Below are positions 1 to 64,000 of a stretch of 64,000 nt of DNA, piece after piece. Numbering within the stretch: position 1 is the first letter of the stretch; every line of letters begins with the position of its first letter. The DNA is from Actinoplanes siamensis (GTDB lineage Bacteria; Actinomycetota; Actinomycetes; Mycobacteriales; Micromonosporaceae), in NCBI RefSeq assembly GCF_016862395.1, contig NZ_BOMW01000015.1, forward strand, positions 1-64,000, read 5' to 3'. Below the pieces are notes generated by a model. The model ran no database searches, had not been told where the DNA came from, and was given only the letters and a program-made list of their open reading frames with translations. Position numbers and translations under genes: made by a program.

Positions 1-1504
1 CGTTCCGGCCGGCCTCCGTGTGCCGCGTCGGCGTCGCGTCCGCCGTCCTCCCCCCGGCCATCGCCGGCTCCGCCTGGTTCTGCCCGGCGTTGTCGGCTTC
101 CTGGGTCGTCCCGGCCGTGGCGTCGGCGAGTTCCGTGCGGTGGGCCGTCACCGCGGCCGCGCGCTCGCGCTCGAACGGGTCGCCGTACGCCCGGATCGCA
201 CGACGCGCGAACGCCTGCTGCTGGGTGGCCACCCGCTCCGCGCGCCCGCGCCCGATGAAGCTGACCGCCCAGTGCAGCACGGCGGTCACCCGGTTCTTGA
301 AGCCGACCAGGTAGAACAGGTGCACCGCGACCCAGACCACCCAGGCCAGGAACCCGGACAGGTGCACCTTGCCGATGCTGGCCACCGCGGAGAACCGGGA
401 GATCGTCGCCAGGCTGCCCTTGTCGAAGTACCTGAACGGCTGCCCGGTCTCCTTGCCGCCGAGCCGCCGCTTGATCTGGTCCGCGGCGTGCCGGCCACTC
501 TGAATGGCGACCTGCGCCACCCCGGGCAGCGGCCTCCCGTCCTCGCCGGCCAGGTTCATCATGTCGCCGAGCACGAAGATCTCCGGGTGCCCGGGCACCG
601 TGGTGTCCTTCTCCACGAAGATCCGCCCGGCCCGGTCCGTCTTCGCCCCGGTCGCCTCGGCCAGCTTGCGGGCCAGCGGAGGCGCCGCGACCCCGGCCGC
701 CCACACCTTGGTGACCGACGGGATGCCGTGCCGCCCGTCCGCGTCCTCGACCTCGATGCTCGTCGAGTCCACACCGACCACCTTGGTGTTCAACTTGACC
801 TCGACGCCGAGCTTCTCCAGCTGACGCTGAGCGCCGGCCGAGAGATGATCGCCGAACGTGTTGAGCACCGCGCCGATCGCGTCGACCAGGATGATCCGGG
901 CCTTCCGCGGGTCGATGTGCTTGTACTGCCCGGGCAGCGTGCGGTGGGCCAGCTCGGCGATCTGCCCGGCCAGCTCGGTGCCGGTCGGGCCGGCGCCCAC
1001 CACCACGAAGGTCAGCCAGCGCTGGATCGCCTCGGGGTCGGTCTGCAGGTCGGCGACCTCGAAGGCGCCGAAGATCCGGGCACGCAGCTCCAGCGCGTCG
1101 TCGATGCTCTTCATGCCGGGCGCGTGATCGGCGAACTGGTCATTGCCGAAGTACGACTGCGAGGCGCCGGCCGCGACGATCAGCGTGTCGTACTCGACGG
1201 TGTAGTCGATGCCCGGCCCGGCCACCGAGACGACCTTCTTCTCGACGTCGACGTCGGTCACCCAGCCCAGGCGGACATCCACGTTCTGCTGCCGTTTGAG
1301 CACCTCGCGGATCGGCGGGGCGATCTCGCCCTCGGACAGGATCCCGGTGGCCACCTGGTAGAGCAACGGCTGGAAGAGGTGGTACGCCGTACCGTTGATG
1401 AGGGTGATGTCCACCGGAGCCTTGCGCAGTGCCTTGATCGCGAATAGCCCACCGAAACCAGCTCCCACCACGACCACGCGATGGCGGCGGCTTGCTTGAG
1501 TCAT
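1..1504 (-). CDS. ndh: Type II NADH dehydrogenase (NDH-2), 3' end outside window
   Basis: Non-proton-pumping NADH:quinone oxidoreductase that feeds electrons from NADH into the membrane quinone pool. The protein starts MTQASRRHRVVVVGAGFGG, with the FAD-binding GxGxxG at residues ~13-18. A second dinucleotide-binding motif (VVVGAGPTGTELAG) follows near residue 165, and WAAGV plus a late GDM segment are typical of the family. The C-terminal AVLHWAVSFIGRGR membrane-associating region is also characteristic. After it the reading frame continues with an unusual polar Ala/Glu/Arg-rich tail to the window edge, so the stop codon is not seen. The ATG at 1504 is preceded by GGGAGC at a suitable distance. 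It is transcribed leftward, away from the membrane cassette at 2100. Confidence 0.93.
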   Translation of the reverse strand, partial: MTQASRRHRVVVVGAGFGGLFAIKALRKAPVDITLINGTAYHLFQPLLYQVATGILSEGEIAPPIREVLKRQQNVDVRLGWVTDVDVEKKVVSVAGPGIDYTVEYDTLIVAAGASQSYFGNDQFADHAPGMKSIDDALELRARIFGAFEVADLQTDPEAIQRWLTFVVVGAGPTGTELAGQIAELAHRTLPGQYKHIDPRKARIILVDAIGAVLNTFGDHLSAGAQRQLEKLGVEVKLNTKVVGVDSTSIEVEDADGRHGIPSVTKVWAAGVAAPPLARKLAEATGAKTDRAGRIFVEKDTTVPGHPEIFVLGDMMNLAGEDGRPLPGVAQVAIQSGRHAADQIKRRLGGKETGQPFRYFDKGSLATISRFSAVASIGKVHLSGFLAWVVWVAVHLFYLVGFKNRVTAVLHWAVSFIGRGRAERVATQQQAFARRAIRAYGDPFERERAAAVTAHRTELADATAGTTQEADNAGQNQAEPAMAGGRTADATPTRHTEAGRN

Positions 1505-2099
1505 TGCCTGCTCCCGTCCCAGTCTGTCCGCTTAGTACAGCGCTCCTCGCCATACCCGTATGCCGTGAAAATGACCACTCACGTGCGGATTCTCACCGGA
1601 GGCCCCGGACAACACCGTGCGCCTGTGGTGCTGAGGGCACGCTGAGTCGGTCGATATGTCGGTCTCCCGCTCGGAAGGTCGATCGCCCGCAAACCGCCTG
1701 ATATCCACCCATCATCGCCTACGCACCCGTAACCGACCACATGCCGGTCGCCTACGCGTTGAATGCCCGGCACATCGCTCCCGGCACTCGCCGTCCGGGG
1801 CGCGGATCGCGCTGTGCCGCGTCACCCGGCGTCCGCGGCCTGCCGATCCCGCGTGGCGTGTCGGTACCCGGCCAGCGCGACCTGCCCGACGCCGGCGCCT
1901 GTGCCTCGGTCCGGTCGCTCACCTCCGAACGCCAACGGCCGCGAGCCGTCGAGGGTTACGGCACCCGGTCGAGCCTCCGGCAACCGCGGGAAGAGCGACC
2001 GGTTGGGCCGACCGGTCGTCCACAGGTCCGGTATCTGATCGAACCATGTACCAAGGGCGATGTAGGTTACCTTCGCCCGGTTCGATCGGAGGGGGAATC
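1505..2099. other. 595-bp intergenic region, no convincing gene
   Basis: Divergent intergenic region between ndh (leftward) and the membrane-protein cassette (rightward). The open frames here lack codon bias and family resemblance. The only clear signal is the purine-rich Shine-Dalgarno GGAGGGGG at 2088-2095 serving the GTG at 2100. A short GTAGGTTACCTT stretch lies just before it; it resembles half of an iron-box-like dyad but is too weak to call. Confidence 0.5.
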
Positions 2100-3167
2100 G
2101 TGACAACGTCCGTGGATCGGCCGCAGCCTGTCCCGGCAGCGGCCGCCGGCTTCACCGCGTTCACCGCGCGGGAGCGATGGGTGCTGCTGGTCGCGAGCGC
2201 CTGGCTGGTGATCGGCCTGCAGCTCGACGCGTACGCGCATGCCACCACGCCCGAGCTGGAGACCTTCTGGACCCCGTGGCACGGGGTGCTCTACTCGGGC
2301 ATCGCGGCGTCCGGCTTCACGCTCCTCTGGATCATGAGGTCGAGGCTGCCGGCGATCCCGACGTACCAAAGCCTGGTCGCGCTGCCCAACGCCCTGCGCC
2401 TGCCGCTCGCCGGCATGGCGTCGCTGCTGGTCGGCGGCGGGATGGACACGCTCTGGCACAACATCTTCGGCATCGAGAAGAACCTCGAGATCTTCGTCAG
2501 CCCCAGCCACGAGCTGATCATCCTGGGCATGGTGCTGGTGGCGATGGGCCCGGCGCTGATGACGGCCACCGTCCCCGGCCGTCTGCTCGGTGCCGGCGGC
2601 GCCTGGCTGGTCGGCGTCTCCGCGCTTTTCGCGGTGCTCCCGCTGCACATCTACTCGCTGCACGCCAGCGCGCTCGGCTTCCGCCACCTGGGCAGCGGCG
2701 ACGCCGTGCCGAACGTGTTCTCCACCGACGGCCAGCTGGTGCACGGATATCTCTTCAGCACCGTTCTGCTGCTGGTCCCGATCCTGATGATCGGCCGCCG
2801 CTGGCGTCTGCCGATCGGTCTGCCGACCGCGCTCGTCTCCGTCCCCGCGCTGCTCATGCACCTGATGTTCGACTCCGAGGCGCCCTGGTGGCCGCAGCTG
2901 ACGGTGGCCGTCGCCGCGCCGGTCGCCGAGCTGGCGCTGCGTGTGGCGAATCGCCTCGTCGCGCTGCCGGTGACCGCCCGGTGGGCCCTGCTCGGGCTGA
3001 TCGCGCCGCCGGTGGTGTGGGGCGCGGTGCTGCTGGTCGGGCAGCTCCGGACCGGCACCGTCGGGTGGAACATCCACATGGTCAGCGGCCTGCTCACCCT
3101 GACCGCGCTGACCGGCGCCGGCACGGTTCTGGTCACCCGCAGCATCCAGCACCTGCAGCCGGAGTGA
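2100..3167 (+). CDS. Polytopic membrane protein, first gene of a four-gene cassette
   Basis: A 355-residue hydrophobic protein with about ten apparent membrane segments. A GTG start is chosen because GGAGGGGG lies 4 nt upstream and the coding character begins there (MTTSVDRPQPVPAAAAG); upstream in-frame sequence looks non-coding. Conserved-looking polar positions inside the hydrophobic stretch include WHGVLY, MDTLWHNIFGIEKN and SPSHE near the middle, so several His/Glu residues are near the membrane. I do not recognise a named family. The stop overlaps the next start (TGATG), so the downstream gene is translationally coupled. Context suggests an envelope or metal/redox role, which is inference only. 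Confidence 0.85.
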   Translation: MTTSVDRPQPVPAAAAGFTAFTARERWVLLVASAWLVIGLQLDAYAHATTPELETFWTPWHGVLYSGIAASGFTLLWIMRSRLPAIPTYQSLVALPNALRLPLAGMASLLVGGGMDTLWHNIFGIEKNLEIFVSPSHELIILGMVLVAMGPALMTATVPGRLLGAGGAWLVGVSALFAVLPLHIYSLHASALGFRHLGSGDAVPNVFSTDGQLVHGYLFSTVLLLVPILMIGRRWRLPIGLPTALVSVPALLMHLMFDSEAPWWPQLTVAVAAPVAELALRVANRLVALPVTARWALLGLIAPPVVWGAVLLVGQLRTGTVGWNIHMVSGLLTLTALTGAGTVLVTRSIQHLQPE

Positions 3168-4054
3168 TGCCGATGCGCTGGCCGCGGCGTCTCGTGATGC
3201 TGTCGGCGGTCGTCGCGGCGACCGTGCTGACCGCCGCGGGACCCGCGTCCGCGCATGCCGGCGGGCTGGTGGCCACCGACGCGCGCAGCCGGGTGGTGAC
3301 CGTCACACCGACGATTCCGGGCCTGACGGTCGTCGCGATCGAGGACGGCGCGAAGCTGCGGCTGACCAACGGCACCGGCGGACCGGTCTCGGTCGCCGGC
3401 CGGTCCCAGCCGGTCCCCTCCGGTGGCGAGCTGACCTGGGCAGACCCAGGAGCAACCCCGGAGAACAAAAAGATCGATTCCGGCCGTACGACGGATTGGA
3501 CGGTCCTTCTCGACGCGAACGGCACCGCCGTGACGGTGGCCGGCGTGCTGGTCGGGGAACGACAGCCGAACCCGTTGCCCTGGTGGGCGCTGGCTATCGT
3601 GGCGGCCGTGGCCGTACCCGCGATCGCCCGCCGCCTGCACCGCGCCGACCTGCTGCTGTCCGCGGCCGGCGTGGTCGCGATGGCCGCGTCGATCGCGCAC
3701 GTCACCGGTTCCACGCTCGCGGTCGAGTCGGCGCCGTTCGCCGGCACGTTCCTCAACGCCGCCGGCATCAACCTGCTGGCCTGGCCGTTGATCCTGGGCG
3801 GCGCCTGGACCGCGCTGCGTGGCCGCCCCGCCGGACTGCTCGCGGTGTGTGCCGGCGCGGCCCTGACCGCGGTGTTCGTCTTCCCGGACGTGACGTCGTT
3901 CCACCGCGCGGTGCTGCCCTTCGCGGGTCCCGCGGCGATGGAGCGGGTGCTGGTCGTGCTGGCGCTGGGTTTGGGCGCGGGTGCCGCGGTGGCCGGGGCG
4001 CCGGTGCTGCGCGCGCTCGCGCAGCGCGCGGCGGTCGCCGAGGAGGGGGTGTGA
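3167..4054 (+). CDS. Secreted/membrane protein with signal peptide and C-terminal membrane segments
   Basis: A 295-residue protein. It begins with a clear signal peptide (MPMRWPRRLVMLSAVVAATV, cleavage likely after ASA), leaving a mature N-terminus starting with His-Ala-Gly-Gly. About 120 residues of beta-type extracytoplasmic sequence follow (LRLTNGTGGPVSVAG), then four or so hydrophobic helices. A mature N-terminal His and an extracytoplasmic beta domain ahead of membrane helices recall CopC/CopD-type copper proteins, but no His/Met copper motif is obvious, so this is only an analogy. The start overlaps the upstream stop (TGATG) and the end overlaps the next start by 4 bp (GTGA), so it belongs to a tight operon. 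Confidence 0.82.
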   Translation: MPMRWPRRLVMLSAVVAATVLTAAGPASAHAGGLVATDARSRVVTVTPTIPGLTVVAIEDGAKLRLTNGTGGPVSVAGRSQPVPSGGELTWADPGATPENKKIDSGRTTDWTVLLDANGTAVTVAGVLVGERQPNPLPWWALAIVAAVAVPAIARRLHRADLLLSAAGVVAMAASIAHVTGSTLAVESAPFAGTFLNAAGINLLAWPLILGGAWTALRGRPAGLLAVCAGAALTAVFVFPDVTSFHRAVLPFAGPAAMERVLVVLALGLGAGAAVAGAPVLRALAQRAAVAEEGV

Positions 4055-4848
4055 CCGTGCTGGTCGCTCTGGTGTTGCTGGTGGCGGCGGCGTTCCTGCT
4101 GGTGCCGGCGATGGTCGGGGTGAAGTTCCTGATGGCCGCGACCAGCCTGCTCTCGTTCTCGTCGCTGTTCGCGTCGTTCATGCTCCTGGTGTCGTCGGCG
4201 TCGATCGCGACCTTCCTGCAGCTGGCTGTGCTGGCCCTGTCCCGGCGGCGTGCGCGCGCCGCGGTCCCGCCCGCCGACCTTCCTGCCCTGGCCGCGCCCG
4301 CCGGCGTCCACGCCGTGGCCCTGCCCGCCGATGCCCGCGCCGCGGACGCGCCCGCCGATGTCCGGGCCTTCGCCGCGCCCGCGGGCGTCCGTGGTTTCGC
4401 CCCGCCGGCCGGCGTCAGCGCCTTCGCTCCGCCCGCCGGCGGCCCGCAGCCGGCGCCGGCCGGTCTCGGCAAGCGGTCGCTGCGGCTGGTTCCGTTCCTG
4501 CTGGCGGCGCTCACCCTGCTGCCCGGCTGCACGCAGGCGCCCGCCGCGCAGGCCGCCGCGCCGGCCGCATGCGGCTCGGAGGCCCCCGGCCAGGTGGCGG
4601 CGAACGCGGAGCTGCGCGACGGCAAGGCGTCCCCGGCGCCGCACCGGGTCGCCGTGCCCCTCGGCAGCCAGGTCCGCCTCGGCATCTCTGTCGACTCCGC
4701 CGCGCAGATCCACGTCCACGGGTACGACCTGGAGTACCAGGTGCGGCCCGGCCAGCCGATGTGCATCGTGTTCGTGGCGTCCCGAGCCGGGCTCTTCGAC
4801 GTGGAGGCACACCCGGACACGTTGCTGCTGCAGCTCGAAGTGAAGTGA
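4051..4848 (+). CDS. Two-helix N-terminus, Ala/Pro linker, internal lipobox-like segment and cupredoxin-like C-terminus
   Basis: A 265-residue protein starting at GTG 4051, overlapping the upstream stop by 4 bp. Two hydrophobic segments occupy residues ~1-60. A low-complexity linker then repeats an APAGV(R/S)xFAPPAG-like unit (residues ~80-135). After it comes a second signal-like segment, RSLRLVPFLLAALTLLPGC, whose LLPGC matches a lipobox. The last ~90 residues resemble a small cupredoxin-like beta domain (VPLGSQVRLGISVDSAAQIHVHGYD, then GLFDVEAH). The arrangement looks like a membrane protein fused to a lipoprotein; an internal GTG near 4315 could give a separate product. Function unknown, plausibly metal or redox handling at the membrane. 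Confidence 0.75.
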   Translation: MTVLVALVLLVAAAFLLVPAMVGVKFLMAATSLLSFSSLFASFMLLVSSASIATFLQLAVLALSRRRARAAVPPADLPALAAPAGVHAVALPADARAADAPADVRAFAAPAGVRGFAPPAGVSAFAPPAGGPQPAPAGLGKRSLRLVPFLLAALTLLPGCTQAPAAQAAAPAACGSEAPGQVAANAELRDGKASPAPHRVAVPLGSQVRLGISVDSAAQIHVHGYDLEYQVRPGQPMCIVFVASRAGLFDVEAHPDTLLLQLEVK

Positions 4849-6107
4849 GCCCGCTCGCTCACGGGGTCGGCAGCTCCTCGGACCTGCCGTTGCCGCTGGA
4901 CCTGGTGCTGCAGGCCGGCGCCGCGACGGTGGTCCTGTCCTTTCTGATCGCCGCGCTGTGGTGGACCAGGCCGCGTCTGGCCGGCTTCGCCGAACGTCCC
5001 GTGCCGGCCGCGATCTGGTTGCCGGCGCTGCGCGTCGTCGTTCTCCTGCTGTCGCTGTACCTGGTCGGGAACGCGCTGTTCGGGCCGCGCGACTCGGCGA
5101 ACCCGGTGGCCCACGCCCTGTTCGTGTGGCTGTGGGTCGGGGTGGTTCCGCTCAGCGCGCTCCTCGGGCCGGTGTGGCGCGCGGTCAATCCGTTGCGGAC
5201 GCTCTTCCGGTTGTTGCGCCTCCCGCCCGCCGGCTTGCGTCCCGGGGCCGGGCTGGGCGTGTGGCCGGCGGTTCTGTGGTTGCTGGCGTTCGTCTGGTTC
5301 GAGCTGGTGGCGCCGGGCCGCACCGACCCCCTGGTGATCGGGTGCTGCCTGCTCGGCTACGGACTCGCGCAGCTCGGGATGGCGGTGCTGCGCGGCGAGC
5401 AGTGGTTCGCCCGGGGTGACTGCTTCGAGCTGTACTCCGAGCTGGCCGGCCGCCTCAGCCCACTCCGCTGGCAGGTCCCGCTCAGCGGTCTGGCCGCACG
5501 TCTGCCCGGGGCGGGCGCCGGGCTCGCGGCCTTCGTGGCGGTCTGGTGGGGCTCGACGGTCTTCGACAGCGCGTCCGGGTCGCCGGCCTGGGCCGGGTTC
5601 GTGCAGCGGGCCGGACACGCCGACCTCTACGCCACCGGGGCGCTGGTGCTGGTCTGCATCGTGGTGCTGGTCGCGGTGCGGAAGACCGCGGGCGGGTTGG
5701 ACGTGACCGCTTCGCTGATCCCGATCGCGGTGGGGTACACGCTGGCGCACTACCTGTCGTTGCTGATCGTGGCGGCGCCGCGCGGATTCCTGCTGCTGAC
5801 CCGGCAGTGGGGGCTGGCGTCCGATGTGGCCTGGAACGTCGTACCGATCCCGTCGGTGATCGCCGGTGCGCAGGTCGCGCTGATCCTTCTGGGACACGTG
5901 ATCGGCGTGATCGTCGCCCACGACGCGGCGCTGGCATCGGCCGCCGTCGACGCTCCAGGTGTTTCCGGCGCGGTCCGCGTTGCCGCCGCCGGCCCGCGGC
6001 TCGCTCGTGGCGTGCCGGTGCTGGCGACGCTCGCTGACGAGCTTCCGCTGGTCCTGTTCATGATCGGGTGCACCTGGGCGGGGTTGTTCCTGCTCTTTGT
6101 CCGGTGA
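4845..6107 (+). CDS. Polytopic integral membrane protein
   Basis: A 420-residue protein with roughly ten hydrophobic helices, last gene of the four-gene cassette. The GTG at 4845 overlaps the preceding stop by 4 bp and yields MSPLAHGVGSSSDLPLPLDL, an extracytoplasmic-looking N-terminus before the first helix. Recognisable features are WTRPRLAGF after helix 1, a loop with RGEQWFARGDCFELYSELAG, and helices rich in His near the C-terminal half (LAHYLSLL, LLGHVIGVIVAHD). Similar actinobacterial proteins are often labelled only as hypothetical membrane proteins. I infer cooperation with the three upstream genes because of the coupling, but give no biochemical function. Confidence 0.82.
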   Translation: MSPLAHGVGSSSDLPLPLDLVLQAGAATVVLSFLIAALWWTRPRLAGFAERPVPAAIWLPALRVVVLLLSLYLVGNALFGPRDSANPVAHALFVWLWVGVVPLSALLGPVWRAVNPLRTLFRLLRLPPAGLRPGAGLGVWPAVLWLLAFVWFELVAPGRTDPLVIGCCLLGYGLAQLGMAVLRGEQWFARGDCFELYSELAGRLSPLRWQVPLSGLAARLPGAGAGLAAFVAVWWGSTVFDSASGSPAWAGFVQRAGHADLYATGALVLVCIVVLVAVRKTAGGLDVTASLIPIAVGYTLAHYLSLLIVAAPRGFLLLTRQWGLASDVAWNVVPIPSVIAGAQVALILLGHVIGVIVAHDAALASAAVDAPGVSGAVRVAAAGPRLARGVPVLATLADELPLVLFMIGCTWAGLFLLFVR

Positions 6108-6128
6108 AGCGGCCTGGGAGACGAGAAG

Positions 6129-6398
6129 ATGTTCGAGGCGGAACTGATCAGGTGGTCGGGTGAGGGCGGCTGGGTCTTCGCACCGATCCCGGACGAACAC
6201 GCGCCCGATTCGGCCGGGCCGTTCGGGCGGGTGCCGGTGATCGCGACCGTCGACGGGAAGACGTGGGCGACCAGTGTCTGGCGGGACTCCCGGGAAGGCT
6301 GGCTGCTCGCGGTGCCGCAGCGGATCCGGGCCGCGAAGGATCACGGGGATGTGGTGCGGGTCGAGATCGAGGTGGACCCGTCCCGCCTGGGTGATTGA
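6129..6398 (+). CDS. DUF1905 family small protein
   Basis: An 89-residue cytoplasmic protein matching the DUF1905 fold: GGWVFAPIP, RVPVIATVDG, WATSVWRDSREGWLLAVPQ and the closing VVRVEIEVD are the recurring elements of this small beta-barrel-like family. The function of the family is not established. The ATG at 6129 follows GGAGACGAGAAG, a good ribosome-binding site. It lies 21 bp after the membrane cassette and 100 bp before lexA in the same direction, so it may be the last gene of the cassette transcript. Confidence 0.85.
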   Translation: MFEAELIRWSGEGGWVFAPIPDEHAPDSAGPFGRVPVIATVDGKTWATSVWRDSREGWLLAVPQRIRAAKDHGDVVRVEIEVDPSRLGD

Positions 6399-6461
6399 TC
6401 GTCCCGGCGGAGCGGGTCCGGACGGGACGACGTCCCCCGAACGTGCGGTTCCGGTCACGAT

Positions 6462-6477
6462 TCGTACATCTGATCTA
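6462..6477 (+). promoter_or_regulatory. Candidate LexA (SOS) box upstream of lexA
   Basis: TCGTACATCTGATCTA matches 9 of 12 defined positions of the actinobacterial SOS box TCGAAC-N4-GTTCGA (mismatches at one position in the left half and two in the right). It ends 21 bp before the lexA start, the usual place for autoregulation. A second dyad at 6439-6451 has GAAC and GTTC but 5 bp between them, so it fits less well. Confidence 0.5.
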
Positions 6478-6498
6478 ATCATGGGGTAAGGTGCGGAC

Positions 6499-7143
6499 AT
6501 GAGCGTCGATGTCGGTGACGGCGAGCCGCAGCCGCGGATAACGGCGAAGCAGGAGCGCATCCTCGCGGTCATCCGCGACTCGGTGCGGGAGCGGGGCTTC
6601 CCGCCGACGGTGCGGGAGATCGGCGCCGCGGTCGGGCTGGTCTCGCCGTCGTCGGTGGCCCACCACCTCAAAGTTCTGGAGCGGCACGGCCTGCTGCGGC
6701 GCCAGCCGCACGGCTCGCGCGCCGTCGACGTCCGTGACCCGGCCGCGACCGACCAGGCCACCGCCGACCCGGCCGTCACGATCCCGCTCCTCGGCCAGAT
6801 CGCCGCCGGCGCCCCGATCCTCGCCGATGAGCACGTTCTCGACCAGCTCACCGTCTCCACCGGAATGGTCGGCCACGGCACTCTGTTCGCCCTCACGGTC
6901 AAGGGCGACTCGATGATCGAAGCCGCCATCTGCGACGGCGACGTCGTCGTGGTCCGCCAGCAGCCGGTAGCCGAGAACGGCGAGATCGTGGCCGCCATGA
7001 TCGACGGCGAGGCCACCGTGAAGACCTTCCGCCGCCGCGACGACCACATCGAACTGGTCCCACAGAACCCGAGCTACGCGGTCATCCCCGGCGCCAACGC
7101 GGTCATCCTGGGCAAGGTCGTCTCAGTCATCCGCCGGCTCTGA
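6499..7143 (+). CDS. lexA: LexA repressor, SOS regulator and self-cleaving protease
   Basis: A 214-residue cytoplasmic repressor. The N-terminal winged helix-turn-helix (residues ~12-75; [24 protein letters not shown]) binds SOS boxes. The C-terminal S24 peptidase domain has the cleavage site Ala103-Gly104 (AAGAP), nucleophile Ser138 (KGDSMIEA) and general base Lys175 (EATVKTF). RecA-stimulated autocleavage relieves repression of DNA-repair genes. The length and all catalytic residues are standard, so the gene looks intact. A candidate SOS box lies just upstream, consistent with autoregulation. Its last ~50 bp are duplicated immediately downstream (see the 63-bp repeat). Confidence 0.97.
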
Positions 7144-7222
7144 CCGCGGTCGGGCGCCAACGCGCTCATCCTGGGCGAGGTCGTCTCAGTCATCCGGGGC
7201 CTTCGACCGCGGCCGGGCGCCA
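7091..7222 (+). repeat. 63-bp tandem duplication of the lexA 3' end
   Basis: The block beginning GCGCCAACGC at 7091 recurs at 7154, and its first bases recur again at 7217, an exact 63-bp spacing. The first copy contains the end of lexA and its stop codon; the second is non-coding with a few substitutions. Slipped-strand or unequal duplication is the simple explanation. Confidence 0.85.
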
Positions 7223-7282
7223 GGCGACCAGGTCGCGGCTGTCGTGAGCGTCGGGCCGTGACCGCCGGACTTCACCGACAGG

Positions 7283-7378
7283 CCTGCGTCGGGGCGCGCT
7301 TCGTCAGTTGCCCGCGTGGGGGCGCACTTCGTCAGTCGTCTGCGTCGGGGCGCGCATCGTCAGTCGCCTGCGCCGGGC
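7283..7378 (+). repeat. 28-bp tandem repeat, three copies plus a partial fourth
   Basis: Copies start at 7283, 7311 and 7339, with a partial copy at 7367. The shared core is GCGTCGGGGCGCGC then TCGTCAGTCG. There are no spacers between copies, so this is a direct tandem repeat and not a CRISPR array. It sits in the ~390-bp non-coding interval between lexA and the methyltransferase, which otherwise shows no gene. Confidence 0.85.
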
Positions 7379-7533
7379 TGGTTTCTCCAACGGCCTCCGC
7401 AGGCCTGTTTCGCCGAGGGCGGCTTCGCGGTCGGTTCGCCGCTGTCTCGGCCTGCTCCACCATCTCCCGGTCCTGGTGAGGGACGGGACCGGCTTGGACG
7501 GCGCGGCCGGCTGCCGGGTGGGCGGCGAGGTCA

Positions 7534-8376
7534 TCAGCTGGTTGGCGGGCCCACCTCGGCGATGGCTATGCGCTCCAGCTCGGCGACCGGGAGCCGGCGG
7601 GAACGCGGAGCCAGGCAATGCGACTCGAACTCGGCCCGGCCCAGATCGGCGGTCAAGGTGAGGCCGTGGGCGGTGAGCAGATCCGGCAGGCGGGCCGGGT
7701 CGAAGCCCGTCTGCCAGTGGAAATGACGAACCCGGCGAGCGTGACGTGGCGCGCGGAGCACCTCCTCGGGCAAGTAGGTGAAGATGAGGCGGCTTCCGGC
7801 CGGAAGCCCACCGGCGAACGCGAAAAGAGAGTCGGCCGCCTGCGCGGGCAGGTATTGCAGGACGGCCTCGCAGATGAGCAGCGCGGCCGTCGACGCGTCG
7901 AAGCCGGCGTCCGGAAGCAGTTCGCTGAGGCTGCTCTCCGCCAGATCCGCCGGTACGTACCGAACATTCGCCGGCAGGGTGCCCAGCGTTCGGTGCACGG
8001 CGGACATCTTCGCGGTCTGGACCGCCGGGAGGTCGATCTCCCAGACCGGCGTGGGCGCGGACATGGCGCGCAGACGATACGGCCGGGTGTCCATGCCCGC
8101 CCCGACGATGACGACCTGCGGAAAGCGGGTGCAGGCGTCGTCGATCAGGTGGGTGCGGCACACCACACTGCCGTAGATTCCGGGCGCCGCCGCCTCCACC
8201 AGGCGGCGGAACACCCGGCGCAGCGAGCCGTGCCGCACGAGCGATGCCGTCACCCCGGTAAGGAAGCCCTCGGCGACCTGATCGTCGAACAGGCGCTGTT
8301 CCGGTGGCTCGTGACTCTCCATCGCCCGGATCGTGCCGACTCCCAGAGCGGTGTTCTCAACCCGTTTGCTCGCCAT
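7534..8376 (-). CDS. Class I SAM-dependent methyltransferase, leucine carboxyl methyltransferase-like (TIGR00027-type)
   Basis: A 280-residue protein of the family related to Ppm1/leucine carboxyl methyltransferases, common in actinomycetes and often used on small molecules. The start MASKRVENTALGVGTIRAMES is typical of this family, and GGGAGGGG precedes the ATG at 8376. The SAM-binding motif reads QVVIVGAGMDTRPYRL (~residue 85), followed by the acidic WEIDLPAVQ that binds the SAM ribose and LICEAVLQYL near residue 170. The substrate cannot be told from the sequence. It is a single leftward gene whose upstream region carries a three-copy direct repeat that could be an operator. Confidence 0.88.
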   Translation of the reverse strand: MASKRVENTALGVGTIRAMESHEPPEQRLFDDQVAEGFLTGVTASLVRHGSLRRVFRRLVEAAAPGIYGSVVCRTHLIDDACTRFPQVVIVGAGMDTRPYRLRAMSAPTPVWEIDLPAVQTAKMSAVHRTLGTLPANVRYVPADLAESSLSELLPDAGFDASTAALLICEAVLQYLPAQAADSLFAFAGGLPAGSRLIFTYLPEEVLRAPRHARRVRHFHWQTGFDPARLPDLLTAHGLTLTADLGRAEFESHCLAPRSRRLPVAELERIAIAEVGPPTS

Positions 8377-8429
8377 GGTCCCCTCCCGGCCGGTACCGAC
8401 GTTATCGGCCCGGCCGGGCGGAAACCACC

Positions 8430-8475
8430 GGCCGAAAGAACCGGTCCTCGGCCGAAAGAACCGGGCCGAAAGGAC
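8430..8475 (-). promoter_or_regulatory. Three-copy direct repeat upstream of the methyltransferase gene
   Basis: The 15-mer GGCCGAAAGAACCGG occurs at 8430-8444 and 8450-8464, exactly 20 bp apart, and a variant GGCCGAAAGGACC follows directly at 8464. Near two-turn spacing on one DNA face, 54-100 bp upstream of a start codon, is the pattern of a regulator-binding array. No regulator gene is adjacent. Confidence 0.5.
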
Positions 8476-8622
8476 CCCTACCAAAGACGGGTGTTCGCGG
8501 CGGCCGGCGCGAGCCAGAGTGATGGCCGACGCCATCGTCAGCGTCGGCGGGAGTCAGCGCAGGCGGTCAGCACAGGCGATGGGGTGGGGTGTGGGCGGGT
8601 GGGGCTCCGCTAGGCTGGCGGC

Positions 8623-8724
8623 GTGACCCGACTTCTTGCCGCCGCGGCTGCGTTTGCGGCTTGGGTTACGCCCGAGCTTCCGCTGTACGGGCTGGATCAC
8701 GAGCGGGCCGACTTCGCTCCCTGA
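8623..8724 (+). CDS. Possible 33-residue leaderless small ORF
   Basis: GTG 8623 opens a frame MTRLLAAAAAFAAWVTPELP and ends at TGA 8722-8724. It is included only because TAGGCT sits exactly 6 nt before the GTG, the same arrangement seen before the CapD-like gene at 18744, so a leaderless transcript is plausible. The N-terminus is hydrophobic (signal-like) but there is no known family. It could also be the decayed 5' end of a lost gene. The rest of the ~490-bp interval 8377-8869 shows nothing else convincing. Confidence 0.25.
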   Translation: MTRLLAAAAAFAAWVTPELPLYGLDHERADFAP

Positions 8725-8869
8725 TCGCTTGACCGGGGCCGGTTTCCGCCGCTCGACTTCATGCTGCCTTCCGCGATGGGCACGGACCGACCGTGTCGTG
8801 GAGGCGATCGCGCGTGCCCCGAACCGGCCATTCAGGTGACCTGTCCCGTCCCCGGAAACGGAAGAGCTC

Positions 8870-10030
8870 ATGTCCGCGATCACGAAACTGCTGCGTACGC
8901 CGCCCGTCGCAAGACTCCTCGCCGCCAGCCAGACCGGACGCCTGCCGATGGCCTCGGCGCCGCTGGCTCTCCTCCTCTTCGCGCGTGAGACGCGCAGCCT
9001 GGCCTTCGCCGGGCTGGTCGTCGCGGGCTACACCGCCGGCATGGCGGTCAGCGCGCCGTTCCTCGCCCGTATCGTCGACCGCTGGCGGCAGCCGCCGGTG
9101 CTCTGGGGGTCCGCGGCGCTCTCCGGCGCCGGCTTCCTGCTGGTCGCGCTGAGCGGCCACACCGTCGCTCCGATGATTGCCGGCGCGGTGCTGGGTGGGC
9201 TCGGCACCCCGCCGCTGGAAGCCTGCCTGCGCGCGCTCTGGCCGGATCTGGTCGCGCCGGAGGCGGTGGCCGCGGCGTATTCGCTGGACCTTGCCGTGCA
9301 GGAGGTCATCTATGTGACAGGCCCGCTGGTCACCCTGCTCGCGGTGGCGGTCGCCGGTCCGCCGGCCGGTCTCGTCGCCGCCGCGTTGTTGCAGCTCGCC
9401 GGGGTGGCGGTGTTCGCGTCGACGCCGGTGGTCCGGGTCTGGCGCGGTGTCCCCGGGGCTCGGCACTGGGCCGGCCCGCTGCGGGTGCCGCGCTTCGTCG
9501 TGATCCTTCTCGGGGTGGTCTGCGCGGGCGCGGCGATCGGCAGCCTGCCGGTCGTGGTGACCGGTTATGCCGAGGCGGCCGGGAACCGGTCCCTGAGTGG
9601 CTGGCTGCTCGCCGCGCAGGCAGCCGGGGCACTGGCCGGCGGCCTGGCGTACATGCGCGCCCGCCCCGGCGGCGCGTCCCGGCTGCCGCTGGTCACGGCG
9701 GGGCTGGCGGTGGGTTTCGTACCGCTGCTCGCGGTTCCCGGGCCGGGCCTGATGGGGCTTCTGCTGGCGGTCGCCGGTGTGTTCCTGCCGCCGGTGCTGA
9801 CCGCGGTGTTCCTGACCGCGGACCGGTTGACGCCGCCGGGGACCGCGGTGGAGGCGTTCGCCTGGATCATCACGGCGTTCACGGTGGGCAGCGCGGCCGG
9901 TGCGGCGGTCACCGGGCCGCTGGTGGCCGATTCGATCCGGTACGGGTTTTTGTTCGCCCCGCTGGCGGGCCTGCTCGCGGTGGCGGCGATGTCCGTCGCG
10001 TCCTTCGGGCGGCGTCCGGTGTCCGTCTGA
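8870..10030 (+). CDS. MFS transporter
   Basis: A 386-residue integral membrane protein with about 12 hydrophobic helices and the major-facilitator layout. A basic loop after helix 2 reads FLARIVDRWRQPPVLWGSAAL (the D-R-x-x-x motif A region), and a long central loop follows helix 6. The short hydrophilic N-terminus and total length suit a drug or small-molecule exporter, but the substrate is not predictable. The ATG at 8870 follows GGAAACGGAAGAG. It is a single rightward gene. Confidence 0.85.
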   Translation: MSAITKLLRTPPVARLLAASQTGRLPMASAPLALLLFARETRSLAFAGLVVAGYTAGMAVSAPFLARIVDRWRQPPVLWGSAALSGAGFLLVALSGHTVAPMIAGAVLGGLGTPPLEACLRALWPDLVAPEAVAAAYSLDLAVQEVIYVTGPLVTLLAVAVAGPPAGLVAAALLQLAGVAVFASTPVVRVWRGVPGARHWAGPLRVPRFVVILLGVVCAGAAIGSLPVVVTGYAEAAGNRSLSGWLLAAQAAGALAGGLAYMRARPGGASRLPLVTAGLAVGFVPLLAVPGPGLMGLLLAVAGVFLPPVLTAVFLTADRLTPPGTAVEAFAWIITAFTVGSAAGAAVTGPLVADSIRYGFLFAPLAGLLAVAAMSVASFGRRPVSV

Positions 10031-10280
10031 CACGGTCGCGCAGGTGACCGGCTGATATCGGGCACGGCGGGAGGGGAGCGGGGAGGCTCGAACCCGCCGG
10101 GCGACGAGCCGGGCGACGAGCCGGACGGTAGGCGGACCGGGGGCCGCGGAGGAGACGCCGGGAACGCTGTGGTGAGTGGACAGATGCGGTACGTGAGAAG
10201 CGCACCCGATTTGTGGTGATGTGACGCGGCTGGACGGGAAAGGGCACCCCCACCCATGTGCCTGCCGCGACTGGTGCGGC

Positions 10281-10286
10281 TAACGT
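10281..10286 (+). promoter_or_regulatory. -10 element of a leaderless promoter (TAACGT)
   Basis: TAACGT fits the actinobacterial TANNNT -10 element and lies exactly 6 nt before the GTG at 10293, so transcription would begin at or next to the start codon. No Shine-Dalgarno sequence is present between them, which supports leaderless translation. Confidence 0.45.
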
Positions 10287-10292
10287 TCCGGT

Positions 10293-10598
10293 GTGGCTAA
10301 GGGATCTCTGGCGGTGCTGGTCGGCATTCTCGTGCTCGCGTTGCACGTCGGTCTCGGCCTGTTCTCGGCGAACTGGTTGTGGAGCGACACCGACGATCCG
10401 CACCAGTGGATGTACTTCTACGGCACCGGCGGCTGCTGCATCGCTCCGGTCACCGGGGCGCTCGGAGCGTTCCTGGTGAACACCCCGCGTTTCAAGGCGA
10501 TCGGCGTCGGCGCCCTGCTCGGGCTCGGCCTGGCGCTGATCGGCGCCGCCGTGGCGTGGGGGATCGACTTCACGCCGTCTTGGGTGACAAGCGGCTGA
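10293..10598 (+). CDS. Small membrane protein, unknown function
   Basis: A 101-residue protein starting MAKGSLAVLVGILVLALHVG, with three hydrophobic helices (residues ~5-25, ~45-62, ~72-90). A hydrophilic loop holds WSDTDDPHQWMYFYGTGGCC, including a Cys pair at the membrane edge. I recognise no family. It is preceded by a leaderless-type -10 and followed by 82 bp before the exopolysaccharide genes, so it is probably transcribed separately. Confidence 0.65.
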   Translation: MAKGSLAVLVGILVLALHVGLGLFSANWLWSDTDDPHQWMYFYGTGGCCIAPVTGALGAFLVNTPRFKAIGVGALLGLGLALIGAAVAWGIDFTPSWVTSG

Positions 10599-10680
10599 CG
10601 GCGCCCGTCCCGGACTAGCATGGCTGGCGAGGACGCCAGCCGCACGTGATCCCCCCGCGCCGGCCAACAGGTGGTGGGGG

Positions 10681-11823
10681 ATGCTTGCCGAAGATCGAAC
10701 CGTGCTGCTGTCCGGCCCCGACATCGGGCCCCTGGAGCAGGAGTTTGTGCTGGCGGCCCTCCGCTCCGGGTGGGTCGCCCCGGCCGGGCCGGATCTCGAC
10801 CTGTTCGAGCGGGAGATCGCCGCCCGGGTGGGCGTCCCGCACGCGGTCGCCCTGAGCTCGGGCACCGCCGCGCTGCATCTGGCGTTGCTGGGTATCGGCG
10901 CCGGCCCCGGCGACGTCGTCGTGGTGCCCACCCTCACGTTCGTGGCCACCGCGAACGCCGTGGTCTACACCGGCGCGACGCCTGTCTTCGCCGACTGCGA
11001 CCCGGCCACCGGCAACCTCGACCCGGACCTGCTCGCCGGCCTGCTCGCCGAGCTGAGCGCCGAGGGCGCGCGGGTGCGCGCGGTGCTGACCGCCGACCTG
11101 TACGGGTCGTGCGCCGACTACGGGCGGATCCTGCCGGTGTGCGACAGGCACGGCGTCCCGCTGATCGAGGACGCCGCCGAGGCGCTGGGCGCCACGCACC
11201 GGGGCCGGGCGGCCGGCTCGTTCGGCCGGGCGGCGGCGCTGTCGTTCAACGGCAACAAGATCATGACGACGTCGGGCGGCGGCATGCTGCTCACCGGCGA
11301 CGCGGAGCTGGCCGGCCGGGCGCGACACCTGGCGGGCCAGGCGCGGCTGCCGGCCGAGCACTACGAGCACGCCGAGATCGGCTACAACTACCGGCTGAGC
11401 AATCTGCTGGCCGCGCTGGGCCGGGCCCAGCTGCGCCGCCTGGACGAGATGATCGAGCGCCGCCGGGCCGTGCGTGACGGGTACGCCAAGGTCTTCGCCG
11501 ACGTCGAAGGCGTGCGGCTGCCGGGCGGCGACGACCTGGCGGCCAACTGCTGGCTCACCTGCATCGCCGTCGACCCGGAGCGGGCCGGCTGGCAGGCCCG
11601 GGAACTGGCCGCGCATCTGGCGGCGCGGAACGTGGAGACCCGCCCGGTGTTCAAGCCCATGCATCTGCAGCCGGTCTTCGCCGGCGCCCGGACCGCCCTG
11701 AGCGGCGCCGCGGAGCGCCTGTTCCGGGAGGGCCTGGCCCTGCCCAGCGGCTCCGCGCTCGGCGATGACCAGGTGCGCCGGGTCCTCGATGGGATCACCG
11801 AGTTCCTGGACGGCCGCCGGTGA
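10681..11823 (+). CDS. DegT/DnrJ/EryC1-type nucleotide-sugar aminotransferase
   Basis: A 380-residue PLP enzyme of the sugar-aminotransferase family (PglE/EpsN-like), which converts a 4-keto-6-deoxy nucleotide sugar to the 4-amino sugar with glutamate. The family signature GTAALHLALL (~residue 61), VVVPTLTFVATANAV, and EDAAEALGA (PLP ring contact) are present. The Schiff-base lysine is Lys193 in SFNGNKIMTTSGGG. It is the first gene of the rightward exopolysaccharide operon, overlapping the next by 4 bp. Together with the PglF-like dehydratase at 18744 it would make a UDP-4-amino-4,6-dideoxyhexose; that pathway link is inference. Confidence 0.9.
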   Translation: MLAEDRTVLLSGPDIGPLEQEFVLAALRSGWVAPAGPDLDLFEREIAARVGVPHAVALSSGTAALHLALLGIGAGPGDVVVVPTLTFVATANAVVYTGATPVFADCDPATGNLDPDLLAGLLAELSAEGARVRAVLTADLYGSCADYGRILPVCDRHGVPLIEDAAEALGATHRGRAAGSFGRAAALSFNGNKIMTTSGGGMLLTGDAELAGRARHLAGQARLPAEHYEHAEIGYNYRLSNLLAALGRAQLRRLDEMIERRRAVRDGYAKVFADVEGVRLPGGDDLAANCWLTCIAVDPERAGWQARELAAHLAARNVETRPVFKPMHLQPVFAGARTALSGAAERLFREGLALPSGSALGDDQVRRVLDGITEFLDGRR

Positions 11824-12464
11824 GCCTCTCGCCCCGCGTCACCGACGCGGTGCAGCGGGCGATCGACGTGGTCGCCGCCGCCACCGGCCTGGTCGCGTTG
11901 TCGCCGGTGCTGCTGGTGACCGCCGGCGTGGTCGCGGCCGGACTGGGCCGGCCGGTGCTGTTCCGCCAGCCGCGGCCGGGCCTGCACGGTCGGCCGTTCA
12001 CCCTGGTCAAGTTCCGCACGATGCGGGACGTGGACGAGCGGCGCGGCCTGGTCACCGACGCCGACCGGCTGACCCGGCTGGGCCGGGCGCTGCGCGCCAC
12101 CAGCCTGGACGAGCTGCCGACGCTGTGGAACGTCCTGCGCGGGGACATGAGCCTGGTGGGGCCGCGGCCGCTGCTGATGCACTATCTCGACCTGTACACG
12201 CCGGAGCAGGCGCGCCGGCACGAGGTGCGGCCCGGCGTCACCGGGCTCGCGCAGGTCAGCGGCCGCAACACGGTGGACTGGGAGCAACGGCTGGCGATCG
12301 ACGTCTGGTACGTCGACCACCGGTCGCTGGCGCTGAACGCGTGGATCGGCGCGCAGACCGTCCTGATCCTGCTGCGCCGGACCGGCATCACCGCCCCGGG
12401 TGAGTCGACGATGCCCCAGTTCACCGGTTCGCCGCGGACGGACGGGGAGGAGCCGGGCCGGTGA
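11820..12464 (+). CDS. PglC-like sugar-1-phosphate transferase (initiating glycosyltransferase)
   Basis: A 214-residue monotopic phosphoglycosyl transferase of the bacterial sugar transferase family. It moves a sugar-1-phosphate from UDP-sugar to undecaprenyl phosphate to start a repeat unit. It is the short form with a single N-terminal hydrophobic segment and no polytopic WbaP extension. The motifs LVKFRTMRD, LRATSLDELPTLWNVLRGDMSLVGPRPLL and HEVRPGVTGLAQVSGRN are complete, including the Asp-Glu pair of the catalytic region. The GTG at 11820 overlaps the aminotransferase stop, and its own stop overlaps the next start, so the three genes are coupled. Confidence 0.93.
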   Translation: MSLSPRVTDAVQRAIDVVAAATGLVALSPVLLVTAGVVAAGLGRPVLFRQPRPGLHGRPFTLVKFRTMRDVDERRGLVTDADRLTRLGRALRATSLDELPTLWNVLRGDMSLVGPRPLLMHYLDLYTPEQARRHEVRPGVTGLAQVSGRNTVDWEQRLAIDVWYVDHRSLALNAWIGAQTVLILLRRTGITAPGESTMPQFTGSPRTDGEEPGR

Positions 12465-13720
12465 GGATCACCTACATCCATCAGTACTTCAAGACCCCGG
12501 CGATGGCCGGCGGGACACGCTCGTACGAGCTGGCCAGACGCTTGGTGGAGAGCGGCCACGAGGTGCACGTGATCACCGGTGACCCGGCCGGCGGGCCGGC
12601 CCGGACCAGTACCGAGGCCGGCATCGTGGTGCACTGGCTGCCGGTGCCGTACCACAACACGATGTCCTATCGTCGCCGGATCTGGGCCTTTCTGAGCTTC
12701 GTCGGCCGCGCGGCGGTGGTGGCCGGGCGCCGCCGTCACGACCTCGTCCTGGCCACCAGCACGCCGCTGACGGTGGCGATCCCGGGCGCGTACGCGGCGC
12801 TGCGCCGGCGGGTCCCGATGGTGTTCGAGGTCCGGGATCTGTGGCCGGAGGTGCCGATCGCGATGGGTGCGCTCCGCTCGCCGGCCAGCCGGTGGGCCGC
12901 CCGCCGGCTGGAGGCCTGGGCCTACCACCGGTCCGCGCAGGTGATCGCGCTGTCCGAGGGGATGGCCGCCAGCATCCGGCGGCGGTTCCCGCAGGTGCCG
13001 GTCACCGTGGTGCCGAACGGCTGCGACCGGGCGTTGTTCGCCGGCCCGGACGCGGAACGGGCCGGTACGGCGCTGCGGGCGGCTCTGCCGTGGCTCGAGG
13101 ACCGGCCGCTGGTCCTGTACGCCGGGGCGATCGGCGTGGTCAACGGGGTGGACTACCTGGTGCGGATGGCCGCCCGGCTGGCCGTCACCGACCCCGAGGT
13201 CCGGATCGCGATCGTCGGTGACGGCCGGATGCGTGAACCGGTCCGGCGCCTGGCCGCCGAGCTGGGTGTGCTGGACCGGAACCTGTTCCTGCTCGGGCCG
13301 GTCGCCAAGAGCGAGGTGGTGGCCTTCTTCGCGGCCTGCGACCTGGCCACCGGCCTGACCGTCAACCGGCCTGAGCTGGGCAGCGACTCGTCCAACAAGG
13401 TTCTCGACGCGCTCGCCGCGGGGCGGCCGGTCGCGGTGAACCACGGCGGATGGATCGCCGGCCTGCTCGCCGGCAGCGGGGCCGGGCTGGTCCTGCCGGC
13501 GGACGATCCCGGGGGCGCGGCCGACGCGGTGTCCGCGTTCCTGAAGGATCCGGCGGCGTGCGCGGCGGCGCGGACCGCGGCCGACGCGCTGGCCCGGGAG
13601 CGTTTCGACCGCGATCTGCTGTTCCGGGACTTCGAGCGCGTGCTGATCCGGGCCGCCGCGGCCGGCGACCCGGGGCGGAGCCGGGGAACGGCCGCCGGGC
13701 GTCCGCGGCCGGCGCGCTAA
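12461..13720 (+). CDS. GT4-family glycosyltransferase (WbuB-like)
   Basis: A 419-residue GT-B glycosyltransferase. The N-terminus MRITYIHQYFKTPAMAGGTR has the Gly-rich donor-side loop typical of WbuB/amino-sugar GT4 enzymes. FEVRDLWPEVPI and VTVVPNGCDRALF mark the domain junction, and the C-terminal domain carries the nucleotide-sugar site (NKVLDALAAGRPVAVNHGG, with the usual Glu replaced by Asp in this stretch). It likely adds the second sugar of the lipid-linked repeat. The GTG start overlaps the upstream stop by 4 bp. Its stop overlaps the stop of the convergent gene at 13717. Confidence 0.9.
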   Translation: MRITYIHQYFKTPAMAGGTRSYELARRLVESGHEVHVITGDPAGGPARTSTEAGIVVHWLPVPYHNTMSYRRRIWAFLSFVGRAAVVAGRRRHDLVLATSTPLTVAIPGAYAALRRRVPMVFEVRDLWPEVPIAMGALRSPASRWAARRLEAWAYHRSAQVIALSEGMAASIRRRFPQVPVTVVPNGCDRALFAGPDAERAGTALRAALPWLEDRPLVLYAGAIGVVNGVDYLVRMAARLAVTDPEVRIAIVGDGRMREPVRRLAAELGVLDRNLFLLGPVAKSEVVAFFAACDLATGLTVNRPELGSDSSNKVLDALAAGRPVAVNHGGWIAGLLAGSGAGLVLPADDPGGAADAVSAFLKDPAACAAARTAADALARERFDRDLLFRDFERVLIRAAAAGDPGRSRGTAAGRPRPAR

Positions 13721-14937
13721 CCACCCGGTCCGCGAGACGAGCCCTGACGTGCGGCCGCCGGTACCCGGTCGGGGGCCGGGTGCACCGCGGCCAGCAGCAG
13801 CATGACCCACATCATCCGGGCGTCGTAGTAGTCACCGGAGAACAGGTTGGTGGCGGCGATGAAGATCCCGCAGTAGGCAGCCGTACGCGCTTCCAGGCTG
13901 CGCTCGGCCCGCGGCACCGCGGCGTATCCGTGCCACAGCCCCAGGAACGCCACCAGGAGCAGGGCCAGGCCGATGAACCCGCCCTCGGCGGCGATCGACA
14001 GTGGCAGGTTGTGCACGTACAGGTCGGGGTTGAGGCCGCTGACCGAGGGGAAGCCGTTCAGGCCGGTGCCCAGCAGCGGGCGCTGCCAGAAGATCTGCAA
14101 CGCCATCTGGAACAGCACGTCGCGCTCCGACGCGTACCCCTCCCCGAGGGTCGCCTCGACGAACCGCTGCTGCACGAACCCGGCGATCAACGGCCCGGCG
14201 GTGATCACCAGGACCGCGCCGGTCACGGCGACCAGGGTCAGCGGCTTGACGATCCGGCCGAAGTCGATCCGCGGCCGGATGGCGAGCAAAGCGATCCCGA
14301 TCGTGATGCCGAGCGAGACCAGGCCGCCCCGGGAGCCGGACGCGACCGCGCCGAACAGGAACACCGGGATCGGGACCAGCCAGATCAGCCGCTCGCCGTG
14401 GCGCAGGTAGAGGTACAGCGAGGTGATCATGCCGAGGACCATCAGCCGGACGAAGACGTTGGGGCCGCCGCCGAGCGCCGCCCACCGGCCGTTCGCCTCA
14501 TGGCCCCGGCCGGACGCGGCGGCCAGGAAGTAGACCCAGGCCGCGGCGTGGAACAGGGTGAGTGTCGTGGCGGTCACCCGGTCGCGGTCCCAGGCGGCCA
14601 GTCTGAAGTAGACGACCAGCAGCACGGCGAGCGCGCACAGGTCGCCGAGCACCGGGCCGGTGACCGTGCCGGGCGGCGCCCAGAGCACCGAGAGCCCCTG
14701 GTAGCCGATCAGCGCCAGCAGGCCGTACAGAGCCTCGCTGCCCTTGGCCGGATGATGGCCGACGTGGTGCGATTCCAGGGCGAGGCTGAGGAGCAGGACC
14801 AGGAACAGGGGCACGCGTACGTCGTTGAGCACCGGGATGTCCAGACCGGCGCGGGTCAGCGTGAACCTGCCGGCCAGCATCACCACGAACGCGATCACGA
14901 CGACCAGTCCGGGCCGGGCGGTCTGCGGGGTGGTCAT
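13717..14937 (-). CDS. Wzy-like polysaccharide polymerase / O-antigen ligase family membrane protein
   Basis: A 406-residue protein with about ten hydrophobic helices and the O-antigen ligase/polymerase layout. A large extracytoplasmic loop near residues ~270-320 holds ASERDVLFQMALQIFWQRPLLGTGLNG, then YVHNLPLSIAAEGG; the loop Arg/His and HN-x-PL are family marks. It probably polymerises lipid-linked repeat units on the outer face of the membrane. The ATG at 14937 overlaps the flippase stop by 4 bp, so they are coupled. It ends tail-to-tail with the GT4 gene, sharing four bases of stop codons. Confidence 0.85.
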   Translation of the reverse strand: MTTPQTARPGLVVVIAFVVMLAGRFTLTRAGLDIPVLNDVRVPLFLVLLLSLALESHHVGHHPAKGSEALYGLLALIGYQGLSVLWAPPGTVTGPVLGDLCALAVLLVVYFRLAAWDRDRVTATTLTLFHAAAWVYFLAAASGRGHEANGRWAALGGGPNVFVRLMVLGMITSLYLYLRHGERLIWLVPIPVFLFGAVASGSRGGLVSLGITIGIALLAIRPRIDFGRIVKPLTLVAVTGAVLVITAGPLIAGFVQQRFVEATLGEGYASERDVLFQMALQIFWQRPLLGTGLNGFPSVSGLNPDLYVHNLPLSIAAEGGFIGLALLLVAFLGLWHGYAAVPRAERSLEARTAAYCGIFIAATNLFSGDYYDARMMWVMLLLAAVHPAPDRVPAAARQGSSRGPGG

Positions 14938-16223
14938 GGCCGCGGCTGGCGTACGGCGCGCGCCGCCAGTCCCACCGCGTCGATGCCCAGCGCCGTCGCC
15001 GACGCCGCGAGTCCCAGGACCGCCGCGCGCGGCGGCGCCAGGAACACCGTCCCGATGGCGGTCACCACCATCTCCAAGGCGAGGCAGGCGAGCAGCAGCC
15101 GGCTCACGAGCTTCGGTTCGAGCAGGGTGTCCATGGTCGGGCGGGCCGCGTAGAACATGGCGAGCGGGATGGCGGCCAGCACGCCCAGCCGCAGCAGCGG
15201 CACCGCCGCCGCGAACTCCGCGCCGAGGAACCAGCGCACCAGCGCCGGCGCGCCCACCATGATGACCGCGGTCGGCGCCACGGCCAGCGCGCCGGCCAGC
15301 ACCGGCAGCGCGGTGAGCAGTTGCCGCACCCCCGGGCTCTCGCCGGTCCGGTGGAACAAGCGGCTGAGCCGGGGCATCAGCACCGGGGTGAGCAGGGCGA
15401 AGAACGAGCAGATCAGGGTGACCGCCGAGGTGGTGAACCCGACGTAGCCGGCTTCCGGCCGGCCCGGCATGGTCACCGCCACGGCGAAGGTGGGGAACGT
15501 GTAGAGCGTGGGCAGCGCCACGTCGCCGGGCATGCGGCGTACGCCGTACGCCATCAGGGTCCTCAGGTTCGGCTCGTGATCGGGGGCCGGCGTGGTCGGC
15601 CGGCGACGGACGACCAGGGCGCCCCAGATTCCTACCGCTGCCGCGCCGGCGCCCTGGATGATCAGGAAGTCCTCGATGGCGTCCGCGGAGACGAACGCGA
15701 TCAGCGGGATCAGGCCGAGCGCGATCCCGGAGACCAGGTTCGAGTCGAGGACCTGGTGGTTGCCGCGCAGCGCGGTGAGCCCGACCGCGCACAGGCAGTT
15801 GCCGCCCAGCATGACCGCGACGGCCGCCACGGCGCCCCGGCCGCCGGGCAGGCCGAGCAGCCCGGCCATCCAGGTCCCGGCGCCGACGCCGATCAGGCCG
15901 ACGGCGGTGACCACGGCGGCCTCGACACAGAGCACCTGCCGGGCGAGTCGCCGGGTGGTGTGCTCGGTGCGCGGGAGGTACCGCTGCAGGGCCAGCCCGA
16001 GGCCGAGCAGCAGGGCCGGCTGGAACGTGCTCACCGCGCCCCGGGCGATCTGGTAGTAGGCGAACCCGTCGACGCTGCCCCACTGCGCGACCAGGTGGAA
16101 CAGCAGCAGCCCGGTGCCCAGCACGAACCACTGGACGAGCAGGGTGGCGGCGTAGTCGCGCCGCACGGCGGCGGGCACGTGCCGCAGCAGTGACCGGAGC
16201 CCGAGGCGCTCACCGGCGGACAT
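14934..16223 (-). CDS. Wzx-like polysaccharide flippase (MOP superfamily)
   Basis: A 429-residue membrane protein with about 12 predicted helices in the pattern of oligosaccharide flippases of the MOP exporter superfamily. It would flip undecaprenyl-linked repeats to the outer leaflet. The opening MSAGERLGLRSLLRHVPAAV is amphipathic and basic, and GSVDGFAYYQIARGAVSTF starts the first bundle. The C-terminal bundle (LVSRLLLACLALEMVVTAIG) is less conserved. It is followed by the polymerase gene with a 4-bp overlap and lies 22 bp downstream of the GT2 gene, so all four leftward genes appear to form one operon. Confidence 0.85.
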   Translation of the reverse strand: MSAGERLGLRSLLRHVPAAVRRDYAATLLVQWFVLGTGLLLFHLVAQWGSVDGFAYYQIARGAVSTFQPALLLGLGLALQRYLPRTEHTTRRLARQVLCVEAAVVTAVGLIGVGAGTWMAGLLGLPGGRGAVAAVAVMLGGNCLCAVGLTALRGNHQVLDSNLVSGIALGLIPLIAFVSADAIEDFLIIQGAGAAAVGIWGALVVRRRPTTPAPDHEPNLRTLMAYGVRRMPGDVALPTLYTFPTFAVAVTMPGRPEAGYVGFTTSAVTLICSFFALLTPVLMPRLSRLFHRTGESPGVRQLLTALPVLAGALAVAPTAVIMVGAPALVRWFLGAEFAAAVPLLRLGVLAAIPLAMFYAARPTMDTLLEPKLVSRLLLACLALEMVVTAIGTVFLAPPRAAVLGLAASATALGIDAVGLAARAVRQPRP

Positions 16224-16245
16224 GCGGCCGCCAGTCAGACATCGC

Positions 16246-17274
16246 TCATCCGCGCCGGGCCGCCGGATCGAGGAGACCCCAGACCGAGCCGATCCCGTAG
16301 AGGACGTGCGTGGTCGCGAACACCACCGGGAGCGTGGCCAGCAGCGCCGGGTCGCGATGTCGCCGGGCGAGGCGGCCGGCCGAGGCGAGGGCGGCGGCGC
16401 CGTAGAGTCCGGCGATCCCGACGGTGGCCCGTTTCGCTACCGACGAGCGGGACGACGCCGCGGCGCCCACCGCCATCGCCAGGACGAAGCCGACAGGCAC
16501 CACGTTGCGCAGCGATCCGATCCAGCGGCCCACCGAGCGCGACGCGCGGAACGGCCAGTAGCCCGCCTCGAACGTCCACGCGCAGAACTCGCGGAAGTCG
16601 CTGCGCGCGTAGTACGTGCTGGAGATGTCCGGCAGCAGCAGCACCTTGCCGCCGGCCGCCCGCAGCCGCTGGTTGAACTCCCGGTCCTGGGCCCGGGCCA
16701 GATGCTCGTCGAAGAGCCCGACCCGGTCGAAGATCGCGCGCCGGTAGCAGCCGCCGAACACCGTGTCCACCCACTGCGGCCCGCCCGCGCCGGTCCGGTA
16801 CCGGGCGCCGCCCGCGCCGAACATGTCGGTGGCGGCGACCGCGATCGCCCGGCCCAGCGCGGTGTCGTCGCGCGGCAGCGGGCGCCGGATCCCGCCGACG
16901 TTGTCCGCCTCCGGGTTCCGCAGCAGCCCCTCCACGCATTTCACCAGGTACTCCGGTTCGTACTCGGCGTGCACGTCGAGCCGGACGACGACGTCGCCAC
17001 GAGCCTCGGCGATGCCCCGGTTCAGCGCGGCCGGTTTGCTGTGCCCGGGGTTGTCCAGCAGCCGCAGGTTCGGCTCGCGCAGCGCGTGGTCGCGGACGAT
17101 CGCCCGGGTGCCGTCGTCGCTCATCCCGTCGACCAGCAGGATCTCCATCCGGTCGGCCGGATAGGTCTGGGCCTTCACCGAGTTCAGGAAGGCGTCGACG
17201 AACCGGGCCTCGTTCCAGCACGGAATGACGACCGTGAGGTAGGGCAGTTCCATCACCGTGCTCCGATCCGTCAT
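16246..17274 (-). CDS. GT2-family glycosyltransferase (ExoA-like)
   Basis: A 342-residue inverting GT-A glycosyltransferase. The domain spans residues ~10-240: LTVVIPCWNEARFVDAFL, EILLVDGMSDDGTRAIV, KPAALNRGIAEARGDVVVRLDVHAEY (with the metal-binding D-x-H variant of DxD) and VDTVFGGCYRRAIF, then AQDREFNQRL as the base-region ED variant. C-terminal hydrophobic segments (residues ~255-340) anchor it to the membrane, as in succinoglycan ExoA-type enzymes. The start overlaps the stop of the upstream kinase gene by one base, so it is cotranscribed with it. Confidence 0.9.
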   Translation of the reverse strand: MTDRSTVMELPYLTVVIPCWNEARFVDAFLNSVKAQTYPADRMEILLVDGMSDDGTRAIVRDHALREPNLRLLDNPGHSKPAALNRGIAEARGDVVVRLDVHAEYEPEYLVKCVEGLLRNPEADNVGGIRRPLPRDDTALGRAIAVAATDMFGAGGARYRTGAGGPQWVDTVFGGCYRRAIFDRVGLFDEHLARAQDREFNQRLRAAGGKVLLLPDISSTYYARSDFREFCAWTFEAGYWPFRASRSVGRWIGSLRNVVPVGFVLAMAVGAAASSRSSVAKRATVGIAGLYGAAALASAGRLARRHRDPALLATLPVVFATTHVLYGIGSVWGLLDPAARRG

Positions 17275-18656
17275 CAGGCCGCCGCCTGCATTTTCCAGCC
17301 GCCCCAGGAGCGCTGCTGCGGCTTGTGTCCCGACAGGTAGGTGTCATAACCGGGCACCGCGTCCGGGCCCTTGCGGGGGACCATGTTCAGCACACAGCCG
17401 AGCAGGTTGGCGTTGACCGCGCGCAGTGCCCGGACCGCCTGGGTGACCTGCGCGGACGTGGTCCGGTGGGCCCGCACCACGAGCAGGGTCGCGTCGGCGC
17501 GGGCGGCCACCACCGCCGCGTCGGTCACCGGCAGCAGCGGCGGGCAGTCGAAGATCACCACATCGAACCTCTTGCGTACCTCGTCGACCAGCTCGGTCAT
17601 CCGCGGCGAGCTGAGCAGCTCGCTGGGATTGGGCGGAACCCGCCCGCTGGCCAGCAGCCACAGCCCGGCCCCCCAGGGCTGCAGCACCTGGTCCAGCGTC
17701 GCGGTGCCGGTCAGGACCGTGCTGAGCCCGGCCGAGTCCTCCCGGCCCAGGAAGGCGGCCAGCCGCGGGTGGCGCAGCTCCGCGTCGACGAGCAGGACCC
17801 GCTGCCCGGCCTCGGCGAACAGCAGGGCCAGCCCGCACGCGGTGGAGGAGCGGCCCTCGCCGGGGACCGCGCTGGTCACCGCCAGCGTCTTGACCGACTC
17901 GGTGGCGGCCGCGCACTGCACGTGGGTACGGACCTCGCGCAGCGCCTCGGCCCGCGCCGAGTTGCTCGGCGAGACGAACGGGCTGCCGGGGTCGGCCGGC
18001 ACCTGGCCGACCACCGGCGCCGACGCGAGCGTCTGGAGCGCGTCCGCGGTGCGCACGCTGTGGTCGGCCACCTCCCGGCCGACCGAGCCGATCGCGCCGA
18101 TCACCAGGCCGGCGACCGTGGCCAGGGCGAGGTTGTTCCGCGTGTTCGGGGCCACCGGGTTCTCGTCCAGGGCCGGCCCGGACACCACCGACACCTTGAC
18201 CGTCGACGGCTGGGTCGGCGCCGGCCGCTCCAGGTCGGTGACGGCGTCCACGAACCGGCGGGTGAGCCGGGTCAGCAGCAGCAACGCCCGGTTGGGGTCC
18301 CGGTCCTCCACGGTCACCTCCATCATCACCGTGTTGGCGACGGTCTCCGAGGAGATCGCGCCGCGCACTTGCTGGGGGGTCAGGTCGACACCGGGCGTGC
18401 CGGCCAGCGGGGTGGCGACCTTGTCACTGGTCAGCAACTTGGCGTAGGTGGCCAGGCGGCTGGTGTTGAACATGCTCGCGGGGTACAGGTCCGAGGCCCC
18501 GGCGATCGGCGTGGAGAAGAAGAACGTGGCCCGCGCCGCGTACACCGGTGTGGTGTTCAGGTTCACGATCAGGGCCACGCCGAGGGCGAGGACCACCGAG
18601 GCCATCAGCAACCACCAGTGCCTTCTGGCGACACGAAGGTAATCGCGCGGACCCAC
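17274..18656 (-). CDS. Wzz/BY-kinase-type polysaccharide co-polymerase with altered Walker A
   Basis: A 460-residue fusion of a chain-length determinant and a tyrosine autokinase-like ATPase. The Wzz part has helices at residues ~14-33 and ~176-195. The cytoplasmic domain has TSAVPGEGRSSTACGLA at 261-277, Walker A' LLVDAELRHP (Asp301 region) and Walker B FDVVIFDCPP. The Walker A lysine expected in PGEGKS is arginine here (Arg269, codon CGC), which should impair ATP use. The usual C-terminal tyrosine cluster is reduced to two Tyr (GYDTYLSG). It regulates export or chain length of the locus polymer. The GTG at 18656 has a leaderless-type -10 six bases upstream. Confidence 0.9.
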   Translation of the reverse strand: MGPRDYLRVARRHWWLLMASVVLALGVALIVNLNTTPVYAARATFFFSTPIAGASDLYPASMFNTSRLATYAKLLTSDKVATPLAGTPGVDLTPQQVRGAISSETVANTVMMEVTVEDRDPNRALLLLTRLTRRFVDAVTDLERPAPTQPSTVKVSVVSGPALDENPVAPNTRNNLALATVAGLVIGAIGSVGREVADHSVRTADALQTLASAPVVGQVPADPGSPFVSPSNSARAEALREVRTHVQCAAATESVKTLAVTSAVPGEGRSSTACGLALLFAEAGQRVLLVDAELRHPRLAAFLGREDSAGLSTVLTGTATLDQVLQPWGAGLWLLASGRVPPNPSELLSSPRMTELVDEVRKRFDVVIFDCPPLLPVTDAAVVAARADATLLVVRAHRTTSAQVTQAVRALRAVNANLLGCVLNMVPRKGPDAVPGYDTYLSGHKPQQRSWGGWKMQAAA

Positions 18657-18662
18657 GCGGCA

Positions 18663-18668
18663 ACGATA
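18663..18668 (-). promoter_or_regulatory. -10 element (TATCGT) of leaderless promoter for the BY-kinase operon
   Basis: On the minus strand TATCGT ends 6 nt before the GTG start at 18656, giving a transcript that begins at or near the start codon. It would drive the leftward kinase-GT2-flippase-polymerase operon. It lies back to back with the promoter of the dehydratase gene in an 87-bp divergent region. Confidence 0.45.
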
Positions 18669-18730
18669 GAGGGATGCCGGGGACAGATCCCTGGTATTGA
18701 AATAGTCCGCTTAATCCGTTTTTGCCCTGC

Positions 18731-18736
18731 TAGGCT
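18731..18736 (+). promoter_or_regulatory. -10 element (TAGGCT) of leaderless promoter for the CapD-like gene
   Basis: TAGGCT lies 7 nt before the ATG at 18744, with no Shine-Dalgarno between, so a leaderless mRNA is likely. The same GCTAGGCTG string precedes the small ORF at 8623. Confidence 0.45.
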
Positions 18737-18743
18737 GCCGGGC

Positions 18744-20624
18744 ATGAGGGGCTGGGGCAACCGTGGTCGGGTCATCCCCGGCAGCCCGGTCTCCCGCGGC
18801 GGCGCGCGCCTGCTGCCGCTGCTCGTGGACGGCGCCGCCTGGGTCGCCGGCCTGCTCGCCGCCGTCCTGGTCCGCTACGACTTCGCGCCCACCCGCGGCC
18901 ACCTGGCCGGTGCCCTGGCCACCATGGCCCTGGCGATCGTGCTGCAGGCGGCAGTGGGCCACACCCGGCTGCTCTACCGGGGCCGGTACCGCTTCGCCAG
19001 CTTCGACGAGATCCGCGCGGTCGGCTCGGTCACCGCCGTGGTCACCGTCGTGCTGACAGTGGCCGACCTGCTGTCCCCCCGGCGCCCGGTGCCGGCCGGC
19101 CTGCCGGCGATCGGCGGCGCGGTCGCGCTGATCCTCATGCTCGCCGTCCGGTACCTGCGGCGGGTCCGGCTCTCCCGCCGCCTGCGCCCGCGCGGCGCCG
19201 CCCCGGTGCTGCTGTTCGGCGCCGGCCGGGCCGCCGCCCTGCTCGTCGACTCGATGCTGCACGACCCGTCGGGCCGGTACGTCCCGATCGGCCTGATCGA
19301 CGACGACCCGCGCAAACGCCGGCTCAGCATCCGCGGCGTCCCGGTGCTGGGCGCCCGCCCGGACATCCCGGAGGTGCTCGCCCGCACCGGCGCGGGCCTG
19401 CTGGTCTTCGCGGTCGCCAACGCGGCTGCCGCCCTGGTCCGTGACGTCCGGGAGCGCGCCACCGAGGCCGGCGTGGCGTTCCAGGTGGTCCCGTCGGTCA
19501 GCGAGCTGATGGACCAGCCGGTCGAGGTCGGTGACATCCGCGAGGTGCAGGTCACCGATCTGCTGGGACGTCACCAGATCGACACCGACCTCTCCTTGAT
19601 CGGCGGGTATCTGACCGGCAAGCGGGTCCTGGTGACCGGGGCGGGCGGGTCGATCGGCTCCGAGCTGTGCCGGCAGATCCACCACTTCCAGCCGGCCGAG
19701 CTGATGATGCTGGACCGGGACGAGACGTCGCTGCTGGCGGTCCAGCTCTCGATCGACCCGCGGGCGCACCTCGACGACCCGCGGGTGATCCTGGCCGACC
19801 TGCGCGACGCGCCCCGGATCCGGGAGATCTTCCGGACCCGGCGGCCCCAGGTGGTCTTCCACGCGGCCGCCCTCAAGCACCTGGCGCTGCTGCAGCGGCA
19901 CCCGGTGGAGGCGGTGAAGACGAACGTGCTGGGCACCCTCAACGTCCTGGAGGCCGCGGAGTCGGTGGAGCGTTTCGTCAACATCTCCACCGACAAGGCC
20001 GCCGACCCGTCCAGCGTGCTGGGTTACTCCAAGCGGATCACCGAGCGCCTCACGGCGTGGACCGCGCGGCGCCGGCCGGGCACGTTCCTCAGCGTCCGCT
20101 TCGGCAACGTGCTGGGCAGCCGTGGGTCGGTCTTCACCACGTTCAGCACCCAGATCGCCGAGGGCGGCCCGGTCACCGTGACCCACCCGGACGTCACCCG
20201 GTACTTCATGACCACCCAGGAGGCCGTGCACCTGGTGATCCAGGCCGCCGCGATCGGCCGGGACGGCGAGGCGCTGGTGCTGGAGATGGGCGCGCCGGTG
20301 CGGATCTCCGAGGTCGCCCAGCAGATGGTGGCGCTGTCCCGCAAACCGGTTCCGATCGAGTTCACCGGCCTGCGCCCGGGGGAGAAGCTGGCCGAGACGC
20401 TGTTCGGAGCGGGCGAGGTGGACCGGCGGCCGTTCCACCCGCTGATCTCGCACGTCGAGGTGCCGCCGCTGGCCCCCACCGACCTGCGCCCGCTGCACGC
20501 GCCGGCGGACGCCGCGGTGCTGATCGCGCGCATGTCCGAGGTGTGCGACCGGCCGGCGCCGGCGAGCACCGTGCCCGGACGACCGCGGGAGCGGCTGATC
20601 GACGTACCGGGAAATCCGACCTGA
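18744..20624 (+). CDS. CapD/PglF-like membrane NDP-sugar 4,6-dehydratase
   Basis: A 626-residue polysaccharide biosynthesis protein. Four N-terminal helices (residues ~20-135) are followed by a CoA-binding-like Rossmann domain (VLLFGAGRAAALL) and a C-terminal extended SDR domain: VLVTGAGGSIGSELCRQI, NISTDKAADPSSVLGYSKR and RFGNVLGSRGSVF. The T-D-K catalytic set of UDP-GlcNAc C6-dehydratases is present and the classical Tyr of YxxxK is replaced by Leu, as is usual in PglF-type enzymes with Met/other at that position. It likely makes the UDP-4-keto-6-deoxy sugar used by the aminotransferase at 10681. It is divergent from the BY-kinase operon. Confidence 0.9.
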   Translation: MRGWGNRGRVIPGSPVSRGGARLLPLLVDGAAWVAGLLAAVLVRYDFAPTRGHLAGALATMALAIVLQAAVGHTRLLYRGRYRFASFDEIRAVGSVTAVVTVVLTVADLLSPRRPVPAGLPAIGGAVALILMLAVRYLRRVRLSRRLRPRGAAPVLLFGAGRAAALLVDSMLHDPSGRYVPIGLIDDDPRKRRLSIRGVPVLGARPDIPEVLARTGAGLLVFAVANAAAALVRDVRERATEAGVAFQVVPSVSELMDQPVEVGDIREVQVTDLLGRHQIDTDLSLIGGYLTGKRVLVTGAGGSIGSELCRQIHHFQPAELMMLDRDETSLLAVQLSIDPRAHLDDPRVILADLRDAPRIREIFRTRRPQVVFHAAALKHLALLQRHPVEAVKTNVLGTLNVLEAAESVERFVNISTDKAADPSSVLGYSKRITERLTAWTARRRPGTFLSVRFGNVLGSRGSVFTTFSTQIAEGGPVTVTHPDVTRYFMTTQEAVHLVIQAAAIGRDGEALVLEMGAPVRISEVAQQMVALSRKPVPIEFTGLRPGEKLAETLFGAGEVDRRPFHPLISHVEVPPLAPTDLRPLHAPADAAVLIARMSEVCDRPAPASTVPGRPRERLIDVPGNPT

Positions 20625-20693
20625 GCGTGCCCGGCGGACCGGGAGGGGACAGCGGCCGGGACCGGCGATCGCGAAAGCGACAAAGATGAAGAA

Positions 20694-20740
20694 CCCGATT
20701 TCCCAGCGCGAAAGGCTTTCGCGCTGCTGCAATCGGGGGC
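20694..20740 (+). promoter_or_regulatory. Nested inverted repeat and TGCAAT element before the first DUF4011 helicase
   Basis: Perfect 9-bp arms AGCGCGAAA (20705-20713) and TTTCGCGCT (20717-20725) flank a 3-base loop. An outer perfect 7-bp pair, CCCGATT (20694-20700) and AATCGGG (20731-20737), encloses them. GCTGCAAT follows and TGCAAT (20728-20733) ends 7 nt before the ATG, the -10 position of a leaderless promoter. The same order CCAGC, 9-bp arms, GCTGCAAT, GGG, ATG precedes the paralogous gene at 54768. It could be an operator covering the -35/-10 spacer or a cruciform/hairpin. Confidence 0.6.
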
Positions 20741-23700
20741 ATGGGACCCCGGCGTGAGAACGGCCGGCCCGAGCCGAGGCCGGCGCGGGCCGGTGTGCAG
20801 GCGGCGCTCCGGGCCTGGCGGGAGAGCTTGATCGACCTCGGTGACCACAACCGGCTGATCAATTTCGCCGGTGGGAACGCGGACCTGGTCGAGATCACCG
20901 CGCCCGAGCCGGACCAGATCGTCACCACGCTGACCCGCGGGGCGCGGGCGGTGCTGACCGGACCCGGCGGGCAACCGGGGGACCGGATCTTCCGCACCGA
21001 GCTGCCGGAGCGGTCGCTGGGCCCGGCGCTGCGCCGGATGATGCGGCGCGATCAGCAGGAACACCTCGACCGCGGGGTCTTCGCGCTGCACCTGGCGCTC
21101 GGCCTGCTGCACTGGCGGCCGGTCCAGGACGACGACGAGCCGGCCGCCGGGACCGCCGGGTACGCCAGCCCGCTGCTGCTGCTGCCGGCCGAGCTGGTCC
21201 AGGGCGAGCTCGGCGAGCTCCCGGAGCTGCGGCTCCGCGACGAGGAGCCGGTCGTCAACCCGGCCCTGGCGCTGCGGCTGCGGCGGGCCGGGATCGCGGT
21301 CCCCGAGCTGGCGCCCGGGGCCGAGATCAACGTCTCGCGGTTCTGGGCCGACTTCACCGACACCGTGGCCCGGCGGCACGGGTGGCACATCGAGCGGGCG
21401 GTCATCCTCACCTGCCTCACCTTCCACAAGGAGGCGATCTACCGCGACCTGCAGGAGAACGAGGAGCGCATCCTCGCCCACCCGGTGGTCCGGGCGCTGG
21501 CGACCACCGATCAACGGCGGCAGACCGATCAGTTCAAGTTCACGCCGATCCGGCCGGACGAGGTGGACCGGCTCGCGCCGCCCGAGGACGTCCCGCTGGT
21601 GCTGGACGCGGACTCCTCGCAGCGCGCCTGCGTGGCCGCGGCGCTGGCCGGGCAGAGCTTCGTGATGGACGGGCCGCCCGGAACCGGGAAGTCGCAGACC
21701 GTGGCCAACATGATCGGGGCGCTGCTGCACGCCGGCCGGCGGGTGCTGTTCGTCTCCGAGAAGGTGGCAGCGCTCGACGTGGTGCGCAACCGGCTGGCCG
21801 AGGCCGGGCTGGACCGCTACATCCTGGAGCTGCACGGGCAGCAGGCCGGTCGGCGCGAGGTGGCGACGCTGCTCGCGGCCGCGGTGGACGAGGCGCCGGA
21901 GGCGCCCGGGGAGGGACCGGCCGTCGACCGCGGCGCGCTTCGCGAGCGCCGGGAGAGCCTGACCTCCTTCGCGTACGCGATGAACGAGTCCCGCCGGCCG
22001 CTCGGAGCCAGCCTCCACGAGATCATCGGGCGCTGCGCCGAGCTCTCCGAGGCCCCCGCCGCGCCGGTCCCCACGATCGATCCGGCCACGCTGGCCCGTG
22101 ACGTGGTGCGCCGGGTCCGCGAGGCCACCGACCAGCTGTCCCGCTCGTGGCGGGCGATGGTGGACGGCGACGGCCTGCTCTGGCGCGACGTGATCACCCG
22201 CGATCCGCTGGATCCGGCGCTGAGCCGGGCCGAGAAGGCGCTCGCCGCGCTGGCCCGCTCGGCCCGTATCGCGGACACCGCCGCGAAGGCGTTCGGCCTG
22301 CTCCGGCCGGACGACGCGGCGGCGCTGGCCCGGCTCGCCGAGCACGCCGGGCGCCGGCCGGACCAGGTCAACGACTCCTGGTTGACCGCTGACGACCTCG
22401 CACCGGTCCGCGAGGCGGCCGACCGCCGCAGCGCGGACCTGGCCGCCGCGGCGCAGGCGGCGGCAGCGGTCCGGCACCGCGCCGGGGTGCCCTGGACCGC
22501 GCTGCCCTCCGCCGCCGACCTGCCGGTCGTGCCCGTCCTCGACACGCTCGTCGCGCCGGTGCAGCTGGAGACGCTCACCGCTGTCGACGCCGACGAGTTG
22601 GCGCGCTCCTTCGCCAAGGCCGCCGAGCAGCTCGACCGGCACCGGCGCGCGGTCGACCGGGTCACCGCCAAGCTCGGGTTGCCGCGGGCCACCACGATCC
22701 GGGACATCTCCCGCGTGGCGGCGGTGGCCGAGCTGGGCACCCGGCCGCACAAGCCGGAGCGGTTCTGGTTCGGGCCGGGCGCGCTGGCCGGGGTGCAGAC
22801 CGGGTCGAGCGCGCTGCGGCGGGCCCTCGAGGTGCTGGTCGGGGCGGAGATCCAGGCGCGGCCGTACTTCTCCGAGGCGATCCTGACGCAGCCGGTGGAG
22901 GAGCTGGCCGAGCGGTTCGCCACGGTGCACCGCGGATTCGGGAAGCTGCGGGCGGCGTACCGGCGGGACAAGCGGCAGGTGGCCGGGTTCGTGCTGCCGA
23001 CCGCGCACCTCGGCGACGCGATCGACCGGCTGAGCACGGCGGTCGCGTGGAAACGGGCGCGGCAGGAGCTGGCGGCGGCGGAACACGCGTACGCGACCGC
23101 GCTGGGTCGCTACTGGCAGGGCCGGGGCACCGACTTCGCGGCCCTCGACGACGCGATCTCGGTGGCCATCGCGGCGCTCGCCTCGGCGCCTCCGGCCGGG
23201 GTGGAGTCGGTGCTCGCGTACGTCTGCGCGCCGGCGCCCGACCCGGAGCCGATCCAGGTGGTCACCGAGGCGCGCGACGCGCTGCTGCGCTGGCAGGCCA
23301 CGCTGCGGCCGGCGCCCTACCCGGCGGCGCGGCCGGAGCTGGTCTCGGGGCCCGTCGAGGACGCGATCGCCTGGCTGAAGGAGCACGTCACCGTCCTGCA
23401 GGCGACGGCGGAGACGGTCCGGGCGTTCGACGCGGCGACCGGGCGGACGCTGGACTACGCGGAGACGGTGAGGCTGGCCGAACTGCGGGAGGCGGCCGCG
23501 CGGGCCGAGGCGGCGGTCGGTGGGCGCACCCCGGAACTGCCCGAGTCCGGCGCGCCGTCACTGGCCGACGCGGTCGCCTGGGCCGCCACGGCGCGCGAGT
23601 TCGCCGGCGGGCCGCTCACCCCGGCCCAGGTCGCGGCGCTGCGCGACCTGCGGCCGATCATCGGGCTGGCCGAACGTGCGCAGGAGTGGACCGAGGCGAG

Positions 23701-25576
23701 CCGTGCGGTGTTCGCCGGGTTCGGCCCGGCCCGGCAGGCCGACCTGCGGGACCGCTTCGCCGACTACCGCCGGGCCGCCGCCTTCCTGCGGGACATCCGC
23801 GACGACAGCAGCGGCCAGGAGGAGTGGTTCGCCTGCCTGGACGCCCGCGACGTGCTGACCTTCCACGGCCTCGACGCGGCCGTCGAGTTCTGCGCCGACC
23901 AGCACCTGGACGGCGCCGACGTGCCCCCGGTGATCGAACGGGCGCTCCTGCACGGCTGGGTGGACGCGGTGGTCCGGGCCGACAACCGGCTGCGGCCCTG
24001 GCGCGCCGAGGACCGGGACCGTCTGGTCGCCGAGTTCCGCGCGGCCGACGAGAAGCTCGCCCCGGTGGCGGCCCGGGAGATCATCGCGGCGGTCGAGGCC
24101 CGCCGGCCTCCGGCCGACAGCACGGCCGCGGGTCTGCTGCGGCGGGAGGCGATGAAGGCCGACCGGCATCTGCCGGTACGGGAACTGATCGGCCGCGCCC
24201 GGGACGTCGTGCTCGACCTGCGCCCGTGCGTGCTGGCGTCGCCGCTGACGGTGAGCCAGTCGCTGCCCCCGGACATCGGCTTCGACGTGGTGATCTTCGA
24301 CGAGGCGTCCCAGATCACCCCGGCCGACGCGATCAACTGCATCTATCGCGGCCAGTCCCTGATCGTCGCGGGCGACGACCGGCAACTGCCGCCGACCTCG
24401 TTCTTCGACAGGGGGCTCAGCACCGAGCCGGCCGACACCGAGGTGCTCGACTACCAGTCGGTGCTGGAGCTGGCCAAGGCCTGCGGCGCGTTCCCCGGGA
24501 TGGGCCTGACCTGGCACTACCGCAGCCGGCACCAGGCGCTCGTGGCCTTCGCCAACGACGCGTTCTACCAGGGACGGCTCAGCACGTTCCCGGCTCCGGG
24601 GACCGGCGGCCCGGACACCGGCGTCGAGTTGTTCCCGGTGGCCGGCGTCTACCGGCGCAGCACCAGCCGGGACAACCCGGTCGAGGCGGAGCGGGTCGCC
24701 GAGCGGATCGTGCACCACTTCACCACCCGGCCCGACCAGACGCTCGGCGTGGTGACGTTCTCGGTGGCGCAGGCGGAGGCGATCGAACGCGCCCTGCAGA
24801 CGGTCGCGGCCGGACACCCGGCGCTGGAGCGGGCGGTCGCCGACGACCGGCTGCACGGTTTCTTCATCAAGAGCCTGGAGTCGGTGCAGGGCGACGAGCG
24901 GGACGTGATGATCTTCTCGATCGGCTACGGGTACGACGACACCGGCCGGATCAGCGCGAACTTCGGCGCGCTGAACCGGCCCAACGGGTGGCGGCGGCTG
25001 AACGTGGCGATCACCCGGGCCCGGCACCGGGTGGAGATCGTCACCTCGATCCTGTCCCGGGACGTCCCGGAGTCGGAGAACGAGGGTGTCCGGCAGCTGG
25101 CGGCGTACCTGGATCACGTGGAGCACGGCGCCGGCGACACCAGCCCCGACCTGGCCGAGGGGCACAGCGAGTTCGTGGACTCGGTGCTGGAGACGGTCCG
25201 GTCCTGGGGATATCCGGCGCGGACCGGCCTGGGGACCGCGGGCGGGCGGGTGGACATCGCGATCCGGCACCCCGACGACCCGGCCGGGGACTACCTGCTC
25301 GGGATCCGCTGCGACGGGCCCGGGTACCGCGACTGCCCGGCCGCCCGGGACCGCGACCGGCTGACCGACCAGGTGCTGGTGGACCTGGGTTGGCGGCTGC
25401 ACCGGGCGTGGGCGCTGGCCTGGTACCGCGACCGGGCGGGTGAGGAAGCCCGGCTGCGGGCGGCCCTGGAACGCGCGGCGGCGGCCCGGCCCGGCCGTAC
25501 CGGCGCGGTGGAGGGACGCGCCGCCGCGGCGAGCCTGCGGGCCCGGCTGCTGCGCCACGAGCCGGCCCGCAACTAG
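20741..25576 (+). CDS. Giant DUF4011-type superfamily 1 helicase with C-terminal Vsr-like nuclease domain
   Basis: A 1611-residue protein. The DUF4011-like N-terminal domain (~10-230) opens with RAWRESLIDLGDHNRLINF. An SF1 DNA2/NAM7-type helicase follows, with Walker A DGPPGTGKSQT (Lys317), Walker B VVIFDEASQITPADA (Asp1187-Glu1188) and late motifs VQGDERDVMIFSIGYG and RLNVAITRARHRVEIV. A long helical insert separates motifs I and II. The C-terminal ~110 residues match the MTES_1575-type REase fold (VDIAIRHP, GIRCDGPGY, ARDRDRL, DLGWRLHRAWAL). The position I recall as catalytic Glu in xECDG is Arg1523. The DUF3320-like tail present in the paralog is absent. Related proteins occur in defence or DNA-repair contexts; role here unknown. 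Confidence 0.85.
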   Translation: MGPRRENGRPEPRPARAGVQAALRAWRESLIDLGDHNRLINFAGGNADLVEITAPEPDQIVTTLTRGARAVLTGPGGQPGDRIFRTELPERSLGPALRRMMRRDQQEHLDRGVFALHLALGLLHWRPVQDDDEPAAGTAGYASPLLLLPAELVQGELGELPELRLRDEEPVVNPALALRLRRAGIAVPELAPGAEINVSRFWADFTDTVARRHGWHIERAVILTCLTFHKEAIYRDLQENEERILAHPVVRALATTDQRRQTDQFKFTPIRPDEVDRLAPPEDVPLVLDADSSQRACVAAALAGQSFVMDGPPGTGKSQTVANMIGALLHAGRRVLFVSEKVAALDVVRNRLAEAGLDRYILELHGQQAGRREVATLLAAAVDEAPEAPGEGPAVDRGALRERRESLTSFAYAMNESRRPLGASLHEIIGRCAELSEAPAAPVPTIDPATLARDVVRRVREATDQLSRSWRAMVDGDGLLWRDVITRDPLDPALSRAEKALAALARSARIADTAAKAFGLLRPDDAAALARLAEHAGRRPDQVNDSWLTADDLAPVREAADRRSADLAAAAQAAAAVRHRAGVPWTALPSAADLPVVPVLDTLVAPVQLETLTAVDADELARSFAKAAEQLDRHRRAVDRVTAKLGLPRATTIRDISRVAAVAELGTRPHKPERFWFGPGALAGVQTGSSALRRALEVLVGAEIQARPYFSEAILTQPVEELAERFATVHRGFGKLRAAYRRDKRQVAGFVLPTAHLGDAIDRLSTAVAWKRARQELAAAEHAYATALGRYWQGRGTDFAALDDAISVAIAALASAPPAGVESVLAYVCAPAPDPEPIQVVTEARDALLRWQATLRPAPYPAARPELVSGPVEDAIAWLKEHVTVLQATAETVRAFDAATGRTLDYAETVRLAELREAAARAEAAVGGRTPELPESGAPSLADAVAWAATAREFAGGPLTPAQVAALRDLRPIIGLAERAQEWTEASRAVFAGFGPARQADLRDRFADYRRAAAFLRDIRDDSSGQEEWFACLDARDVLTFHGLDAAVEFCADQHLDGADVPPVIERALLHGWVDAVVRADNRLRPWRAEDRDRLVAEFRAADEKLAPVAAREIIAAVEARRPPADSTAAGLLRREAMKADRHLPVRELIGRARDVVLDLRPCVLASPLTVSQSLPPDIGFDVVIFDEASQITPADAINCIYRGQSLIVAGDDRQLPPTSFFDRGLSTEPADTEVLDYQSVLELAKACGAFPGMGLTWHYRSRHQALVAFANDAFYQGRLSTFPAPGTGGPDTGVELFPVAGVYRRSTSRDNPVEAERVAERIVHHFTTRPDQTLGVVTFSVAQAEAIERALQTVAAGHPALERAVADDRLHGFFIKSLESVQGDERDVMIFSIGYGYDDTGRISANFGALNRPNGWRRLNVAITRARHRVEIVTSILSRDVPESENEGVRQLAAYLDHVEHGAGDTSPDLAEGHSEFVDSVLETVRSWGYPARTGLGTAGGRVDIAIRHPDDPAGDYLLGIRCDGPGYRDCPAARDRDRLTDQVLVDLGWRLHRAWALAWYRDRAGEEARLRAALERAAAARPGRTGAVEGRAAAASLRARLLRHEPARN

Positions 25577-25595
25577 GGTCGGCGGCACGCCGGCC
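25577..25595 (+). terminator. Stem-loop immediately after helicase 1
   Basis: GGTCGGCG (25577-25584) and CGCCGGCC (25588-25595) form an 8-bp stem with one G-T type mismatch and a 3-base loop, starting right after the TAG stop. There is no T-run, so it is only a candidate terminator. The remaining bases to 25888 hold no recognisable gene; a TTGACA at 25813-25818 may be part of a promoter for the downstream PBP. Confidence 0.35.
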
Positions 25596-25888
25596 ACCGC
25601 TTGGTGACTCACAGTGACCTTCGGGTCCGCCCGGCTCGGCGCGGATCGTCGAACCGGCTCGCGACCGGGGTCACCGATGCCTGCTGGGCGTCCTCGGCGA
25701 GCGGGTCTTGTCCGGCGCGACAGTCGGGTCCGTCGCCACCGGCGGAGTCGTTCAGCGGCGTAGGCACGTACCGGAAGCCCGGAAGGTTGCCTGCTCCGGG
25801 AAATCGAGACCTTTGACACTCGCGTTACCCCAAACCGCCCCTCGCAAGCGTCTTGAACGCAGGACGTGGACCGCGAGGGGAGAACTCT

Positions 25889-28651
25889 ATGCCTGAGACG
25901 CCGGCCAAGCCTTCAGCCCGGCCCCGGGACGCGAAGAAGGGTTGGTTCCGGCGATGGCCACGATGGTTGCGCAGAGTGACGGCGGGACTCGTCGCGGTGG
26001 TGGTGACGCTGGTCGTGGTCTCCGCCGGATATGTCTGGAGCGTGGACCTGCCGGAGGACCCGGTGCCCCCGCAGGCCTCGGTGCTCTACTACCGCGACGG
26101 CCGGACGGTGCTCGCGCGGATCGGCACCACCGACCGCACCGACGTCAGCCTGGACCGGGTGCCGCTCGGCGTCCGGCAGGCGTTCGTGGCCGCCGAGGAC
26201 CGCGGGTTCTACGACCACTTCGGCGTCTCGGTGCGCGGGCTGTTGCGGGCGCTGTGGTCCAACGTGGTCAACGACACCGGGCAGGGCGCCTCCACGATCA
26301 CCCAGCAGTACGTGCGGAACGCCTATCTGACGCAGGAGCGGACGGTCAGCCGCAAGGCCAAGGAGGCGGCGCTCGCGCTCGAGGTGGAACACCGGTTCAG
26401 CAAGGACGAGATCCTCGAGCGCTACCTGAACACCATCTACTTCGGGCGCGGCGCCTACGGCATCGAGGCCGCCGCCCAGGCCTTCTTCGGCACGTCGGTG
26501 GACCGGCTCACCGCGTACCAGGGCGCGGTCCTCGCCGCCATGGTCAAGGACCCGACGCGCGGGGACCCGGCGGTGGATCCCCGCTGGACGCTGAACCGGT
26601 GGAAGTGGATCCTGCGGGCGATGAGCGACGCGGGCTGGCTGCCGGAGGGCGCCGCGGACCGGACGCCGTACCCGACTGTCGCGGCGGAGTCGGTCACCGC
26701 CAGCACCATCGGCGGCCCGATCGGGCTGATCACCGACCGGGTGGAGGACGAGCTGGTGGCCGCGGGCATCAGCCGGCAGCAGATCCGCACGGGCGGGCTG
26801 AGCGTGACCACCACGCTCGACGCCACCGCGCAGCGGTCCGCGATCGCCATCATCGACAAGGCGCTGCGCGGCCAGCCGGACGTGCTGCGCCCGGCACTGG
26901 TGGCGATCGACCCGGAGGACGGTGGTGTGCGCGCCTACTACGGCGGTGACCGGGGCCGCGGCTACTACGACGACGCGCAGGCCGCCCGGCCGCCGGCGTC
27001 CACCTTCAAGCCGCTCGTGCTGGCCGCCGCCGAGGAGCGCGGCATCGGGTTCCGCTCGTTCTACAACGGCACCTCGCCGCGGGTCTTCCCGGGCCGCGGC
27101 GGCGCGCCGCTGTTCAACCAGGACAACCTGCAGTGCCCGGTCTGCCCGCTGAACATCGCGATGGTGCACTCGCTGAACACGCCGTTCTACGCCGTCACCG
27201 AGCAGATCGGCCCGGAGCGGGTCCGGGACCTCGCCCTGCGCCTGGGCGTCCCGGACCGGTACGGCGACCAGGCCACCATGGTCGACGCCAAGGGCGAGCC
27301 GACCCCGGGCCGGACCCGCCCGGACATCGCGATCGGCAGCTATCCGGTCACCCCGGCCGACCTGGCCAGCGTCTACGCCACCCTGGCCGGCGGCGGCAAC
27401 CGCGCGAACCGGCACTTCGTGCAGTCGGTCGCGGCTGCCAGCGGCGCCGTCCTGCACCGGCCCAGGGTGAAGTCGAAGCGGGTGCTGGACAGCGGCGTGG
27501 CCGCGGACGTGGGCGCCGTGCTGTCCGAGGTGGTCGACCACGACGGCGCGGTGCCCGGAGTGCACGCCGCCGCGAAGACCGGCTCCCAGCAGTACGGGAA
27601 CACGGCGGACTCGTCGGACGCGTGGACGGCCGGCTGGGTCTCCGGGCTGGCCGCGGTGGTCTGGGTCGGTCGCGAGAAGCCGGGCCCCATCCGGACGAAG
27701 GACGGCAAGCCGATAAACGGCGACGGCATGCCGTACGACATCTTCAAGGGTTTTCTCGCCGGCGCGCTCACCGGGCAGCCGGCCCGGTCGCTGCCCGCGG
27801 CGTCGAACGTCGGCCGCCTGGAGAAGGGTGACCTGCGGACGATCGAGGGCAAGTTCTCGATGGCGCCCGGGCGGATCTTCCAGGGCCCGCAGAAGGGCGA
27901 CCAGGTCGACCGGTCGCTGGCCAAGGGCAGCTGGCAGGAGCGGGTCACCCGGCTGACCGGCGTCCTCGACAAACTCGCCGGGTCGCTGCCCGACTTCGCG
28001 GTCTCCTTCGTCGACCGCAGGACCGGCCGGGTGTACGACTACCACGGCTCGCGCGCGTTCGAGGCGGCCAGCGTGGTGAAGGTCGAGTTGCTCGCCGCGT
28101 TGCTGCTGCGGGCCCAGGACGAGGGGCGCCGGCTGTCCCGCGTCGAGCAGAAGCGCGCCCGCAAGATGATCGTGGCCAGCGACAACGACGCGGCGTCGGA
28201 GGTCTACGCCGCGATCGGCGGGGTCCCCGGGCTGCGCCGGGCATTGAAGAAGCTCGGGCTCGGCGACACCGACCCGGCGGCGAACTTCGGCCTCACCAGG
28301 ACCACTGCCGAGGACCAGACCCGGATGGTCGGCGCCCTCACCTCGCCGGACAGTCCGCTGGACAAGAATTCCCGGCAGGTGGTCCTGAACCTGATGTCCT
28401 CGGTCAACGCCGACCAGACGTGGGGGATCAGCGCCGCGTCCTTCGGCGGCGAACAGACCGCGCTGAAGAACGGCTGGCTCGCCCGGTCCACCGAGAACAA
28501 CCGGTGGATCATCAACAGCACCGGCCGGATCAGCAGCGACAAGGTCGACGTGGCGCTCTCCGTGCTCTCCCACGGGCACGCCGGCCAGCCGGAGGGGATC
28601 AAGGCCGTCGAACAGATCGCCGCGCTGACGCGTAGCTATCTGGGCTGGTGA
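25889..28651 (+). CDS. Class A penicillin-binding protein fused to a beta-lactamase-like domain
   Basis: A 920-residue membrane-anchored cell-wall enzyme. After one helix (~30-50) comes the GT51 transglycosylase (Glu103 in AAEDRGFYDHFG; ITQQYVRN; YLNTIYFGRGAYGIEAA) that polymerises lipid II. The transpeptidase domain has S-x-x-K Ser371 (STFK), S-x-N Ser428 (SLN) and KTG Lys563. A third catalytic module covers residues ~690-920 and resembles class A beta-lactamases: Ser728 (SVVK), Ser764 (SDN) and KNG at 860. Most bifunctional PBPs end after the transpeptidase, so a second serine acyl-enzyme module is unusual. The ATG at 25889 follows GAGGGGAGAA. It abuts the convergent TetR gene with no gap. 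Confidence 0.92.
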   Translation: MPETPAKPSARPRDAKKGWFRRWPRWLRRVTAGLVAVVVTLVVVSAGYVWSVDLPEDPVPPQASVLYYRDGRTVLARIGTTDRTDVSLDRVPLGVRQAFVAAEDRGFYDHFGVSVRGLLRALWSNVVNDTGQGASTITQQYVRNAYLTQERTVSRKAKEAALALEVEHRFSKDEILERYLNTIYFGRGAYGIEAAAQAFFGTSVDRLTAYQGAVLAAMVKDPTRGDPAVDPRWTLNRWKWILRAMSDAGWLPEGAADRTPYPTVAAESVTASTIGGPIGLITDRVEDELVAAGISRQQIRTGGLSVTTTLDATAQRSAIAIIDKALRGQPDVLRPALVAIDPEDGGVRAYYGGDRGRGYYDDAQAARPPASTFKPLVLAAAEERGIGFRSFYNGTSPRVFPGRGGAPLFNQDNLQCPVCPLNIAMVHSLNTPFYAVTEQIGPERVRDLALRLGVPDRYGDQATMVDAKGEPTPGRTRPDIAIGSYPVTPADLASVYATLAGGGNRANRHFVQSVAAASGAVLHRPRVKSKRVLDSGVAADVGAVLSEVVDHDGAVPGVHAAAKTGSQQYGNTADSSDAWTAGWVSGLAAVVWVGREKPGPIRTKDGKPINGDGMPYDIFKGFLAGALTGQPARSLPAASNVGRLEKGDLRTIEGKFSMAPGRIFQGPQKGDQVDRSLAKGSWQERVTRLTGVLDKLAGSLPDFAVSFVDRRTGRVYDYHGSRAFEAASVVKVELLAALLLRAQDEGRRLSRVEQKRARKMIVASDNDAASEVYAAIGGVPGLRRALKKLGLGDTDPAANFGLTRTTAEDQTRMVGALTSPDSPLDKNSRQVVLNLMSSVNADQTWGISAASFGGEQTALKNGWLARSTENNRWIINSTGRISSDKVDVALSVLSHGHAGQPEGIKAVEQIAALTRSYLGW

Positions 28652-29266
28652 TCAGGCCGACGCGCCGCGCAGCAGCGCGTCGACCAGCTTCTCCGGAAAA
28701 TCCTGCTCCGGTACGCCGGTGGCGTCGCCGAACATGCCCAGCATCATCGACGGGCCGGAGAGCATCAGCACGGTCAGGTGGATGTCGAGATCGGCCCGGA
28801 ACTCGCCGGTCTCGACGCCGCGCCGGAGGATCTCGCGCATCCGCTCGCGGCGGGGCTCCATCACCGCCTGGTGCATCCGGTTCAGCTCGGGGTCGCGCTG
28901 CAGCTCGGGGAGCAGGCAGGCGGTGACGATCCCGTACTCCCGGGCGCGGTTCGACCGGTTCGCGGTGACCAGGGCGATCAGGTCCTCGCGGGCGGAGACG
29001 CCGCCGAGGGCGGGCAACGGGCCCTTCATGCACCGCACCGCGTCGATGAGCAGCGCCTCCTTGTTCGGCCAGCGGCGGTAGATGGTGGCCTTGCCGACGC
29101 CCGCCTTGGCGGCGACCGATTCGATCGAGACGGCAGCCGCGCTCTGTCCTTCCGCCATCAGGGCGAGCACCGCGTCGAGGATGGCCTCGTCGGCCTGGGC
29201 GCTGCGGGGCCGGCCAGGAGCCTTGCGCTCCTGGCCGGCCGACGTGGTGCTGGTCATGGGGTCCAT
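28652..29266 (-). CDS. TetR-family transcriptional regulator of the adjacent efflux pump
   Basis: A 204-residue DNA-binding protein. The helix-turn-helix is at residues ~38-62 (AVSIESVAAKAGVGKATIYRRW, then PNKEALLIDAV), in the classical TetR register. The ligand-binding C-terminal domain (~80-200) is hydrophobic with GPSMMLGMFG. It lies 13 bp downstream of the MFS gene in the same direction, so pump and repressor are one operon and the repressor probably senses a pump substrate. ATG 29257 (MTSTT) is an alternative start. Two repeated sites upstream of the MFS gene are its likely targets. Its stop codon touches the stop of the PBP gene. Confidence 0.92.
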   Translation of the reverse strand: MDPMTSTTSAGQERKAPGRPRSAQADEAILDAVLALMAEGQSAAAVSIESVAAKAGVGKATIYRRWPNKEALLIDAVRCMKGPLPALGGVSAREDLIALVTANRSNRAREYGIVTACLLPELQRDPELNRMHQAVMEPRRERMREILRRGVETGEFRADLDIHLTVLMLSGPSMMLGMFGDATGVPEQDFPEKLVDALLRGASA

Positions 29267-29279
29267 TGTTACTGAGCGG

Positions 29280-30857
29280 TCATGCCTCGACCAGAGCCAC
29301 GCCCTGCTCCTCCGCGAGCACCGGGGCGTGCTGGCCGGCGGGCCGCCTGCCGGGCAGGAACAGCGCCGCGACCAGCGCGCCGAGCAGGGCGAACACCAGG
29401 GAGCCGGCGGCCGACCAGTGCATCGCCGTGACGAAGGCCTCGTTCGCGTCGTGGATCAGCGCGGGGCCGGCCGGGCCGGCCTGCTCGGCCACCGCGTACG
29501 CCCCGGAGATCGACTCGCGGGCCGCGTCGGAGGCCTGCGCGGGCAGGCCGTCGGTGGCCGGGCCCAGGTTGTCCCGGTAGTTGGAGGAGAGGATCGCGCC
29601 CAGCACCGCGACGCCCAGGGCACCGCCGAGCTGGCGGATGGTGTTGCTGACAGCGGAGCCGACACCGGCCTTCTCCCGCGGCAGCGCCGCCATGATCGAC
29701 TCGGTGGCCGGCGGCATCACGTTCGCCATGCCGACGCCCATCAGGAAGAACGCGACGGCGACCACGGCGATCGGGGTGTCCACGCCGATCGGCAGCCAGG
29801 TGGCCAGGCCGGCCGCCACCAGCAGCAGGCCGGCGGTGCTGACCACCTTCGGACCGAACCGCTTCACCATGGTGGAGCTGATCGGGGCGAAGACCATCTG
29901 GCCGATGGCGAACGGGACGAACAGCGCGCCGGAGGCGAGCGGGCCGTAGCCACGGACCAGTTGCAGGTAGAACGCGCCGAAGAACATCGAGCCCATGGCC
30001 GCGAAGAAGACCAGGCCGATCATGGAGGTGGAGGCGGAGAACTGCCGGTTGCCGAAGAGCCGCACGTCCAGCGACGGGAACTCGACGCGGCGCTCGTAGA
30101 GCACGAAGCCGGCCAGCACCAGCACGCCGGAGAGCAGCGGCGCCCAGGCCAGGGTGTCGCCGAAGCCGTCCTCGCCGCCCTTGATCACGCCGTAGGTGAG
30201 CAGCGTCAGGCCGATGATCGAGAGCAGCACGCCGACCACGTCGATGCGGCCCGGCCTGGGGTCGCGCGACTCCGGCACCAGCAGCGCCACCAGGGTCACG
30301 CCGACGACCACGATCGGCACGTTGATCAGGAAGACCGAGCCCCACCAGAAGTGCTCCAGCAGGAAGCCGCCGAGGATCGGGCCGAGCGCGACGGCCAGGC
30401 CGACAGCACCCGCCCAGACGCCGATGGCCCGGCCGCGCTCCCGCGGTTCGAAGACGTTCGCGATGATCGACAGGGTGGCCGGCATGACGCCCGCGGCGCC
30501 CAGGCCCATCACCGCGCGGGCGGCGATCAGCTGGTCCGGGCTGCTCGCGTAGGCCGAGATCAGCGACGCGACGCCGAACAGCGTGAGGCCGGCGATCAGG
30601 GCGATCCGGCGGCCCAGGCGGTCGGCCAGGATGCCGGCGGTGAACAGCATGCCGGCGAAGACCAGCGTGTACGAGTTGATGGCCCACTCCAGCTCGCTCT
30701 GGGTGGCGCCGAGGCCGTGCCGCGGGTCCGCGATGATCCGCATGGCCACGTTCAGCACGGTGTTGTCGAGCACCACCACGAGCAGGCTGATCACCAGCAC
30801 ACCCAGGATGGCCCAGCGCCGGGGATGCCCGGCGTGGGATGTCTCTTCTGCGTTCAT
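29280..30857 (-). CDS. DHA2 (EmrB/QacA) family MFS drug exporter
   Basis: A 525-residue, 14-helix major facilitator of the drug:H+ antiporter-2 family. Family motifs are VVLDNTVLNVAMRII in helix 1, FTAGILADRLGRR (motif A), ARAVMGLGAAGVMPATLSII and RGRAIGVWAGAVGLAVALGPILGGFL (motif C, GPxLGG). It probably exports hydrophobic or cationic toxic compounds; the substrate is not predictable. It is the first gene of a two-gene operon with the TetR regulator. The upstream 160 bp hold two copies of a 21-bp element. Confidence 0.93.
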   Translation of the reverse strand: MNAEETSHAGHPRRWAILGVLVISLLVVVLDNTVLNVAMRIIADPRHGLGATQSELEWAINSYTLVFAGMLFTAGILADRLGRRIALIAGLTLFGVASLISAYASSPDQLIAARAVMGLGAAGVMPATLSIIANVFEPRERGRAIGVWAGAVGLAVALGPILGGFLLEHFWWGSVFLINVPIVVVGVTLVALLVPESRDPRPGRIDVVGVLLSIIGLTLLTYGVIKGGEDGFGDTLAWAPLLSGVLVLAGFVLYERRVEFPSLDVRLFGNRQFSASTSMIGLVFFAAMGSMFFGAFYLQLVRGYGPLASGALFVPFAIGQMVFAPISSTMVKRFGPKVVSTAGLLLVAAGLATWLPIGVDTPIAVVAVAFFLMGVGMANVMPPATESIMAALPREKAGVGSAVSNTIRQLGGALGVAVLGAILSSNYRDNLGPATDGLPAQASDAARESISGAYAVAEQAGPAGPALIHDANEAFVTAMHWSAAGSLVFALLGALVAALFLPGRRPAGQHAPVLAEEQGVALVEA

Positions 30858-30878
30858 CCGTGTTTCCCCCCGGTTTTC

Positions 30879-30899
30879 GAAACGGAACTGTCTCGTATC
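30879..30899 (-). promoter_or_regulatory. TetR-type operator, promoter-proximal copy
   Basis: The plus strand reads GAAACGGAAC, TG, then TCTCGTATC. The two halves are an imperfect inverted repeat (6 of 9 positions pair). It begins 22 bp upstream of the MFS start codon and matches the second copy at 30930 at 19 of 21 positions. Confidence 0.6.
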
Positions 30900-30929
30900 T
30901 CAATAGAGGACAGTAGTCCCGGGAAATTG

Positions 30930-30950
30930 GAAACGGAACGCTCTCGTATC
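30930..30950 (-). promoter_or_regulatory. TetR-type operator, distal copy
   Basis: The plus strand reads GAAACGGAAC, GC, then TCTCGTATC, 51 bp from the first copy (start to start). Two identical-length copies between the divergent genes suggest cooperative control of the MFS-TetR operon by its own repressor; this copy also lies near the MerR-type promoter. Confidence 0.6.
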
Positions 30951-30976
30951 GAAAGTGTTCCCCGTCACTCCGGCGG

Positions 30977-31007
30977 TTGACCTGGAGCGCGCTCCAGGTC
31001 CTAGCGT
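30977..31007 (+). promoter_or_regulatory. MerR-type promoter with 19-bp spacer and perfect palindrome
   Basis: A -35 TTGACC (30977-30982) and -10 TAGCGT (31002-31007) are separated by 19 bp, the stretched spacing that MerR-family activators untwist. A perfect 22-bp palindrome (half-site GACCTGGAGCG, 30979-31000) fills the spacer. The -10 lies 7 nt before the ATG at 31015. No MerR gene is in the window. Confidence 0.75.
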
Positions 31008-31014
31008 CGACGGC

Positions 31015-31427
31015 ATGGAAACGATGGAACTGGGGCGCACCGGTACGCAGGTCAGCAAGCTGGCGCTCGGCGCCATGCAGATGGGCAACGCCACCAGTGA
31101 GGCCGACTCGATCCGCATCCTGGACCGGTACTGCGAATCCTCAAGGGCATCTACGACGACCCGGCCAAGCGGTCCGGGCACTGGGCCATGGAGAACTACG
31201 AGGGTCCGGACATGGACGCGCGCCTCGCCGTGCTGCGGGAGATCGCCCATGAGGCCGGCTCCACGCCCAACCGTACGGTGCTGGCCTGGCTGCTGCACCA
31301 GACCGGCCCCTCGGTGGTGCCGCTGATCGGTCCGAGGACCCCGCAGCAGCTAGACGACCTGCTCCCGGCCCTCGACATCAAGCTCGACGCCGGCCAGCTC
31401 GCCCGGCTGGACGCCGCCGGCGCGTAG
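31015..31427 (+). pseudogene. Aldo/keto reductase remnant with internal deletion and frameshift
   Basis: The first frame gives METMELGRTGTQVSKLALGA and reaches RILDRYCE, a normal aldo/keto reductase N-terminus of about 40 residues. At ~31134 the homology jumps frame to RILKGIYDDPAKRSGHW, ending NRTVLAWLLHQTGPSVVPLIG and LDAAGA-stop at 31427, the C-terminal ~95 residues. About 180-200 central residues, including the catalytic Tyr/Lys region, are missing. So it cannot make a working NADPH-dependent oxidoreductase, although its MerR-type promoter is intact. The last 78 bp overlap, antisense, the end of the GGDEF-EAL gene. Confidence 0.85.
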
Positions 31428-33653
31428 GCCCACCTCCACCGAGGCACGGGGCCCGATGGAGGCGAACTCCAGGACGCCGTCCGCGTCGACCGGGTGCGAG
31501 AGCAGGTAGCCCTGCGCGAACTCGCAGCCAAGGCGGGACAGCACCTGGAGGTCGGCGGCGTTGTCGACGCCCTCGGCGACGGTCACCATGCCGAGGGCGT
31601 GCGCCATTTTGACCATGGCGTCCGCCAGCGAGGTACGGGCCTGGTCCCGGTGGATGCCGGCGACGAACGCACGGTCGATCTTCACGACGTCCCAGCCGTG
31701 ATCGGCCACCCGGGCCATCGACGAGTACCCGGTGCCGAAGTCGTCCACGGCGATCTTCACTCCGGCCCGGCGCAGCGGCCCGAGAGCGTTCTCGACGGTC
31801 TCCGGCTCGGCCATGCCGGTCTCGGTCAGCTCCAGGGTCAGCATGTCCGGCGGAGTGCCGTTGCGGTCCAGGGCGGCCAGCACCAGCCCGGCGGTGGTCG
31901 CGTCGAGCTGGCGCGGGGACAGGTTGACAGCGACCGGGATCCACCGGCCGCTCCGCTCGTACCAGCCGCGCTGCTCGGTCAGGGACTGCTCCAGCACCAC
32001 CCGGAACACCTGCACGATCGTGCCGGCCGCCTCGGCGATCGGCACGAACACCACGGGCGGCAGCACCCCGTCGGTCGGATGCCGCCAGCGCACCAGCGCC
32101 TCGACCGAGTTCAGCCGTCCGTCGTCGACCCGGAACACCGGCTGGTAGACGCAGTACAGCTCGCCCCGGGCCAGCGCGCGCCGCAGGTCGGCGTCCAGCC
32201 GCAGCCGTTGCGCCGCCTCCGCGCGGATCTCCGCGTCGAACCGCACCACCCGCCCCCGGCCGGCCGCCTTGGCCTGGTACATCGCCGTGTCCGCGTCCTG
32301 CACCAGGGCGTCCGGATCGGCCTCCCGGTCGTCGGTGGTGCGCAGGCCGATCGACAGCGAGGCGAAGAACTCGGTGCCGTCGGCTAGCCGCATCGGCCGC
32401 CCGAGCTCGCCGGCGACCCGCTCGGCGATCTCCACGGCCTGTTCCTCGGTGGTCTCCGGCATCAGGATGACGAACTCGTCCCCGCCCAGCCGGCACACCA
32501 CATCGCCGTCCCGGACGGAGGCCCGCAACCGGGTGCCGATCTCCGTGAGCAGTTGGTCGCCGGCGTCGTGCCCGAGGCTGTCGTTGACGTCCTTGAAGTG
32601 GTCCAGGTCGCAGAAGAGCAGGCCGACCCGGGCGTCCGGGCCGGGCGGCATCGAGCTGAGCGCCACGGCCAGGCGGTCCATCAGCAGGCTGCGGTTGACC
32701 AGCCCGGTCAGCGGGTCGTGGCCGGCCCGCCAGGCCAGCTCGTGGATCGGCCCGGCCAGCCGGAACGCGACCAGCGCCATGGACATCGCCGAGCCGAGGA
32801 CCAGCGGGGTGTCCGACCGCGGCTCCCAGATCAGATGCACGCAGGGCAGCAGAAGGGCGGCGCCGAACAGGATCAGCGCCCGGGTCAGGGTCAGCGCGTT
32901 CACCGCGGAGCGGCGCGGGTTGGTGGCGACCATCGACGGGTGCAGGGCGGCCGTGCCGAGCAGGATCGGCATCGCCATCCAGCCCAGATCGATGAGACCA
33001 CCCTCCCGGTACGTCCCGGCCAGCCCCTGATGCGTGTAGAGCGCGTCGGAGACGAACCACGCCACCAGCCCGGCCAGCAGCCAGCGCACGCCCGGGGTGC
33101 GCAGCTCGACGCCGAGCGCCAGGGCGAGCGCGCAGTACACCACGATCATCGTGTTGACCGGCGCGGACACCGCGAAGAACCGGGCCGGCAGGCTGCCGCC
33201 CACGGTGACCGTCGGCTCCACCACCAGGATCCAGACGAGGCTGGCCAGCGGCGAAAGGATCACCGCGGCGTCGACGAACGCGGTCCGGCCGGCCCGGGAG
33301 GCGAGCATCGCCGTACCGGCCGCGATGGTCAGGTGCCCGATCAGGTAGAGCACGTCGGCGCCCGACGGAAACGCCGGATCGGCGCCACCGGCGGTGTGCC
33401 ACGCGAAGACCACGTCGCCGGCCGCGGAGAACGCCAGGCCGCCGCCGATCACCAGCCAGCCGCCGGTGCGCTGCGGCACGTGCCCGCGCAGCCCCATCCA
33501 GGTGGCGATCGGCGCGGTGCTGTTCACCAGCACGTAGATCCACCGGGTCTCGGCGGTGAACGGCACGGCGACGTAGACGACCGCGAGCGCGGACGTCAGC
33601 GTCAGGTAGATCCACCACAGGTGGCGCATGCCGCCCGGGGAACGACCCATCAT
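31350..33653 (-). CDS. Membrane GGDEF-EAL protein (c-di-GMP synthesis/hydrolysis)
   Basis: A 767-residue protein. About nine N-terminal helices (residues ~10-310) form a membrane sensor module. The GGDEF domain (~320-480) keeps the active motif RLGGDEF and the DHFKDVNDSLGHDAGD site. The EAL domain (~490-740) keeps SVEALVRWRH, LELTETGM, AVDDFGTGYSS, KIDRAFV and AEGVD, so both cyclase and phosphodiesterase activities are possible. The start is ATG 33653, with ATG 33629 as an alternative. The final ~25 residues (GLRAGGVQPGELAG) are encoded antisense to the reductase remnant, so the C-terminus may have been altered by the rearrangement there. Confidence 0.92.
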   Translation of the reverse strand: MMGRSPGGMRHLWWIYLTLTSALAVVYVAVPFTAETRWIYVLVNSTAPIATWMGLRGHVPQRTGGWLVIGGGLAFSAAGDVVFAWHTAGGADPAFPSGADVLYLIGHLTIAAGTAMLASRAGRTAFVDAAVILSPLASLVWILVVEPTVTVGGSLPARFFAVSAPVNTMIVVYCALALALGVELRTPGVRWLLAGLVAWFVSDALYTHQGLAGTYREGGLIDLGWMAMPILLGTAALHPSMVATNPRRSAVNALTLTRALILFGAALLLPCVHLIWEPRSDTPLVLGSAMSMALVAFRLAGPIHELAWRAGHDPLTGLVNRSLLMDRLAVALSSMPPGPDARVGLLFCDLDHFKDVNDSLGHDAGDQLLTEIGTRLRASVRDGDVVCRLGGDEFVILMPETTEEQAVEIAERVAGELGRPMRLADGTEFFASLSIGLRTTDDREADPDALVQDADTAMYQAKAAGRGRVVRFDAEIRAEAAQRLRLDADLRRALARGELYCVYQPVFRVDDGRLNSVEALVRWRHPTDGVLPPVVFVPIAEAAGTIVQVFRVVLEQSLTEQRGWYERSGRWIPVAVNLSPRQLDATTAGLVLAALDRNGTPPDMLTLELTETGMAEPETVENALGPLRRAGVKIAVDDFGTGYSSMARVADHGWDVVKIDRAFVAGIHRDQARTSLADAMVKMAHALGMVTVAEGVDNAADLQVLSRLGCEFAQGYLLSHPVDADGVLEFASIGPRASVEVGLRAGGVQPGELAGVELDVEGREQVV

Positions 33654-33840
33654 GCGCCGTCACCGGTCTCAGGTCCGCGGGTCTGCATGCGAGACCTATC
33701 GGCGGGGGCCCGGCGAGCCGGAGAACTCCGGGAAGTGACGTGGCACCCGTGTCGGCGGCACACCCGGCCCGGCGCTTGACACCGAGCCACCGGTACGGCC
33801 GAGAATCCTTCGAAGACAATGCTCCCGGAGAGGACCGCGG

Positions 33841-34296
33841 ATGACCACTACCGTGCAGGGGATCGACGGACTCAAGGCGCTCGCCGGCCACGACCTCGGC
33901 GTCAGCGAGTGGCTGGAGATCACCCAGGAGCGGGTGAACACGTTCGCCGACGCCACCGGCGATCACCAGTGGATCCACGTCGACCCGGGCCGCGCCGCCC
34001 AGGGGCCGTTCGGCGGGCCGATCGCCCATGGGTACCTGACGTTGTCGCTGGTCATCCCGCTCTTCGCGGAGCTGCTCAAGGTCGAGGGGATCTCGATGGG
34101 CGTGAACTACGGCCTGGAGAAGGTCCGGTTCCCGCACCCCGTCCGGGTCGGCTCGCGGATCCGGCTGGCCGCCACCGTGGTCAGCGTCGACGACGTGCCC
34201 GGCGGCACGCAGAGCACGTTCGACTTCACGGTCCAGATCGACGGCGTGGACAAGCCGGCCTGCGTCGCCCGTACCGTCTACCGGCAGTACGTCTGA
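33841..34296 (+). CDS. MaoC-like (R)-specific enoyl-CoA hydratase
   Basis: A 151-residue single hot-dog protein. The hydratase-2 signature FADATGDHQWIHVDPGRAAQGPFGGPIAHGYLTLSL contains the catalytic Asp and His. It adds water to trans-2-enoyl-CoA to give (R)-3-hydroxyacyl-CoA, in fatty-acid or polyester metabolism. It is a standalone gene; GGAGAGGACC precedes the ATG, and a TTGACA (33776-33781) with GAGAAT 19 bp later is a possible promoter. Length and motif are normal for dimeric hydratases of actinomycetes. Confidence 0.93.
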   Translation: MTTTVQGIDGLKALAGHDLGVSEWLEITQERVNTFADATGDHQWIHVDPGRAAQGPFGGPIAHGYLTLSLVIPLFAELLKVEGISMGVNYGLEKVRFPHPVRVGSRIRLAATVVSVDDVPGGTQSTFDFTVQIDGVDKPACVARTVYRQYV

Positions 34297-34351
34297 GGCC
34301 GCGCCCGTCTCTCCGGCGTCGGCACGGAGCGGCTCTCTCGCGGTGTCGGCA

Positions 34352-34489
34352 CGGATCGGCGAGCCCGATCCCTGGGTCTTCGGCCGCGACCAGCTCGGGA
34401 GCGAACCCGGCTCGGCTGAAGCAGGCGAGCCGGGCGCTCCGGGCCGTCCCCGCGCGGAAAGCGGCGCCCACCACGACGATCCGGTTCAT
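34352..34489 (-). pseudogene. Remnant of an FAD-dependent oxidoreductase N-terminus
   Basis: The minus-strand frame from ATG 34489 reads MNRIVVVGAAFRAGTARSAR, then RAGFAPELVAAEDPGIGLADP. This resembles the FAD-binding start of ferredoxin-reductase-like proteins (MNRIVVVGAxxAGLxAAxxLR..G..GELVLVGDE). The Gly pattern is broken and the similarity stops after ~46 residues. Upstream, at 34311-34360, a ~25-bp unit containing GTCGGCACGGA occurs twice. Treated as a decayed fragment. Confidence 0.35.
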
Positions 34490-34545
34490 GCCGGCACCGG
34501 GGCCCGCTGACCGGCGCGCGGCGGACGGACGCGCGGCGGGACCCG

Positions 34546-35184
34546 TCAGAGGTACGAATCGGACGCGGCGTACAAGCCCAGCGCAATCATGAGGAAGCCG
34601 GAGACCCCGGTCAGCACGTGCGCGACCCGGGAGGTCATCAGACGCCGGGACGCCGCGCCGACGCCGACCAGCAGCGCCTGCCAACCCGCCGACGCGGCGA
34701 AGATGCCGGCGACGAAGAACGCGGCGGCGGTCCAGGACATCGTGCCGCCGATACCGACGGCCGCCGACGCGAAATAGCCGATGGTCAGCGGGTTGGCCGC
34801 GGTCAGGCCGAGCAGCAGGAGGAAGGCGCGGGTCGCCGTCACCGGCATGCCGCGCCCCCCGGTGGCGTCGGCGGACCCGGCCGCGCGGGCGCGGCGCAGG
34901 GCGAGCAACTCGCGCACGCCGAGAAAGACCAGGACGGCGCCCGCGACGATGCGCAGCGGCGGCAGAAACGGTCCGACGGCGGCGGCAACGCCACCGCCGA
35001 CGGACACCGCCAGAGCCGCGAATATGAGGTCGGTCGTCGCCACACCGAGTGCCGCGGCGATGCCGACCCGCACTCCTCGCGCCTGCCCGGTTCTGATCAC
35101 CAACAGGCCAATGGCTCCCAAAGGAACGGCGACGGCCAATCCGGCGAGCGAACCCGCGACGACATAACCCATTGCGGCAGACAT
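34546..35184 (-). CDS. LysE-type translocator downstream of the radical-SAM operon
   Basis: A 212-residue membrane protein with six helices. The N-terminal GSLAGLAVAVPLGAIGLLVIRTGQARG matches the LysE/RhtB signature (G-x-x-x-P-G-P variant with PLGAI), followed by AALGVATTDLIFAALAV and a LTAANPLTIGYFA segment in the second half. The family exports amino acids or small zwitterionic compounds. ATG 35184 is chosen because GGGGGG precedes it. It lies 58 bp after the third radical-SAM gene on the same strand, so it may export the pathway product; that is inference. Confidence 0.85.
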   Translation of the reverse strand: MSAAMGYVVAGSLAGLAVAVPLGAIGLLVIRTGQARGVRVGIAAALGVATTDLIFAALAVSVGGGVAAAVGPFLPPLRIVAGAVLVFLGVRELLALRRARAAGSADATGGRGMPVTATRAFLLLLGLTAANPLTIGYFASAAVGIGGTMSWTAAAFFVAGIFAASAGWQALLVGVGAASRRLMTSRVAHVLTGVSGFLMIALGLYAASDSYL

Positions 35185-35242
35185 GCGACCCCCCGGCGGA
35201 CGACACAAATGGGCGCGACGTCCTAGAGGGTACAGTAGGAAG

Positions 35243-36553
35243 CTATTCCATAAGTTCCGATATCCCGAAGCGGACCTCGCCGTCATCGGCCGGACTCAGA
35301 TCCTCCTCCGCGTAGAAACGTTCGTAGACGTTCGTCGAATAAAGCTGCCCAGCACGGGTCAGCTCGTAACGGTCGCCCACCAGCCGCAGCCAATCCTTAT
35401 CGACCAGCTCCTGAATCTCCGTAGGGAACACCGTTACCATATCGATACCGAAGCGGCGACGGAAGTCCGAGACGGAGACCTCGCACATCTTGAGGCCGCG
35501 GATCATGACCCGCCGCATCTCCTGCTCCTTGGTGAGCACCGTGCCGATGTCAATGGGAATACGCCCGTTGTCCACCATCTCGTAGTAACGGTTCAGCGGA
35601 TGGACGTTCACGAAGAGCCGATCATGAATGACGCTCTTCGACGAGACACCAAAGCCAATCATCGGCCAGGTGCGCCAGTAGTACTCGAGAAAACGCGACA
35701 GGTCACGGCAGCGGTCCGGGTGGAAATAGCCCGTCGAACTGCGCCGGCGGAAGCCCGCGGCCTCCATCGCGTCCATCGCGTACTCGTACATCCGGGTCTC
35801 GTCGGCCGGCGACGGCAACGTCATCTTGCCCGAGCTGATCAGGCTGTGGAACGCCGTCTTGGGCCAGATCTCCAGGCCGTAGCTCGTGATGCATGCCGGC
35901 TCCAGCTCGATCGCCCGGTCGACGCTGCGCTTCCAGTCGTCCAGGGACTGATCCGGGAGCGGGAAAATCAGGTCGATGTTGGTGTGCCGGAATCCGCCCT
36001 CGACCACCATGCGGTACGCGTTCTCGGCGGTCGCGACGTCGTGCGACCGGTTGCAGATCTTGAGCAGCCGGTCGTCGAACGCCTGCACGCCGACGTTCAC
36101 CCGGTTGAACCCGCCGGCGACCAGCGTCTCGACCTTGTGGAGGTCGACCGTCGACGGGTCGAACTCGAGGGCGATCTCGCACCCCTCGTTGAACTCGAAC
36201 TCCTCGCGGCAGACGTCGAGGAGGTGCACGAGCTGCTCGCCGGTGAGGATGCCCGGCGTGCCCCCGCCGAAGTAGACCGCGTCGATGGAGAAGGCGGGAA
36301 ACGTGCGGTTGGCGACGAACGTCCGGATCTCCTTCTCCAGCGCCGCGACGTACCGCGCGAAGTGCGACTCGTTCTTGTTGATGTACACCGTGTAGTCGCA
36401 GAACCCGCACTTCTTGATGCAGAAGGGGACGTGCAGGTAGAGGACCGCGCTCTCCTTGCGGAAGTACTCATCGTGGTCCACGTGCCGGTACTTGAACGGG
36501 TAGGTGTGGATGTTGCGGCGGGTGATCTGACTGTCGGGCTCGGCCTGGTACAT
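35243..36553 (-). CDS. HemW-like radical SAM protein (coproporphyrinogen dehydrogenase family)
   Basis: A 436-residue enzyme with the radical-SAM cluster motif C45-x3-C49-x2-C52 (VPFCIKKCGFCDY), the aromatic residue before the third Cys and the GGGTPGIL SAM site, followed by LEFDPSTVD and GVQAFDDRLLKICNR, characteristic of the HemN/HemW family. The C-terminal winged-helix-like region (residues ~340-420) is present. Family members are heme chaperones, coproporphyrinogen oxidases or radical methylases; its position as third in a run of three radical-SAM genes argues for a dedicated pathway role rather than housekeeping HemW. It ends 58 bp before the LysE gene. Confidence 0.88.
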   Translation of the reverse strand: MYQAEPDSQITRRNIHTYPFKYRHVDHDEYFRKESAVLYLHVPFCIKKCGFCDYTVYINKNESHFARYVAALEKEIRTFVANRTFPAFSIDAVYFGGGTPGILTGEQLVHLLDVCREEFEFNEGCEIALEFDPSTVDLHKVETLVAGGFNRVNVGVQAFDDRLLKICNRSHDVATAENAYRMVVEGGFRHTNIDLIFPLPDQSLDDWKRSVDRAIELEPACITSYGLEIWPKTAFHSLISSGKMTLPSPADETRMYEYAMDAMEAAGFRRRSSTGYFHPDRCRDLSRFLEYYWRTWPMIGFGVSSKSVIHDRLFVNVHPLNRYYEMVDNGRIPIDIGTVLTKEQEMRRVMIRGLKMCEVSVSDFRRRFGIDMVTVFPTEIQELVDKDWLRLVGDRYELTRAGQLYSTNVYERFYAEEDLSPADDGEVRFGISELME

Positions 36554-36574
36554 CGGGCTACCTCCGGTGAAACG

Positions 36575-38089
36575 TCAGCAGACAAGCTCGAACGGCTGCA
36601 CGGCGTCGGCGGCCGGGCGGGCGTCGGTACGACCGTTCGGCGTCACCGGCCTGCCGCAGGACACGAACAGGTCGTCGAAGACGTTCCGGTCGCGGGCCAG
36701 GTAGGGCTCCCCCGCCCGCGCCACGAGCCGGACCACCTCCTCGGCCAGCAGCAGTTGGTAGCGGCACGACTCCTCGTTGAGCACGTTGAGGTCGCCGGAG
36801 GCCACGTAGTTCTCCTGCCGGCAGCCACCGCCACACAGGTACCGGGCCCAGCACTGCCCGCACACCGGGTGCTCGTCCACGGTCCGCCGCCACTCCGGGT
36901 GCGGCCGGGTCAGCCCGGACTGACCGGTGCCCACGTCGAACGACTCCTCCCCGACCAGGCGGTGACACGGGCTGATGGTCCCGTCCGGCGAATGCGTGTA
37001 GTACGTCCGCCCGCCCGAGCAGAACGACAGGGCGGTCAGGCCCTCGAGCATCATCTGAGCGGTGCGTTCGTACTCCAGGACTCCGGCAAAGCGATTTTCC
37101 GGGGTGAAGAGCGAGGGGTACGCGTGCAGGAAATCGCGGAACTGCTCGATCATTCCCGGGCGCAGGAAGTGGTTCACGTACGCGATCTCCTGAGGGCCGC
37201 TCAGCACCTTGTCGCCCAGCTTCAGCGTGAGCGCGACGCTCTTGCCCTGCTGATTGACGGGGTACACGCCCGGGTAGATCTGGAAGAAGTCGAACAGGTT
37301 GAGCGACCACAATTCCCGGACGCTGTCGACCAGCGTGGGCTGTTCGGTCGCGATCGTCATCCGGGCGACCAGAATGATGTTGTCATCAGCCGCGTGGCGC
37401 AGGGTCCAGAGATTCTTCATGATCCGGTCGTACGAGCCGCGCCCGTTCTTGGCCGGCCGGTTACGGTCCTGGACCTCCCGGGGGCCGTCCAGCGACACCG
37501 ACACGATGAAGCGGTGCTTCGCGAACAGTTCCGTGATCCCGGCGGGCATCAGGGTGAGATTCGTGGAGATCCGGTAGACGAATTGCAGATCCCGCTCCGC
37601 CGCGACCCGCTCACTACGTTCACAGATCGCTTTGATCAGCGGGAAGTTCGCCAGCGGCTCGCCACCGAAGAATTCGAAGCGCACCCGCCGGCCCGGCGCG
37701 AGGTTCTCCTCGATGAACGTGAAGATCCAGCCCACCGAGTGCTCGCCCATGGCCTCCTTCATCCGGCCGTAGTCGCCGCCCTCGGCGAAGCAGTACGTGC
37801 ACGCCAAGTTGCAGATGTTCGTCAGGTTGACGTTGACGGCGAAGTCCGAGCCGTCGGCGAGGTCGCTCCGCTGCAGCGTGTCCCGGTTGCTGCCGGCGTC
37901 CTCGGTCACGGCGAGCGACTCCCACGCGGCGCGTTCCTCGACACTCAGGTGCTCGACACCTCGGCGCAGCCGCTCGCCCACCTCCCTCGGCATGCGGGCG
38001 ACCCGGTGGGTACCGGTGATCATGACCGCGGACTCGCGCTCGTCCAGATCGGCGACGAAGTAATCGACTCCGCTACGCACGACCGGCAC
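36575..38089 (-). CDS. Radical SAM/SPASM-type peptide-maturase-like enzyme
   Basis: About 504 residues from GTG 38089 (GTG 38080 is an alternative). An N-terminal ~65-residue module (VDYFVADLDERESAVMITG) may be a winged-helix peptide-recognition element. The radical-SAM core has C93-x3-C97-x2-C100 (NICNLACTYCFAEGG), FEFFGGEPL and VSVSLDGP. The C-terminal region carries a SPASM-like set: FCSGG, SPCHRL, then CGQCWARYLCGGGC and SCRYQ, which would bind auxiliary 4Fe-4S clusters. SPASM enzymes commonly crosslink or modify ribosomal peptides. It overlaps the upstream AmrS-like gene by 17 bp and lies 21 bp before the HemW-like gene. Confidence 0.9.
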   Translation of the reverse strand: MPVVRSGVDYFVADLDERESAVMITGTHRVARMPREVGERLRRGVEHLSVEERAAWESLAVTEDAGSNRDTLQRSDLADGSDFAVNVNLTNICNLACTYCFAEGGDYGRMKEAMGEHSVGWIFTFIEENLAPGRRVRFEFFGGEPLANFPLIKAICERSERVAAERDLQFVYRISTNLTLMPAGITELFAKHRFIVSVSLDGPREVQDRNRPAKNGRGSYDRIMKNLWTLRHAADDNIILVARMTIATEQPTLVDSVRELWSLNLFDFFQIYPGVYPVNQQGKSVALTLKLGDKVLSGPQEIAYVNHFLRPGMIEQFRDFLHAYPSLFTPENRFAGVLEYERTAQMMLEGLTALSFCSGGRTYYTHSPDGTISPCHRLVGEESFDVGTGQSGLTRPHPEWRRTVDEHPVCGQCWARYLCGGGCRQENYVASGDLNVLNEESCRYQLLLAEEVVRLVARAGEPYLARDRNVFDDLFVSCGRPVTPNGRTDARPAADAVQPFELVC

Positions 38090-39527
38090 CCCGCAATCGC
38101 AGCGCCGCCTCCGGAACCGCGTCGCTGGAGTGCTTGATCTGCAGGACCGTGTCCGTCGGGAAGTGCGCCCGGTCGTACACCTCGTACATGCTGACGTGCA
38201 CGCCCGGCGGGGTCTGGATCGTGACACCGCGGTCGTCGGTCGCGGACTTGCAGGCGATGAAGCGGTACTGCGCGCCGGGCATGACCGGGACCCGCTTGAT
38301 CTCGCGGCCGTTGCTGGCGCCACCCAGCACCCGCACGATCACCTCGTGCGTGGCGGGCGCCTCGCTGCTCACCTCGATGTGCACGGCCTTGACGTCACCG
38401 CGCCACTCGTGGTCGGTCCCCGACAGATCGCTGTCCGGCACCTCGACGATGTTCAGACCGGCCGTCTGCGGCTTGGGCAGCAGCTGGAACGCGAGGGGGC
38501 GGTCGCAGGTACGGCAGTTCGACTCCTCGGTGAGCCCGACGGGACGCGCGATGAGGCCGTACCGCTCGACCACCACCGTGCCGCAGTAGGGGCAGAACGA
38601 GTTCGTCGCCTCGTTGTCGTACACGTTGCCGAGGTAGCAGTAGCGGATCCCCTCGGCAAGCGCGACCTCGCGGGCCCGCTCCAGCCGCTCCACCGGGGTC
38701 CGGTCGACCTGCGTGTACTTGTAGTCCGGGTGGAACCGGACGAAGTGCACCGGCACGTCCGGGCTCAGCTCGTCGAGAACCCAGCGGGACAGCTTGCGGG
38801 CGTCCGCTTCGCTGTCGTTGGCGTCGGTGACCAGCAGGCTGGAGACCTCGACGTGCTTGCCCCGGTCGAACACGTACTTGGTGGCATCCAGCACCGGCTG
38901 TAGCTGGCCCTTCGTGACGCGCTTGTAGAACGTGGGGTCCATCGACTTGAGCGAGATGCTGAAGATGTCGATGACGTCGCACAGCTCCTTGGCGCCCTCG
39001 AGGGAGATGTAGAACGCCGACTTGAACAGGTTCACCAGCCCGTGCTGCCGAGCCAGGCGCGCGGTGTCCAGGACGAACTCGTGCCAGACCACCGGATCGT
39101 TGTACGTCCACGAGATGACCTGGATGCCGCGTTCGAGCGCGCTCTCCACCACCTGCTCGGGGGTGTAGTAGTGCACCGAGCGGTCTTCCACGTACCGGGC
39201 CTGCGAGGTCTGCCAGTTGTGGCAGTAGTCGCAGTTCATCATGCAGCCGATGTTGCCCATCGACAGGATGCGGGCGCCCGGGGCGTAGTGGTAGCAGGCT
39301 TCGGTCTCGATCGTTTCCTCGGTCATCGCCACGGACTTGCCGTAGTTCAGGGTGACCAGCTCGCCGCCGCGGTTCGCGCGCACCCGGCAGAACCCCACCG
39401 AGCCGGGCCGGATGACGCAGTTACGCGGTGAGAGATGGCACTGAACGGTGCCGTCGGGCCGGGAGCTGTAGAGCACCGCGGGGTGGGTGTCCTGCTGCCA
39501 GTCCCATTGCTTCTGATCTTTGGGCAC
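38073..39527 (-). CDS. AmrS-like (AmmeMemoRadiSam-type) radical SAM protein with C-terminal extension
   Basis: A 484-residue protein from GTG 39527, preceded by AGAGAGG. The core matches the radical-SAM member of the AmmeMemoRadiSam group: HLSPRNCVIRPGSVGFCRVR, SMGNIGCMMNCDYCHNWQ (C95, C99, C102), SWTYNDPVVWHEF and a zinc-ribbon-like CPYC...CRTC pair. Family members are usually ~340-360 residues; the last ~120 residues here (from HEWRGDVKAVHIEV) form an extra beta-rich domain. The customary AMMECR1 and Memo partners are absent from the window. It is the first enzyme of the three-gene radical-SAM run, 19 bp after the candidate peptide ORF. Confidence 0.88.
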   Translation of the reverse strand: MPKDQKQWDWQQDTHPAVLYSSRPDGTVQCHLSPRNCVIRPGSVGFCRVRANRGGELVTLNYGKSVAMTEETIETEACYHYAPGARILSMGNIGCMMNCDYCHNWQTSQARYVEDRSVHYYTPEQVVESALERGIQVISWTYNDPVVWHEFVLDTARLARQHGLVNLFKSAFYISLEGAKELCDVIDIFSISLKSMDPTFYKRVTKGQLQPVLDATKYVFDRGKHVEVSSLLVTDANDSEADARKLSRWVLDELSPDVPVHFVRFHPDYKYTQVDRTPVERLERAREVALAEGIRYCYLGNVYDNEATNSFCPYCGTVVVERYGLIARPVGLTEESNCRTCDRPLAFQLLPKPQTAGLNIVEVPDSDLSGTDHEWRGDVKAVHIEVSSEAPATHEVIVRVLGGASNGREIKRVPVMPGAQYRFIACKSATDDRGVTIQTPPGVHVSMYEVYDRAHFPTDTVLQIKHSSDAVPEAALRLRGAGRA

Positions 39528-39546
39528 GGAAAGCCTCTCTGTCCGA

Positions 39547-39687
39547 TTACGACCCGTTCGCTACCGGCAATTTCAGAATGCTTTTGAGGAAGACCTCGCA
39601 CACAAATGCCGGCGCATGCGCCGACATTCGATCCGTGCAAATGTCACGATGCCCGGCCAGGCGATCGATGATCTTAATGTCGGCCAT
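39547..39687 (-). CDS. 46-residue ORF heading the radical-SAM operon; candidate precursor peptide
   Basis: Minus-strand ATG 39687 to TAA 39547-39549. The N-terminal part reads MADIKIIDRLAGHRDICTDR, the middle MSAHAPAFVCEVF and the end LKSILKLPVANGS. It has two Cys (17 and 30), a hydrophobic middle and a small polar Asn-Gly-Ser end. A near-consensus promoter lies just upstream, and the first radical-SAM gene starts 19 bp after the stop with its own ribosome-binding site. GTG 39717 could extend it by 10 residues. Codon third positions are less GC-rich (about 70%) than the neighbours. I infer a substrate or leader peptide for the three enzymes; no homolog is recognised, so a regulatory peptide is possible. 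Confidence 0.55.
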   Translation of the reverse strand: MADIKIIDRLAGHRDICTDRMSAHAPAFVCEVFLKSILKLPVANGS

Positions 39688-39700
39688 CGACTTGTCGCAC

Positions 39701-39730
39701 AAGGTATCGACCGTCACTGCCGACTGTCAA
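39701..39730 (-). promoter_or_regulatory. Sigma-70-type promoter of the peptide/radical-SAM operon
   Basis: On the minus strand a perfect -35 TTGACA (39730-39725) is followed after 18 bp by TACCTT (39706-39701, TANNNT). The ATG of the 46-residue ORF is 13 nt beyond the -10, leaving a leader of only ~5-7 nt. It is among the best promoter matches in the window and sets the operon start. Confidence 0.65.
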
Positions 39731-40657
39731 GCATGGCATATACACCTGTGAATGATCAAAAGCGCCACGGGGCTATTTCCGATACTCATGGCATCCGCGC
39801 GAATAGCGATCTTGATTCGTTGATCACGCCCCGACGCGATCTTCGCCGGATCCCGCCCGGGACCACGATGGAACGGTGGCCGCGCGCCGCGGCGACGCAC
39901 GCCCATGCCGCGCGGCCGGAATTCCGGCTGTTCAGCGCCCCCTGGAGGCACTACGGCGGGCCCGTGCCGACCCGGCATCGCGGGTGGCGACGACTTCCGC
40001 CCGGTTGGTGCCGGATCGGACCGGGAGTGACACGATGGGCGTCAACCCTGGACCGGTTGGCCGGCGGCCGCTTTCCGGGCGCTCCGCATCGTCGCGATAC
40101 CAGCGGAACCACGGCTGTCGTAGCGCGCGGATACCGATGATTACGGTGACGATACGGCGACGGGAACAATCCTTTTCTCTGCCGACGCTGATGTCACGAG
40201 GTGAATATTCGGTCATACGGGGTCGGTGGCGTCCATGGGTTGCCGAGCAGCGCGTTTCGTAGACCGGTAGCTGCGCGTAGGCTGTTCTCGCGAATGGTCG
40301 GGATGCAGCCGCGGACGGCCAGGAAGGTCCGGGCGTCGCTGGGTGTGTGGAAGCCGCCGCGGAGGCCGGTCCTGGATGTGACCGTCCGGACGGCCGGTTC
40401 GGCGACGTCGGTCGGGAACGCGATGACGGGGGAGTCGGTGGCGAGGCCGTTGACGGCTGCGGGGCATCCTGGACTCATCCCGGATCGAGCGCTGGAAGTC
40501 CGAGTTTTGCGGCTTGGAGAATGGCTGTGACCGTAGTTCTCCCGGAACTCCGCGGCAGGCCGGTGGTCGAGAGCCGGCGCCACGAATGCCGGGCCGGCTC
40601 GGAATGCCGGGCCGGCTCAGCCGCGCAGGCGGGCATTGCCGCTGAGCACAGGCGTAC
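39731..40657. other. ~930-bp region without a supportable gene, partly lower GC
   Basis: Upstream of the peptide promoter the sequence becomes visibly more AT-rich (for example 39730-39840 and 40130-40215) than the rest of the window. Overlapping frames exist on both strands at 40194-40583, but neither shows codon bias, a ribosome-binding site or a family match. A short direct repeat GGAATGCCGGGCCGGCTC-like unit lies near 40585-40618. It may be decayed mobile or transferred DNA; I see no transposase, tRNA or terminal repeats. Confidence 0.4.
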
Positions 40658-41425
40658 TCATGCGAGCGGGAATCCGCCCCAGGCGGCCGTGAGCAGGGCC
40701 GGGAGAACCTCCGCGGCGGGGCCCGGGAGGTTCACCGTGGCGATCGGGTCCAGCGGGGTGGGCCGGGGATTCACCTGCAAGACCGCGGCGCCCGAGCGGG
40801 CGGCCAGCCGGGGGATCTCGGCGGCCGGGTAGACCAGGCCGGACGTGCCGACGGTCAGCAGCACGTCGCAGGCCGACGCGGCGCGGGCGGCGGTCTCCAG
40901 GGCCGGCTCGGGCAGCTGCTCGCCGAACCAGACGACGCCCGGGCGGATCAGGCCGTCGCAGTGGGCGCAGCGCGGGGGCGGGACGCGGCGGCCCTCGCCG
41001 GACTGGTCCGGTGTGGACGGCAGCGGCGCGGGGCGGGCGCAGGTCGCGCAGCGCGGGGCGAACAGGCTGCCGTGCAGGTGGACCGGGGACGCCGAACCGG
41101 CCCGCTCGTGCAGATCGTCGACGTTCTGGGTGATCACCGTCAGCTGCGGGACGAGGGTGGCAAGGCGGGCCACGGCCAGGTGACCCTGATTCGGGTGGAC
41201 CCGTTGGACGATCCGGCGGCGCCACTCGTACCAGCCCCAGACCAGGTCCGGATCCTCCCGGAAGGCCTGCGCGGTGGCCAGCGACTGCGCGTCGAAGCGG
41301 GACCACAGGCCGGTCAGCGCGTCCCGGAACGTCGGCACGCCGCTCTCCGCGGAGATCCCGGCGCCGGTGAAGACGACCACGTGGCGGGACCGTTCCAGCA
41401 GTTTCGCGGCGTCGTTCAGGTCCAT
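40658..41425 (-). CDS. Sir2-family NAD-dependent protein deacylase
   Basis: A 255-residue cytoplasmic sirtuin (CobB class III-like). NAD-binding VVVFTGAGISAESGVPTFRD, the catalytic VITQNVDDLHERAG and HLHGS (catalytic His), GVVWFGEQLP and TVGTSGLVYPAAEIP are all present. The zinc site is two Cys pairs, CATC and CAHC. It removes acetyl/acyl groups from lysines, often of acyl-CoA synthetases; one such gene is at 61563, but no direct link is shown. ATG 41425 is preceded by GAGGAG, so the longer upstream frame is rejected. Confidence 0.95.
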   Translation of the reverse strand: MDLNDAAKLLERSRHVVVFTGAGISAESGVPTFRDALTGLWSRFDAQSLATAQAFREDPDLVWGWYEWRRRIVQRVHPNQGHLAVARLATLVPQLTVITQNVDDLHERAGSASPVHLHGSLFAPRCATCARPAPLPSTPDQSGEGRRVPPPRCAHCDGLIRPGVVWFGEQLPEPALETAARAASACDVLLTVGTSGLVYPAAEIPRLAARSGAAVLQVNPRPTPLDPIATVNLPGPAAEVLPALLTAAWGGFPLA

Positions 41426-41556
41426 CTCAGCGTGCTCCTCATCCGGGGCCGGGCGCCAACGCGTACCGCAGGAAGTGTGGCAGCGGCCCGGCCCCCGCCG
41501 CATCACCGTTCCCGGGGTGGGTCGTTTGAGCATCAGACGGGTGTGGTGGAGGTGCC

Positions 41557-42027
41557 GTGATTCGAGGGCGAACCGGTCTGCTGGTCGCGGCGATGGCCGT
41601 GACGGCGATGGCCGGATGCGACGGGTCCGCGGTGGGCCGGGCCGGGGCCGGGCGGCCGCTCACCCCGGTCTCCGAGAGCCTGCCCCCGCCGAGCCGGGAG
41701 GTGCTGGCTCCGGACGCGCCGGTGCGCAGTGTGCTACCGGGCGACGAGATGGCGGAGCCGGAACCCTCGCCGCCGGGGGAACGCTCCCCGGCGAGCGGCC
41801 GGCCGGCGCGTACCCGGCAGCCACGTGTCACCGACCGATCCGACCTGCCGGACCGGCGGGACGAGCGGGGCCGGCGGAAACGGCCCGGCCTGGCGGCGAC
41901 CTCGACCCGATCGGCCCGGCAGGCCCACCCGAAGCCGTCGGCGGAGCCGATCGTGCCGGATCCGGCCACCGAACCCGCGGCACCGGCCGCACCCGCGGCG
42001 CCGGACGAGACCGCGGAGGGCAGTTGA
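41557..42027 (+). CDS. Proline-rich putative lipoprotein
   Basis: A 156-residue protein from GTG 41557. The N-terminus MIRGRTGLLVAAMAVTAMAG is a lipoprotein signal with Cys21 in AMAGC as the lipidation site. The remainder is disordered, rich in Pro, Arg, Ala and Glu, ending in an Ala-Pro tract (PAAPAAPAAPDE). There is no recognisable domain. A TTG at 42024 overlaps its stop and could couple it to the following repeat protein, so both may act at the outer membrane face. Confidence 0.6.
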   Translation: MIRGRTGLLVAAMAVTAMAGCDGSAVGRAGAGRPLTPVSESLPPPSREVLAPDAPVRSVLPGDEMAEPEPSPPGERSPASGRPARTRQPRVTDRSDLPDRRDERGRRKRPGLAATSTRSARQAHPKPSAEPIVPDPATEPAAPAAPAAPDETAEGS

Positions 42028-42086
42028 CGCCGGCTCGCGCCGCTGTACGGTGGCGTCGTCAGGTCGACCGCCTGGGTTCTCGTGCG

Positions 42087-43145
42087 ATGACCGCGGTCGG
42101 CGACTGGCTCGCCCCGGCCCCGGCCCGGCCCGCGCCGTCCGAGCCGCGGATCAGCGGGCTGGTCGCGCTGGTGGCGGTGCTGGGCGGAGTGCTGCCGATC
42201 CTGGTCATGGCGGTGACGTGGGCGACCCGGCCGCAGCCGGTGCGGCGCGAGTCGTCGTGCGCCGACGGGTCGGGGTACGTGGTCGCCGACCGGCCCGGCG
42301 AGAAACGGTACGAACCGGCCGTGCAGTGCAATGCGGCTGGCGCCGCGAATCGCGTCGAGCGGGCCGGGACCGGGCGGTACCGGGTCACGTTCGGCGGGAT
42401 CGGCCGGGACGGCGGCCTCGCGGAGATCACCCCGGTGACCGGTGATGACCGGATCTGCACACTCCCGGAGTGGCGCCCCCGCGGGCACGACGAGCAGGTG
42501 GAGGTGACCTGCTTCGACCGGGCGGGGGCGGCGGCGGACAGCGGGTTCGCGGTCCGGTACCGGTATCGCGGGGAGGGCGCCCTGGCCTATCTGCGGCTCG
42601 GGGATCCGGGACGCAACAGCCAGACGATCGACGACCCGTACAGCCACAACTCGGCGCGCGGGGGCGTGAACTCGGCGGACCGGGAGGACATCGGGTCCTA
42701 TGTGGTCTATTTCGGTCGTCAGGAGGGGGTGTCCGGGGGCGCGGCGCAGGTCGTCGCGGTCGGGGAGGCGCCGGCGGTCTGCGGGGTGCAGCGCTGGTCC
42801 GCCTATCCGGACGGGCGTGCTCTGGCCGTGCGGGTGCGCTGCCGGGACGGCGCCGGGCAGCCGCTGGACTCGCGGTTCGCGGTGTCCTTCGCCGGGGCCG
42901 GTCACGTGGTGGCCGACCGGCCCGCGCAGGCCCGGTACGCGCCGGCCGCGGGCACGGTGGTCACCCGGATCGCTGTGGGCCGGTGGCGGGTGCAGACGCC
43001 GGGGCGGACCGGGAGTGTCCAGGTCACCGCGTACGACAGCGCGGCCGTCTGCGTGGTCGGATCGATATCGGACCTGCGGATCGTATGCCGCGGGACGTCG
43101 GGCAAGCCGGTCGACACCCGGTTCGTCCTGACGACCTGGCGGTAG
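42087..43145 (+). CDS. Membrane-anchored protein with three internal repeats
   Basis: A 352-residue protein from ATG 42087 (a TTG at 42024, overlapping the upstream stop, would add 21 residues). One helix (residues ~24-45) anchors it; the rest is extracytoplasmic. Three repeats of ~85-110 residues each run from a GYVVADRP-like opening through GRYRVTFGG / GSYVVYFGR / GRWRVQTPG to a closing D-S-G-F-A-V, D-S-R-F-A-V or D-T-R-F-V-L strand. Each repeat has one or two conserved Cys (VC-G/VxW, VxC), probably disulfides. No known family is recognised; a secreted binding or structural role is a guess. Confidence 0.75.
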   Translation: MTAVGDWLAPAPARPAPSEPRISGLVALVAVLGGVLPILVMAVTWATRPQPVRRESSCADGSGYVVADRPGEKRYEPAVQCNAAGAANRVERAGTGRYRVTFGGIGRDGGLAEITPVTGDDRICTLPEWRPRGHDEQVEVTCFDRAGAAADSGFAVRYRYRGEGALAYLRLGDPGRNSQTIDDPYSHNSARGGVNSADREDIGSYVVYFGRQEGVSGGAAQVVAVGEAPAVCGVQRWSAYPDGRALAVRVRCRDGAGQPLDSRFAVSFAGAGHVVADRPAQARYAPAAGTVVTRIAVGRWRVQTPGRTGSVQVTAYDSAAVCVVGSISDLRIVCRGTSGKPVDTRFVLTTWR

Positions 43146-43154
43146 GCCCGCCAC

Positions 43155-43183
43155 CGCCGGCCGGGAGCAGGAGGAGGCCGGCG
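43155..43183 (+). terminator. Inverted repeat downstream of the repeat protein
   Basis: CGCCGGCC (43155-43162) and GGCCGGCG (43176-43183) pair perfectly across a 13-base loop, 10 bp after the stop. There is no T-run, so it is a candidate terminator between convergent genes. The following bases up to 43360 show no gene. Confidence 0.35.
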
Positions 43184-43360
43184 TACTGTCGCGGGGCGTC
43201 CGGGAACGGCGGACGGCCGCAGCCGGCAGGGCGACGTGCCGGGCCACCGGCAGGGGCGGCGCGGGCACGGAAGAACTCATTGCGGTACGGGCGTACCGCG
43301 CCGCCGCGGCGGAATCGCCGGCCCTGGGCGGGGCGGGGCCGGCGGCCGTACCGGTGGCGA

Positions 43361-45040
43361 TCAGACGGCCGGGACCAGCGGCCGGGCCGGCAGCAGTGGG
43401 ACCGCCTCGGGTGGCACCGGCCGGTTCAGGTGGTACCCCTGCAGCAGGTCGACACCGGCCCGGGCCAGGTCGGCCGCGGTCGGCTCGTCCTCGACGCCCT
43501 CCGCGACCACCTTCATGCCCAGCGACTTCGCGATCGCGATGACCGAGTCGATGATCGTCGCGTGGGCCGGCGAGTCGTGCATCCGCACCACGAACGACCG
43601 GTCGATCTTGAGTTCGTCGATCGGCAGGCGGGGCAGCAGGCCGAGTGAGGTGTACCCGGTGCCGAAGTCGTCGATGGCCACCCGGACGCCGCGCAGGCGC
43701 AGCTCGGCGAGCTGGGCGGCGACCTCGTCCGGGTGGGTGAGCACCGCGGTCTCGGTGATCTCGACGGTGAGCAGGTCGGCCGGGACGCGCTCCAACCGCA
43801 GCACGGCCAGGATGGTCGGGACCGCGCGGTCCTGGGCCAGGTACGCGGCCGGCAGGTTCACCGACACCGGCACGTGATGACCGGCCCGCCGCCAGAGCGC
43901 GGCCTGGTGCAACGCCTCGGCCAGCACCCAGTCGGTCAACTCCAGGATCACGTCGGAGCGCTCCGCGTCGGGCAGGAAGAGGCCCGGTGGGAGCAGGCCG
44001 CGCTGCGGATGCTGCCAGCGGACCAGCGCCTCGACGCCGTTCATCGCGCGGCTGGTCGCGTCGTGCAGCGGCTGGTAGTGCAGCCGCAGGTGCCCGCTGC
44101 GCAGGCCGCCGCGCAGCTCGGTGAGCTGGCGCAGGTCGACCCGCTGGGTGGTGTCCAGGCCGGCCGTCCACTCGACCACGCCGGTGCGCTCCTGCTTGGC
44201 GCGGCGCATCGCGGTGGCGGCCCGGCGCTGCAGGACCTGGATGTCGTGGTGGTCGGCCGGGGTGACGCCGATGCTGACCTCGACGCCGATCGGCAGCCCG
44301 TCGATCTGGTGCGGGCCGCGGATGCCGGCCGCGATGTGCCGGCCCATGCTCTGCAGGGTGTGCCCGGCCGGCAGGTCGGAGAGCAGCACCAGGAACTGGT
44401 CGCCGTCCAGGCGGGCGGCCAGGTCGCCGGCGCCGCGGGCGGCCCGCAGCGCGACAGCGACCCGGTGCAGCAGCGTGTCCGCGCCGTGGTGGCCGAGCAC
44501 GTCGTTGGCGTCCTGGAATCGGTCCAGGCCCAGGTGCAGCACGGCGGCCAGGCGGCCGTCGTCCAGCCGGCGCTGGCCCTCGGCCGTGATCATGCTGCGG
44601 TTCGGCAGGCCGGTGAGCGGGTCGGTGCGCGACAGCTTGGCGTACCGGCCGGCCATCGCGGTCAGCAGGTCCATCACCGGCGCGATCCCGTAGCGGCCGT
44701 CCGGCCAGGTGACCAGCACCGGCTCCGCGCGTTCGCGGCCTGGGCGGGCCAGGGCGGCCTCGGCCGCCACGTCGATGTCCGCGTCGGCGGGCAGCGTGAG
44801 CGAGCCCGCCGGTGAGAGGTCGCCGACCGTGAGGGGCAGGACCAGCCGGCCGGCCGTGGCCCGGTCCAGCGAGCCCCGGCTGATCAGGCGGGGGCCGGCG
44901 GCGGTCGCCACGATCACGCCGGGGACGTGCTCGTCGCGGCTCAGCGCCGTCTCCACCTCGCTGACCGGGGTGTCGGCCGGCCGCGGAGTGGTCGGGATGG
45001 CCAGCTCACCGAGCTTGCCGGGCAGGCGCGGCGCGCTCAC
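43361..45040 (-). CDS. EAL-domain c-di-GMP phosphodiesterase with degenerate GGDEF domain
   Basis: A 559-residue cytoplasmic protein from GTG 45040, which overlaps the upstream PAS gene stop by 4 bp. A short N-terminal region with CBS-like features (LVLPLTVGDLSPAG) precedes a GGDEF domain (~170-320) whose signature is ARLDGDQF instead of RxGGDEF, so cyclase activity is unlikely. The EAL domain (~330-550) keeps GVEALVRWQHP, VEITETAVL, AIDDFGTGYTSLG, KIDRSFV and AEGVED, consistent with an active phosphodiesterase. The degenerate GGDEF may act as a GTP sensor. It is probably controlled by the coupled PAS protein. Confidence 0.92.
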   Translation of the reverse strand: MSAPRLPGKLGELAIPTTPRPADTPVSEVETALSRDEHVPGVIVATAAGPRLISRGSLDRATAGRLVLPLTVGDLSPAGSLTLPADADIDVAAEAALARPGRERAEPVLVTWPDGRYGIAPVMDLLTAMAGRYAKLSRTDPLTGLPNRSMITAEGQRRLDDGRLAAVLHLGLDRFQDANDVLGHHGADTLLHRVAVALRAARGAGDLAARLDGDQFLVLLSDLPAGHTLQSMGRHIAAGIRGPHQIDGLPIGVEVSIGVTPADHHDIQVLQRRAATAMRRAKQERTGVVEWTAGLDTTQRVDLRQLTELRGGLRSGHLRLHYQPLHDATSRAMNGVEALVRWQHPQRGLLPPGLFLPDAERSDVILELTDWVLAEALHQAALWRRAGHHVPVSVNLPAAYLAQDRAVPTILAVLRLERVPADLLTVEITETAVLTHPDEVAAQLAELRLRGVRVAIDDFGTGYTSLGLLPRLPIDELKIDRSFVVRMHDSPAHATIIDSVIAIAKSLGMKVVAEGVEDEPTAADLARAGVDLLQGYHLNRPVPPEAVPLLPARPLVPAV

Positions 45041-46473
45041 GCCCCGCCGCCCAGCCGATAGCAGGCGCCGTCGACCAGGAACCGGTCGCCGTCGGGGCGC
45101 GGGCGCAGGCGGACCCAGAGCCGGCCACCGCCGGCCGCGGCGCACTCGGCGTCGGCGGGCCGTCCGGCGCGGACGGTCGCCCAGAGCCCGGCGACCCGTA
45201 CCCGGTCGACCGGGTCGACCAGGGCGGTCAGCGCGGGGGCCGGCTCGTCGCCGGCCGCGGTGAACGACAGGCTGGCGACCCGGGCGGCCAGGTCCTCCAG
45301 GTCGCGGCGGCAGGCGTGCTCGCGGGTCCGGTCCAGCAGCATGCCGTCCCAGACGGTGGCGCCTCCGGGCTCGCGGTGCGGGCGCGCGACGCCGTGCAGC
45401 CAGCGCCGTTCACCGTCGCGCCGGATGATCATGCCCTGCCACTCCCAGGGCTCCAGGGTGCCCGCCGACCGCCGGACGGAGTCCAGGTAGGACGGCCGGT
45501 CCTCCTCGGCGATCCGCTCGATGATCTCGCCGGAGGCGGCGACCACCTGGGCCGGTTCGACGCCGTACAGGTCGCGGCAGGCGTCCGAGACGAAGGTGAA
45601 ACCGGACGTGCCGTCCGGCTCGACACGGAACTGGTAGAGCATCCCGGGCGCGTTGTTGACAGTGGTGCGGAACCGTTCCTCGCCGGCGGCCAGCGCGGCC
45701 TCGCTGCGGCGGCGTTCGGTGTCGTCGATGGCGATCGTGCACAGGCCGTAGACCGAGCCGTCCGGGTCGGTCAGCGGGACGCGGGTGACCACGTACTCCC
45801 GGACGTCGTCGCCGAACGGGAGCAGCTCGAGCACGGTCTTGGCGGCGCCGGTCCCGGTCACGGCTATGTCGTGCGCCCGGCTGCCGGCGGCGATCGCGGC
45901 CGGCATCACGTCCTCCTCGCCGCGGCCGACCATGTCGCCGGCGCTGACCTGGAAGACCCGCTCGTACTCGCCGTTGACGAACAGGTAGCGGCCGTCCAGG
46001 TCCTTGGCCGAGATCACCGCGGAGGTGTGCTGCAGGATCGCGGTGACCAGCGTGTTGCTGCGCTGCAGCTCCTGGCGGGCCTGGTGCCACTCGGTCTGGT
46101 CGGAGATGAACGCGCAGAAGCCGTCCGGGCCCAGCGAGTCCAGGTTCATCGTGATGCTCAGCTCGGAGCCGTCCCGGTGCACGGCCGGCACCTCGAAGCG
46201 GTGCGTGATGTCCGGGCCGTCACCCATGGCCACCCGGCGGGCGAACCCGGCGTTGTGCCCGGAGCGCAGCGGGGCGGGGACGATGGTGTCGGCCAGGGAA
46301 CGGCCGATCACCTCGTCCCGGGGCCAGCCGAACAGCCGCTCGGCGGCCGGGTTCCAGTCCTGGATCAGGCCGTCACGGTCGACCTGGACATACGCCAGCG
46401 AGCTCGCGTCGACGGCCCGGAACCGGCCGTCGGCGGCCACCGGCTGCTCGGTGATCTGAGAGGCGCTGAACAC
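45037..46473 (-). CDS. Multi-PAS sensor protein coupled to the EAL protein
   Basis: A 478-residue soluble protein with three PAS domains: ~25-135 (YVQVDRDGLIQDWNPAAERLFGW, DEVIGRSLADTIVP), ~145-260 (ISAKDLDGRYLFVNGEYERVF) and ~275-395 (YQFRVEPDGTSGFTFVSDACRD, PYLDSVRR-like). A C-terminal ~80-residue region without a known output domain follows. It lacks a kinase, cyclase or phosphodiesterase domain, so it likely relays a signal by contact to the EAL protein whose start overlaps its stop. Ligands of the PAS domains cannot be inferred. Confidence 0.88.
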   Translation of the reverse strand: MFSASQITEQPVAADGRFRAVDASSLAYVQVDRDGLIQDWNPAAERLFGWPRDEVIGRSLADTIVPAPLRSGHNAGFARRVAMGDGPDITHRFEVPAVHRDGSELSITMNLDSLGPDGFCAFISDQTEWHQARQELQRSNTLVTAILQHTSAVISAKDLDGRYLFVNGEYERVFQVSAGDMVGRGEEDVMPAAIAAGSRAHDIAVTGTGAAKTVLELLPFGDDVREYVVTRVPLTDPDGSVYGLCTIAIDDTERRRSEAALAAGEERFRTTVNNAPGMLYQFRVEPDGTSGFTFVSDACRDLYGVEPAQVVAASGEIIERIAEEDRPSYLDSVRRSAGTLEPWEWQGMIIRRDGERRWLHGVARPHREPGGATVWDGMLLDRTREHACRRDLEDLAARVASLSFTAAGDEPAPALTALVDPVDRVRVAGLWATVRAGRPADAECAAAGGGRLWVRLRPRPDGDRFLVDGACYRLGGGA

Positions 46474-46510
46474 CCCCGTCTCATCGGGCCCCCGGTGGCC
46501 GACCTGAGCG

Positions 46511-46735
46511 TTAACCGAGCTGGAACACCGTGCCGGTGCGGCCGATGGCGAGCACGCCCGCGGCCACGCGCAGGTGGGCGGCCGTCCGGATGGTCACGCC
46601 GCCGCGGGCCGGGACCCGGACCACAGGCGTGCCCTCGGTGTCCAGCACCACGGCGGCGCCGTCGATCCGGACGAAGAGCGCCGGCTTGTCGACCGGCTGG
46701 ATGTCGGGGATGTTCCCGGTGCCGGGAGCTAGGCA
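46511..46735 (-). pseudogene. 3' remnant of a hydrolase-like gene next to LacI-type operators
   Basis: The minus-strand frame ending at TAA 46511-46513 reads IPDIQPVDKPALFVRIDGAA, VVLDTEGTPVVRVPARGG and ends GRTGTVFQLG. It has coding character but no ATG, GTG or TTG before residue ~30, and it opens right at a LacI-type palindrome. This looks like the C-terminal tail of a larger protein whose 5' part was deleted up to its control region. The parent family is not recognised; carbohydrate hydrolases are a guess from the operators. Confidence 0.4.
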
Positions 46736-46736
46736 A

Positions 46737-46750
46737 TGTGTACGTAAACA
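46737..46750 (-). promoter_or_regulatory. LacI-family-type operator TGTGTACGTAAACA
   Basis: A 14-bp palindrome with one mismatch and the central CG typical of LacI/GalR-family sites controlling sugar-use genes. It directly abuts the 46511-46735 gene remnant. Confidence 0.5.
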
Positions 46751-46823
46751 TCGATAACTCTCTCAAGAGGTCGGCGTCTATGTTCATGCTGGTGAAACAC
46801 GCGGCCCGGCACCGGGCTGGTCT

Positions 46824-46837
46824 TGTTAGCGTTAACA
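46824..46837 (-). promoter_or_regulatory. LacI-family-type operator TGTTAGCGTTAACA
   Basis: A second 14-bp palindrome with one mismatch, central CG and a TGTTA/TAACA frame, 87 bp from the first. The pair looks like the control region of a carbohydrate gene no longer present in full. Confidence 0.5.
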
Positions 46838-46954
46838 ACGATGACCGTCCCGGGCTCGATTTCCGGACCGGCCCCGGGTTGCACCCTCCGTGCCGGCCGC
46901 GGGGATCCGGCCGGCCCCGCGGGGGTGTCTCCGAGATCCGCGTCGGACATCGAC

Positions 46955-46976
46955 GTTCATCCTTCGTTCATCCGGA
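46955..46976 (+). promoter_or_regulatory. PHO box (PhoP-binding direct repeats) before phoX
   Basis: Two adjacent 11-bp units, GTTCATCCTTC (46955-46965) and GTTCATCCGGA (46966-46976), match the actinobacterial PhoP direct-repeat unit GTTCAYC with 11-bp period. The site lies 78 bp upstream of the PhoX start, so phosphate-starvation induction is expected. Confidence 0.75.
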
Positions 46977-47053
46977 TCTGGTGGCTGCCGTATCCGGCTT
47001 CCATACTCTCCGGGAGCCCGCCTTCCACAGCGGACCACACGAGGGAGAACTTC

Positions 47054-49153
47054 ATGACGGACAAGCCTCGCCGCCTCCTGCCGATGCTGGGACACAGCGG
47101 CGGCAGCCGGGACGCGATGACCTGTCTCTACCGGTGCGGCAACGCGTGTGACCACCCCGTCGCCAACCGGTCCGGCAACGCCTACCTCGCAGACGTCGTC
47201 AGCGCCGAGCTCAGCCGCCGTGGCGTGATCCGCGCCGGAGCGGTCGGCGGCCTGGTGCTCGGCTTCGGCGCCGCCGCGGCGGCGAGCCCGGCGGCGGCGG
47301 CCGCCCCGGTCGCGGAGACGCTCAGCACCGGGCGTACCAGGGCCGGCGCCCTCACCTTCCAGGCGGTCGCCCCGAACACCCGGGACGCGGTGACCGTCCC
47401 GCCCGGCTACCAGACCTCCGTGGTGATCCGCTGGGGCGACCCGGTGCTCGCCGGCGCCCCGGCGTTCGACGTGCGGCAGCAGACCGCGGCGCGCCAGTCG
47501 CGGCAGTTCGGGTACAACAACGACTTCGTCGGCGTGCTGCCGCTGCCCGGTCGCGACGACCGGGCGCTGCTCGTGGTGAACCACGAGTACACCAACGAGG
47601 AGCTGATGTTCCCCGGCTTCACCGGCCCGGACGCGCTCACCGTCGAGCAGCTCGAGGTGGCCATGGCGGCGCACGGCCTGTCCGTGGTGGAGATCGAGCG
47701 GGCCGGCCGCACCGGCCGGTGGACGCCGGTCAAAGGCCGCCACCTGGCGTACAACCGCCGAATCACCGCGCTTGCCACCAGGTTCGAGCTGACCGGACCG
47801 GCCGCCGGCACCGAGGCGCTGCGGACCGCCGCCGACCCGGGTGGCCGTACCGTCATCGGCACCCTGAGCAACTGCTCCGGCGGCATCACCCCGTGGGGCA
47901 CGGTGCTCTCCGGCGAGGAGAACTTCAACCAGTACTTCGTCGGCGCGGATCAGGCGCCCGAGGCCGCGAGGCCGGGGCTGGCCCGGTACGGCATCTCGGC
48001 CACCGCGCGCTACCCGAGCGGCTCGCGCAAGTGGGACCGCGCGCAGGAACGCTTCGACCTGGCCAAGCATCCGAACGAGGCGAACCGGTTCGGCTGGATC
48101 GTCGAGGTGGACCCGTTCGACCCCGACTCCACCCCGCGCAAGCACACCGCGATGGGCCGGTTCAAGCACGAGGGCGCGAACGTCGTCGTCGCCAGGAGCG
48201 GGCACGTCGTCGCGTACATGGGCGACGACGAGCGGTTCGAGTACCTGTACAAGTTCGTCTCGGAGAAGAAGTTCCTGCCGGGCCGCTCGCAGCTGGCCCG
48301 CCAGCACAACCTGACGCTGCTGGAGTCCGGCACGCTTTACGTCGCCAAGGTCACCGGCGACAGTCCGGCCGCGGAGATCGACGGCTCGGGCAAGCTGCCC
48401 GCGGACGGCGGGTTCGACGGCCGGGGCCAGTGGATCAAGCTGGTCTCCGGCAACAAGTCGTACGTCCCCGGGATGACCGCGGCCGACGTGCTGACCTTCA
48501 CCCGCCAGGCGGGCGACGCGGTCGGCGCGACCAAGATGGACCGGCCCGAGGACGTACAGCCGAGCCCGCGGACCGGCAAGATCTATGCGGCGATGACCAA
48601 CAACACCAACCGCGGGGTCGGCGCCAACGCGCCGGTCGACGAGGCCAACCCGCGCCGGGCCAACAGGCACGGCCACATCTTCGAGATCACCGAGGACCAC
48701 GGCGACCACACCGGCACCACCTTCAGCTGGCAGCTGCCGATCGTCTGCGGTGACCCGGCCGCCGCCGACACCTATTTCGGCGGGTACGACAAGAGCGCCG
48801 TCTCACCCATCTCCTGCCCGGACAACGTCGCCTTCGACAGCGCGGGCAACCTGTGGATCTCCACCGACGGCGCGCCCAGCACGCTGCAGACCAACGACGG
48901 CCTGTTCGCGGTGCCGGTCGAGGGCCGGGAGCGAGGGCACCTCAAGCAGTTCCTGACGGTGCCGGTCGGCGCCGAGACCTGCGGCCCGTTCATCACCGCC
49001 GACGAGCGGTCGGTGTTCACCGCGGTCCAGCACCCCGGTGAGATCTCCGGCGCCACCATCGACAAGCCGGCCTCGGTCTGGCCGGACGGCGGCTACGCCA
49101 AGCCCGCCGTGATCGTGACCTGGCGCCCCGACGGCGGCCCGGTCGGCAGCTGA
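47054..49153 (+). CDS. phoX: PhoX-type alkaline phosphatase, Tat-exported
   Basis: A 699-residue secreted Ca/Fe-dependent phosphomonoesterase (DUF839 family). The long n-region with CLYRCGNACDHP, then SRRGVIRAG (residues 54-62) and an Ala-rich hydrophobic stretch form a Tat signal. The mature enzyme has the family blocks LVVNHEYTNEELMFPG, NCSGGITPWGTVLSGEENFNQYF, GRFKHEGANVV, VAYMGDDERFEYLYKFV, DRPEDVQPSP and CPDNVAFDSAGNLWISTDG, which supply the metal-binding acidic residues. It releases phosphate from organic esters outside the cell. GAGGGAGAAC precedes the ATG. A PHO box upstream and a strong terminator downstream mark it as monocistronic. Confidence 0.95.
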   Translation: MTDKPRRLLPMLGHSGGSRDAMTCLYRCGNACDHPVANRSGNAYLADVVSAELSRRGVIRAGAVGGLVLGFGAAAAASPAAAAAPVAETLSTGRTRAGALTFQAVAPNTRDAVTVPPGYQTSVVIRWGDPVLAGAPAFDVRQQTAARQSRQFGYNNDFVGVLPLPGRDDRALLVVNHEYTNEELMFPGFTGPDALTVEQLEVAMAAHGLSVVEIERAGRTGRWTPVKGRHLAYNRRITALATRFELTGPAAGTEALRTAADPGGRTVIGTLSNCSGGITPWGTVLSGEENFNQYFVGADQAPEAARPGLARYGISATARYPSGSRKWDRAQERFDLAKHPNEANRFGWIVEVDPFDPDSTPRKHTAMGRFKHEGANVVVARSGHVVAYMGDDERFEYLYKFVSEKKFLPGRSQLARQHNLTLLESGTLYVAKVTGDSPAAEIDGSGKLPADGGFDGRGQWIKLVSGNKSYVPGMTAADVLTFTRQAGDAVGATKMDRPEDVQPSPRTGKIYAAMTNNTNRGVGANAPVDEANPRRANRHGHIFEITEDHGDHTGTTFSWQLPIVCGDPAAADTYFGGYDKSAVSPISCPDNVAFDSAGNLWISTDGAPSTLQTNDGLFAVPVEGRERGHLKQFLTVPVGAETCGPFITADERSVFTAVQHPGEISGATIDKPASVWPDGGYAKPAVIVTWRPDGGPVGS

Positions 49154-49158
49154 CCCCC

Positions 49159-49197
49159 GGGGAGCGGGCCCGGCGGCGCCGCGGCCCGCTCCCCTTT
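49159..49197 (+). terminator. Rho-independent terminator after phoX
   Basis: GGGGAGCGGGCC (49159-49170) pairs perfectly with GGCCCGCTCCCC (49183-49194) around a 12-base GC-rich loop and is followed by TTT. This is the clearest terminator in the window. It ends only 2-3 bases before the next gene's possible first ATG (49199), so the next gene needs its own promoter or starts at 49208. Confidence 0.8.
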
Positions 49198-49198
49198 A

Positions 49199-50146
49199 AT
49201 GGGCCACATGAAGATCCTGCTGCCCGACTCCGTGGAACTCGACATCACCCTGCCGGCCGGCGTCACCGGCGTGGTCTACGCGACCGGCGAGCCGATCCCC
49301 GGGCCGCACACCGACGCCGAGGCGCTGGTCGTCTGGGGCAACCCGGCGGGGCAGCTGGCCGACGCGGCCCGCCGCCTGACCAGGCTGCGCTGGGTGCAGA
49401 CGCTGGCCGCCGGCCCGGACGCGGTGCTGGCGGCCGGCTTCGGGCCGGAGGTCACCGTCACCGCCGGCCTGGGGTTGCACGACCGGACCGTCGCCGAGCA
49501 CACCCTGGCCCTGGCGCTGGCCGCCGCGCGCCGGCTGAACCTGCTGGTCCGGGCGCAGATCGGGCACCGCTGGGCGGGCGAGCTGGGTGGGCTGCAACCG
49601 GTGCGGGACACCGGCTCGTTCCGGACGCTGCGGGACGCGCACGTGGTGATCTGGGGCTTCGGCGGGATCGCCGGCACGCTGGCGCCGCTGCTCGCCGCGC
49701 TCGGCGCCCGGGTCACCGGGGTGGCCCGCACCGCCGGGCAGCGGCACGGGTTCCCGGTGGTGACCGCCGGGGACCTGCCGGAGCTGCTGCCCACGGCGGA
49801 CGTGCTGATCTCGGTCCTGCCGGCGACGGCGGAGACCGTACACCTGATCGGGTCTGCTGTTCTCGATCTTCTGCCGGCGCACGCCTGGGTGATCAACGTC
49901 GGTCGTGGCAGCACCCTCGACGAGACGGCCCTGCTGGCCGCGCTGCGCTCCGGGCGGCTGGCCGGCGCGGCCCTGGACGTCTTCGAGACCGAGCCGCTGC
50001 CCGCGGACTCCGGCCTCTGGGACGAGCCGAACGTGATCATCTCGCCGCACGCCGCCGGTGGCCGCCCGCTCGGCGCGCCCGCGCTGATCGCGGAAAACCT
50101 GGCGGCCTTCCGGGACGGCCGCCCCCTGCGGAACCGCGTCGCCTAG
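49199..50146 (+). CDS. D-isomer specific 2-hydroxyacid dehydrogenase
   Basis: A 315-residue NAD(P)-dependent oxidoreductase that interconverts 2-keto and D-2-hydroxy acids. The Rossmann motif is HVVIWGFGGIAGTLAPLLAALG (GxGxxG with Gly-Gly variant), followed by VINVGRGSTLDETAL, AALDVFETEPLP (catalytic Glu) and SPHAAGG (catalytic His). The catalytic Arg precedes in GRG. Length is typical. The ATG at 49199 gives MGHMKILLPD; ATG 49208 (MKILLPD) is more likely because the terminator occupies the sequence upstream. The substrate is not predictable. Confidence 0.92.
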   Translation: MGHMKILLPDSVELDITLPAGVTGVVYATGEPIPGPHTDAEALVVWGNPAGQLADAARRLTRLRWVQTLAAGPDAVLAAGFGPEVTVTAGLGLHDRTVAEHTLALALAAARRLNLLVRAQIGHRWAGELGGLQPVRDTGSFRTLRDAHVVIWGFGGIAGTLAPLLAALGARVTGVARTAGQRHGFPVVTAGDLPELLPTADVLISVLPATAETVHLIGSAVLDLLPAHAWVINVGRGSTLDETALLAALRSGRLAGAALDVFETEPLPADSGLWDEPNVIISPHAAGGRPLGAPALIAENLAAFRDGRPLRNRVA

Positions 50147-50151
50147 CGTGG

Positions 50152-50164
50152 CTGTGTAACACAG
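50152..50164 (+). promoter_or_regulatory. Palindrome CTGTGTAACACAG between dehydrogenase and histidine kinase genes
   Basis: A perfect 6-bp-arm palindrome around a central A (CTGTGT-A-ACACAG), just after the dehydrogenase stop and ~58 bp before the kinase start. It has the size of an operator for a small dimeric regulator. Confidence 0.35.
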
Positions 50165-50221
50165 AACGGACCTTTTCGACTGCTGGGCACCGGACCGCGG
50201 GCCGCGGCCCGGCAGGCCGGC

Positions 50222-51328
50222 GTGCTTTTCGCGCTGGCCGCCCTGCTCGCGTTGGTGGGCGCCGGCAACGATCCGGACCACGCCGCGCGGCTGCAGGTCG
50301 TGGCGTTCTGCGACCTGGTGATCGCGCTGATCACGATGGTGGCCCCGTGGCGGCCGAGCCGGCCGAACGCGCCGGCGCTGATCGGGCTGGCCGGCTTCGC
50401 CGTGCTCGGCCTGTCCACCTGGTCGTTCGGCGGGGTGGCGGCCGGCACCGGCCCGTTCCTGGTGATGCTCTACGCCTGGTCGGCGCTGCACTTCCCGCGC
50501 TGGATCCTGCTCGCCTACGCCGTCCCGGCCACCCTCGCGTACCTGCTTCCGCTGATCATCACCGGTCAGTCGCCACTGGTGCTGAGCAGCGCGGCGATCC
50601 TGATGCCGGTCACCCTCTCGGTCAGCCTGCTGATCGAGGCGCAGGCCCGCCACCTGCGCGACGACCGGGAACGTCTGGCCCGCGTCGAGCGGTGGCGCTC
50701 CGCGATGATGAACACGCTGGCGCACGACGTGCGGTCCCCGCTGAGCGGGGTGCAGATCGTGCTGGACGAGCTGCGCGAGGACGCCACCGGGGTGGCGGCG
50801 GACATGCTGGACGTGGCGCTGCGGCAGGCCGCGCGCATCCACCGCCTGGCCGACGCGCTGCTCGACGTGCAGCGCATCGACAGCTCCGGCCGGCTCACGC
50901 TGGACCGGCGCGAGTACCCGGCGCTCGAACTCGTCCAGGAGGCGCTCGGCTATCTGCGGCCGGACGAGCCGATCCGGGTGGAGATCGACCCGTCGGCCCG
51001 GCTCTACGTGGACAAGGAGCGCTTCGAGCAGATCCTGATCAACTTCCTGACCAACGCCCTGCGGTACGGCCGGCCGCCGGTCGAGGTGCGGATCGCCCGG
51101 GACGGCGACGTCGACCGGGTCGAGGTGCGCGACCATGGGCCCGGCGTCCCGGAGGAGCTGCGCGACACGCTGTTCGGGCAGTTCGCGGTCGGCGGCGACC
51201 AGGGGGTGGGTCTGGGTCTGTGGATCGTGCGGCAGTTGGCCCGGGCGCACGGCGGCGAGGCGCTCGCCGAGTCCCGCGACCCGGGCGTGGCGATGGTCGC
51301 GACGTTCCCGGCGCGGCAGCCCTCGTGA
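50222..51328 (+). CDS. Orphan membrane sensor histidine kinase
   Basis: A 368-residue kinase. About five helices (residues ~1-135) are followed by a HisKA dimerisation domain with phospho-acceptor His168 (LAHDVRSPLSGVQIVLDEL). The ATPase domain has the N box FLTNALRYG, EVRDHGPGVPEELRD (G1) and GVGLGLWIVRQLARAHGG (G2). There is no response regulator gene nearby, so it is an orphan. GTG 50222 is the only standard start, but coding-like sequence (GPRAAARQAG) precedes it in frame after an in-frame TAG, so a non-standard start slightly upstream is possible. Confidence 0.88.
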   Translation: MLFALAALLALVGAGNDPDHAARLQVVAFCDLVIALITMVAPWRPSRPNAPALIGLAGFAVLGLSTWSFGGVAAGTGPFLVMLYAWSALHFPRWILLAYAVPATLAYLLPLIITGQSPLVLSSAAILMPVTLSVSLLIEAQARHLRDDRERLARVERWRSAMMNTLAHDVRSPLSGVQIVLDELREDATGVAADMLDVALRQAARIHRLADALLDVQRIDSSGRLTLDRREYPALELVQEALGYLRPDEPIRVEIDPSARLYVDKERFEQILINFLTNALRYGRPPVEVRIARDGDVDRVEVRDHGPGVPEELRDTLFGQFAVGGDQGVGLGLWIVRQLARAHGGEALAESRDPGVAMVATFPARQPS

Positions 51329-51347
51329 AGGCCCGGCCCGGCGGGCG

Positions 51348-52109
51348 CTATTCCCCGGTGAACACCGGGTCGCGCCGGGCCAGGCTGGCCGCGATGCCCT
51401 CGGCCGCGTCCCTGGTCGCCCAGTGCGCCTTCTGCTCGGCCAGCTCGTGGTCGAGCGCCGCCCGCACCCGCCCGGCCAGCTCGCCGCGCAGCGTCGCGCG
51501 GATCGACCGGACCGCCAGCGGCGCGGATGCGGCGATCTCCAGGGCCAGGCCGCGCGCGGTCTCCCGGACCCGGCCCGGCTCGGCGAGCCGGTCGGCCAGC
51601 CCGATCCGGTACGCCTCCTCGCCGCCGACCCGCCGGCCGGTCAGCATCATGTCTGTCGCCTTCTGCCGCCCGATCAGCTCGGGCAGCGTCACGCTCAGCC
51701 CGAACCCCTGGTGGAACCCGAGCCGGGCGAAGTTCGCGACGAACCGCGTTCCCGCCTCGGCGACGCGGAAGTCGGCGGCGCAGGCCAGCCCGAGCCCGCC
51801 GCCGACCGCGGTGCCCTGCACGGCCGCGACGATCGGCGTCCGCACCTCGAAGAGCCCGACGGCCCGCCGGTAGAGCCGCGCCGCGGCGTCCACCTGGTCC
51901 CCGGCGAAGTCCCCGCCGCCGAAGTCCGCGCCGGCGCAGAAGTGCTTGCCCTCGGAGGCGAGCAGGATCGCCCGGCACGCCGGATCGTCGTCGAGCCGCA
52001 GCGCCGCGTCCACCACCTGCCCGATCAGCACCTCGTCGAAGTGATTGGCCGGCGGCCGCCGCATCTCCAGCAGCGCCACCCCGTCCGCAACCGTCACCGA
52101 GAGATCCAC
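51348..52109 (-). CDS. Enoyl-CoA hydratase/isomerase family protein
   Basis: A 253-residue crotonase-fold enzyme from GTG 52109. The oxyanion-hole region KHFCAGADFGGGD and the second loop AAVQGTAVGGGLGLACAADFRVAE are present. In the crotonase pattern the catalytic Glu pair is not complete: the position after FARLGFHQGFG has His/Gln instead of Glu, so the enzyme may catalyse a different reaction than hydration. It is convergent with the kinase gene, separated by 19 bp. It probably acts on an acyl-CoA in degradation pathways. Confidence 0.87.
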   Translation of the reverse strand: MDLSVTVADGVALLEMRRPPANHFDEVLIGQVVDAALRLDDDPACRAILLASEGKHFCAGADFGGGDFAGDQVDAAARLYRRAVGLFEVRTPIVAAVQGTAVGGGLGLACAADFRVAEAGTRFVANFARLGFHQGFGLSVTLPELIGRQKATDMMLTGRRVGGEEAYRIGLADRLAEPGRVRETARGLALEIAASAPLAVRSIRATLRGELAGRVRAALDHELAEQKAHWATRDAAEGIAASLARRDPVFTGE

Positions 52110-52456
52110 ACCCGAACCTTAATGCCCCGGTTCTTGGCGGCGCTTTCCGCCTGCCGGGCCCCCCGGCCGCTCGTGGTCGCGCGTCCTGGTTCGCCGATAC
52201 GGCGGGTGGAGTCCTCCCCGCGGTAGGTCGCCGGTGGGCCGCAGCCGCCTGTGCGCTGCGGGCGCCGGTGGGCCGCAGCCGCCTGCGCGGTGGAGCCGCC
52301 GGTTCCTCGCGCGGCGTCCGCCGCCGGTGGTCGGTGGTGCGTGCGGGCGACGAACAGCGTGGGGTGGCGCGTGCGGGGGCGCTGGACGGTGTGGGGCGGT
52401 GTGTGCGGGGTGGTGTGTGGGGGACGGTGCGGGGTGGTGCGGTGCGGCGCCGGCGG
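52110..52456. repeat. Gene-free region with 23-bp direct repeat and G-rich tract
   Basis: The unit CGCCGGTGGGCCGCAGCCGC (plus CTG) occurs at 52229-52251 and 52263-52285, 34 bp apart. Downstream, 52360-52450 is strongly G/T biased with runs of G (GGGG, GGGGG) spaced for possible G-quadruplex formation on the plus strand. No gene is supported; the tract lies downstream of the XRE-cupin stop and upstream of the enoyl-CoA hydratase start, both leftward. Confidence 0.6.
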
Positions 52457-53053
52457 TCAGGCGGGGCCGGGGGTGGGTCTGGGGCGGGCCCGGAGGTGGA
52501 CCCGTTCGCCCTGGGGGCCGAACAGGCTGAGGATCTCGGCCGGCTCGTCGCCCGGGTTGAGCACCAGGTGCGGCAGCCGGGTGTCGAACTCGGCGGCCTC
52601 GCCCGCGGTCAGGATGATGTCGTGGTCGCCGAGCAGGAGGCGGACCCGTCCGCTGAGGACGTACAGCCACTCGTACCCCTCATGGGTCTGTTGTTCCAGA
52701 CCGCAGTCCGCCGGCGTCGGCGGGATGATCTGCTTGAACGCCTGGACACCGCCCGGCCGGCGGGTGAGCGGGACGTAGGTGTGGCCGTTGCGCTCGATCG
52801 GCCGCTGGCGGATCCGCGGGTCGCCGGTCTCCGGGGCGTCGACCAGCTCGTCCAGGGTGACCTGGTAGGCCTCGGCCAGCGGCAGCAGCAGCTCCAGGGT
52901 GGGTCTGCGGCTGCCGGACTCCAGGCGGGACAGGGTGCTGACCGAGATGCCTGTGGTCTCGGCCAGCTGGGTCAGCGTGATGTCGCGCTTGTGCCGCAGT
53001 GCGCGCAGCTGCGGGCCCACGGCGGCCAGAGCGGCCTCCAGGTCTTTTGCCAT
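52457..53053 (-). CDS. XRE-family regulator with C-terminal cupin domain
   Basis: A 198-residue regulator. The N-terminal helix-turn-helix (~15-70; ITLTQLAETTGISVSTLSRLESGSRRPTLELLLPLA) is of the Cro/C1 type. The C-terminal cupin barrel (~115-190) contains THEGYEWLYVLSGRVRLLLGDHD and FDTRLPHLVLNPG, likely to bind a small ligand or metal. Proteins of this build control neighbouring metabolic genes. It is divergent from the flavoprotein-methyltransferase gene with an 81-bp intergenic region, so that gene is its most likely target. The ATG at 53053 gives MAKDLEAALAAVGPQ. Confidence 0.93.
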   Translation of the reverse strand: MAKDLEAALAAVGPQLRALRHKRDITLTQLAETTGISVSTLSRLESGSRRPTLELLLPLAEAYQVTLDELVDAPETGDPRIRQRPIERNGHTYVPLTRRPGGVQAFKQIIPPTPADCGLEQQTHEGYEWLYVLSGRVRLLLGDHDIILTAGEAAEFDTRLPHLVLNPGDEPAEILSLFGPQGERVHLRARPRPTPGPA

Positions 53054-53134
53054 AACAGCAACGATACTTGCCGCTCTCGCGGCGTCGGGGACACGCTGGG
53101 CGGGACAGACGCGCCGAAGCGGAGGGAGAGCACT

Positions 53135-54703
53135 GTGGAAGAGCAACGGGTGTACGACGTACTGGTGGTCGGAGGCGGCGCGGCTGGCCTGGGCGGGGCG
53201 GTCACGCTGGCCCGCTCCCGGCGCTCGGTCCTGGTGATCGACAGCGGTGACCCGCGCAACGCGCCGGCCGGCCACGTGCACAACCTGCTCGGCCGGGAGA
53301 GCGTCACGCCGGCCGAGCTGTACCGGGCGGGCCGGGCCGAGGTCGCCGGGTACGGCGGGGAGCTCTGCGCCGGCACCGCCGAGAAGGCCGAGCGGGACGG
53401 CGACAATTTCCTGGTCACGCTCGCCGACGGCGGCCAGGTGCGGGGGCGCCGGCTGTTGGTCACCACCGGCCTGGTCGACGAGCTGCCGCAGATCCCCGGG
53501 CTGGCCGAGCGGTGGGGCCGGGACGTGGCGCACTGCCCGTACTGCCATGGCTGGGAGTTGCGCGACAAGCGGATCGGGGTGCTCGTCACCAGCCCGCTCA
53601 GCCTGCACCAGGCGCAGCTCTGGCGCCAGCTCAGCGACGACGTGCTCTACCTGCTCAACGGCGGCCCGGCGCCCTCCGCCGAGCAGGCCGAGCAGCTCGC
53701 CGCGCGCGGCGTGCCGGTGGTGCGCGAGCCGGTCGAGGCGGTGGAGACCGACGGCGACCGGGTCACCGGCGTGCGGCTGGCCGGCGGCCGGGTGGTCGGC
53801 CTGGAGGTGATCGCGGTCGGCCCGCGGTTCGTGGCCCGCTCCGCGTTCCTCGAGTCGCTGGGCCTGGAGCCGGCGCCGATGGAGATGAACGGGCACGTGA
53901 TGGGCCTGCGGATCCCGGCCGGGGAGACCGGCGCCACGGCGGTGCCGGGCGTCTGGGTGGCCGGCAACGTCACCGACCTGGGCGCCACCGTCGCGGTCGC
54001 CGCCGCGGCCGGCCAGACCGCCGCTGCGATGATCAACATGGATCTGGTCGCCGAGGAGACCCGCGACGCGGTCGCCGGGTACCGCCGGCAGCAGGAGACC
54101 ATGTTCGAGGCGGAGGCCTGGGAGGAGCGGTACCGGGCCAAGCCGTCGATCTGGAGCGGCAAACCGAACTCGCAGCTGGTCGGGGAGGCCGCCGGGCTGC
54201 CGGCCGGGCGCGCGCTGGACGTCGGCTGCGGGGAGGGCGCCGACGCGGTCTGGCTGGCCGAGCGCGGTTGGCGGGTGACAGGCGTCGACATCTCCTCGGT
54301 GGCGCTGCTCCGGGCGGCCGGACACGCGGCGGCCGCCGGGCTCGCCGACCGGATCACGTTCAGCCAGGCGGATCTGCGCGCCGAGCCGCCCGCCGACCGG
54401 TCGTACGACCTGGTCTCGGCGCACTTCATGCACCTGCCCGCGGACACGCGCAAAGAGCTGTACCCCCGGCTGGCCGCCGCTGTCGCGCTCGGCGGCACCC
54501 TGCTGATCGTCGGCCACCACCCGGACGACCTGGCCGCGGGCCGGCACCCGATGCACTTCCCGGACATGATGTTCACGGCCCAGGAACTGGCCGTCGAGTT
54601 GGACCCGGCCGAGTGGGAGGTGCTGACCGCGGCGAAGCGCCCCCGCCAGACCCCGGACGGCGTGCTGCACGACGCGGTGCTGGTCGCTCGCCGCAAACGC
54701 TGA
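53135..54703 (+). CDS. Fusion of thioredoxin-reductase-like flavoprotein and SAM-dependent methyltransferase
   Basis: A 522-residue bifunctional protein from GTG 53135 (GGAGGGAG upstream). Residues ~5-310 are a thioredoxin-reductase-like FAD/NAD(P) domain with VVGGGAAGLGG (~11-21), the redox pair C134-x2-C137 (HCPYCHGWE) and a GVWVAGNVTD FAD closing motif. Residues ~330-520 are a class I methyltransferase with ALDVGCGEGADAVWLAERGW (~360-379) and VTGVDIS. The active-site CxxC suggests disulfide or thiol chemistry, and the methyltransferase may act on a related thiol/metalloid. Such fusions are recurrent in actinobacteria. The divergent XRE-cupin gene is its likely regulator. Confidence 0.93.
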   Translation: MEEQRVYDVLVVGGGAAGLGGAVTLARSRRSVLVIDSGDPRNAPAGHVHNLLGRESVTPAELYRAGRAEVAGYGGELCAGTAEKAERDGDNFLVTLADGGQVRGRRLLVTTGLVDELPQIPGLAERWGRDVAHCPYCHGWELRDKRIGVLVTSPLSLHQAQLWRQLSDDVLYLLNGGPAPSAEQAEQLAARGVPVVREPVEAVETDGDRVTGVRLAGGRVVGLEVIAVGPRFVARSAFLESLGLEPAPMEMNGHVMGLRIPAGETGATAVPGVWVAGNVTDLGATVAVAAAAGQTAAAMINMDLVAEETRDAVAGYRRQQETMFEAEAWEERYRAKPSIWSGKPNSQLVGEAAGLPAGRALDVGCGEGADAVWLAERGWRVTGVDISSVALLRAAGHAAAAGLADRITFSQADLRAEPPADRSYDLVSAHFMHLPADTRKELYPRLAAAVALGGTLLIVGHHPDDLAAGRHPMHFPDMMFTAQELAVELDPAEWEVLTAAKRPRQTPDGVLHDAVLVARRKR

Positions 54704-54733
54704 CCACGGCGGAGGTGTTTCGGAGGAATCGCC

Positions 54734-54767
54734 AGCAAGGCATCGGTTGCCTTGCTGCAATGGGCTC
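54734..54767 (+). promoter_or_regulatory. Inverted repeat and TGCAAT element before the second DUF4011 helicase
   Basis: Perfect 9-bp arms AGCAAGGCA (54734-54742) and TGCCTTGCT (54748-54756) flank a 5-base loop. GCTGCAAT and GGG follow, and TGCAAT (54756-54761) ends 6 nt before ATG 54768. The upstream flank is CCAGC, as before the first helicase. Arms differ in sequence between the two sites while pairing is kept. Confidence 0.6.
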
Positions 54768-57700
54768 ATGCGGCCGGATGATGCAGAAGGACGGACCGGG
54801 CCGGACGACGACGTCCGCCCCGCGCTCGCGGCCTGGCGTGACGGGCTCACCGACCCGGCCGCCGACGACCGGCTGATCGACCTGCCGCGGACCGGGGCCG
54901 GCGTCGTGGAGATCACCGGCCCCGGCCCGGCGGCCGTCGTCGACCGGCTGCGGACCGGCCGGGACTGGGCGTTCGGCCAGGGCTCCGGCCGGCTCGCCAC
55001 CGAACTGTCCTCCGACGCCCTGCAGACGATGCTGCGGCACCTGCGCCGGCACGCCCACCAGCAGAGCGTGGACCGCGGCGAGGACGTCCTGCACCTGGCC
55101 ACCGGCCTGCTGCACTGGCAGGACGGGGCCGGCACGGCGCACACCAGCCCGATCCTGCTCACCCCGGTCGAGCTTGTCGCGCTCGGCCCCGGCGACGTGC
55201 CCCGGCTGCGCGCCGCCACCGGCGACCCGGTGCTCAACCCGGCCCTCGCCCGGCGCCTGCGCGAGCACGGCGTCGAGCTCACCGCCGACCACGCCCGGCT
55301 GCGCGAGCGGATCGCCGGCAAACCCGGCTGGCGGGTCGCCGACGCGGTCGTGCTGTCCTGCTTCGACCTGGCCGCCGAGGCGATCCGGCAGGACCTGGAC
55401 GAGCACGAGCGGCAGATCCTGGCACACCCGGTGGTGCGGGCCCTGGCGGCCGAGGACGGCGACCTGGCCTTCGAGCCGGTCCCCGCCGGGCAGCTCGACG
55501 AGCGGGACATCCCGCTGCTGCTGGACGTCGACGCGGACCAGCGGGTGTGCGTGGCGGCCGCGCTGGACGGGCACAGCTTCCTGATCGACGGCCCGCCCGG
55601 GACCGGCAAGTCGCAGACCGTGGCCACCATGATCGGGGCGCTCGCGCACGCCGGGAAACGGGTGCTGTTCGTCTCCGAGACCGCGTCCGCGCTCGACGTG
55701 GTCCAGCGTCGGTTGGCCGCCGCCGGGCTCGGCAACTACCTGCTCGACCTGCACGGGCAGCGGGCCGGCCGGCGGCAGGTGGCGGCCGCGCTCGCCGCCG
55801 CGCTGGAGGCGGTGCCGCTGCCGCCGCCCGGCTTGGACGAGGTGGACCGGCACACCCTCGCCGACCGGCGGGAGCGGCTGACCGCGTACGCCAAGGCGGT
55901 CAACGAGCCCCGCGAACCGCTCGGGCGCAGCCTGCACGAGATCGTCGGCCGGTGGTCGCGGCTCGACGGCGTGCCGGAGAGTCCCGCCCCGGCCCTGCAG
56001 CCCCTCGCCCTGACCGAGGACGCCCTGGACCGCATCCGGACCGCCGCCGAGCGCCTGGCCGGCGCGTGGCGACCGGCCACCGAACGCAGCGGATTCCGCT
56101 GGCGCGAGGTGATCGAGAAGGAGCCGCTCGCCGGGGCGCTGGACGAGGCGCAGCTCGCGCTGGACGCGCTGACCGCGGCCACCGACGCGCTCGGGCCGCT
56201 GGCCACCGCGTTCCACGTGCGGCTCCCGGTCGACGCCGCGGTTCTGAACGGTCTCGCCAGGCACGCCGCGGCCCGGCCGGCCGCGGCCGCCGACCACTGG
56301 CTCACCGCTGCCTCGCTGCGCCCGGTCCACGAGGCCGCGCAGACCCTGGCCCGGCTGGCCGCCGACGTGCGGCAGGCCGAGGAGCAGGCCCGGGCCCGCA
56401 CCGGGGTGTCCGCCGCCGTGCTCGCCGAGCAGGACATCGCCGAGCTGCCGGCACAGCCCCGGCTGGACCCGCCCGCGGTCGAGCTGGCGCCGCTGACCGC
56501 GGCCACCGCCAAGGCGCTGGCCGGGCGGTTCGCCGCGGACGCCGACGAGCTGGAGCACCAGCAGCGCGACCTGGACCGGATCACCGGCCGGCTGGGGCTG
56601 CCCGACGTGCTGCACTTCTCCGACGTCGAGCTGGTCACCGTGATCGCCGAGCTGGGCGCCCGCCCGGACAAGCCGGAGCCGGCCTGGTTCGGCCCGGGGG
56701 CGCAGGCCAGCGTGCACGCCGCGGCGGGCGGGCTGCGGCGGCACGTCGAGGCGGTCGCCGAGGCCCGCGCCCTGGCCCGGGAGTTCTTCACCGAGGCGGT
56801 GCTGCACGAGCCGGTCGAGGACCTGGCCGAACGGTTCGCGACAGTACACCGCGGCGTGCGCAAGTTCCTGGCCGGCTACCGCTGGGACAAGGAGACCGTG
56901 GCCGCGCTCGCCGAGCCGGGCGTCAGCGCCGAGGAGGCGGTGGCCCAGCTGCCCCTCGCGGTCGCCTGGCGGCGCGCCAACGAGGGCCTGATCGCTGCGG
57001 AACGCCAGCACGCCGCGCTGCTCGGCCGCTACTGGCGGCGGCTGGACACCGACTTCCTGGCGATCGGGCGGGCCCTGGAGACGGTCGGCGAGGTGCTGCG
57101 GGTGACGCCTGCGGAGGCGCTCCCCGCGATCATCGACTACGTCTGCAACCGGGGCGGCGACGGTGCGGTGCTGCGCACGGTGACCGAGGCCCGCGACGTG
57201 TTCCGGCACTGGCGGGCCACGCTGCGCGACGAACCCGAGGCGGCGGCCCGGCCGGTTCTCGGGCTCGGCACCGTGCCGGACGCCGTGGCCTGGCTACGCG
57301 CCCAGGTCGGTCCGCTGAGCGCGGCCGCCGAGACGGTCGGGCAGCTCGACGCGATCGTGGGCGGGGAGCTGGACCTGGGCGCCGCGGTGGAGATCGCGGC
57401 GGTGCGCGGGCGGGTGGTGGAGTCGGTGCGGGCGCTGGCCGAGGCCGAGCCGGGACTGCGGGCGGCGCTGGGCGAGACGTACCGGGGACGGGACACCGAC
57501 CTGCGGGCCGTCGAGGCGGCCCTGAACTGGGCGGCGCATGCTCGTACGCTGCGCACCGGGGCGGACGCGGCGCTCACCGTGGAACAGGCCGCGGCGCTGC
57601 GGTCCGAGCGGGACGTCGATCTGTCCGCCCTGATCGAGCGGTGGCAGCGGGCCCGGCAGCGGATCATCGACGCGTTCGGGCCGGCCCGGCAGGTGCGGCT

Positions 57701-60011
57701 CGGCACCACGCTGGACCGTACCGAGACCGCCCGGGACCTGCTGCGCGACCTGCGCGACGACGACACCGGGCAGCGTGAGTGGTTCGACAACCTGGCCGCC
57801 CGCGAGGTGCTCGCCGAACACGGCGTGGACAACGCCGTCGACTACTGCGCCGACCACGGCATCGAGGTGGGCAAACTCGGCCAGGTGATCGAGCGGACCG
57901 TCTACCGGGCCTGGGCCGGGGCGGTCATCGCCGGCGACGACCGGCTGGAGCCGCTGGCCGCGGTCGAGCGCAACGAGCTGGTCGAGGAGTTCCGCCGGCT
58001 CGACGCCGACCTGGCCCAGGACGCCGCCAGGACGATCATCGAGGCGCTCAACGCGCGGCGGCCCGCGGTCACCGACGACGGGGCGCCGGCGCTGATCCGC
58101 GCCGAAGGGGTCAAGCAGGACGGCCACCTGGCGGTCCGGGAGCTGTTGGCCCGCACCTGGGACGCGGCCGTCGCGCTGAAGCCCTGCGTCGTCGCGCCGC
58201 CCGCCGCGGTCAGCCGGTACCTGCCGGCCGGCCGGCACTTCGACGTGGTGATCATCGACGAGGCGTCGCGGATGACGGCGGCCGCCGCGGTCGCCTGCGC
58301 CTACCGCGGCGAGTCCCTGATCGTGATCGGCGACGACGCGCAGCTGCCCCCGGCCGGCGGCCACCCATCGGTGCTCGTGGTCGCAAACGACTGCGCCGCG
58401 TTCACCCGGCTGGCGCTCACCCGGCACTACCGCAGCCGCCACGAGTCGCTGATCGGCTTCGCCAACCACACCTTCTACCAGGACCGGCTGGTCACGTTCC
58501 CGAGCGCGCAGCGGGCCGGCGCGGACCTCGGGCTGGAGTTGCTGCCGCCGGTCGACGCGCCGGTCGAGGCCGCGCTGGTCGCCGAGCGGGTCGCCCATCA
58601 CTTCACCACCCGGCCGACCCTGTCCCTGGGCGTGGTCACGCTGACCGCGGGGCAGGCCGACGCGGTCGCGGACGCGGTGGAGACGGCGCTCGGCGCCCGC
58701 CCGGACCTGGAGCGGTTCCTCGGCGACGACCCGCTGACCGGCTTCTTCGTCAAACCGGCGGACGCGGTGCAGGGCGACGAGCGGGACGTGATCATCCTGT
58801 CCACCGGGGCGGACCTCGCCGCGGCGGGCGGTCCGGCGGGCGCGCGCCGGCTGGACGTGGCGATCACCCGGGCGCGCCAGCGCATGGAGGTGGTCACGGC
58901 GATCCCCGAGGCCGCCCGCGAGGAGCCGGCCGACGAGGGGGAGCGGCGGCTCGTGGCGTACCTCGAATCCGCCTGGGAGCCGATCCCGGCGCCCGCACTC
59001 ACCCCGCTGTCCGCATCGGTCGCGGCGGTCATCGAGAACTGGGGGTACGCGGTCACCCGCCAGGTGGGCGCGGGGCAGGGCCGGATCGAGATCGGGGTAC
59101 GGCACTCCGAGCCGGCCACCGGCGAGTACGCCCTGGGCGTGCAGTGCGACGGCCCCGGGTACGCCGCGCGGCCGCTGGCCCGGGATCGGGACCGGCTGCA
59201 CGAGCAGGTGCTGCACGGCCTCGGCTGGCACCTGCACCGGATCTGGAGCGTGTCCTGGTTCCACGATCGCGCCGAGGAGGAGGGCCGGCTGCGCGCCGCG
59301 ATCGAGAACGCCCTCGCCGTCCCGGACGTCTTCGCCGAACCCGACCTGGAACTGGTCACCCGCCCGGCGCAGCCGCCCGAGTGGGCGCTGCCCTACCAGC
59401 ACGCGACGCTGGAGCCGCTGCCGCCGGCCGCCCGGGTCAACGACCAGGTGGTGCGGGCGCTGCTGATCCGTACCGTGGAGAGGATCGCCGAGGTGGAGGG
59501 CCCGGTGCACATCGCCGTGCTGATCCGGCGGATCCGCGAGGCGTGGGGCATCAGCCGGGTCACCCAGCCGATCCGGCAGGCCATCGAGGACGCGATCGCG
59601 GCGTCGGCCGCCGGCTTCGACGGCACGTTCGTCACCGCGGCCGAGGCGCCGATCCCGGCGGTCCGCGTTCCCGGCGACGGGGTGAGCCGCAAGCCGGAGC
59701 AGGTGGCCGAGTCCGAGCTGCAGCTGGCGCTGGAGTACCTGGTGCTGGACGCCGGGCTGGTGGAGAGCGACGACCTGCTGGCGGCGGCGGCCCGGTTGTT
59801 CGGGTGGAGCTCGAGCAAGGCGGGGGCGGCGCGGCTGGCGGCGATGCTGGACGATCTGGTGGCCGGCGGGCGGTTGATCGCCCACCGGAACGGGTTGATC
59901 GCCGCGCCGGAGACGGACCTGCTGGACCTGCCGGACCCGGCGACGCTGCCACGGCGTGCGGGCACGGCGACCGTCGGCCTGGAAACCTCCGAGCGCGCCG
60001 CCCGCCACTGA
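54768..60011 (+). CDS. Second giant DUF4011-type helicase with nuclease-like and DUF3320-like tail
   Basis: A 1747-residue paralog of the protein at 20741. The N-terminal DUF4011-like domain (RPALAAWRDGLTDPAADDRLIDL) is followed by an SF1 helicase with Walker A DGPPGTGKSQT (Lys281), Walker B VVIIDEASRMTAAAA (Asp1164-Glu1165), VQGDERDVIILSTGAD and RLDVAITRARQRMEVV. The REase-like domain has IEIGVRH and GVQCDGPGY; the residue recalled as catalytic Glu is Gln1459. Beyond it lies a ~200-residue DUF3320-like tail (VNDQVVRALLIRTVERIAEVEG; VLIRRIREAWG) missing in the first copy. ATG 54768 is chosen over an in-frame ATG at 54747 that lies inside the inverted repeat. Likely acts on nucleic acid; role unknown. 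Confidence 0.85.
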   Translation: MRPDDAEGRTGPDDDVRPALAAWRDGLTDPAADDRLIDLPRTGAGVVEITGPGPAAVVDRLRTGRDWAFGQGSGRLATELSSDALQTMLRHLRRHAHQQSVDRGEDVLHLATGLLHWQDGAGTAHTSPILLTPVELVALGPGDVPRLRAATGDPVLNPALARRLREHGVELTADHARLRERIAGKPGWRVADAVVLSCFDLAAEAIRQDLDEHERQILAHPVVRALAAEDGDLAFEPVPAGQLDERDIPLLLDVDADQRVCVAAALDGHSFLIDGPPGTGKSQTVATMIGALAHAGKRVLFVSETASALDVVQRRLAAAGLGNYLLDLHGQRAGRRQVAAALAAALEAVPLPPPGLDEVDRHTLADRRERLTAYAKAVNEPREPLGRSLHEIVGRWSRLDGVPESPAPALQPLALTEDALDRIRTAAERLAGAWRPATERSGFRWREVIEKEPLAGALDEAQLALDALTAATDALGPLATAFHVRLPVDAAVLNGLARHAAARPAAAADHWLTAASLRPVHEAAQTLARLAADVRQAEEQARARTGVSAAVLAEQDIAELPAQPRLDPPAVELAPLTAATAKALAGRFAADADELEHQQRDLDRITGRLGLPDVLHFSDVELVTVIAELGARPDKPEPAWFGPGAQASVHAAAGGLRRHVEAVAEARALAREFFTEAVLHEPVEDLAERFATVHRGVRKFLAGYRWDKETVAALAEPGVSAEEAVAQLPLAVAWRRANEGLIAAERQHAALLGRYWRRLDTDFLAIGRALETVGEVLRVTPAEALPAIIDYVCNRGGDGAVLRTVTEARDVFRHWRATLRDEPEAAARPVLGLGTVPDAVAWLRAQVGPLSAAAETVGQLDAIVGGELDLGAAVEIAAVRGRVVESVRALAEAEPGLRAALGETYRGRDTDLRAVEAALNWAAHARTLRTGADAALTVEQAAALRSERDVDLSALIERWQRARQRIIDAFGPARQVRLGTTLDRTETARDLLRDLRDDDTGQREWFDNLAAREVLAEHGVDNAVDYCADHGIEVGKLGQVIERTVYRAWAGAVIAGDDRLEPLAAVERNELVEEFRRLDADLAQDAARTIIEALNARRPAVTDDGAPALIRAEGVKQDGHLAVRELLARTWDAAVALKPCVVAPPAAVSRYLPAGRHFDVVIIDEASRMTAAAAVACAYRGESLIVIGDDAQLPPAGGHPSVLVVANDCAAFTRLALTRHYRSRHESLIGFANHTFYQDRLVTFPSAQRAGADLGLELLPPVDAPVEAALVAERVAHHFTTRPTLSLGVVTLTAGQADAVADAVETALGARPDLERFLGDDPLTGFFVKPADAVQGDERDVIILSTGADLAAAGGPAGARRLDVAITRARQRMEVVTAIPEAAREEPADEGERRLVAYLESAWEPIPAPALTPLSASVAAVIENWGYAVTRQVGAGQGRIEIGVRHSEPATGEYALGVQCDGPGYAARPLARDRDRLHEQVLHGLGWHLHRIWSVSWFHDRAEEEGRLRAAIENALAVPDVFAEPDLELVTRPAQPPEWALPYQHATLEPLPPAARVNDQVVRALLIRTVERIAEVEGPVHIAVLIRRIREAWGISRVTQPIRQAIEDAIAASAAGFDGTFVTAAEAPIPAVRVPGDGVSRKPEQVAESELQLALEYLVLDAGLVESDDLLAAAARLFGWSSSKAGAARLAAMLDDLVAGGRLIAHRNGLIAAPETDLLDLPDPATLPRRAGTATVGLETSERAARH

Positions 60012-60339
60012 CCCACCACCGCGCGTGCGGCAGCGCGTGATCCGTCAACGGGCGTCCAGCAGCGCGTCGTTCACCACGGCGCCTCGCGCCCAGGCGCCGC
60101 CGACGGCGCGCCGCCGGGCATGGGGCCGTCCCGGCTCGCTGCGCCCTGCTGGCGGGCGGTCCGGTTGGTTCTCATGGATGTCTCGCGGCCCGTACGGCAA
60201 CCAGGAGGACCAGTCGGACCCCGACCCGGGCCGGGGCGGGGCGGGCGCTGGATCCCCGCGCGAGTGGGAAACCTCCGGGGGTTGTGAGCCGGTTCACGCG
60301 GCCGTAGGGTTACTGGCGAGTTAAGTACACGCCGGAAGA
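60012..60339. other. 328-bp intergenic region with possible TetR-type operator
   Basis: No gene is seen. TTACTGGCGAGTTAA at 60310-60324, 15 bp before the acyl-CoA dehydrogenase start, resembles the TTACnnnnnGTAA-type palindromes that TetR-family regulators use at fatty-acid genes in actinomycetes; the right half has one inserted T, so it is tentative. The rest is G+C-rich without clear motifs. Confidence 0.35.
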
Positions 60340-61557
60340 ATGGGCACCGCTGTGGAGTTCTGGCTCGATCTCAACGAGGAACAATCGGACCTGCGCGAGT
60401 GGGTGCACGGCTTCGCCGAGCAGGTGATCCGGCCGGCCGCCGCCGAGTGGGACGAGCGCGAGGAAACCCCCTGGCCGGTGCTCCAGGAAGCCGCCAAGAT
60501 CGGGCTGTACGGCTTCGAGTTCCTGATCAACACGTGGTCCGACAACACCGGCCTGTCGCTGCCGATCGCCAACGAGGAACTGTTCTGGGGCGACGGCGGC
60601 ATCGGCATGGCGATCTCCGGCACCTCGCTCGCGGTCGCCGCGATCTACGGTTCCGGCACGCCCGAGCAACTGGTCGAGTGGGTGCCGCAGTGCTTCGGCG
60701 ACGCCGGCGACCCCAAGGTCGCGGCGTTCTGCTCGACCGAGCCGGAGGCCGGGTCGGACGTCGGCTCGATGCGGACCCGTGCGGTCTACCACGAGGCCAC
60801 CGACGAGTGGGTGATCAGTGGCCAGAAGGCGTACGCGACGAACGGCGGCATCGCGAACGTCCACGTGGTCACCGCGAGCGTGGACCCGTCGCTGGGTTCG
60901 CGCGGGCAGGCCGCGTTCGTCGTCCCGCCCGGCACGAAGGGGCTGGCCGGGGCGAGGAAGCTGAAGAAGCTGGGGCTGCGCGCCTCGCACACCGCAGACG
61001 TCTTCCTGGACGACGTCCGGGTGCCGGGGAGTTGCCTGCTCGGCGGCAAGGAGGCCCTCGACGAGCGCCTCGCGCGGGCCAAGGCCGGCGGGCGCAGGAA
61101 CGCCGCGATGCGTACGTTCGAGCTGTCCCGCCCCGCCGTCGGCGCCCAAGCGATCGGCATCGCCCGCGCCGCGTACGAGTACGCGCTGGAGTACGCCGGG
61201 CACCGCGTCCAGTTCGGCCGCCCGATCATCGAGAACCAGGCTGTCGCGTTCGCGCTCGCCGACATGCGGATGGAGATCGACGCCGCGCGCCTGCTGGTCT
61301 GGCGGGCCGCGTGGATGGGCCGCAACGACAAGCCGTTCACGGCCGGCGAGGGCTCGATGTCCAAACTCAAGGCCGGCGAGGTGGCAGTCGCGGTCACCGA
61401 GAAGGCTGTGCAGATCCTCGGCGGCGCGGGTTACCTGCGCGAGCATCCGGTGGAGCGGATGTTCCGGGACGCGAAGATCTACACGATCTTCGAGGGCACC
61501 TCGGAGATCCAGCGGCTGGTCATCTCCCGCGCCATTTCCGGCATGCAGATCCGCTGA
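60340..61557 (+). CDS. Acyl-CoA dehydrogenase
   Basis: A 405-residue FAD enzyme of fatty-acyl-CoA oxidation. The three-domain fold is visible: N-terminal helices (LNEEQSDLREWVHGFAEQVIRP), the beta domain with CSTEPEAGSDVGSMRTRA and ISGQKAYATNGG, and the C-terminal bundle with YEYALEYAGHRVQFGRPI and the catalytic Glu in IYTIFEGTSEIQRLVISR. ATG 60340 follows GGAAG; GTG 60352 is an alternative. It is the first of three rightward genes for acyl-CoA metabolism, 5 bp before the ligase gene. Confidence 0.95.
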   Translation: MGTAVEFWLDLNEEQSDLREWVHGFAEQVIRPAAAEWDEREETPWPVLQEAAKIGLYGFEFLINTWSDNTGLSLPIANEELFWGDGGIGMAISGTSLAVAAIYGSGTPEQLVEWVPQCFGDAGDPKVAAFCSTEPEAGSDVGSMRTRAVYHEATDEWVISGQKAYATNGGIANVHVVTASVDPSLGSRGQAAFVVPPGTKGLAGARKLKKLGLRASHTADVFLDDVRVPGSCLLGGKEALDERLARAKAGGRRNAAMRTFELSRPAVGAQAIGIARAAYEYALEYAGHRVQFGRPIIENQAVAFALADMRMEIDAARLLVWRAAWMGRNDKPFTAGEGSMSKLKAGEVAVAVTEKAVQILGGAGYLREHPVERMFRDAKIYTIFEGTSEIQRLVISRAISGMQIR

Positions 61558-61562
61558 CCGCG

Positions 61563-63101
61563 ATGGACGCGCTTTTCGTCGGCGGTACGATGCTGCGGCG
61601 CGGGCTGCTCGATCCCGGGAATCCGGTCCGGATCGTGCGGCAGTTCGCGGCGCTGGGCCGGTGGGGCTTCGGGCTCGCCGGCGAACTGCGGCAGGCCGCC
61701 GCCCGCAGCCCGCGGCGGATCGCTGTCGTCGACGACGAGCGGCAGACGACGTACGCCCAATTGCTCGATCGAGCGGAGAAACTGGCCAGCGGCCTTCCGG
61801 CGGCGCCCGGGGAACGGGTCGGCGTCCTGTGCCGCAATTCGGCGCGGATGATCGAGGCATTGGTCGGCATCACCACGCTCGGCGCCGATCCGGTGCTGAT
61901 GAACACCGGTCTCTCGCCGGGTCAGCTAGCTGCCGTGGCCGAGGCTCAGGGCCTGCGGGCGCTGATCCTCGACGACGAGTTCGCCGCGAAGGTGGCCCTG
62001 GTCGACGGCCTGGAGAAGATCGGTGAGGAGCGCTTCGAGGAGCTGATCGCGACCGCGCCGCCGCGTTCGGCATCGGTCCCGCCGGAGCGCCCCGGCCGCA
62101 CCATAGTGCTCACCTCCGGGACCACCGGCGTGCCGAAAGGGGCCCGCCGGCCGACCCCGGGCGGATTCCGTCCGCTCTGTTCGGTGATCGACCGGATTCC
62201 CCTGCGCGCGCAGGATCGCGTGCTGATCGCCGCTCCGCTCTTTCACACCTGGGGATTCGCCGGCCTGCAGATCGCGCTGGCCCTGCGGGCGACCGTGGTG
62301 TTGCGCCGCAAATTCGATCCGGCGGCGATTCTCGACGATCTGAGAAAGCATTCCTGCACCGGGATGATCGCGGTTCCGGTGATGGTGCAGCAGTTGATGG
62401 AACTGCCGGAGCCGGCGGAGAAACCGGCGCTGCGGGTGGTCGCGGTGAGCGGTTCGGCGCTGCCTGGCGGGCTGGCCACCAGATTCATGGACCGGTACGG
62501 GGACGTCCTGTACAACCTGTACGGCTCGACCGAGGCGTCCTGGGTGTCGATAGCCACGCCCGCCGATCTGCGCTTCGCGCCGGACACCGCCGGGAGACCC
62601 CCGCACGGCACGCGGGTGGCGGTCCTCGGCGAGCACGGCGAACCGTTGCCGCCGGGCCGGGTCGGGCGGCTCTTCGTCGGCAACGAGATGCTGTTCGAGG
62701 GCTACACGAACGGCGCGTCGAGAGCCATGCACGAGGGTCTGCTGGCCACCGGCGACCTGGGGCACCTGGATCCCGCCGGCCGGGTCTACGTGGACGGCCG
62801 GGAGGACGACATGATCGTCTCCGGTGGGGAGAACGTGTATCCGGCCGAGGTGGAGGGCCTGCTCGCCGACCTGCCGCAGGTGCGCGAGGTCGCGGTGATC
62901 GGCGTGCCGGACGACGAGTACGGCCAGCGGCTCGCGGCGTACCTGGTGCTCCGGGACGGTGCGACCCTGGACGCGGAGGCGGTCCGCGAGCACGTGCGGC
63001 ACCACCGGGCGCGGTTCAGCGTGCCCCGCGACGTGATCTTCCTGGACGCGCTGCCCCGCAACGCCACCGGCAAGGTCGTCGGCCGCGAACTTCCGCGTTA
63101 A
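61563..63101 (+). CDS. Acyl-CoA synthetase (AMP-binding, FadD-like)
   Basis: A 512-residue ANL-superfamily ligase that activates a carboxylic acid with ATP and CoA. The P-loop IVLTSGTTGVPKGA, LYNLYGSTEASWVS (A5), LLATGDLGHLDPAGRVYVDGREDDMIVSGGENVYP (A7-A8) and the late lysine in PRNATGKVVGREL (A10) are intact. The ATG 61563 lies 5 bp after the dehydrogenase stop, so they are one operon; it likely supplies that enzyme with acyl-CoA. Its A10 lysine is the type of residue regulated by acetylation and Sir2 enzymes, but no evidence ties it to the one at 40658. Confidence 0.95.
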   Translation: MDALFVGGTMLRRGLLDPGNPVRIVRQFAALGRWGFGLAGELRQAAARSPRRIAVVDDERQTTYAQLLDRAEKLASGLPAAPGERVGVLCRNSARMIEALVGITTLGADPVLMNTGLSPGQLAAVAEAQGLRALILDDEFAAKVALVDGLEKIGEERFEELIATAPPRSASVPPERPGRTIVLTSGTTGVPKGARRPTPGGFRPLCSVIDRIPLRAQDRVLIAAPLFHTWGFAGLQIALALRATVVLRRKFDPAAILDDLRKHSCTGMIAVPVMVQQLMELPEPAEKPALRVVAVSGSALPGGLATRFMDRYGDVLYNLYGSTEASWVSIATPADLRFAPDTAGRPPHGTRVAVLGEHGEPLPPGRVGRLFVGNEMLFEGYTNGASRAMHEGLLATGDLGHLDPAGRVYVDGREDDMIVSGGENVYPAEVEGLLADLPQVREVAVIGVPDDEYGQRLAAYLVLRDGATLDAEAVREHVRHHRARFSVPRDVIFLDALPRNATGKVVGRELPR

Positions 63102-63130
63102 CCGCCCGTGTGCCGGGGTATCCGGCCGGC

Positions 63131-63940
63131 ATGCCCTCACGCTTTCACGACTACGACCGGGTCGCCGTCGTCACCGGTTCGGACTCCGGTATCGGCGAGG
63201 CCACCGCTGTCGCCCTGGCCAGGGCGGGTTTCGACGTCGGGGTGACGTACCGCTCCGACGAGGCCGGCGCGAACCGGACCGCCGGCCAGGTGCGGGACGC
63301 CGGCCGCCGGTCCGAGGTCCGCCACCTGGATCTGACCCGGCTTCCCTCGGCCGCCGAGGTGATCGACGACCTGGCGGACTCGCTGGGCGGCCTGGGCGTG
63401 CTGGTCAACTGCGCCGGCACCGGCATCGCGACGCCGGTGGCCGAGACGTCCTGGGAGGACTGGCGCGAGGTGCTCGCGGTGGACCTGGACGGGCCGTTCC
63501 TCTGCGCGCAGCGGGCCGCGCGCCGGATGCTCGCCGCCGGCCGCGGTGGGCGGATCATCAACGTGACGAGCGTCCACGAGCACGCCCCGCGGGTCGGCGC
63601 CGGCGCGTACTGCGCGGCGAAGGGCGGCCTGGGTCTGCTCACCAAGGTGATGGCGCAGGAACTGGCGGCGGCGGGGATCACGGTGAACGCGGTGGCGCCG
63701 GGGGAGATCGCCACCGAGATGACCGGGAACGAGGACGTGGATCCGCACACGATCCGGCGTCCGGGCATCCCGGCGGGGCGTCCGGGCGACGCCAACGAGG
63801 TGGCCGCGGTGATCGCCATGCTGGCGTCGCCGGAGGCGGCCTATGTGAACGGCGCCTCGTGGGTGGTCGACGGAGGGATGCTGCTGATGGGCCCGCAGGC
63901 CGGCTCGCACCTGGAGTCGGACCGCTGGCGCGAGGGCTGA
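63131..63940 (+). CDS. Short-chain dehydrogenase/reductase (SDR)
   Basis: A 269-residue classical SDR. The cofactor motif is TGSDSGIGEATA (TGxxxGIG), with LVNCAGTG as the NAG-like motif. The catalytic set is Ser in INVTSVHEH, Tyr in GAYCAAKGG (Y-x-x-x-K) and Lys. The basic YRSDEAG after beta-2 favours NADP(H). The ATG at 63131 (MPSRFHDYD) is chosen over the GTG at 63110, which reads MPGYPAGMPSR and lacks a ribosome site. It follows the acyl-CoA ligase by 29 bp and may reduce or oxidise a beta-ketoacyl or alcohol product. Confidence 0.92.
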   Translation: MPSRFHDYDRVAVVTGSDSGIGEATAVALARAGFDVGVTYRSDEAGANRTAGQVRDAGRRSEVRHLDLTRLPSAAEVIDDLADSLGGLGVLVNCAGTGIATPVAETSWEDWREVLAVDLDGPFLCAQRAARRMLAAGRGGRIINVTSVHEHAPRVGAGAYCAAKGGLGLLTKVMAQELAAAGITVNAVAPGEIATEMTGNEDVDPHTIRRPGIPAGRPGDANEVAAVIAMLASPEAAYVNGASWVVDGGMLLMGPQAGSHLESDRWREG

Positions 63941-63978
63941 GCACGGGCCAGGAGGCTCCGGAGCCGGCGTCCGGCTGG

Positions 63979-64000
63979 TCAGCGCTCCAGGATGGCTACG
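63979..64000 (-). CDS. Possible 3' end of a leftward gene running off the window
   Basis: Only six codons are seen on the minus strand, reading VAILER then TGA (63981-63979). It is convergent with the SDR gene, 38 bp away, a normal gene spacing. Too short to identify. Confidence 0.25.

Follow-up and report, generated by a model that had tools for sequence, protein, structure and literature searches.

Radical-SAM enzymes carry out reactions that are hard for chemists, and many of them still await a substrate. Maturase genes and the genes of their precursors usually lie next to each other, carriers of the LysE type usually export amino acids, and in HemW an HNxxYW motif has a heme-binding role. 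One account (PMC8172795) places a precursor-recognition element in the N-terminal domain of the maturase CteB, and another (PMC7159879) describes a radical-SAM domain akin to the Memo-AMMECR1 type within a peptide-processing system.

Here we describe a locus of Actinoplanes siamensis in which three different radical-SAM genes precede a gene for a LysE-type exporter. The three enzyme genes and their leader occupy positions 35,243-39,730 of a 64,000-nucleotide stretch, referred to as the window (GCF_016862395.1, contig NZ_BOMW01000015.1, positions 1-64,000). No description of a three-enzyme cassette with LysE was found in the literature that we searched, which agrees with the initial annotation of this DNA, whose author knew of no described system with this trio.

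Results

Reading of the sequence together with its ORF list placed every part of the cassette on the minus strand (Table 1). The initial annotation had reported three radical-SAM genes and a LysE-type exporter gene in one direction, headed by a promoter string and a 46-codon ORF, and all of these exist in the sequence as described, with intergenic gaps of 19 bp (46-codon ORF/AmrS-like), -17 or -8 bp (AmrS-like/SPASM) and 21 bp (SPASM/HemX). For all three large proteins the match to Radical_SAM (PF04055) exceeded the cut-off set by Pfam; the exporter scored 57.7 bits with its family model (cut-off 25.6). No Rfam family reached its gathering score within the whole window; a structured RNA leader was rejected, the three weak Rfam matches all lying at 40536-40661 and none within the leader. 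No tRNA was found within the window as an insertion site.

Table 1. Positions of the cassette elements within the window.
Feature	Position	Strand	Remark
Promoter-like site TTGACA-N18-TACCTT	39701..39730	-	Direct reading; TTGACA = 39730-39725, TACCTT = 39706-39701
46-codon ATG ORF, probably not a gene	39547..39687	-	56 codons if GTG at 39717
AmrS-like radical-SAM enzyme, 484 aa, beta-rich C-terminal extension	38073..39527	-	TIGR04337
Radical-SAM/SPASM enzyme, predicted RRE-type N-terminal domain	36575..38089	-	Start = GTG 38089 or 38080
HemN-superfamily radical-SAM enzyme, named HemX here, not HemW	35243..36553	-	Radical_SAM + HemN_C above cut-off
LysE-type exporter	about 34546..35184	-	PF01810 above cut-off

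Homologous loci, with the AmrS-like gene ahead of the SPASM gene, were found in seven other genomes, giving eight loci with the window. Both genes are present in all eight and HemX is intact in five; LysE follows HemX in four of these five intact trios, and the order AmrS-SPASM-HemX-LysE is kept in the window, L013, L028 and L029. The exporter of L013, the nearest relative, is 78% identical to that of the window, and those of L028 and L029 are 34-42% identical to it over part of its length and hold the same position after HemX. In both pairs compared (window/L013 and L028/L029) homology ends at the LysE stop, the L028/L029 alignment beginning at a ferredoxin gene. No LysE gene was found in the sequence examined for G020, nor in that for the three loci lacking an intact HemX. 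A clear N-terminal HemX remnant follows SPASM in L036, a probable N- plus C-terminal remnant is found in L015 (shuffle fractions 0.028 and 0.0002), and HemX has apparently been lost from L014, which falls within the L028/L029 clade, whose members bear the trio, in both the AmrS and the SPASM tree. From these remnants and the tree position of L014 the trio seems ancestral, and the presence of all three enzymes in the ancestor, though we infer it, is well supported. The three enzyme families thus co-occur as a unit elsewhere.

The AmrS and SPASM trees are not in full agreement, so that genes may have been exchanged; on the AmrS tree the placement of G020 is unsure, its long branch having drawn a warning from the tree tool. 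Within the genus the cassette is sporadic (2 of 67 genomes, that of A. siamensis included). Besides the cassette itself, no flank gene was common to at least three loci in a screen of ORFs 131-1700 aa long and of coding-type GC (E<=1e-25, identity of 40% or more across half the ORF); at that sensitivity the cassette therefore has no additional conserved partner. Carriage on plasmids was rejected, as plasmids held no match of at least 60% identity for SPASM, AmrS or HemX, and carriage on phages was rejected on the same measure for AmrS. A 32%-identical protein was also noted in G376.

The initial annotation had proposed that the 46-residue peptide, whose ORF sits between the promoter and the first enzyme gene, is the substrate of all three enzymes, and this proposal fell, by that annotation's own standard, at the homologous loci, in which no conserved small ORF was found. 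The 80% DNA identity between the window and L013 sets in 2 bp ahead of the AmrS gene and runs to the LysE stop, and the leaders of the two loci do not align; no homologue of the 46-codon ORF was found in L013 or the other loci, and its similarity to a short leader ORF of L013 was not significant, the score being attained by 38% of shuffles. Its length is expected by chance, since in 5000 simulated 200-nt leaders of the same composition the longest ORF reached at least 46 codons in 18% of runs (8% with ATG starts only) and 56 codons in 5% (not restricted to ATG), and its third-position GC is low (0.70, compared with 0.87-0.94 in the operon genes). The ORF is thus probably a chance product rather than a precursor gene, and its peptide is a most improbable substrate. 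The 56-codon form would not be transcribed from the TTGACA-N18-TACCTT promoter, as its GTG start falls between the -35 and -10 boxes. The promoter itself may be real, given that L013 carries TTGACG-N18-TACCGT at -195/-171 before AmrS, close to the -203/-179 of the window site and with the same 18-nt spacing, though the leaders do not align.

Searches further from the enzyme genes yielded no conserved cassette-linked precursor, neither in a set of 1263 ORFs covering about 20-25 kb at each locus nor among 3490 short ORFs in the wider flanks of the eight loci, some of which were counted twice because the fetched stretches overlap. Matches to another locus at E<=1e-3 were obtained for 36 of the 3490. 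Three of them matched more than one further locus (two or three each). All three come from L046 and L053 and fall outside the cassette; they match neither the window nor L013 and, to judge by their make-up, are likely shadow frames of common genes. Of the remaining 33, two link the window to a single further locus, at sites distant from the cassette. The 1263 ORFs gave 25 cross-locus rows, among them one pair each of P450, transporter and regulator genes, and no such pair adjoins the cassette in both loci. A comparison of neighbourhood ORFs without composition correction yielded many matches between GC-rich frames.

The SPASM protein has the complete cysteine pattern of its family (CX12GX4C...CX2CX5CX3C...C, with a radical-SAM CX3CX2C), and radical-SAM Cys 103/107/110 and SPASM Cys 367/385/420/423/429/433/452 are invariant in all eight loci. 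Its best NCBIfam matches were PapB, at the top, and the nif11 and SCIFF maturases, and the 'orphan maturase' model NF040492 was also among the best families, every maturase model remaining below its cut-off (best 25 of 67 families matched); the quinohemoprotein maturase model gave 144 bits (cut-off 453). The best Foldseek match of its model was CteB (5why, E 1.1e-15), and residues 14-470 aligned to 5wgg with a VIA Z of 20.2, covering the CteB N-terminus. Over this stretch an RRE-type fold is predicted (b-b-b-a-a-a, block pLDDT 79-94 over residues 21-70), with no sequence-family match to RRE. Invariant positions make up 16% of residues 11-84, compared with 51% of the radical-SAM core and 62% of the SPASM part. 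PADLOC viperin models also matched this protein, with 42 and 32 bits; these matches span no more than a portion of its radical-SAM domain.

The AmrS-like protein scored 307.1 bits with TIGR04337 (cut-off 220), and its radical-SAM Cys 95/99/102 are invariant in eight of eight. All eight cassette proteins carry C30-x2-S33 (CxxSPxxC), whereas five non-cassette proteins used for comparison carry CxxCPxxC, the start of a four-cysteine N-terminal motif that is derived from these five rather than from a curated rule; two of the five are annotated amrS, and two appear truncated or frameshifted. Two annotated amrS genes adjoin amrB. A C-terminal domain of ~125 residues is likewise present in all eight cassette proteins and was not seen in the five; the structure-match lists of the window protein were filled by its radical-SAM domain, not by this extension. 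The usual partners AMMECR1 (PF01871) and Memo (PF01875) were found in none of three cassette genomes (G000, G020 and G843), each search being positive in 5 of 14 control genomes. On the motif change and the missing partners a housekeeping AmrS was rejected, and the label 'AmrS-like' of the initial annotation holds loosely, for the score rather than for motif and partners.

HemX matched 21 NCBIfam models, HemN, HemW, HutW and STM4012 among them, and reached the cut-off of none, scoring 192.5 bits with the HemW model TIGR00539 (cut-off 205.4). The HNxxYW motif is missing from all five HemX proteins, whereas HemW-type paralogues from five cassette-bearing genomes (G000, G843, G020, G844 and G845) have it; a sixth fetched protein, L060, did not resemble HemW and was excluded. 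A housekeeping HemW was rejected on this motif. 'HemW-like' was therefore apt as to the Radical_SAM and HemN_C domains and loose as to HemW itself. Profile matches included HemN (1olt, 1.8e-51) and the methyltransferase NocN (9p2u, 4.6e-32).

Several loci carry accessory genes. An FdxA ferredoxin gene (161.5 bits, cut-off 125) heads the L028 cassette and a 79%-identical one heads that of L029. In L015 an ATP-grasp gene of the L-amino-acid-ligase type lies just upstream of AmrS, with remnants in L036, and in G020, inside an NRPS-type cluster, a PF10014 2OG dioxygenase gene lies between SPASM and HemX, its sole NCBIfam match being a weak one to isoleucine dioxygenase (24 bits vs 350). Ligase and dioxygenase genes each survive intact in a single locus. 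Together with the LysE exporter, we count them as signs of amino-acid chemistry.

Discussion

We favour, with a probability of about 0.5, the reading that this is a self-contained cassette whose three radical-SAM enzymes work in sequence to yield a small metabolite derived from an amino acid or a short peptide, ferredoxin-fed, exported by LysE and made from a substrate supplied from outside. All three enzymes would then act on one substrate, the AmrS-like step most likely being a hydrogen abstraction, the SPASM step a cross-link or oxidation, and the HemN-type step a carbon-centred modification, e.g. methyl or methylene transfer. An FdxA-type ferredoxin, as found on the cassette in two relatives, would donate electrons to the enzymes, the product would be amino-acid-like and leave through the LysE-type carrier, and the substrate would come from cell metabolism or be a peptide or carrier encoded elsewhere. 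Of the dedicated radical pathway for a small peptide with export that had been suggested, the enzyme set and exporter, kept as a unit, thus survive, and the 46-residue substrate does not. A bolder and rather doubtful version would make the cassette a minimal natural-product pathway of a new class, in which enzymes of three radical-SAM subfamilies, unaided by any further conserved enzyme, assemble one small amino-acid-like molecule on a free substrate or a non-cassette carrier for LysE to export, the RRE-like domain and the AmrS beta-domain having been re-purposed to hold substrate rather than a leader peptide.

Several observations sit poorly with a small metabolite: the nearest SPASM families all act on ribosomal peptides or proteins, the predicted RRE-like fold would suit a peptide rather than a free amino acid, ligase and dioxygenase are intact in single loci, LysE was not found in G020 and the three loci without intact HemX, and the AmrS and SPASM trees partly disagree. 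The substrate may instead be a peptide encoded elsewhere, because the SPASM enzyme is CteB-like with a predicted RRE-type N-terminal fold, and we tentatively entertain a RiPP pathway of this kind, in which that domain would bind the leader and the other two radical enzymes would modify the peptide further. The predicted CteB-like full-length architecture with its b-b-b-a-a-a domain points this way, as do the precursor-recognition element that PMC8172795 places in CteB, the best SPASM families, all of them peptide or protein maturases with the 'orphan maturase' among them, and the relative of AmmeMemo-type radical-SAM domains in the peptide-processing system of PMC7159879, which at once weighs against a small metabolite. 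Against such a pathway speak the absence of a conserved cassette-linked small ORF from the flanks searched around the eight loci and the poor conservation of the very domain that would bind the leader. The usual adjacency of maturase and precursor is not seen here either, and amino acids are the usual LysE cargo.

Improbable, in our judgement, is the maturation of an intracellular protein or cofactor, as by QhpD and PqqE-type enzymes, with the LysE gene an unrelated neighbour. The quinohemoprotein maturase match and the lack of an attached peptide gene would fit it, but LysE stands behind HemX in all but one of the intact trios and marks the end of homology in both pairs, no target protein is conserved nearby, and the sporadic spread fits secondary metabolism better.

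On the favoured reading of a small exported metabolite, the cassette suggests a route to new amino-acid-like compounds. Because conservation across five loci links the three subfamilies, their function can be tested in compact, portable operons with four to five genes, and the poorly understood AmrS subfamily gains a partner context outside AmmeMemoRadiSam.

To set the cassette beside known systems, its AmrS-like enzyme resembles that of AmmeMemoRadiSam in scoring above the AmrS cut-off and aligning over the whole length of AmrS proteins, and differs in its CxxC to CxxS change, in different amino acids surrounding the radical cluster and an additional C-terminal beta-domain, present in all eight proteins, and in the lack of AMMECR1 and Memo from the three cassette genomes tested. 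HemX shares Radical_SAM and HemN_C domains with the HemN superfamily (HemW, HemN, ChuW/HutW and NocN-type class C methyltransferases) and differs from HemW in lacking HNxxYW. The SPASM enzyme has the same predicted domain order and the same full SPASM cysteine pattern as RiPP maturases of the CteB/SCIFF and PapB types; unlike them, it falls below the cut-offs of the maturase models among its best 25 matches, has no precursor gene found nearby, and shares its cassette with a further two radical enzymes and a LysE exporter.

Organization of the cassette in the window

Re-reading of the window bore out the layout described in the initial annotation, with three distinct radical-SAM genes (AmrS-like, SPASM and HemX) and a LysE-type exporter gene on one strand and gaps of 19, -17 and 21 bp. 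The cassette is flanked by a GGDEF-EAL cyclic-di-GMP protein and a second, similar-looking one. The window also encodes two long proteins with DUF4011, AAA helicase and MTES_1575 nuclease domains that match the candidate defence family PDC-S37 and Hhe (PADLOC), putatively two copies of an anti-phage helicase-nuclease within one window.

Features of the cassette and its surroundings (window positions)
Feature	Position	Strand
Whole cassette, promoter-like site included	39730 to 34546	minus
46-codon ORF, between promoter-like site and AmrS-like gene	39687-39547	minus
AmrS-like radical-SAM gene	39527-38073	minus
Radical-SAM/SPASM gene	start 38089 or 38080, end 36575	minus
HemX, HemN-superfamily gene	36553-35243	minus
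LysE-type exporter gene	about 35184-34546	minus
GGDEF-EAL protein and similar-looking protein	31350-33653 and 43361-45145	minus
1611-aa protein	20741-25576	plus
1754-aa protein	54747-60011	plus

The 46-codon ORF and the search for a precursor

The 46-residue peptide had been proposed as the substrate of the three enzymes, a role not supported by comparison with the closest relative, Micromonospora antibiotica (L013). At the DNA level the two loci align in one piece (5008 columns, 80% identity) that begins 2 bp upstream of the AmrS start and ends at the LysE stop, whereas the leader ahead of AmrS had no match. ORFs of at least 46 codons arose in 18% of 5000 simulated leaders of the same composition (8% with ATG starts only), and the start codon of the extended, GTG-initiated version falls within the promoter. 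Similarity to a short ORF of the L013 leader was at shuffle level (a score reached by 38%), and third-position GC was 0.70, versus 0.87-0.94 in the operon genes.

Two ORF comparisons were made around the eight known loci, one of 1263 ORFs (18-1500 aa, 20-25 kb) and one of 3490 ORFs (18-130 aa, wider flanks, some counted twice owing to overlapping stretches), and at this sensitivity neither detected a conserved precursor near the cassette. Where a match touched the cassette in both loci, it came from a ferredoxin gene (L028, L029), from the end of an amino-acid-ligase-type gene (L015, L036), or from antisense frames of the ferredoxin, ligase-type and LysE genes. Given the leader without homology, the chance length, the low third-position GC and the lack of a conserved precursor in the flanks compared, we concluded that the 46-codon ORF is not the substrate gene. 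The expected co-occurrence was found in part: the three enzymes stand together intact in five of the eight loci, but no conserved cassette-linked short ORF was detected in the flanks compared.

Distribution and history

The cassette occurs rarely and sporadically. Scanning 84,980 species genomes for the pattern, an approach limited to close relatives, yielded 3 relatives. In whole-genome searches, whose counts include the query or centre genome itself and of which several are overlapping samples, strong matches occurred in 2 of 60 near-relative genomes (some match at E ≤ 0.001 in 43), and in 2 of 396 genomes of the phylum at E ≤ 1e-40 (the window's own and one 32%-identical protein). At E ≤ 1e-60 the counts were 2/67 for the window's genus, 1/397 for the order, 1/394 for the class, 3/295 for the genus of L014, 2/220 for the family of L015 and 1/160 for the genus of L013. 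Eight loci resulted, comprising the window, L013, Streptomyces sp. NRRL F-5727 (L014), two more from its genus (L028, L029), Streptoalloteichus hindustanus (L015), one from its family (L036), and L017 from the window's genus.

AmrS and SPASM are present in all eight, and HemX is intact in the window, L013, L017, L028 and L029. Searches of the L014 and L015 genomes for HemX gave only more distant HemN-type proteins. In L036 the first HemX residues are still in place after SPASM, and L015 holds likely N- and C-terminal remnants (shuffle fractions 0.028 and 0.0002). On quick AmrS and SPASM trees, L014 pairs with L029 (SH-aLRT 96 and 85) inside a clade with L028 (88 and 99). Because of these remnants and the place of L014 among HemX-bearing loci, we regard the complete trio as the probable ancestral state, with two or three losses of HemX (the sisters L015 and L036 may share one loss). 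The window's clade joins at different points on the two trees, so some exchange of cassette genes is likely.

LysE follows HemX in four of the five intact trios, and homology stops at the LysE stop in both locus pairs compared. An FdxA-type ferredoxin, plausibly the electron donor for the cassette enzymes, opens the cassette in L028 and L029. Beyond these genes, none was common to at least three neighbourhoods at cut-offs of 40% identity across half of the ORF and E ≤ 1e-25. Just two loci have homologous membrane-type proteins, presumably YczE-like, close to the cassette (L029 14272-14973, L032 11514-12230; 57% identity over 197 aa).

Proposed product of the cassette

The trio of L017 lies inside an NRPS-type cluster (L031, L017 and L032, contig C78 of genome G020), with a PF10014 dioxygenase gene between SPASM and HemX. 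This cluster encodes condensation-adenylation, carrier and FkbH domain proteins, glycosyltransferases, CysS (above cut-off), an MshC-like ligase, and PhyH and luciferase-like oxygenases, with no LysE around the trio. Directly before AmrS, L015 carries an intact ATP-grasp gene whose C-terminal domain is of the L-amino-acid-ligase type (6999-8345), and two DNA fragments of it in L036 (about 7837-7990) read as decay of a gene neighbouring the cassette. These neighbours, each from one or two loci, point to amino-acid or short-peptide chemistry. We give roughly even odds (about 0.5) to the proposal that the three radical-SAM enzymes would build a small amino-acid- or peptide-derived metabolite, which the cassette would then export.

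The strongest rival, a RiPP pathway whose precursor is unlinked to the cassette, is a possibility we hold more tentatively, and it owes its rank to a SPASM enzyme built like a peptide maturase. All ten cluster cysteines are present, and Cys166 and Cys488 are also invariant. The latter, an extra cysteine found in 8/8 SPASM proteins, falls within DLFVSCGRP (positions 483-491 when the protein is read from 38119, giving 514 residues), invariant in five sequences compared. In the predicted model (mean pLDDT 63.7, moderate quality with unreliable details), residues 20-84 form three strands and three helices, an RRE-like plan. Its best Foldseek match was CteB (5why, E 1.1e-15), VIA alignment with 5wgg covered residues 14-470 (Z 20.2, 4.8 Å over 399 residues) and TigE (8vpo) residues 8-471 (Z 19.9). 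Anaerobic sulfatase maturase and ChlB tied on Z, with alignment beginning only at about residue 83-91. A full-text search of open-licence papers for unlinked precursors returned none.

Comparison with known systems

As the initial annotation had supposed, no description of this trio was found in the open-licence full-text literature on AmmeMemoRadiSam/AmrS, three-radical-SAM clusters, or radical SAM with LysE, HemN, SPASM or amino-acid export (in one search, among the 15 best-ranked of 29 papers). CteB and TigE are near full-length structural matches to the SPASM model, N-terminal part included; in CteB that domain holds the RRE, according to the review PMC8172795.

The names AmrS-like and HemW-like fit only partly. 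HemX falls below the cut-off of every HemN, HemW, HutW and STM4012 model and lacks the HNxxYW motif of HemW, which a separate HemW-type paralogue carries in five cassette genomes. The AmrS-like protein exceeds the AmrS family cut-off, but all eight cassette proteins have CxxSPxxC where the comparison proteins have an N-terminal CxxCPxxC. They also have a C-terminal domain of ~125 residues, with strands at 369-451 in a predicted model of moderate quality (mean pLDDT 59.8, details unreliable). This domain was not seen in five non-cassette proteins (two annotated amrS beside amrB), of which two others appear truncated or frameshifted, leaving only three good tests. Unlike the AmmeMemoRadiSam system, the three cassette genomes searched lack both AMMECR1 and Memo (each control search was positive in 5/14 genomes). 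Judged by motifs and partner genes, the cassette enzymes are not the housekeeping forms. According to PMC7159879, a peptide-processing conflict system contains a radical-SAM domain akin to the Memo-AMMECR1 type, which hints that relatives of AmrS may act on peptides.
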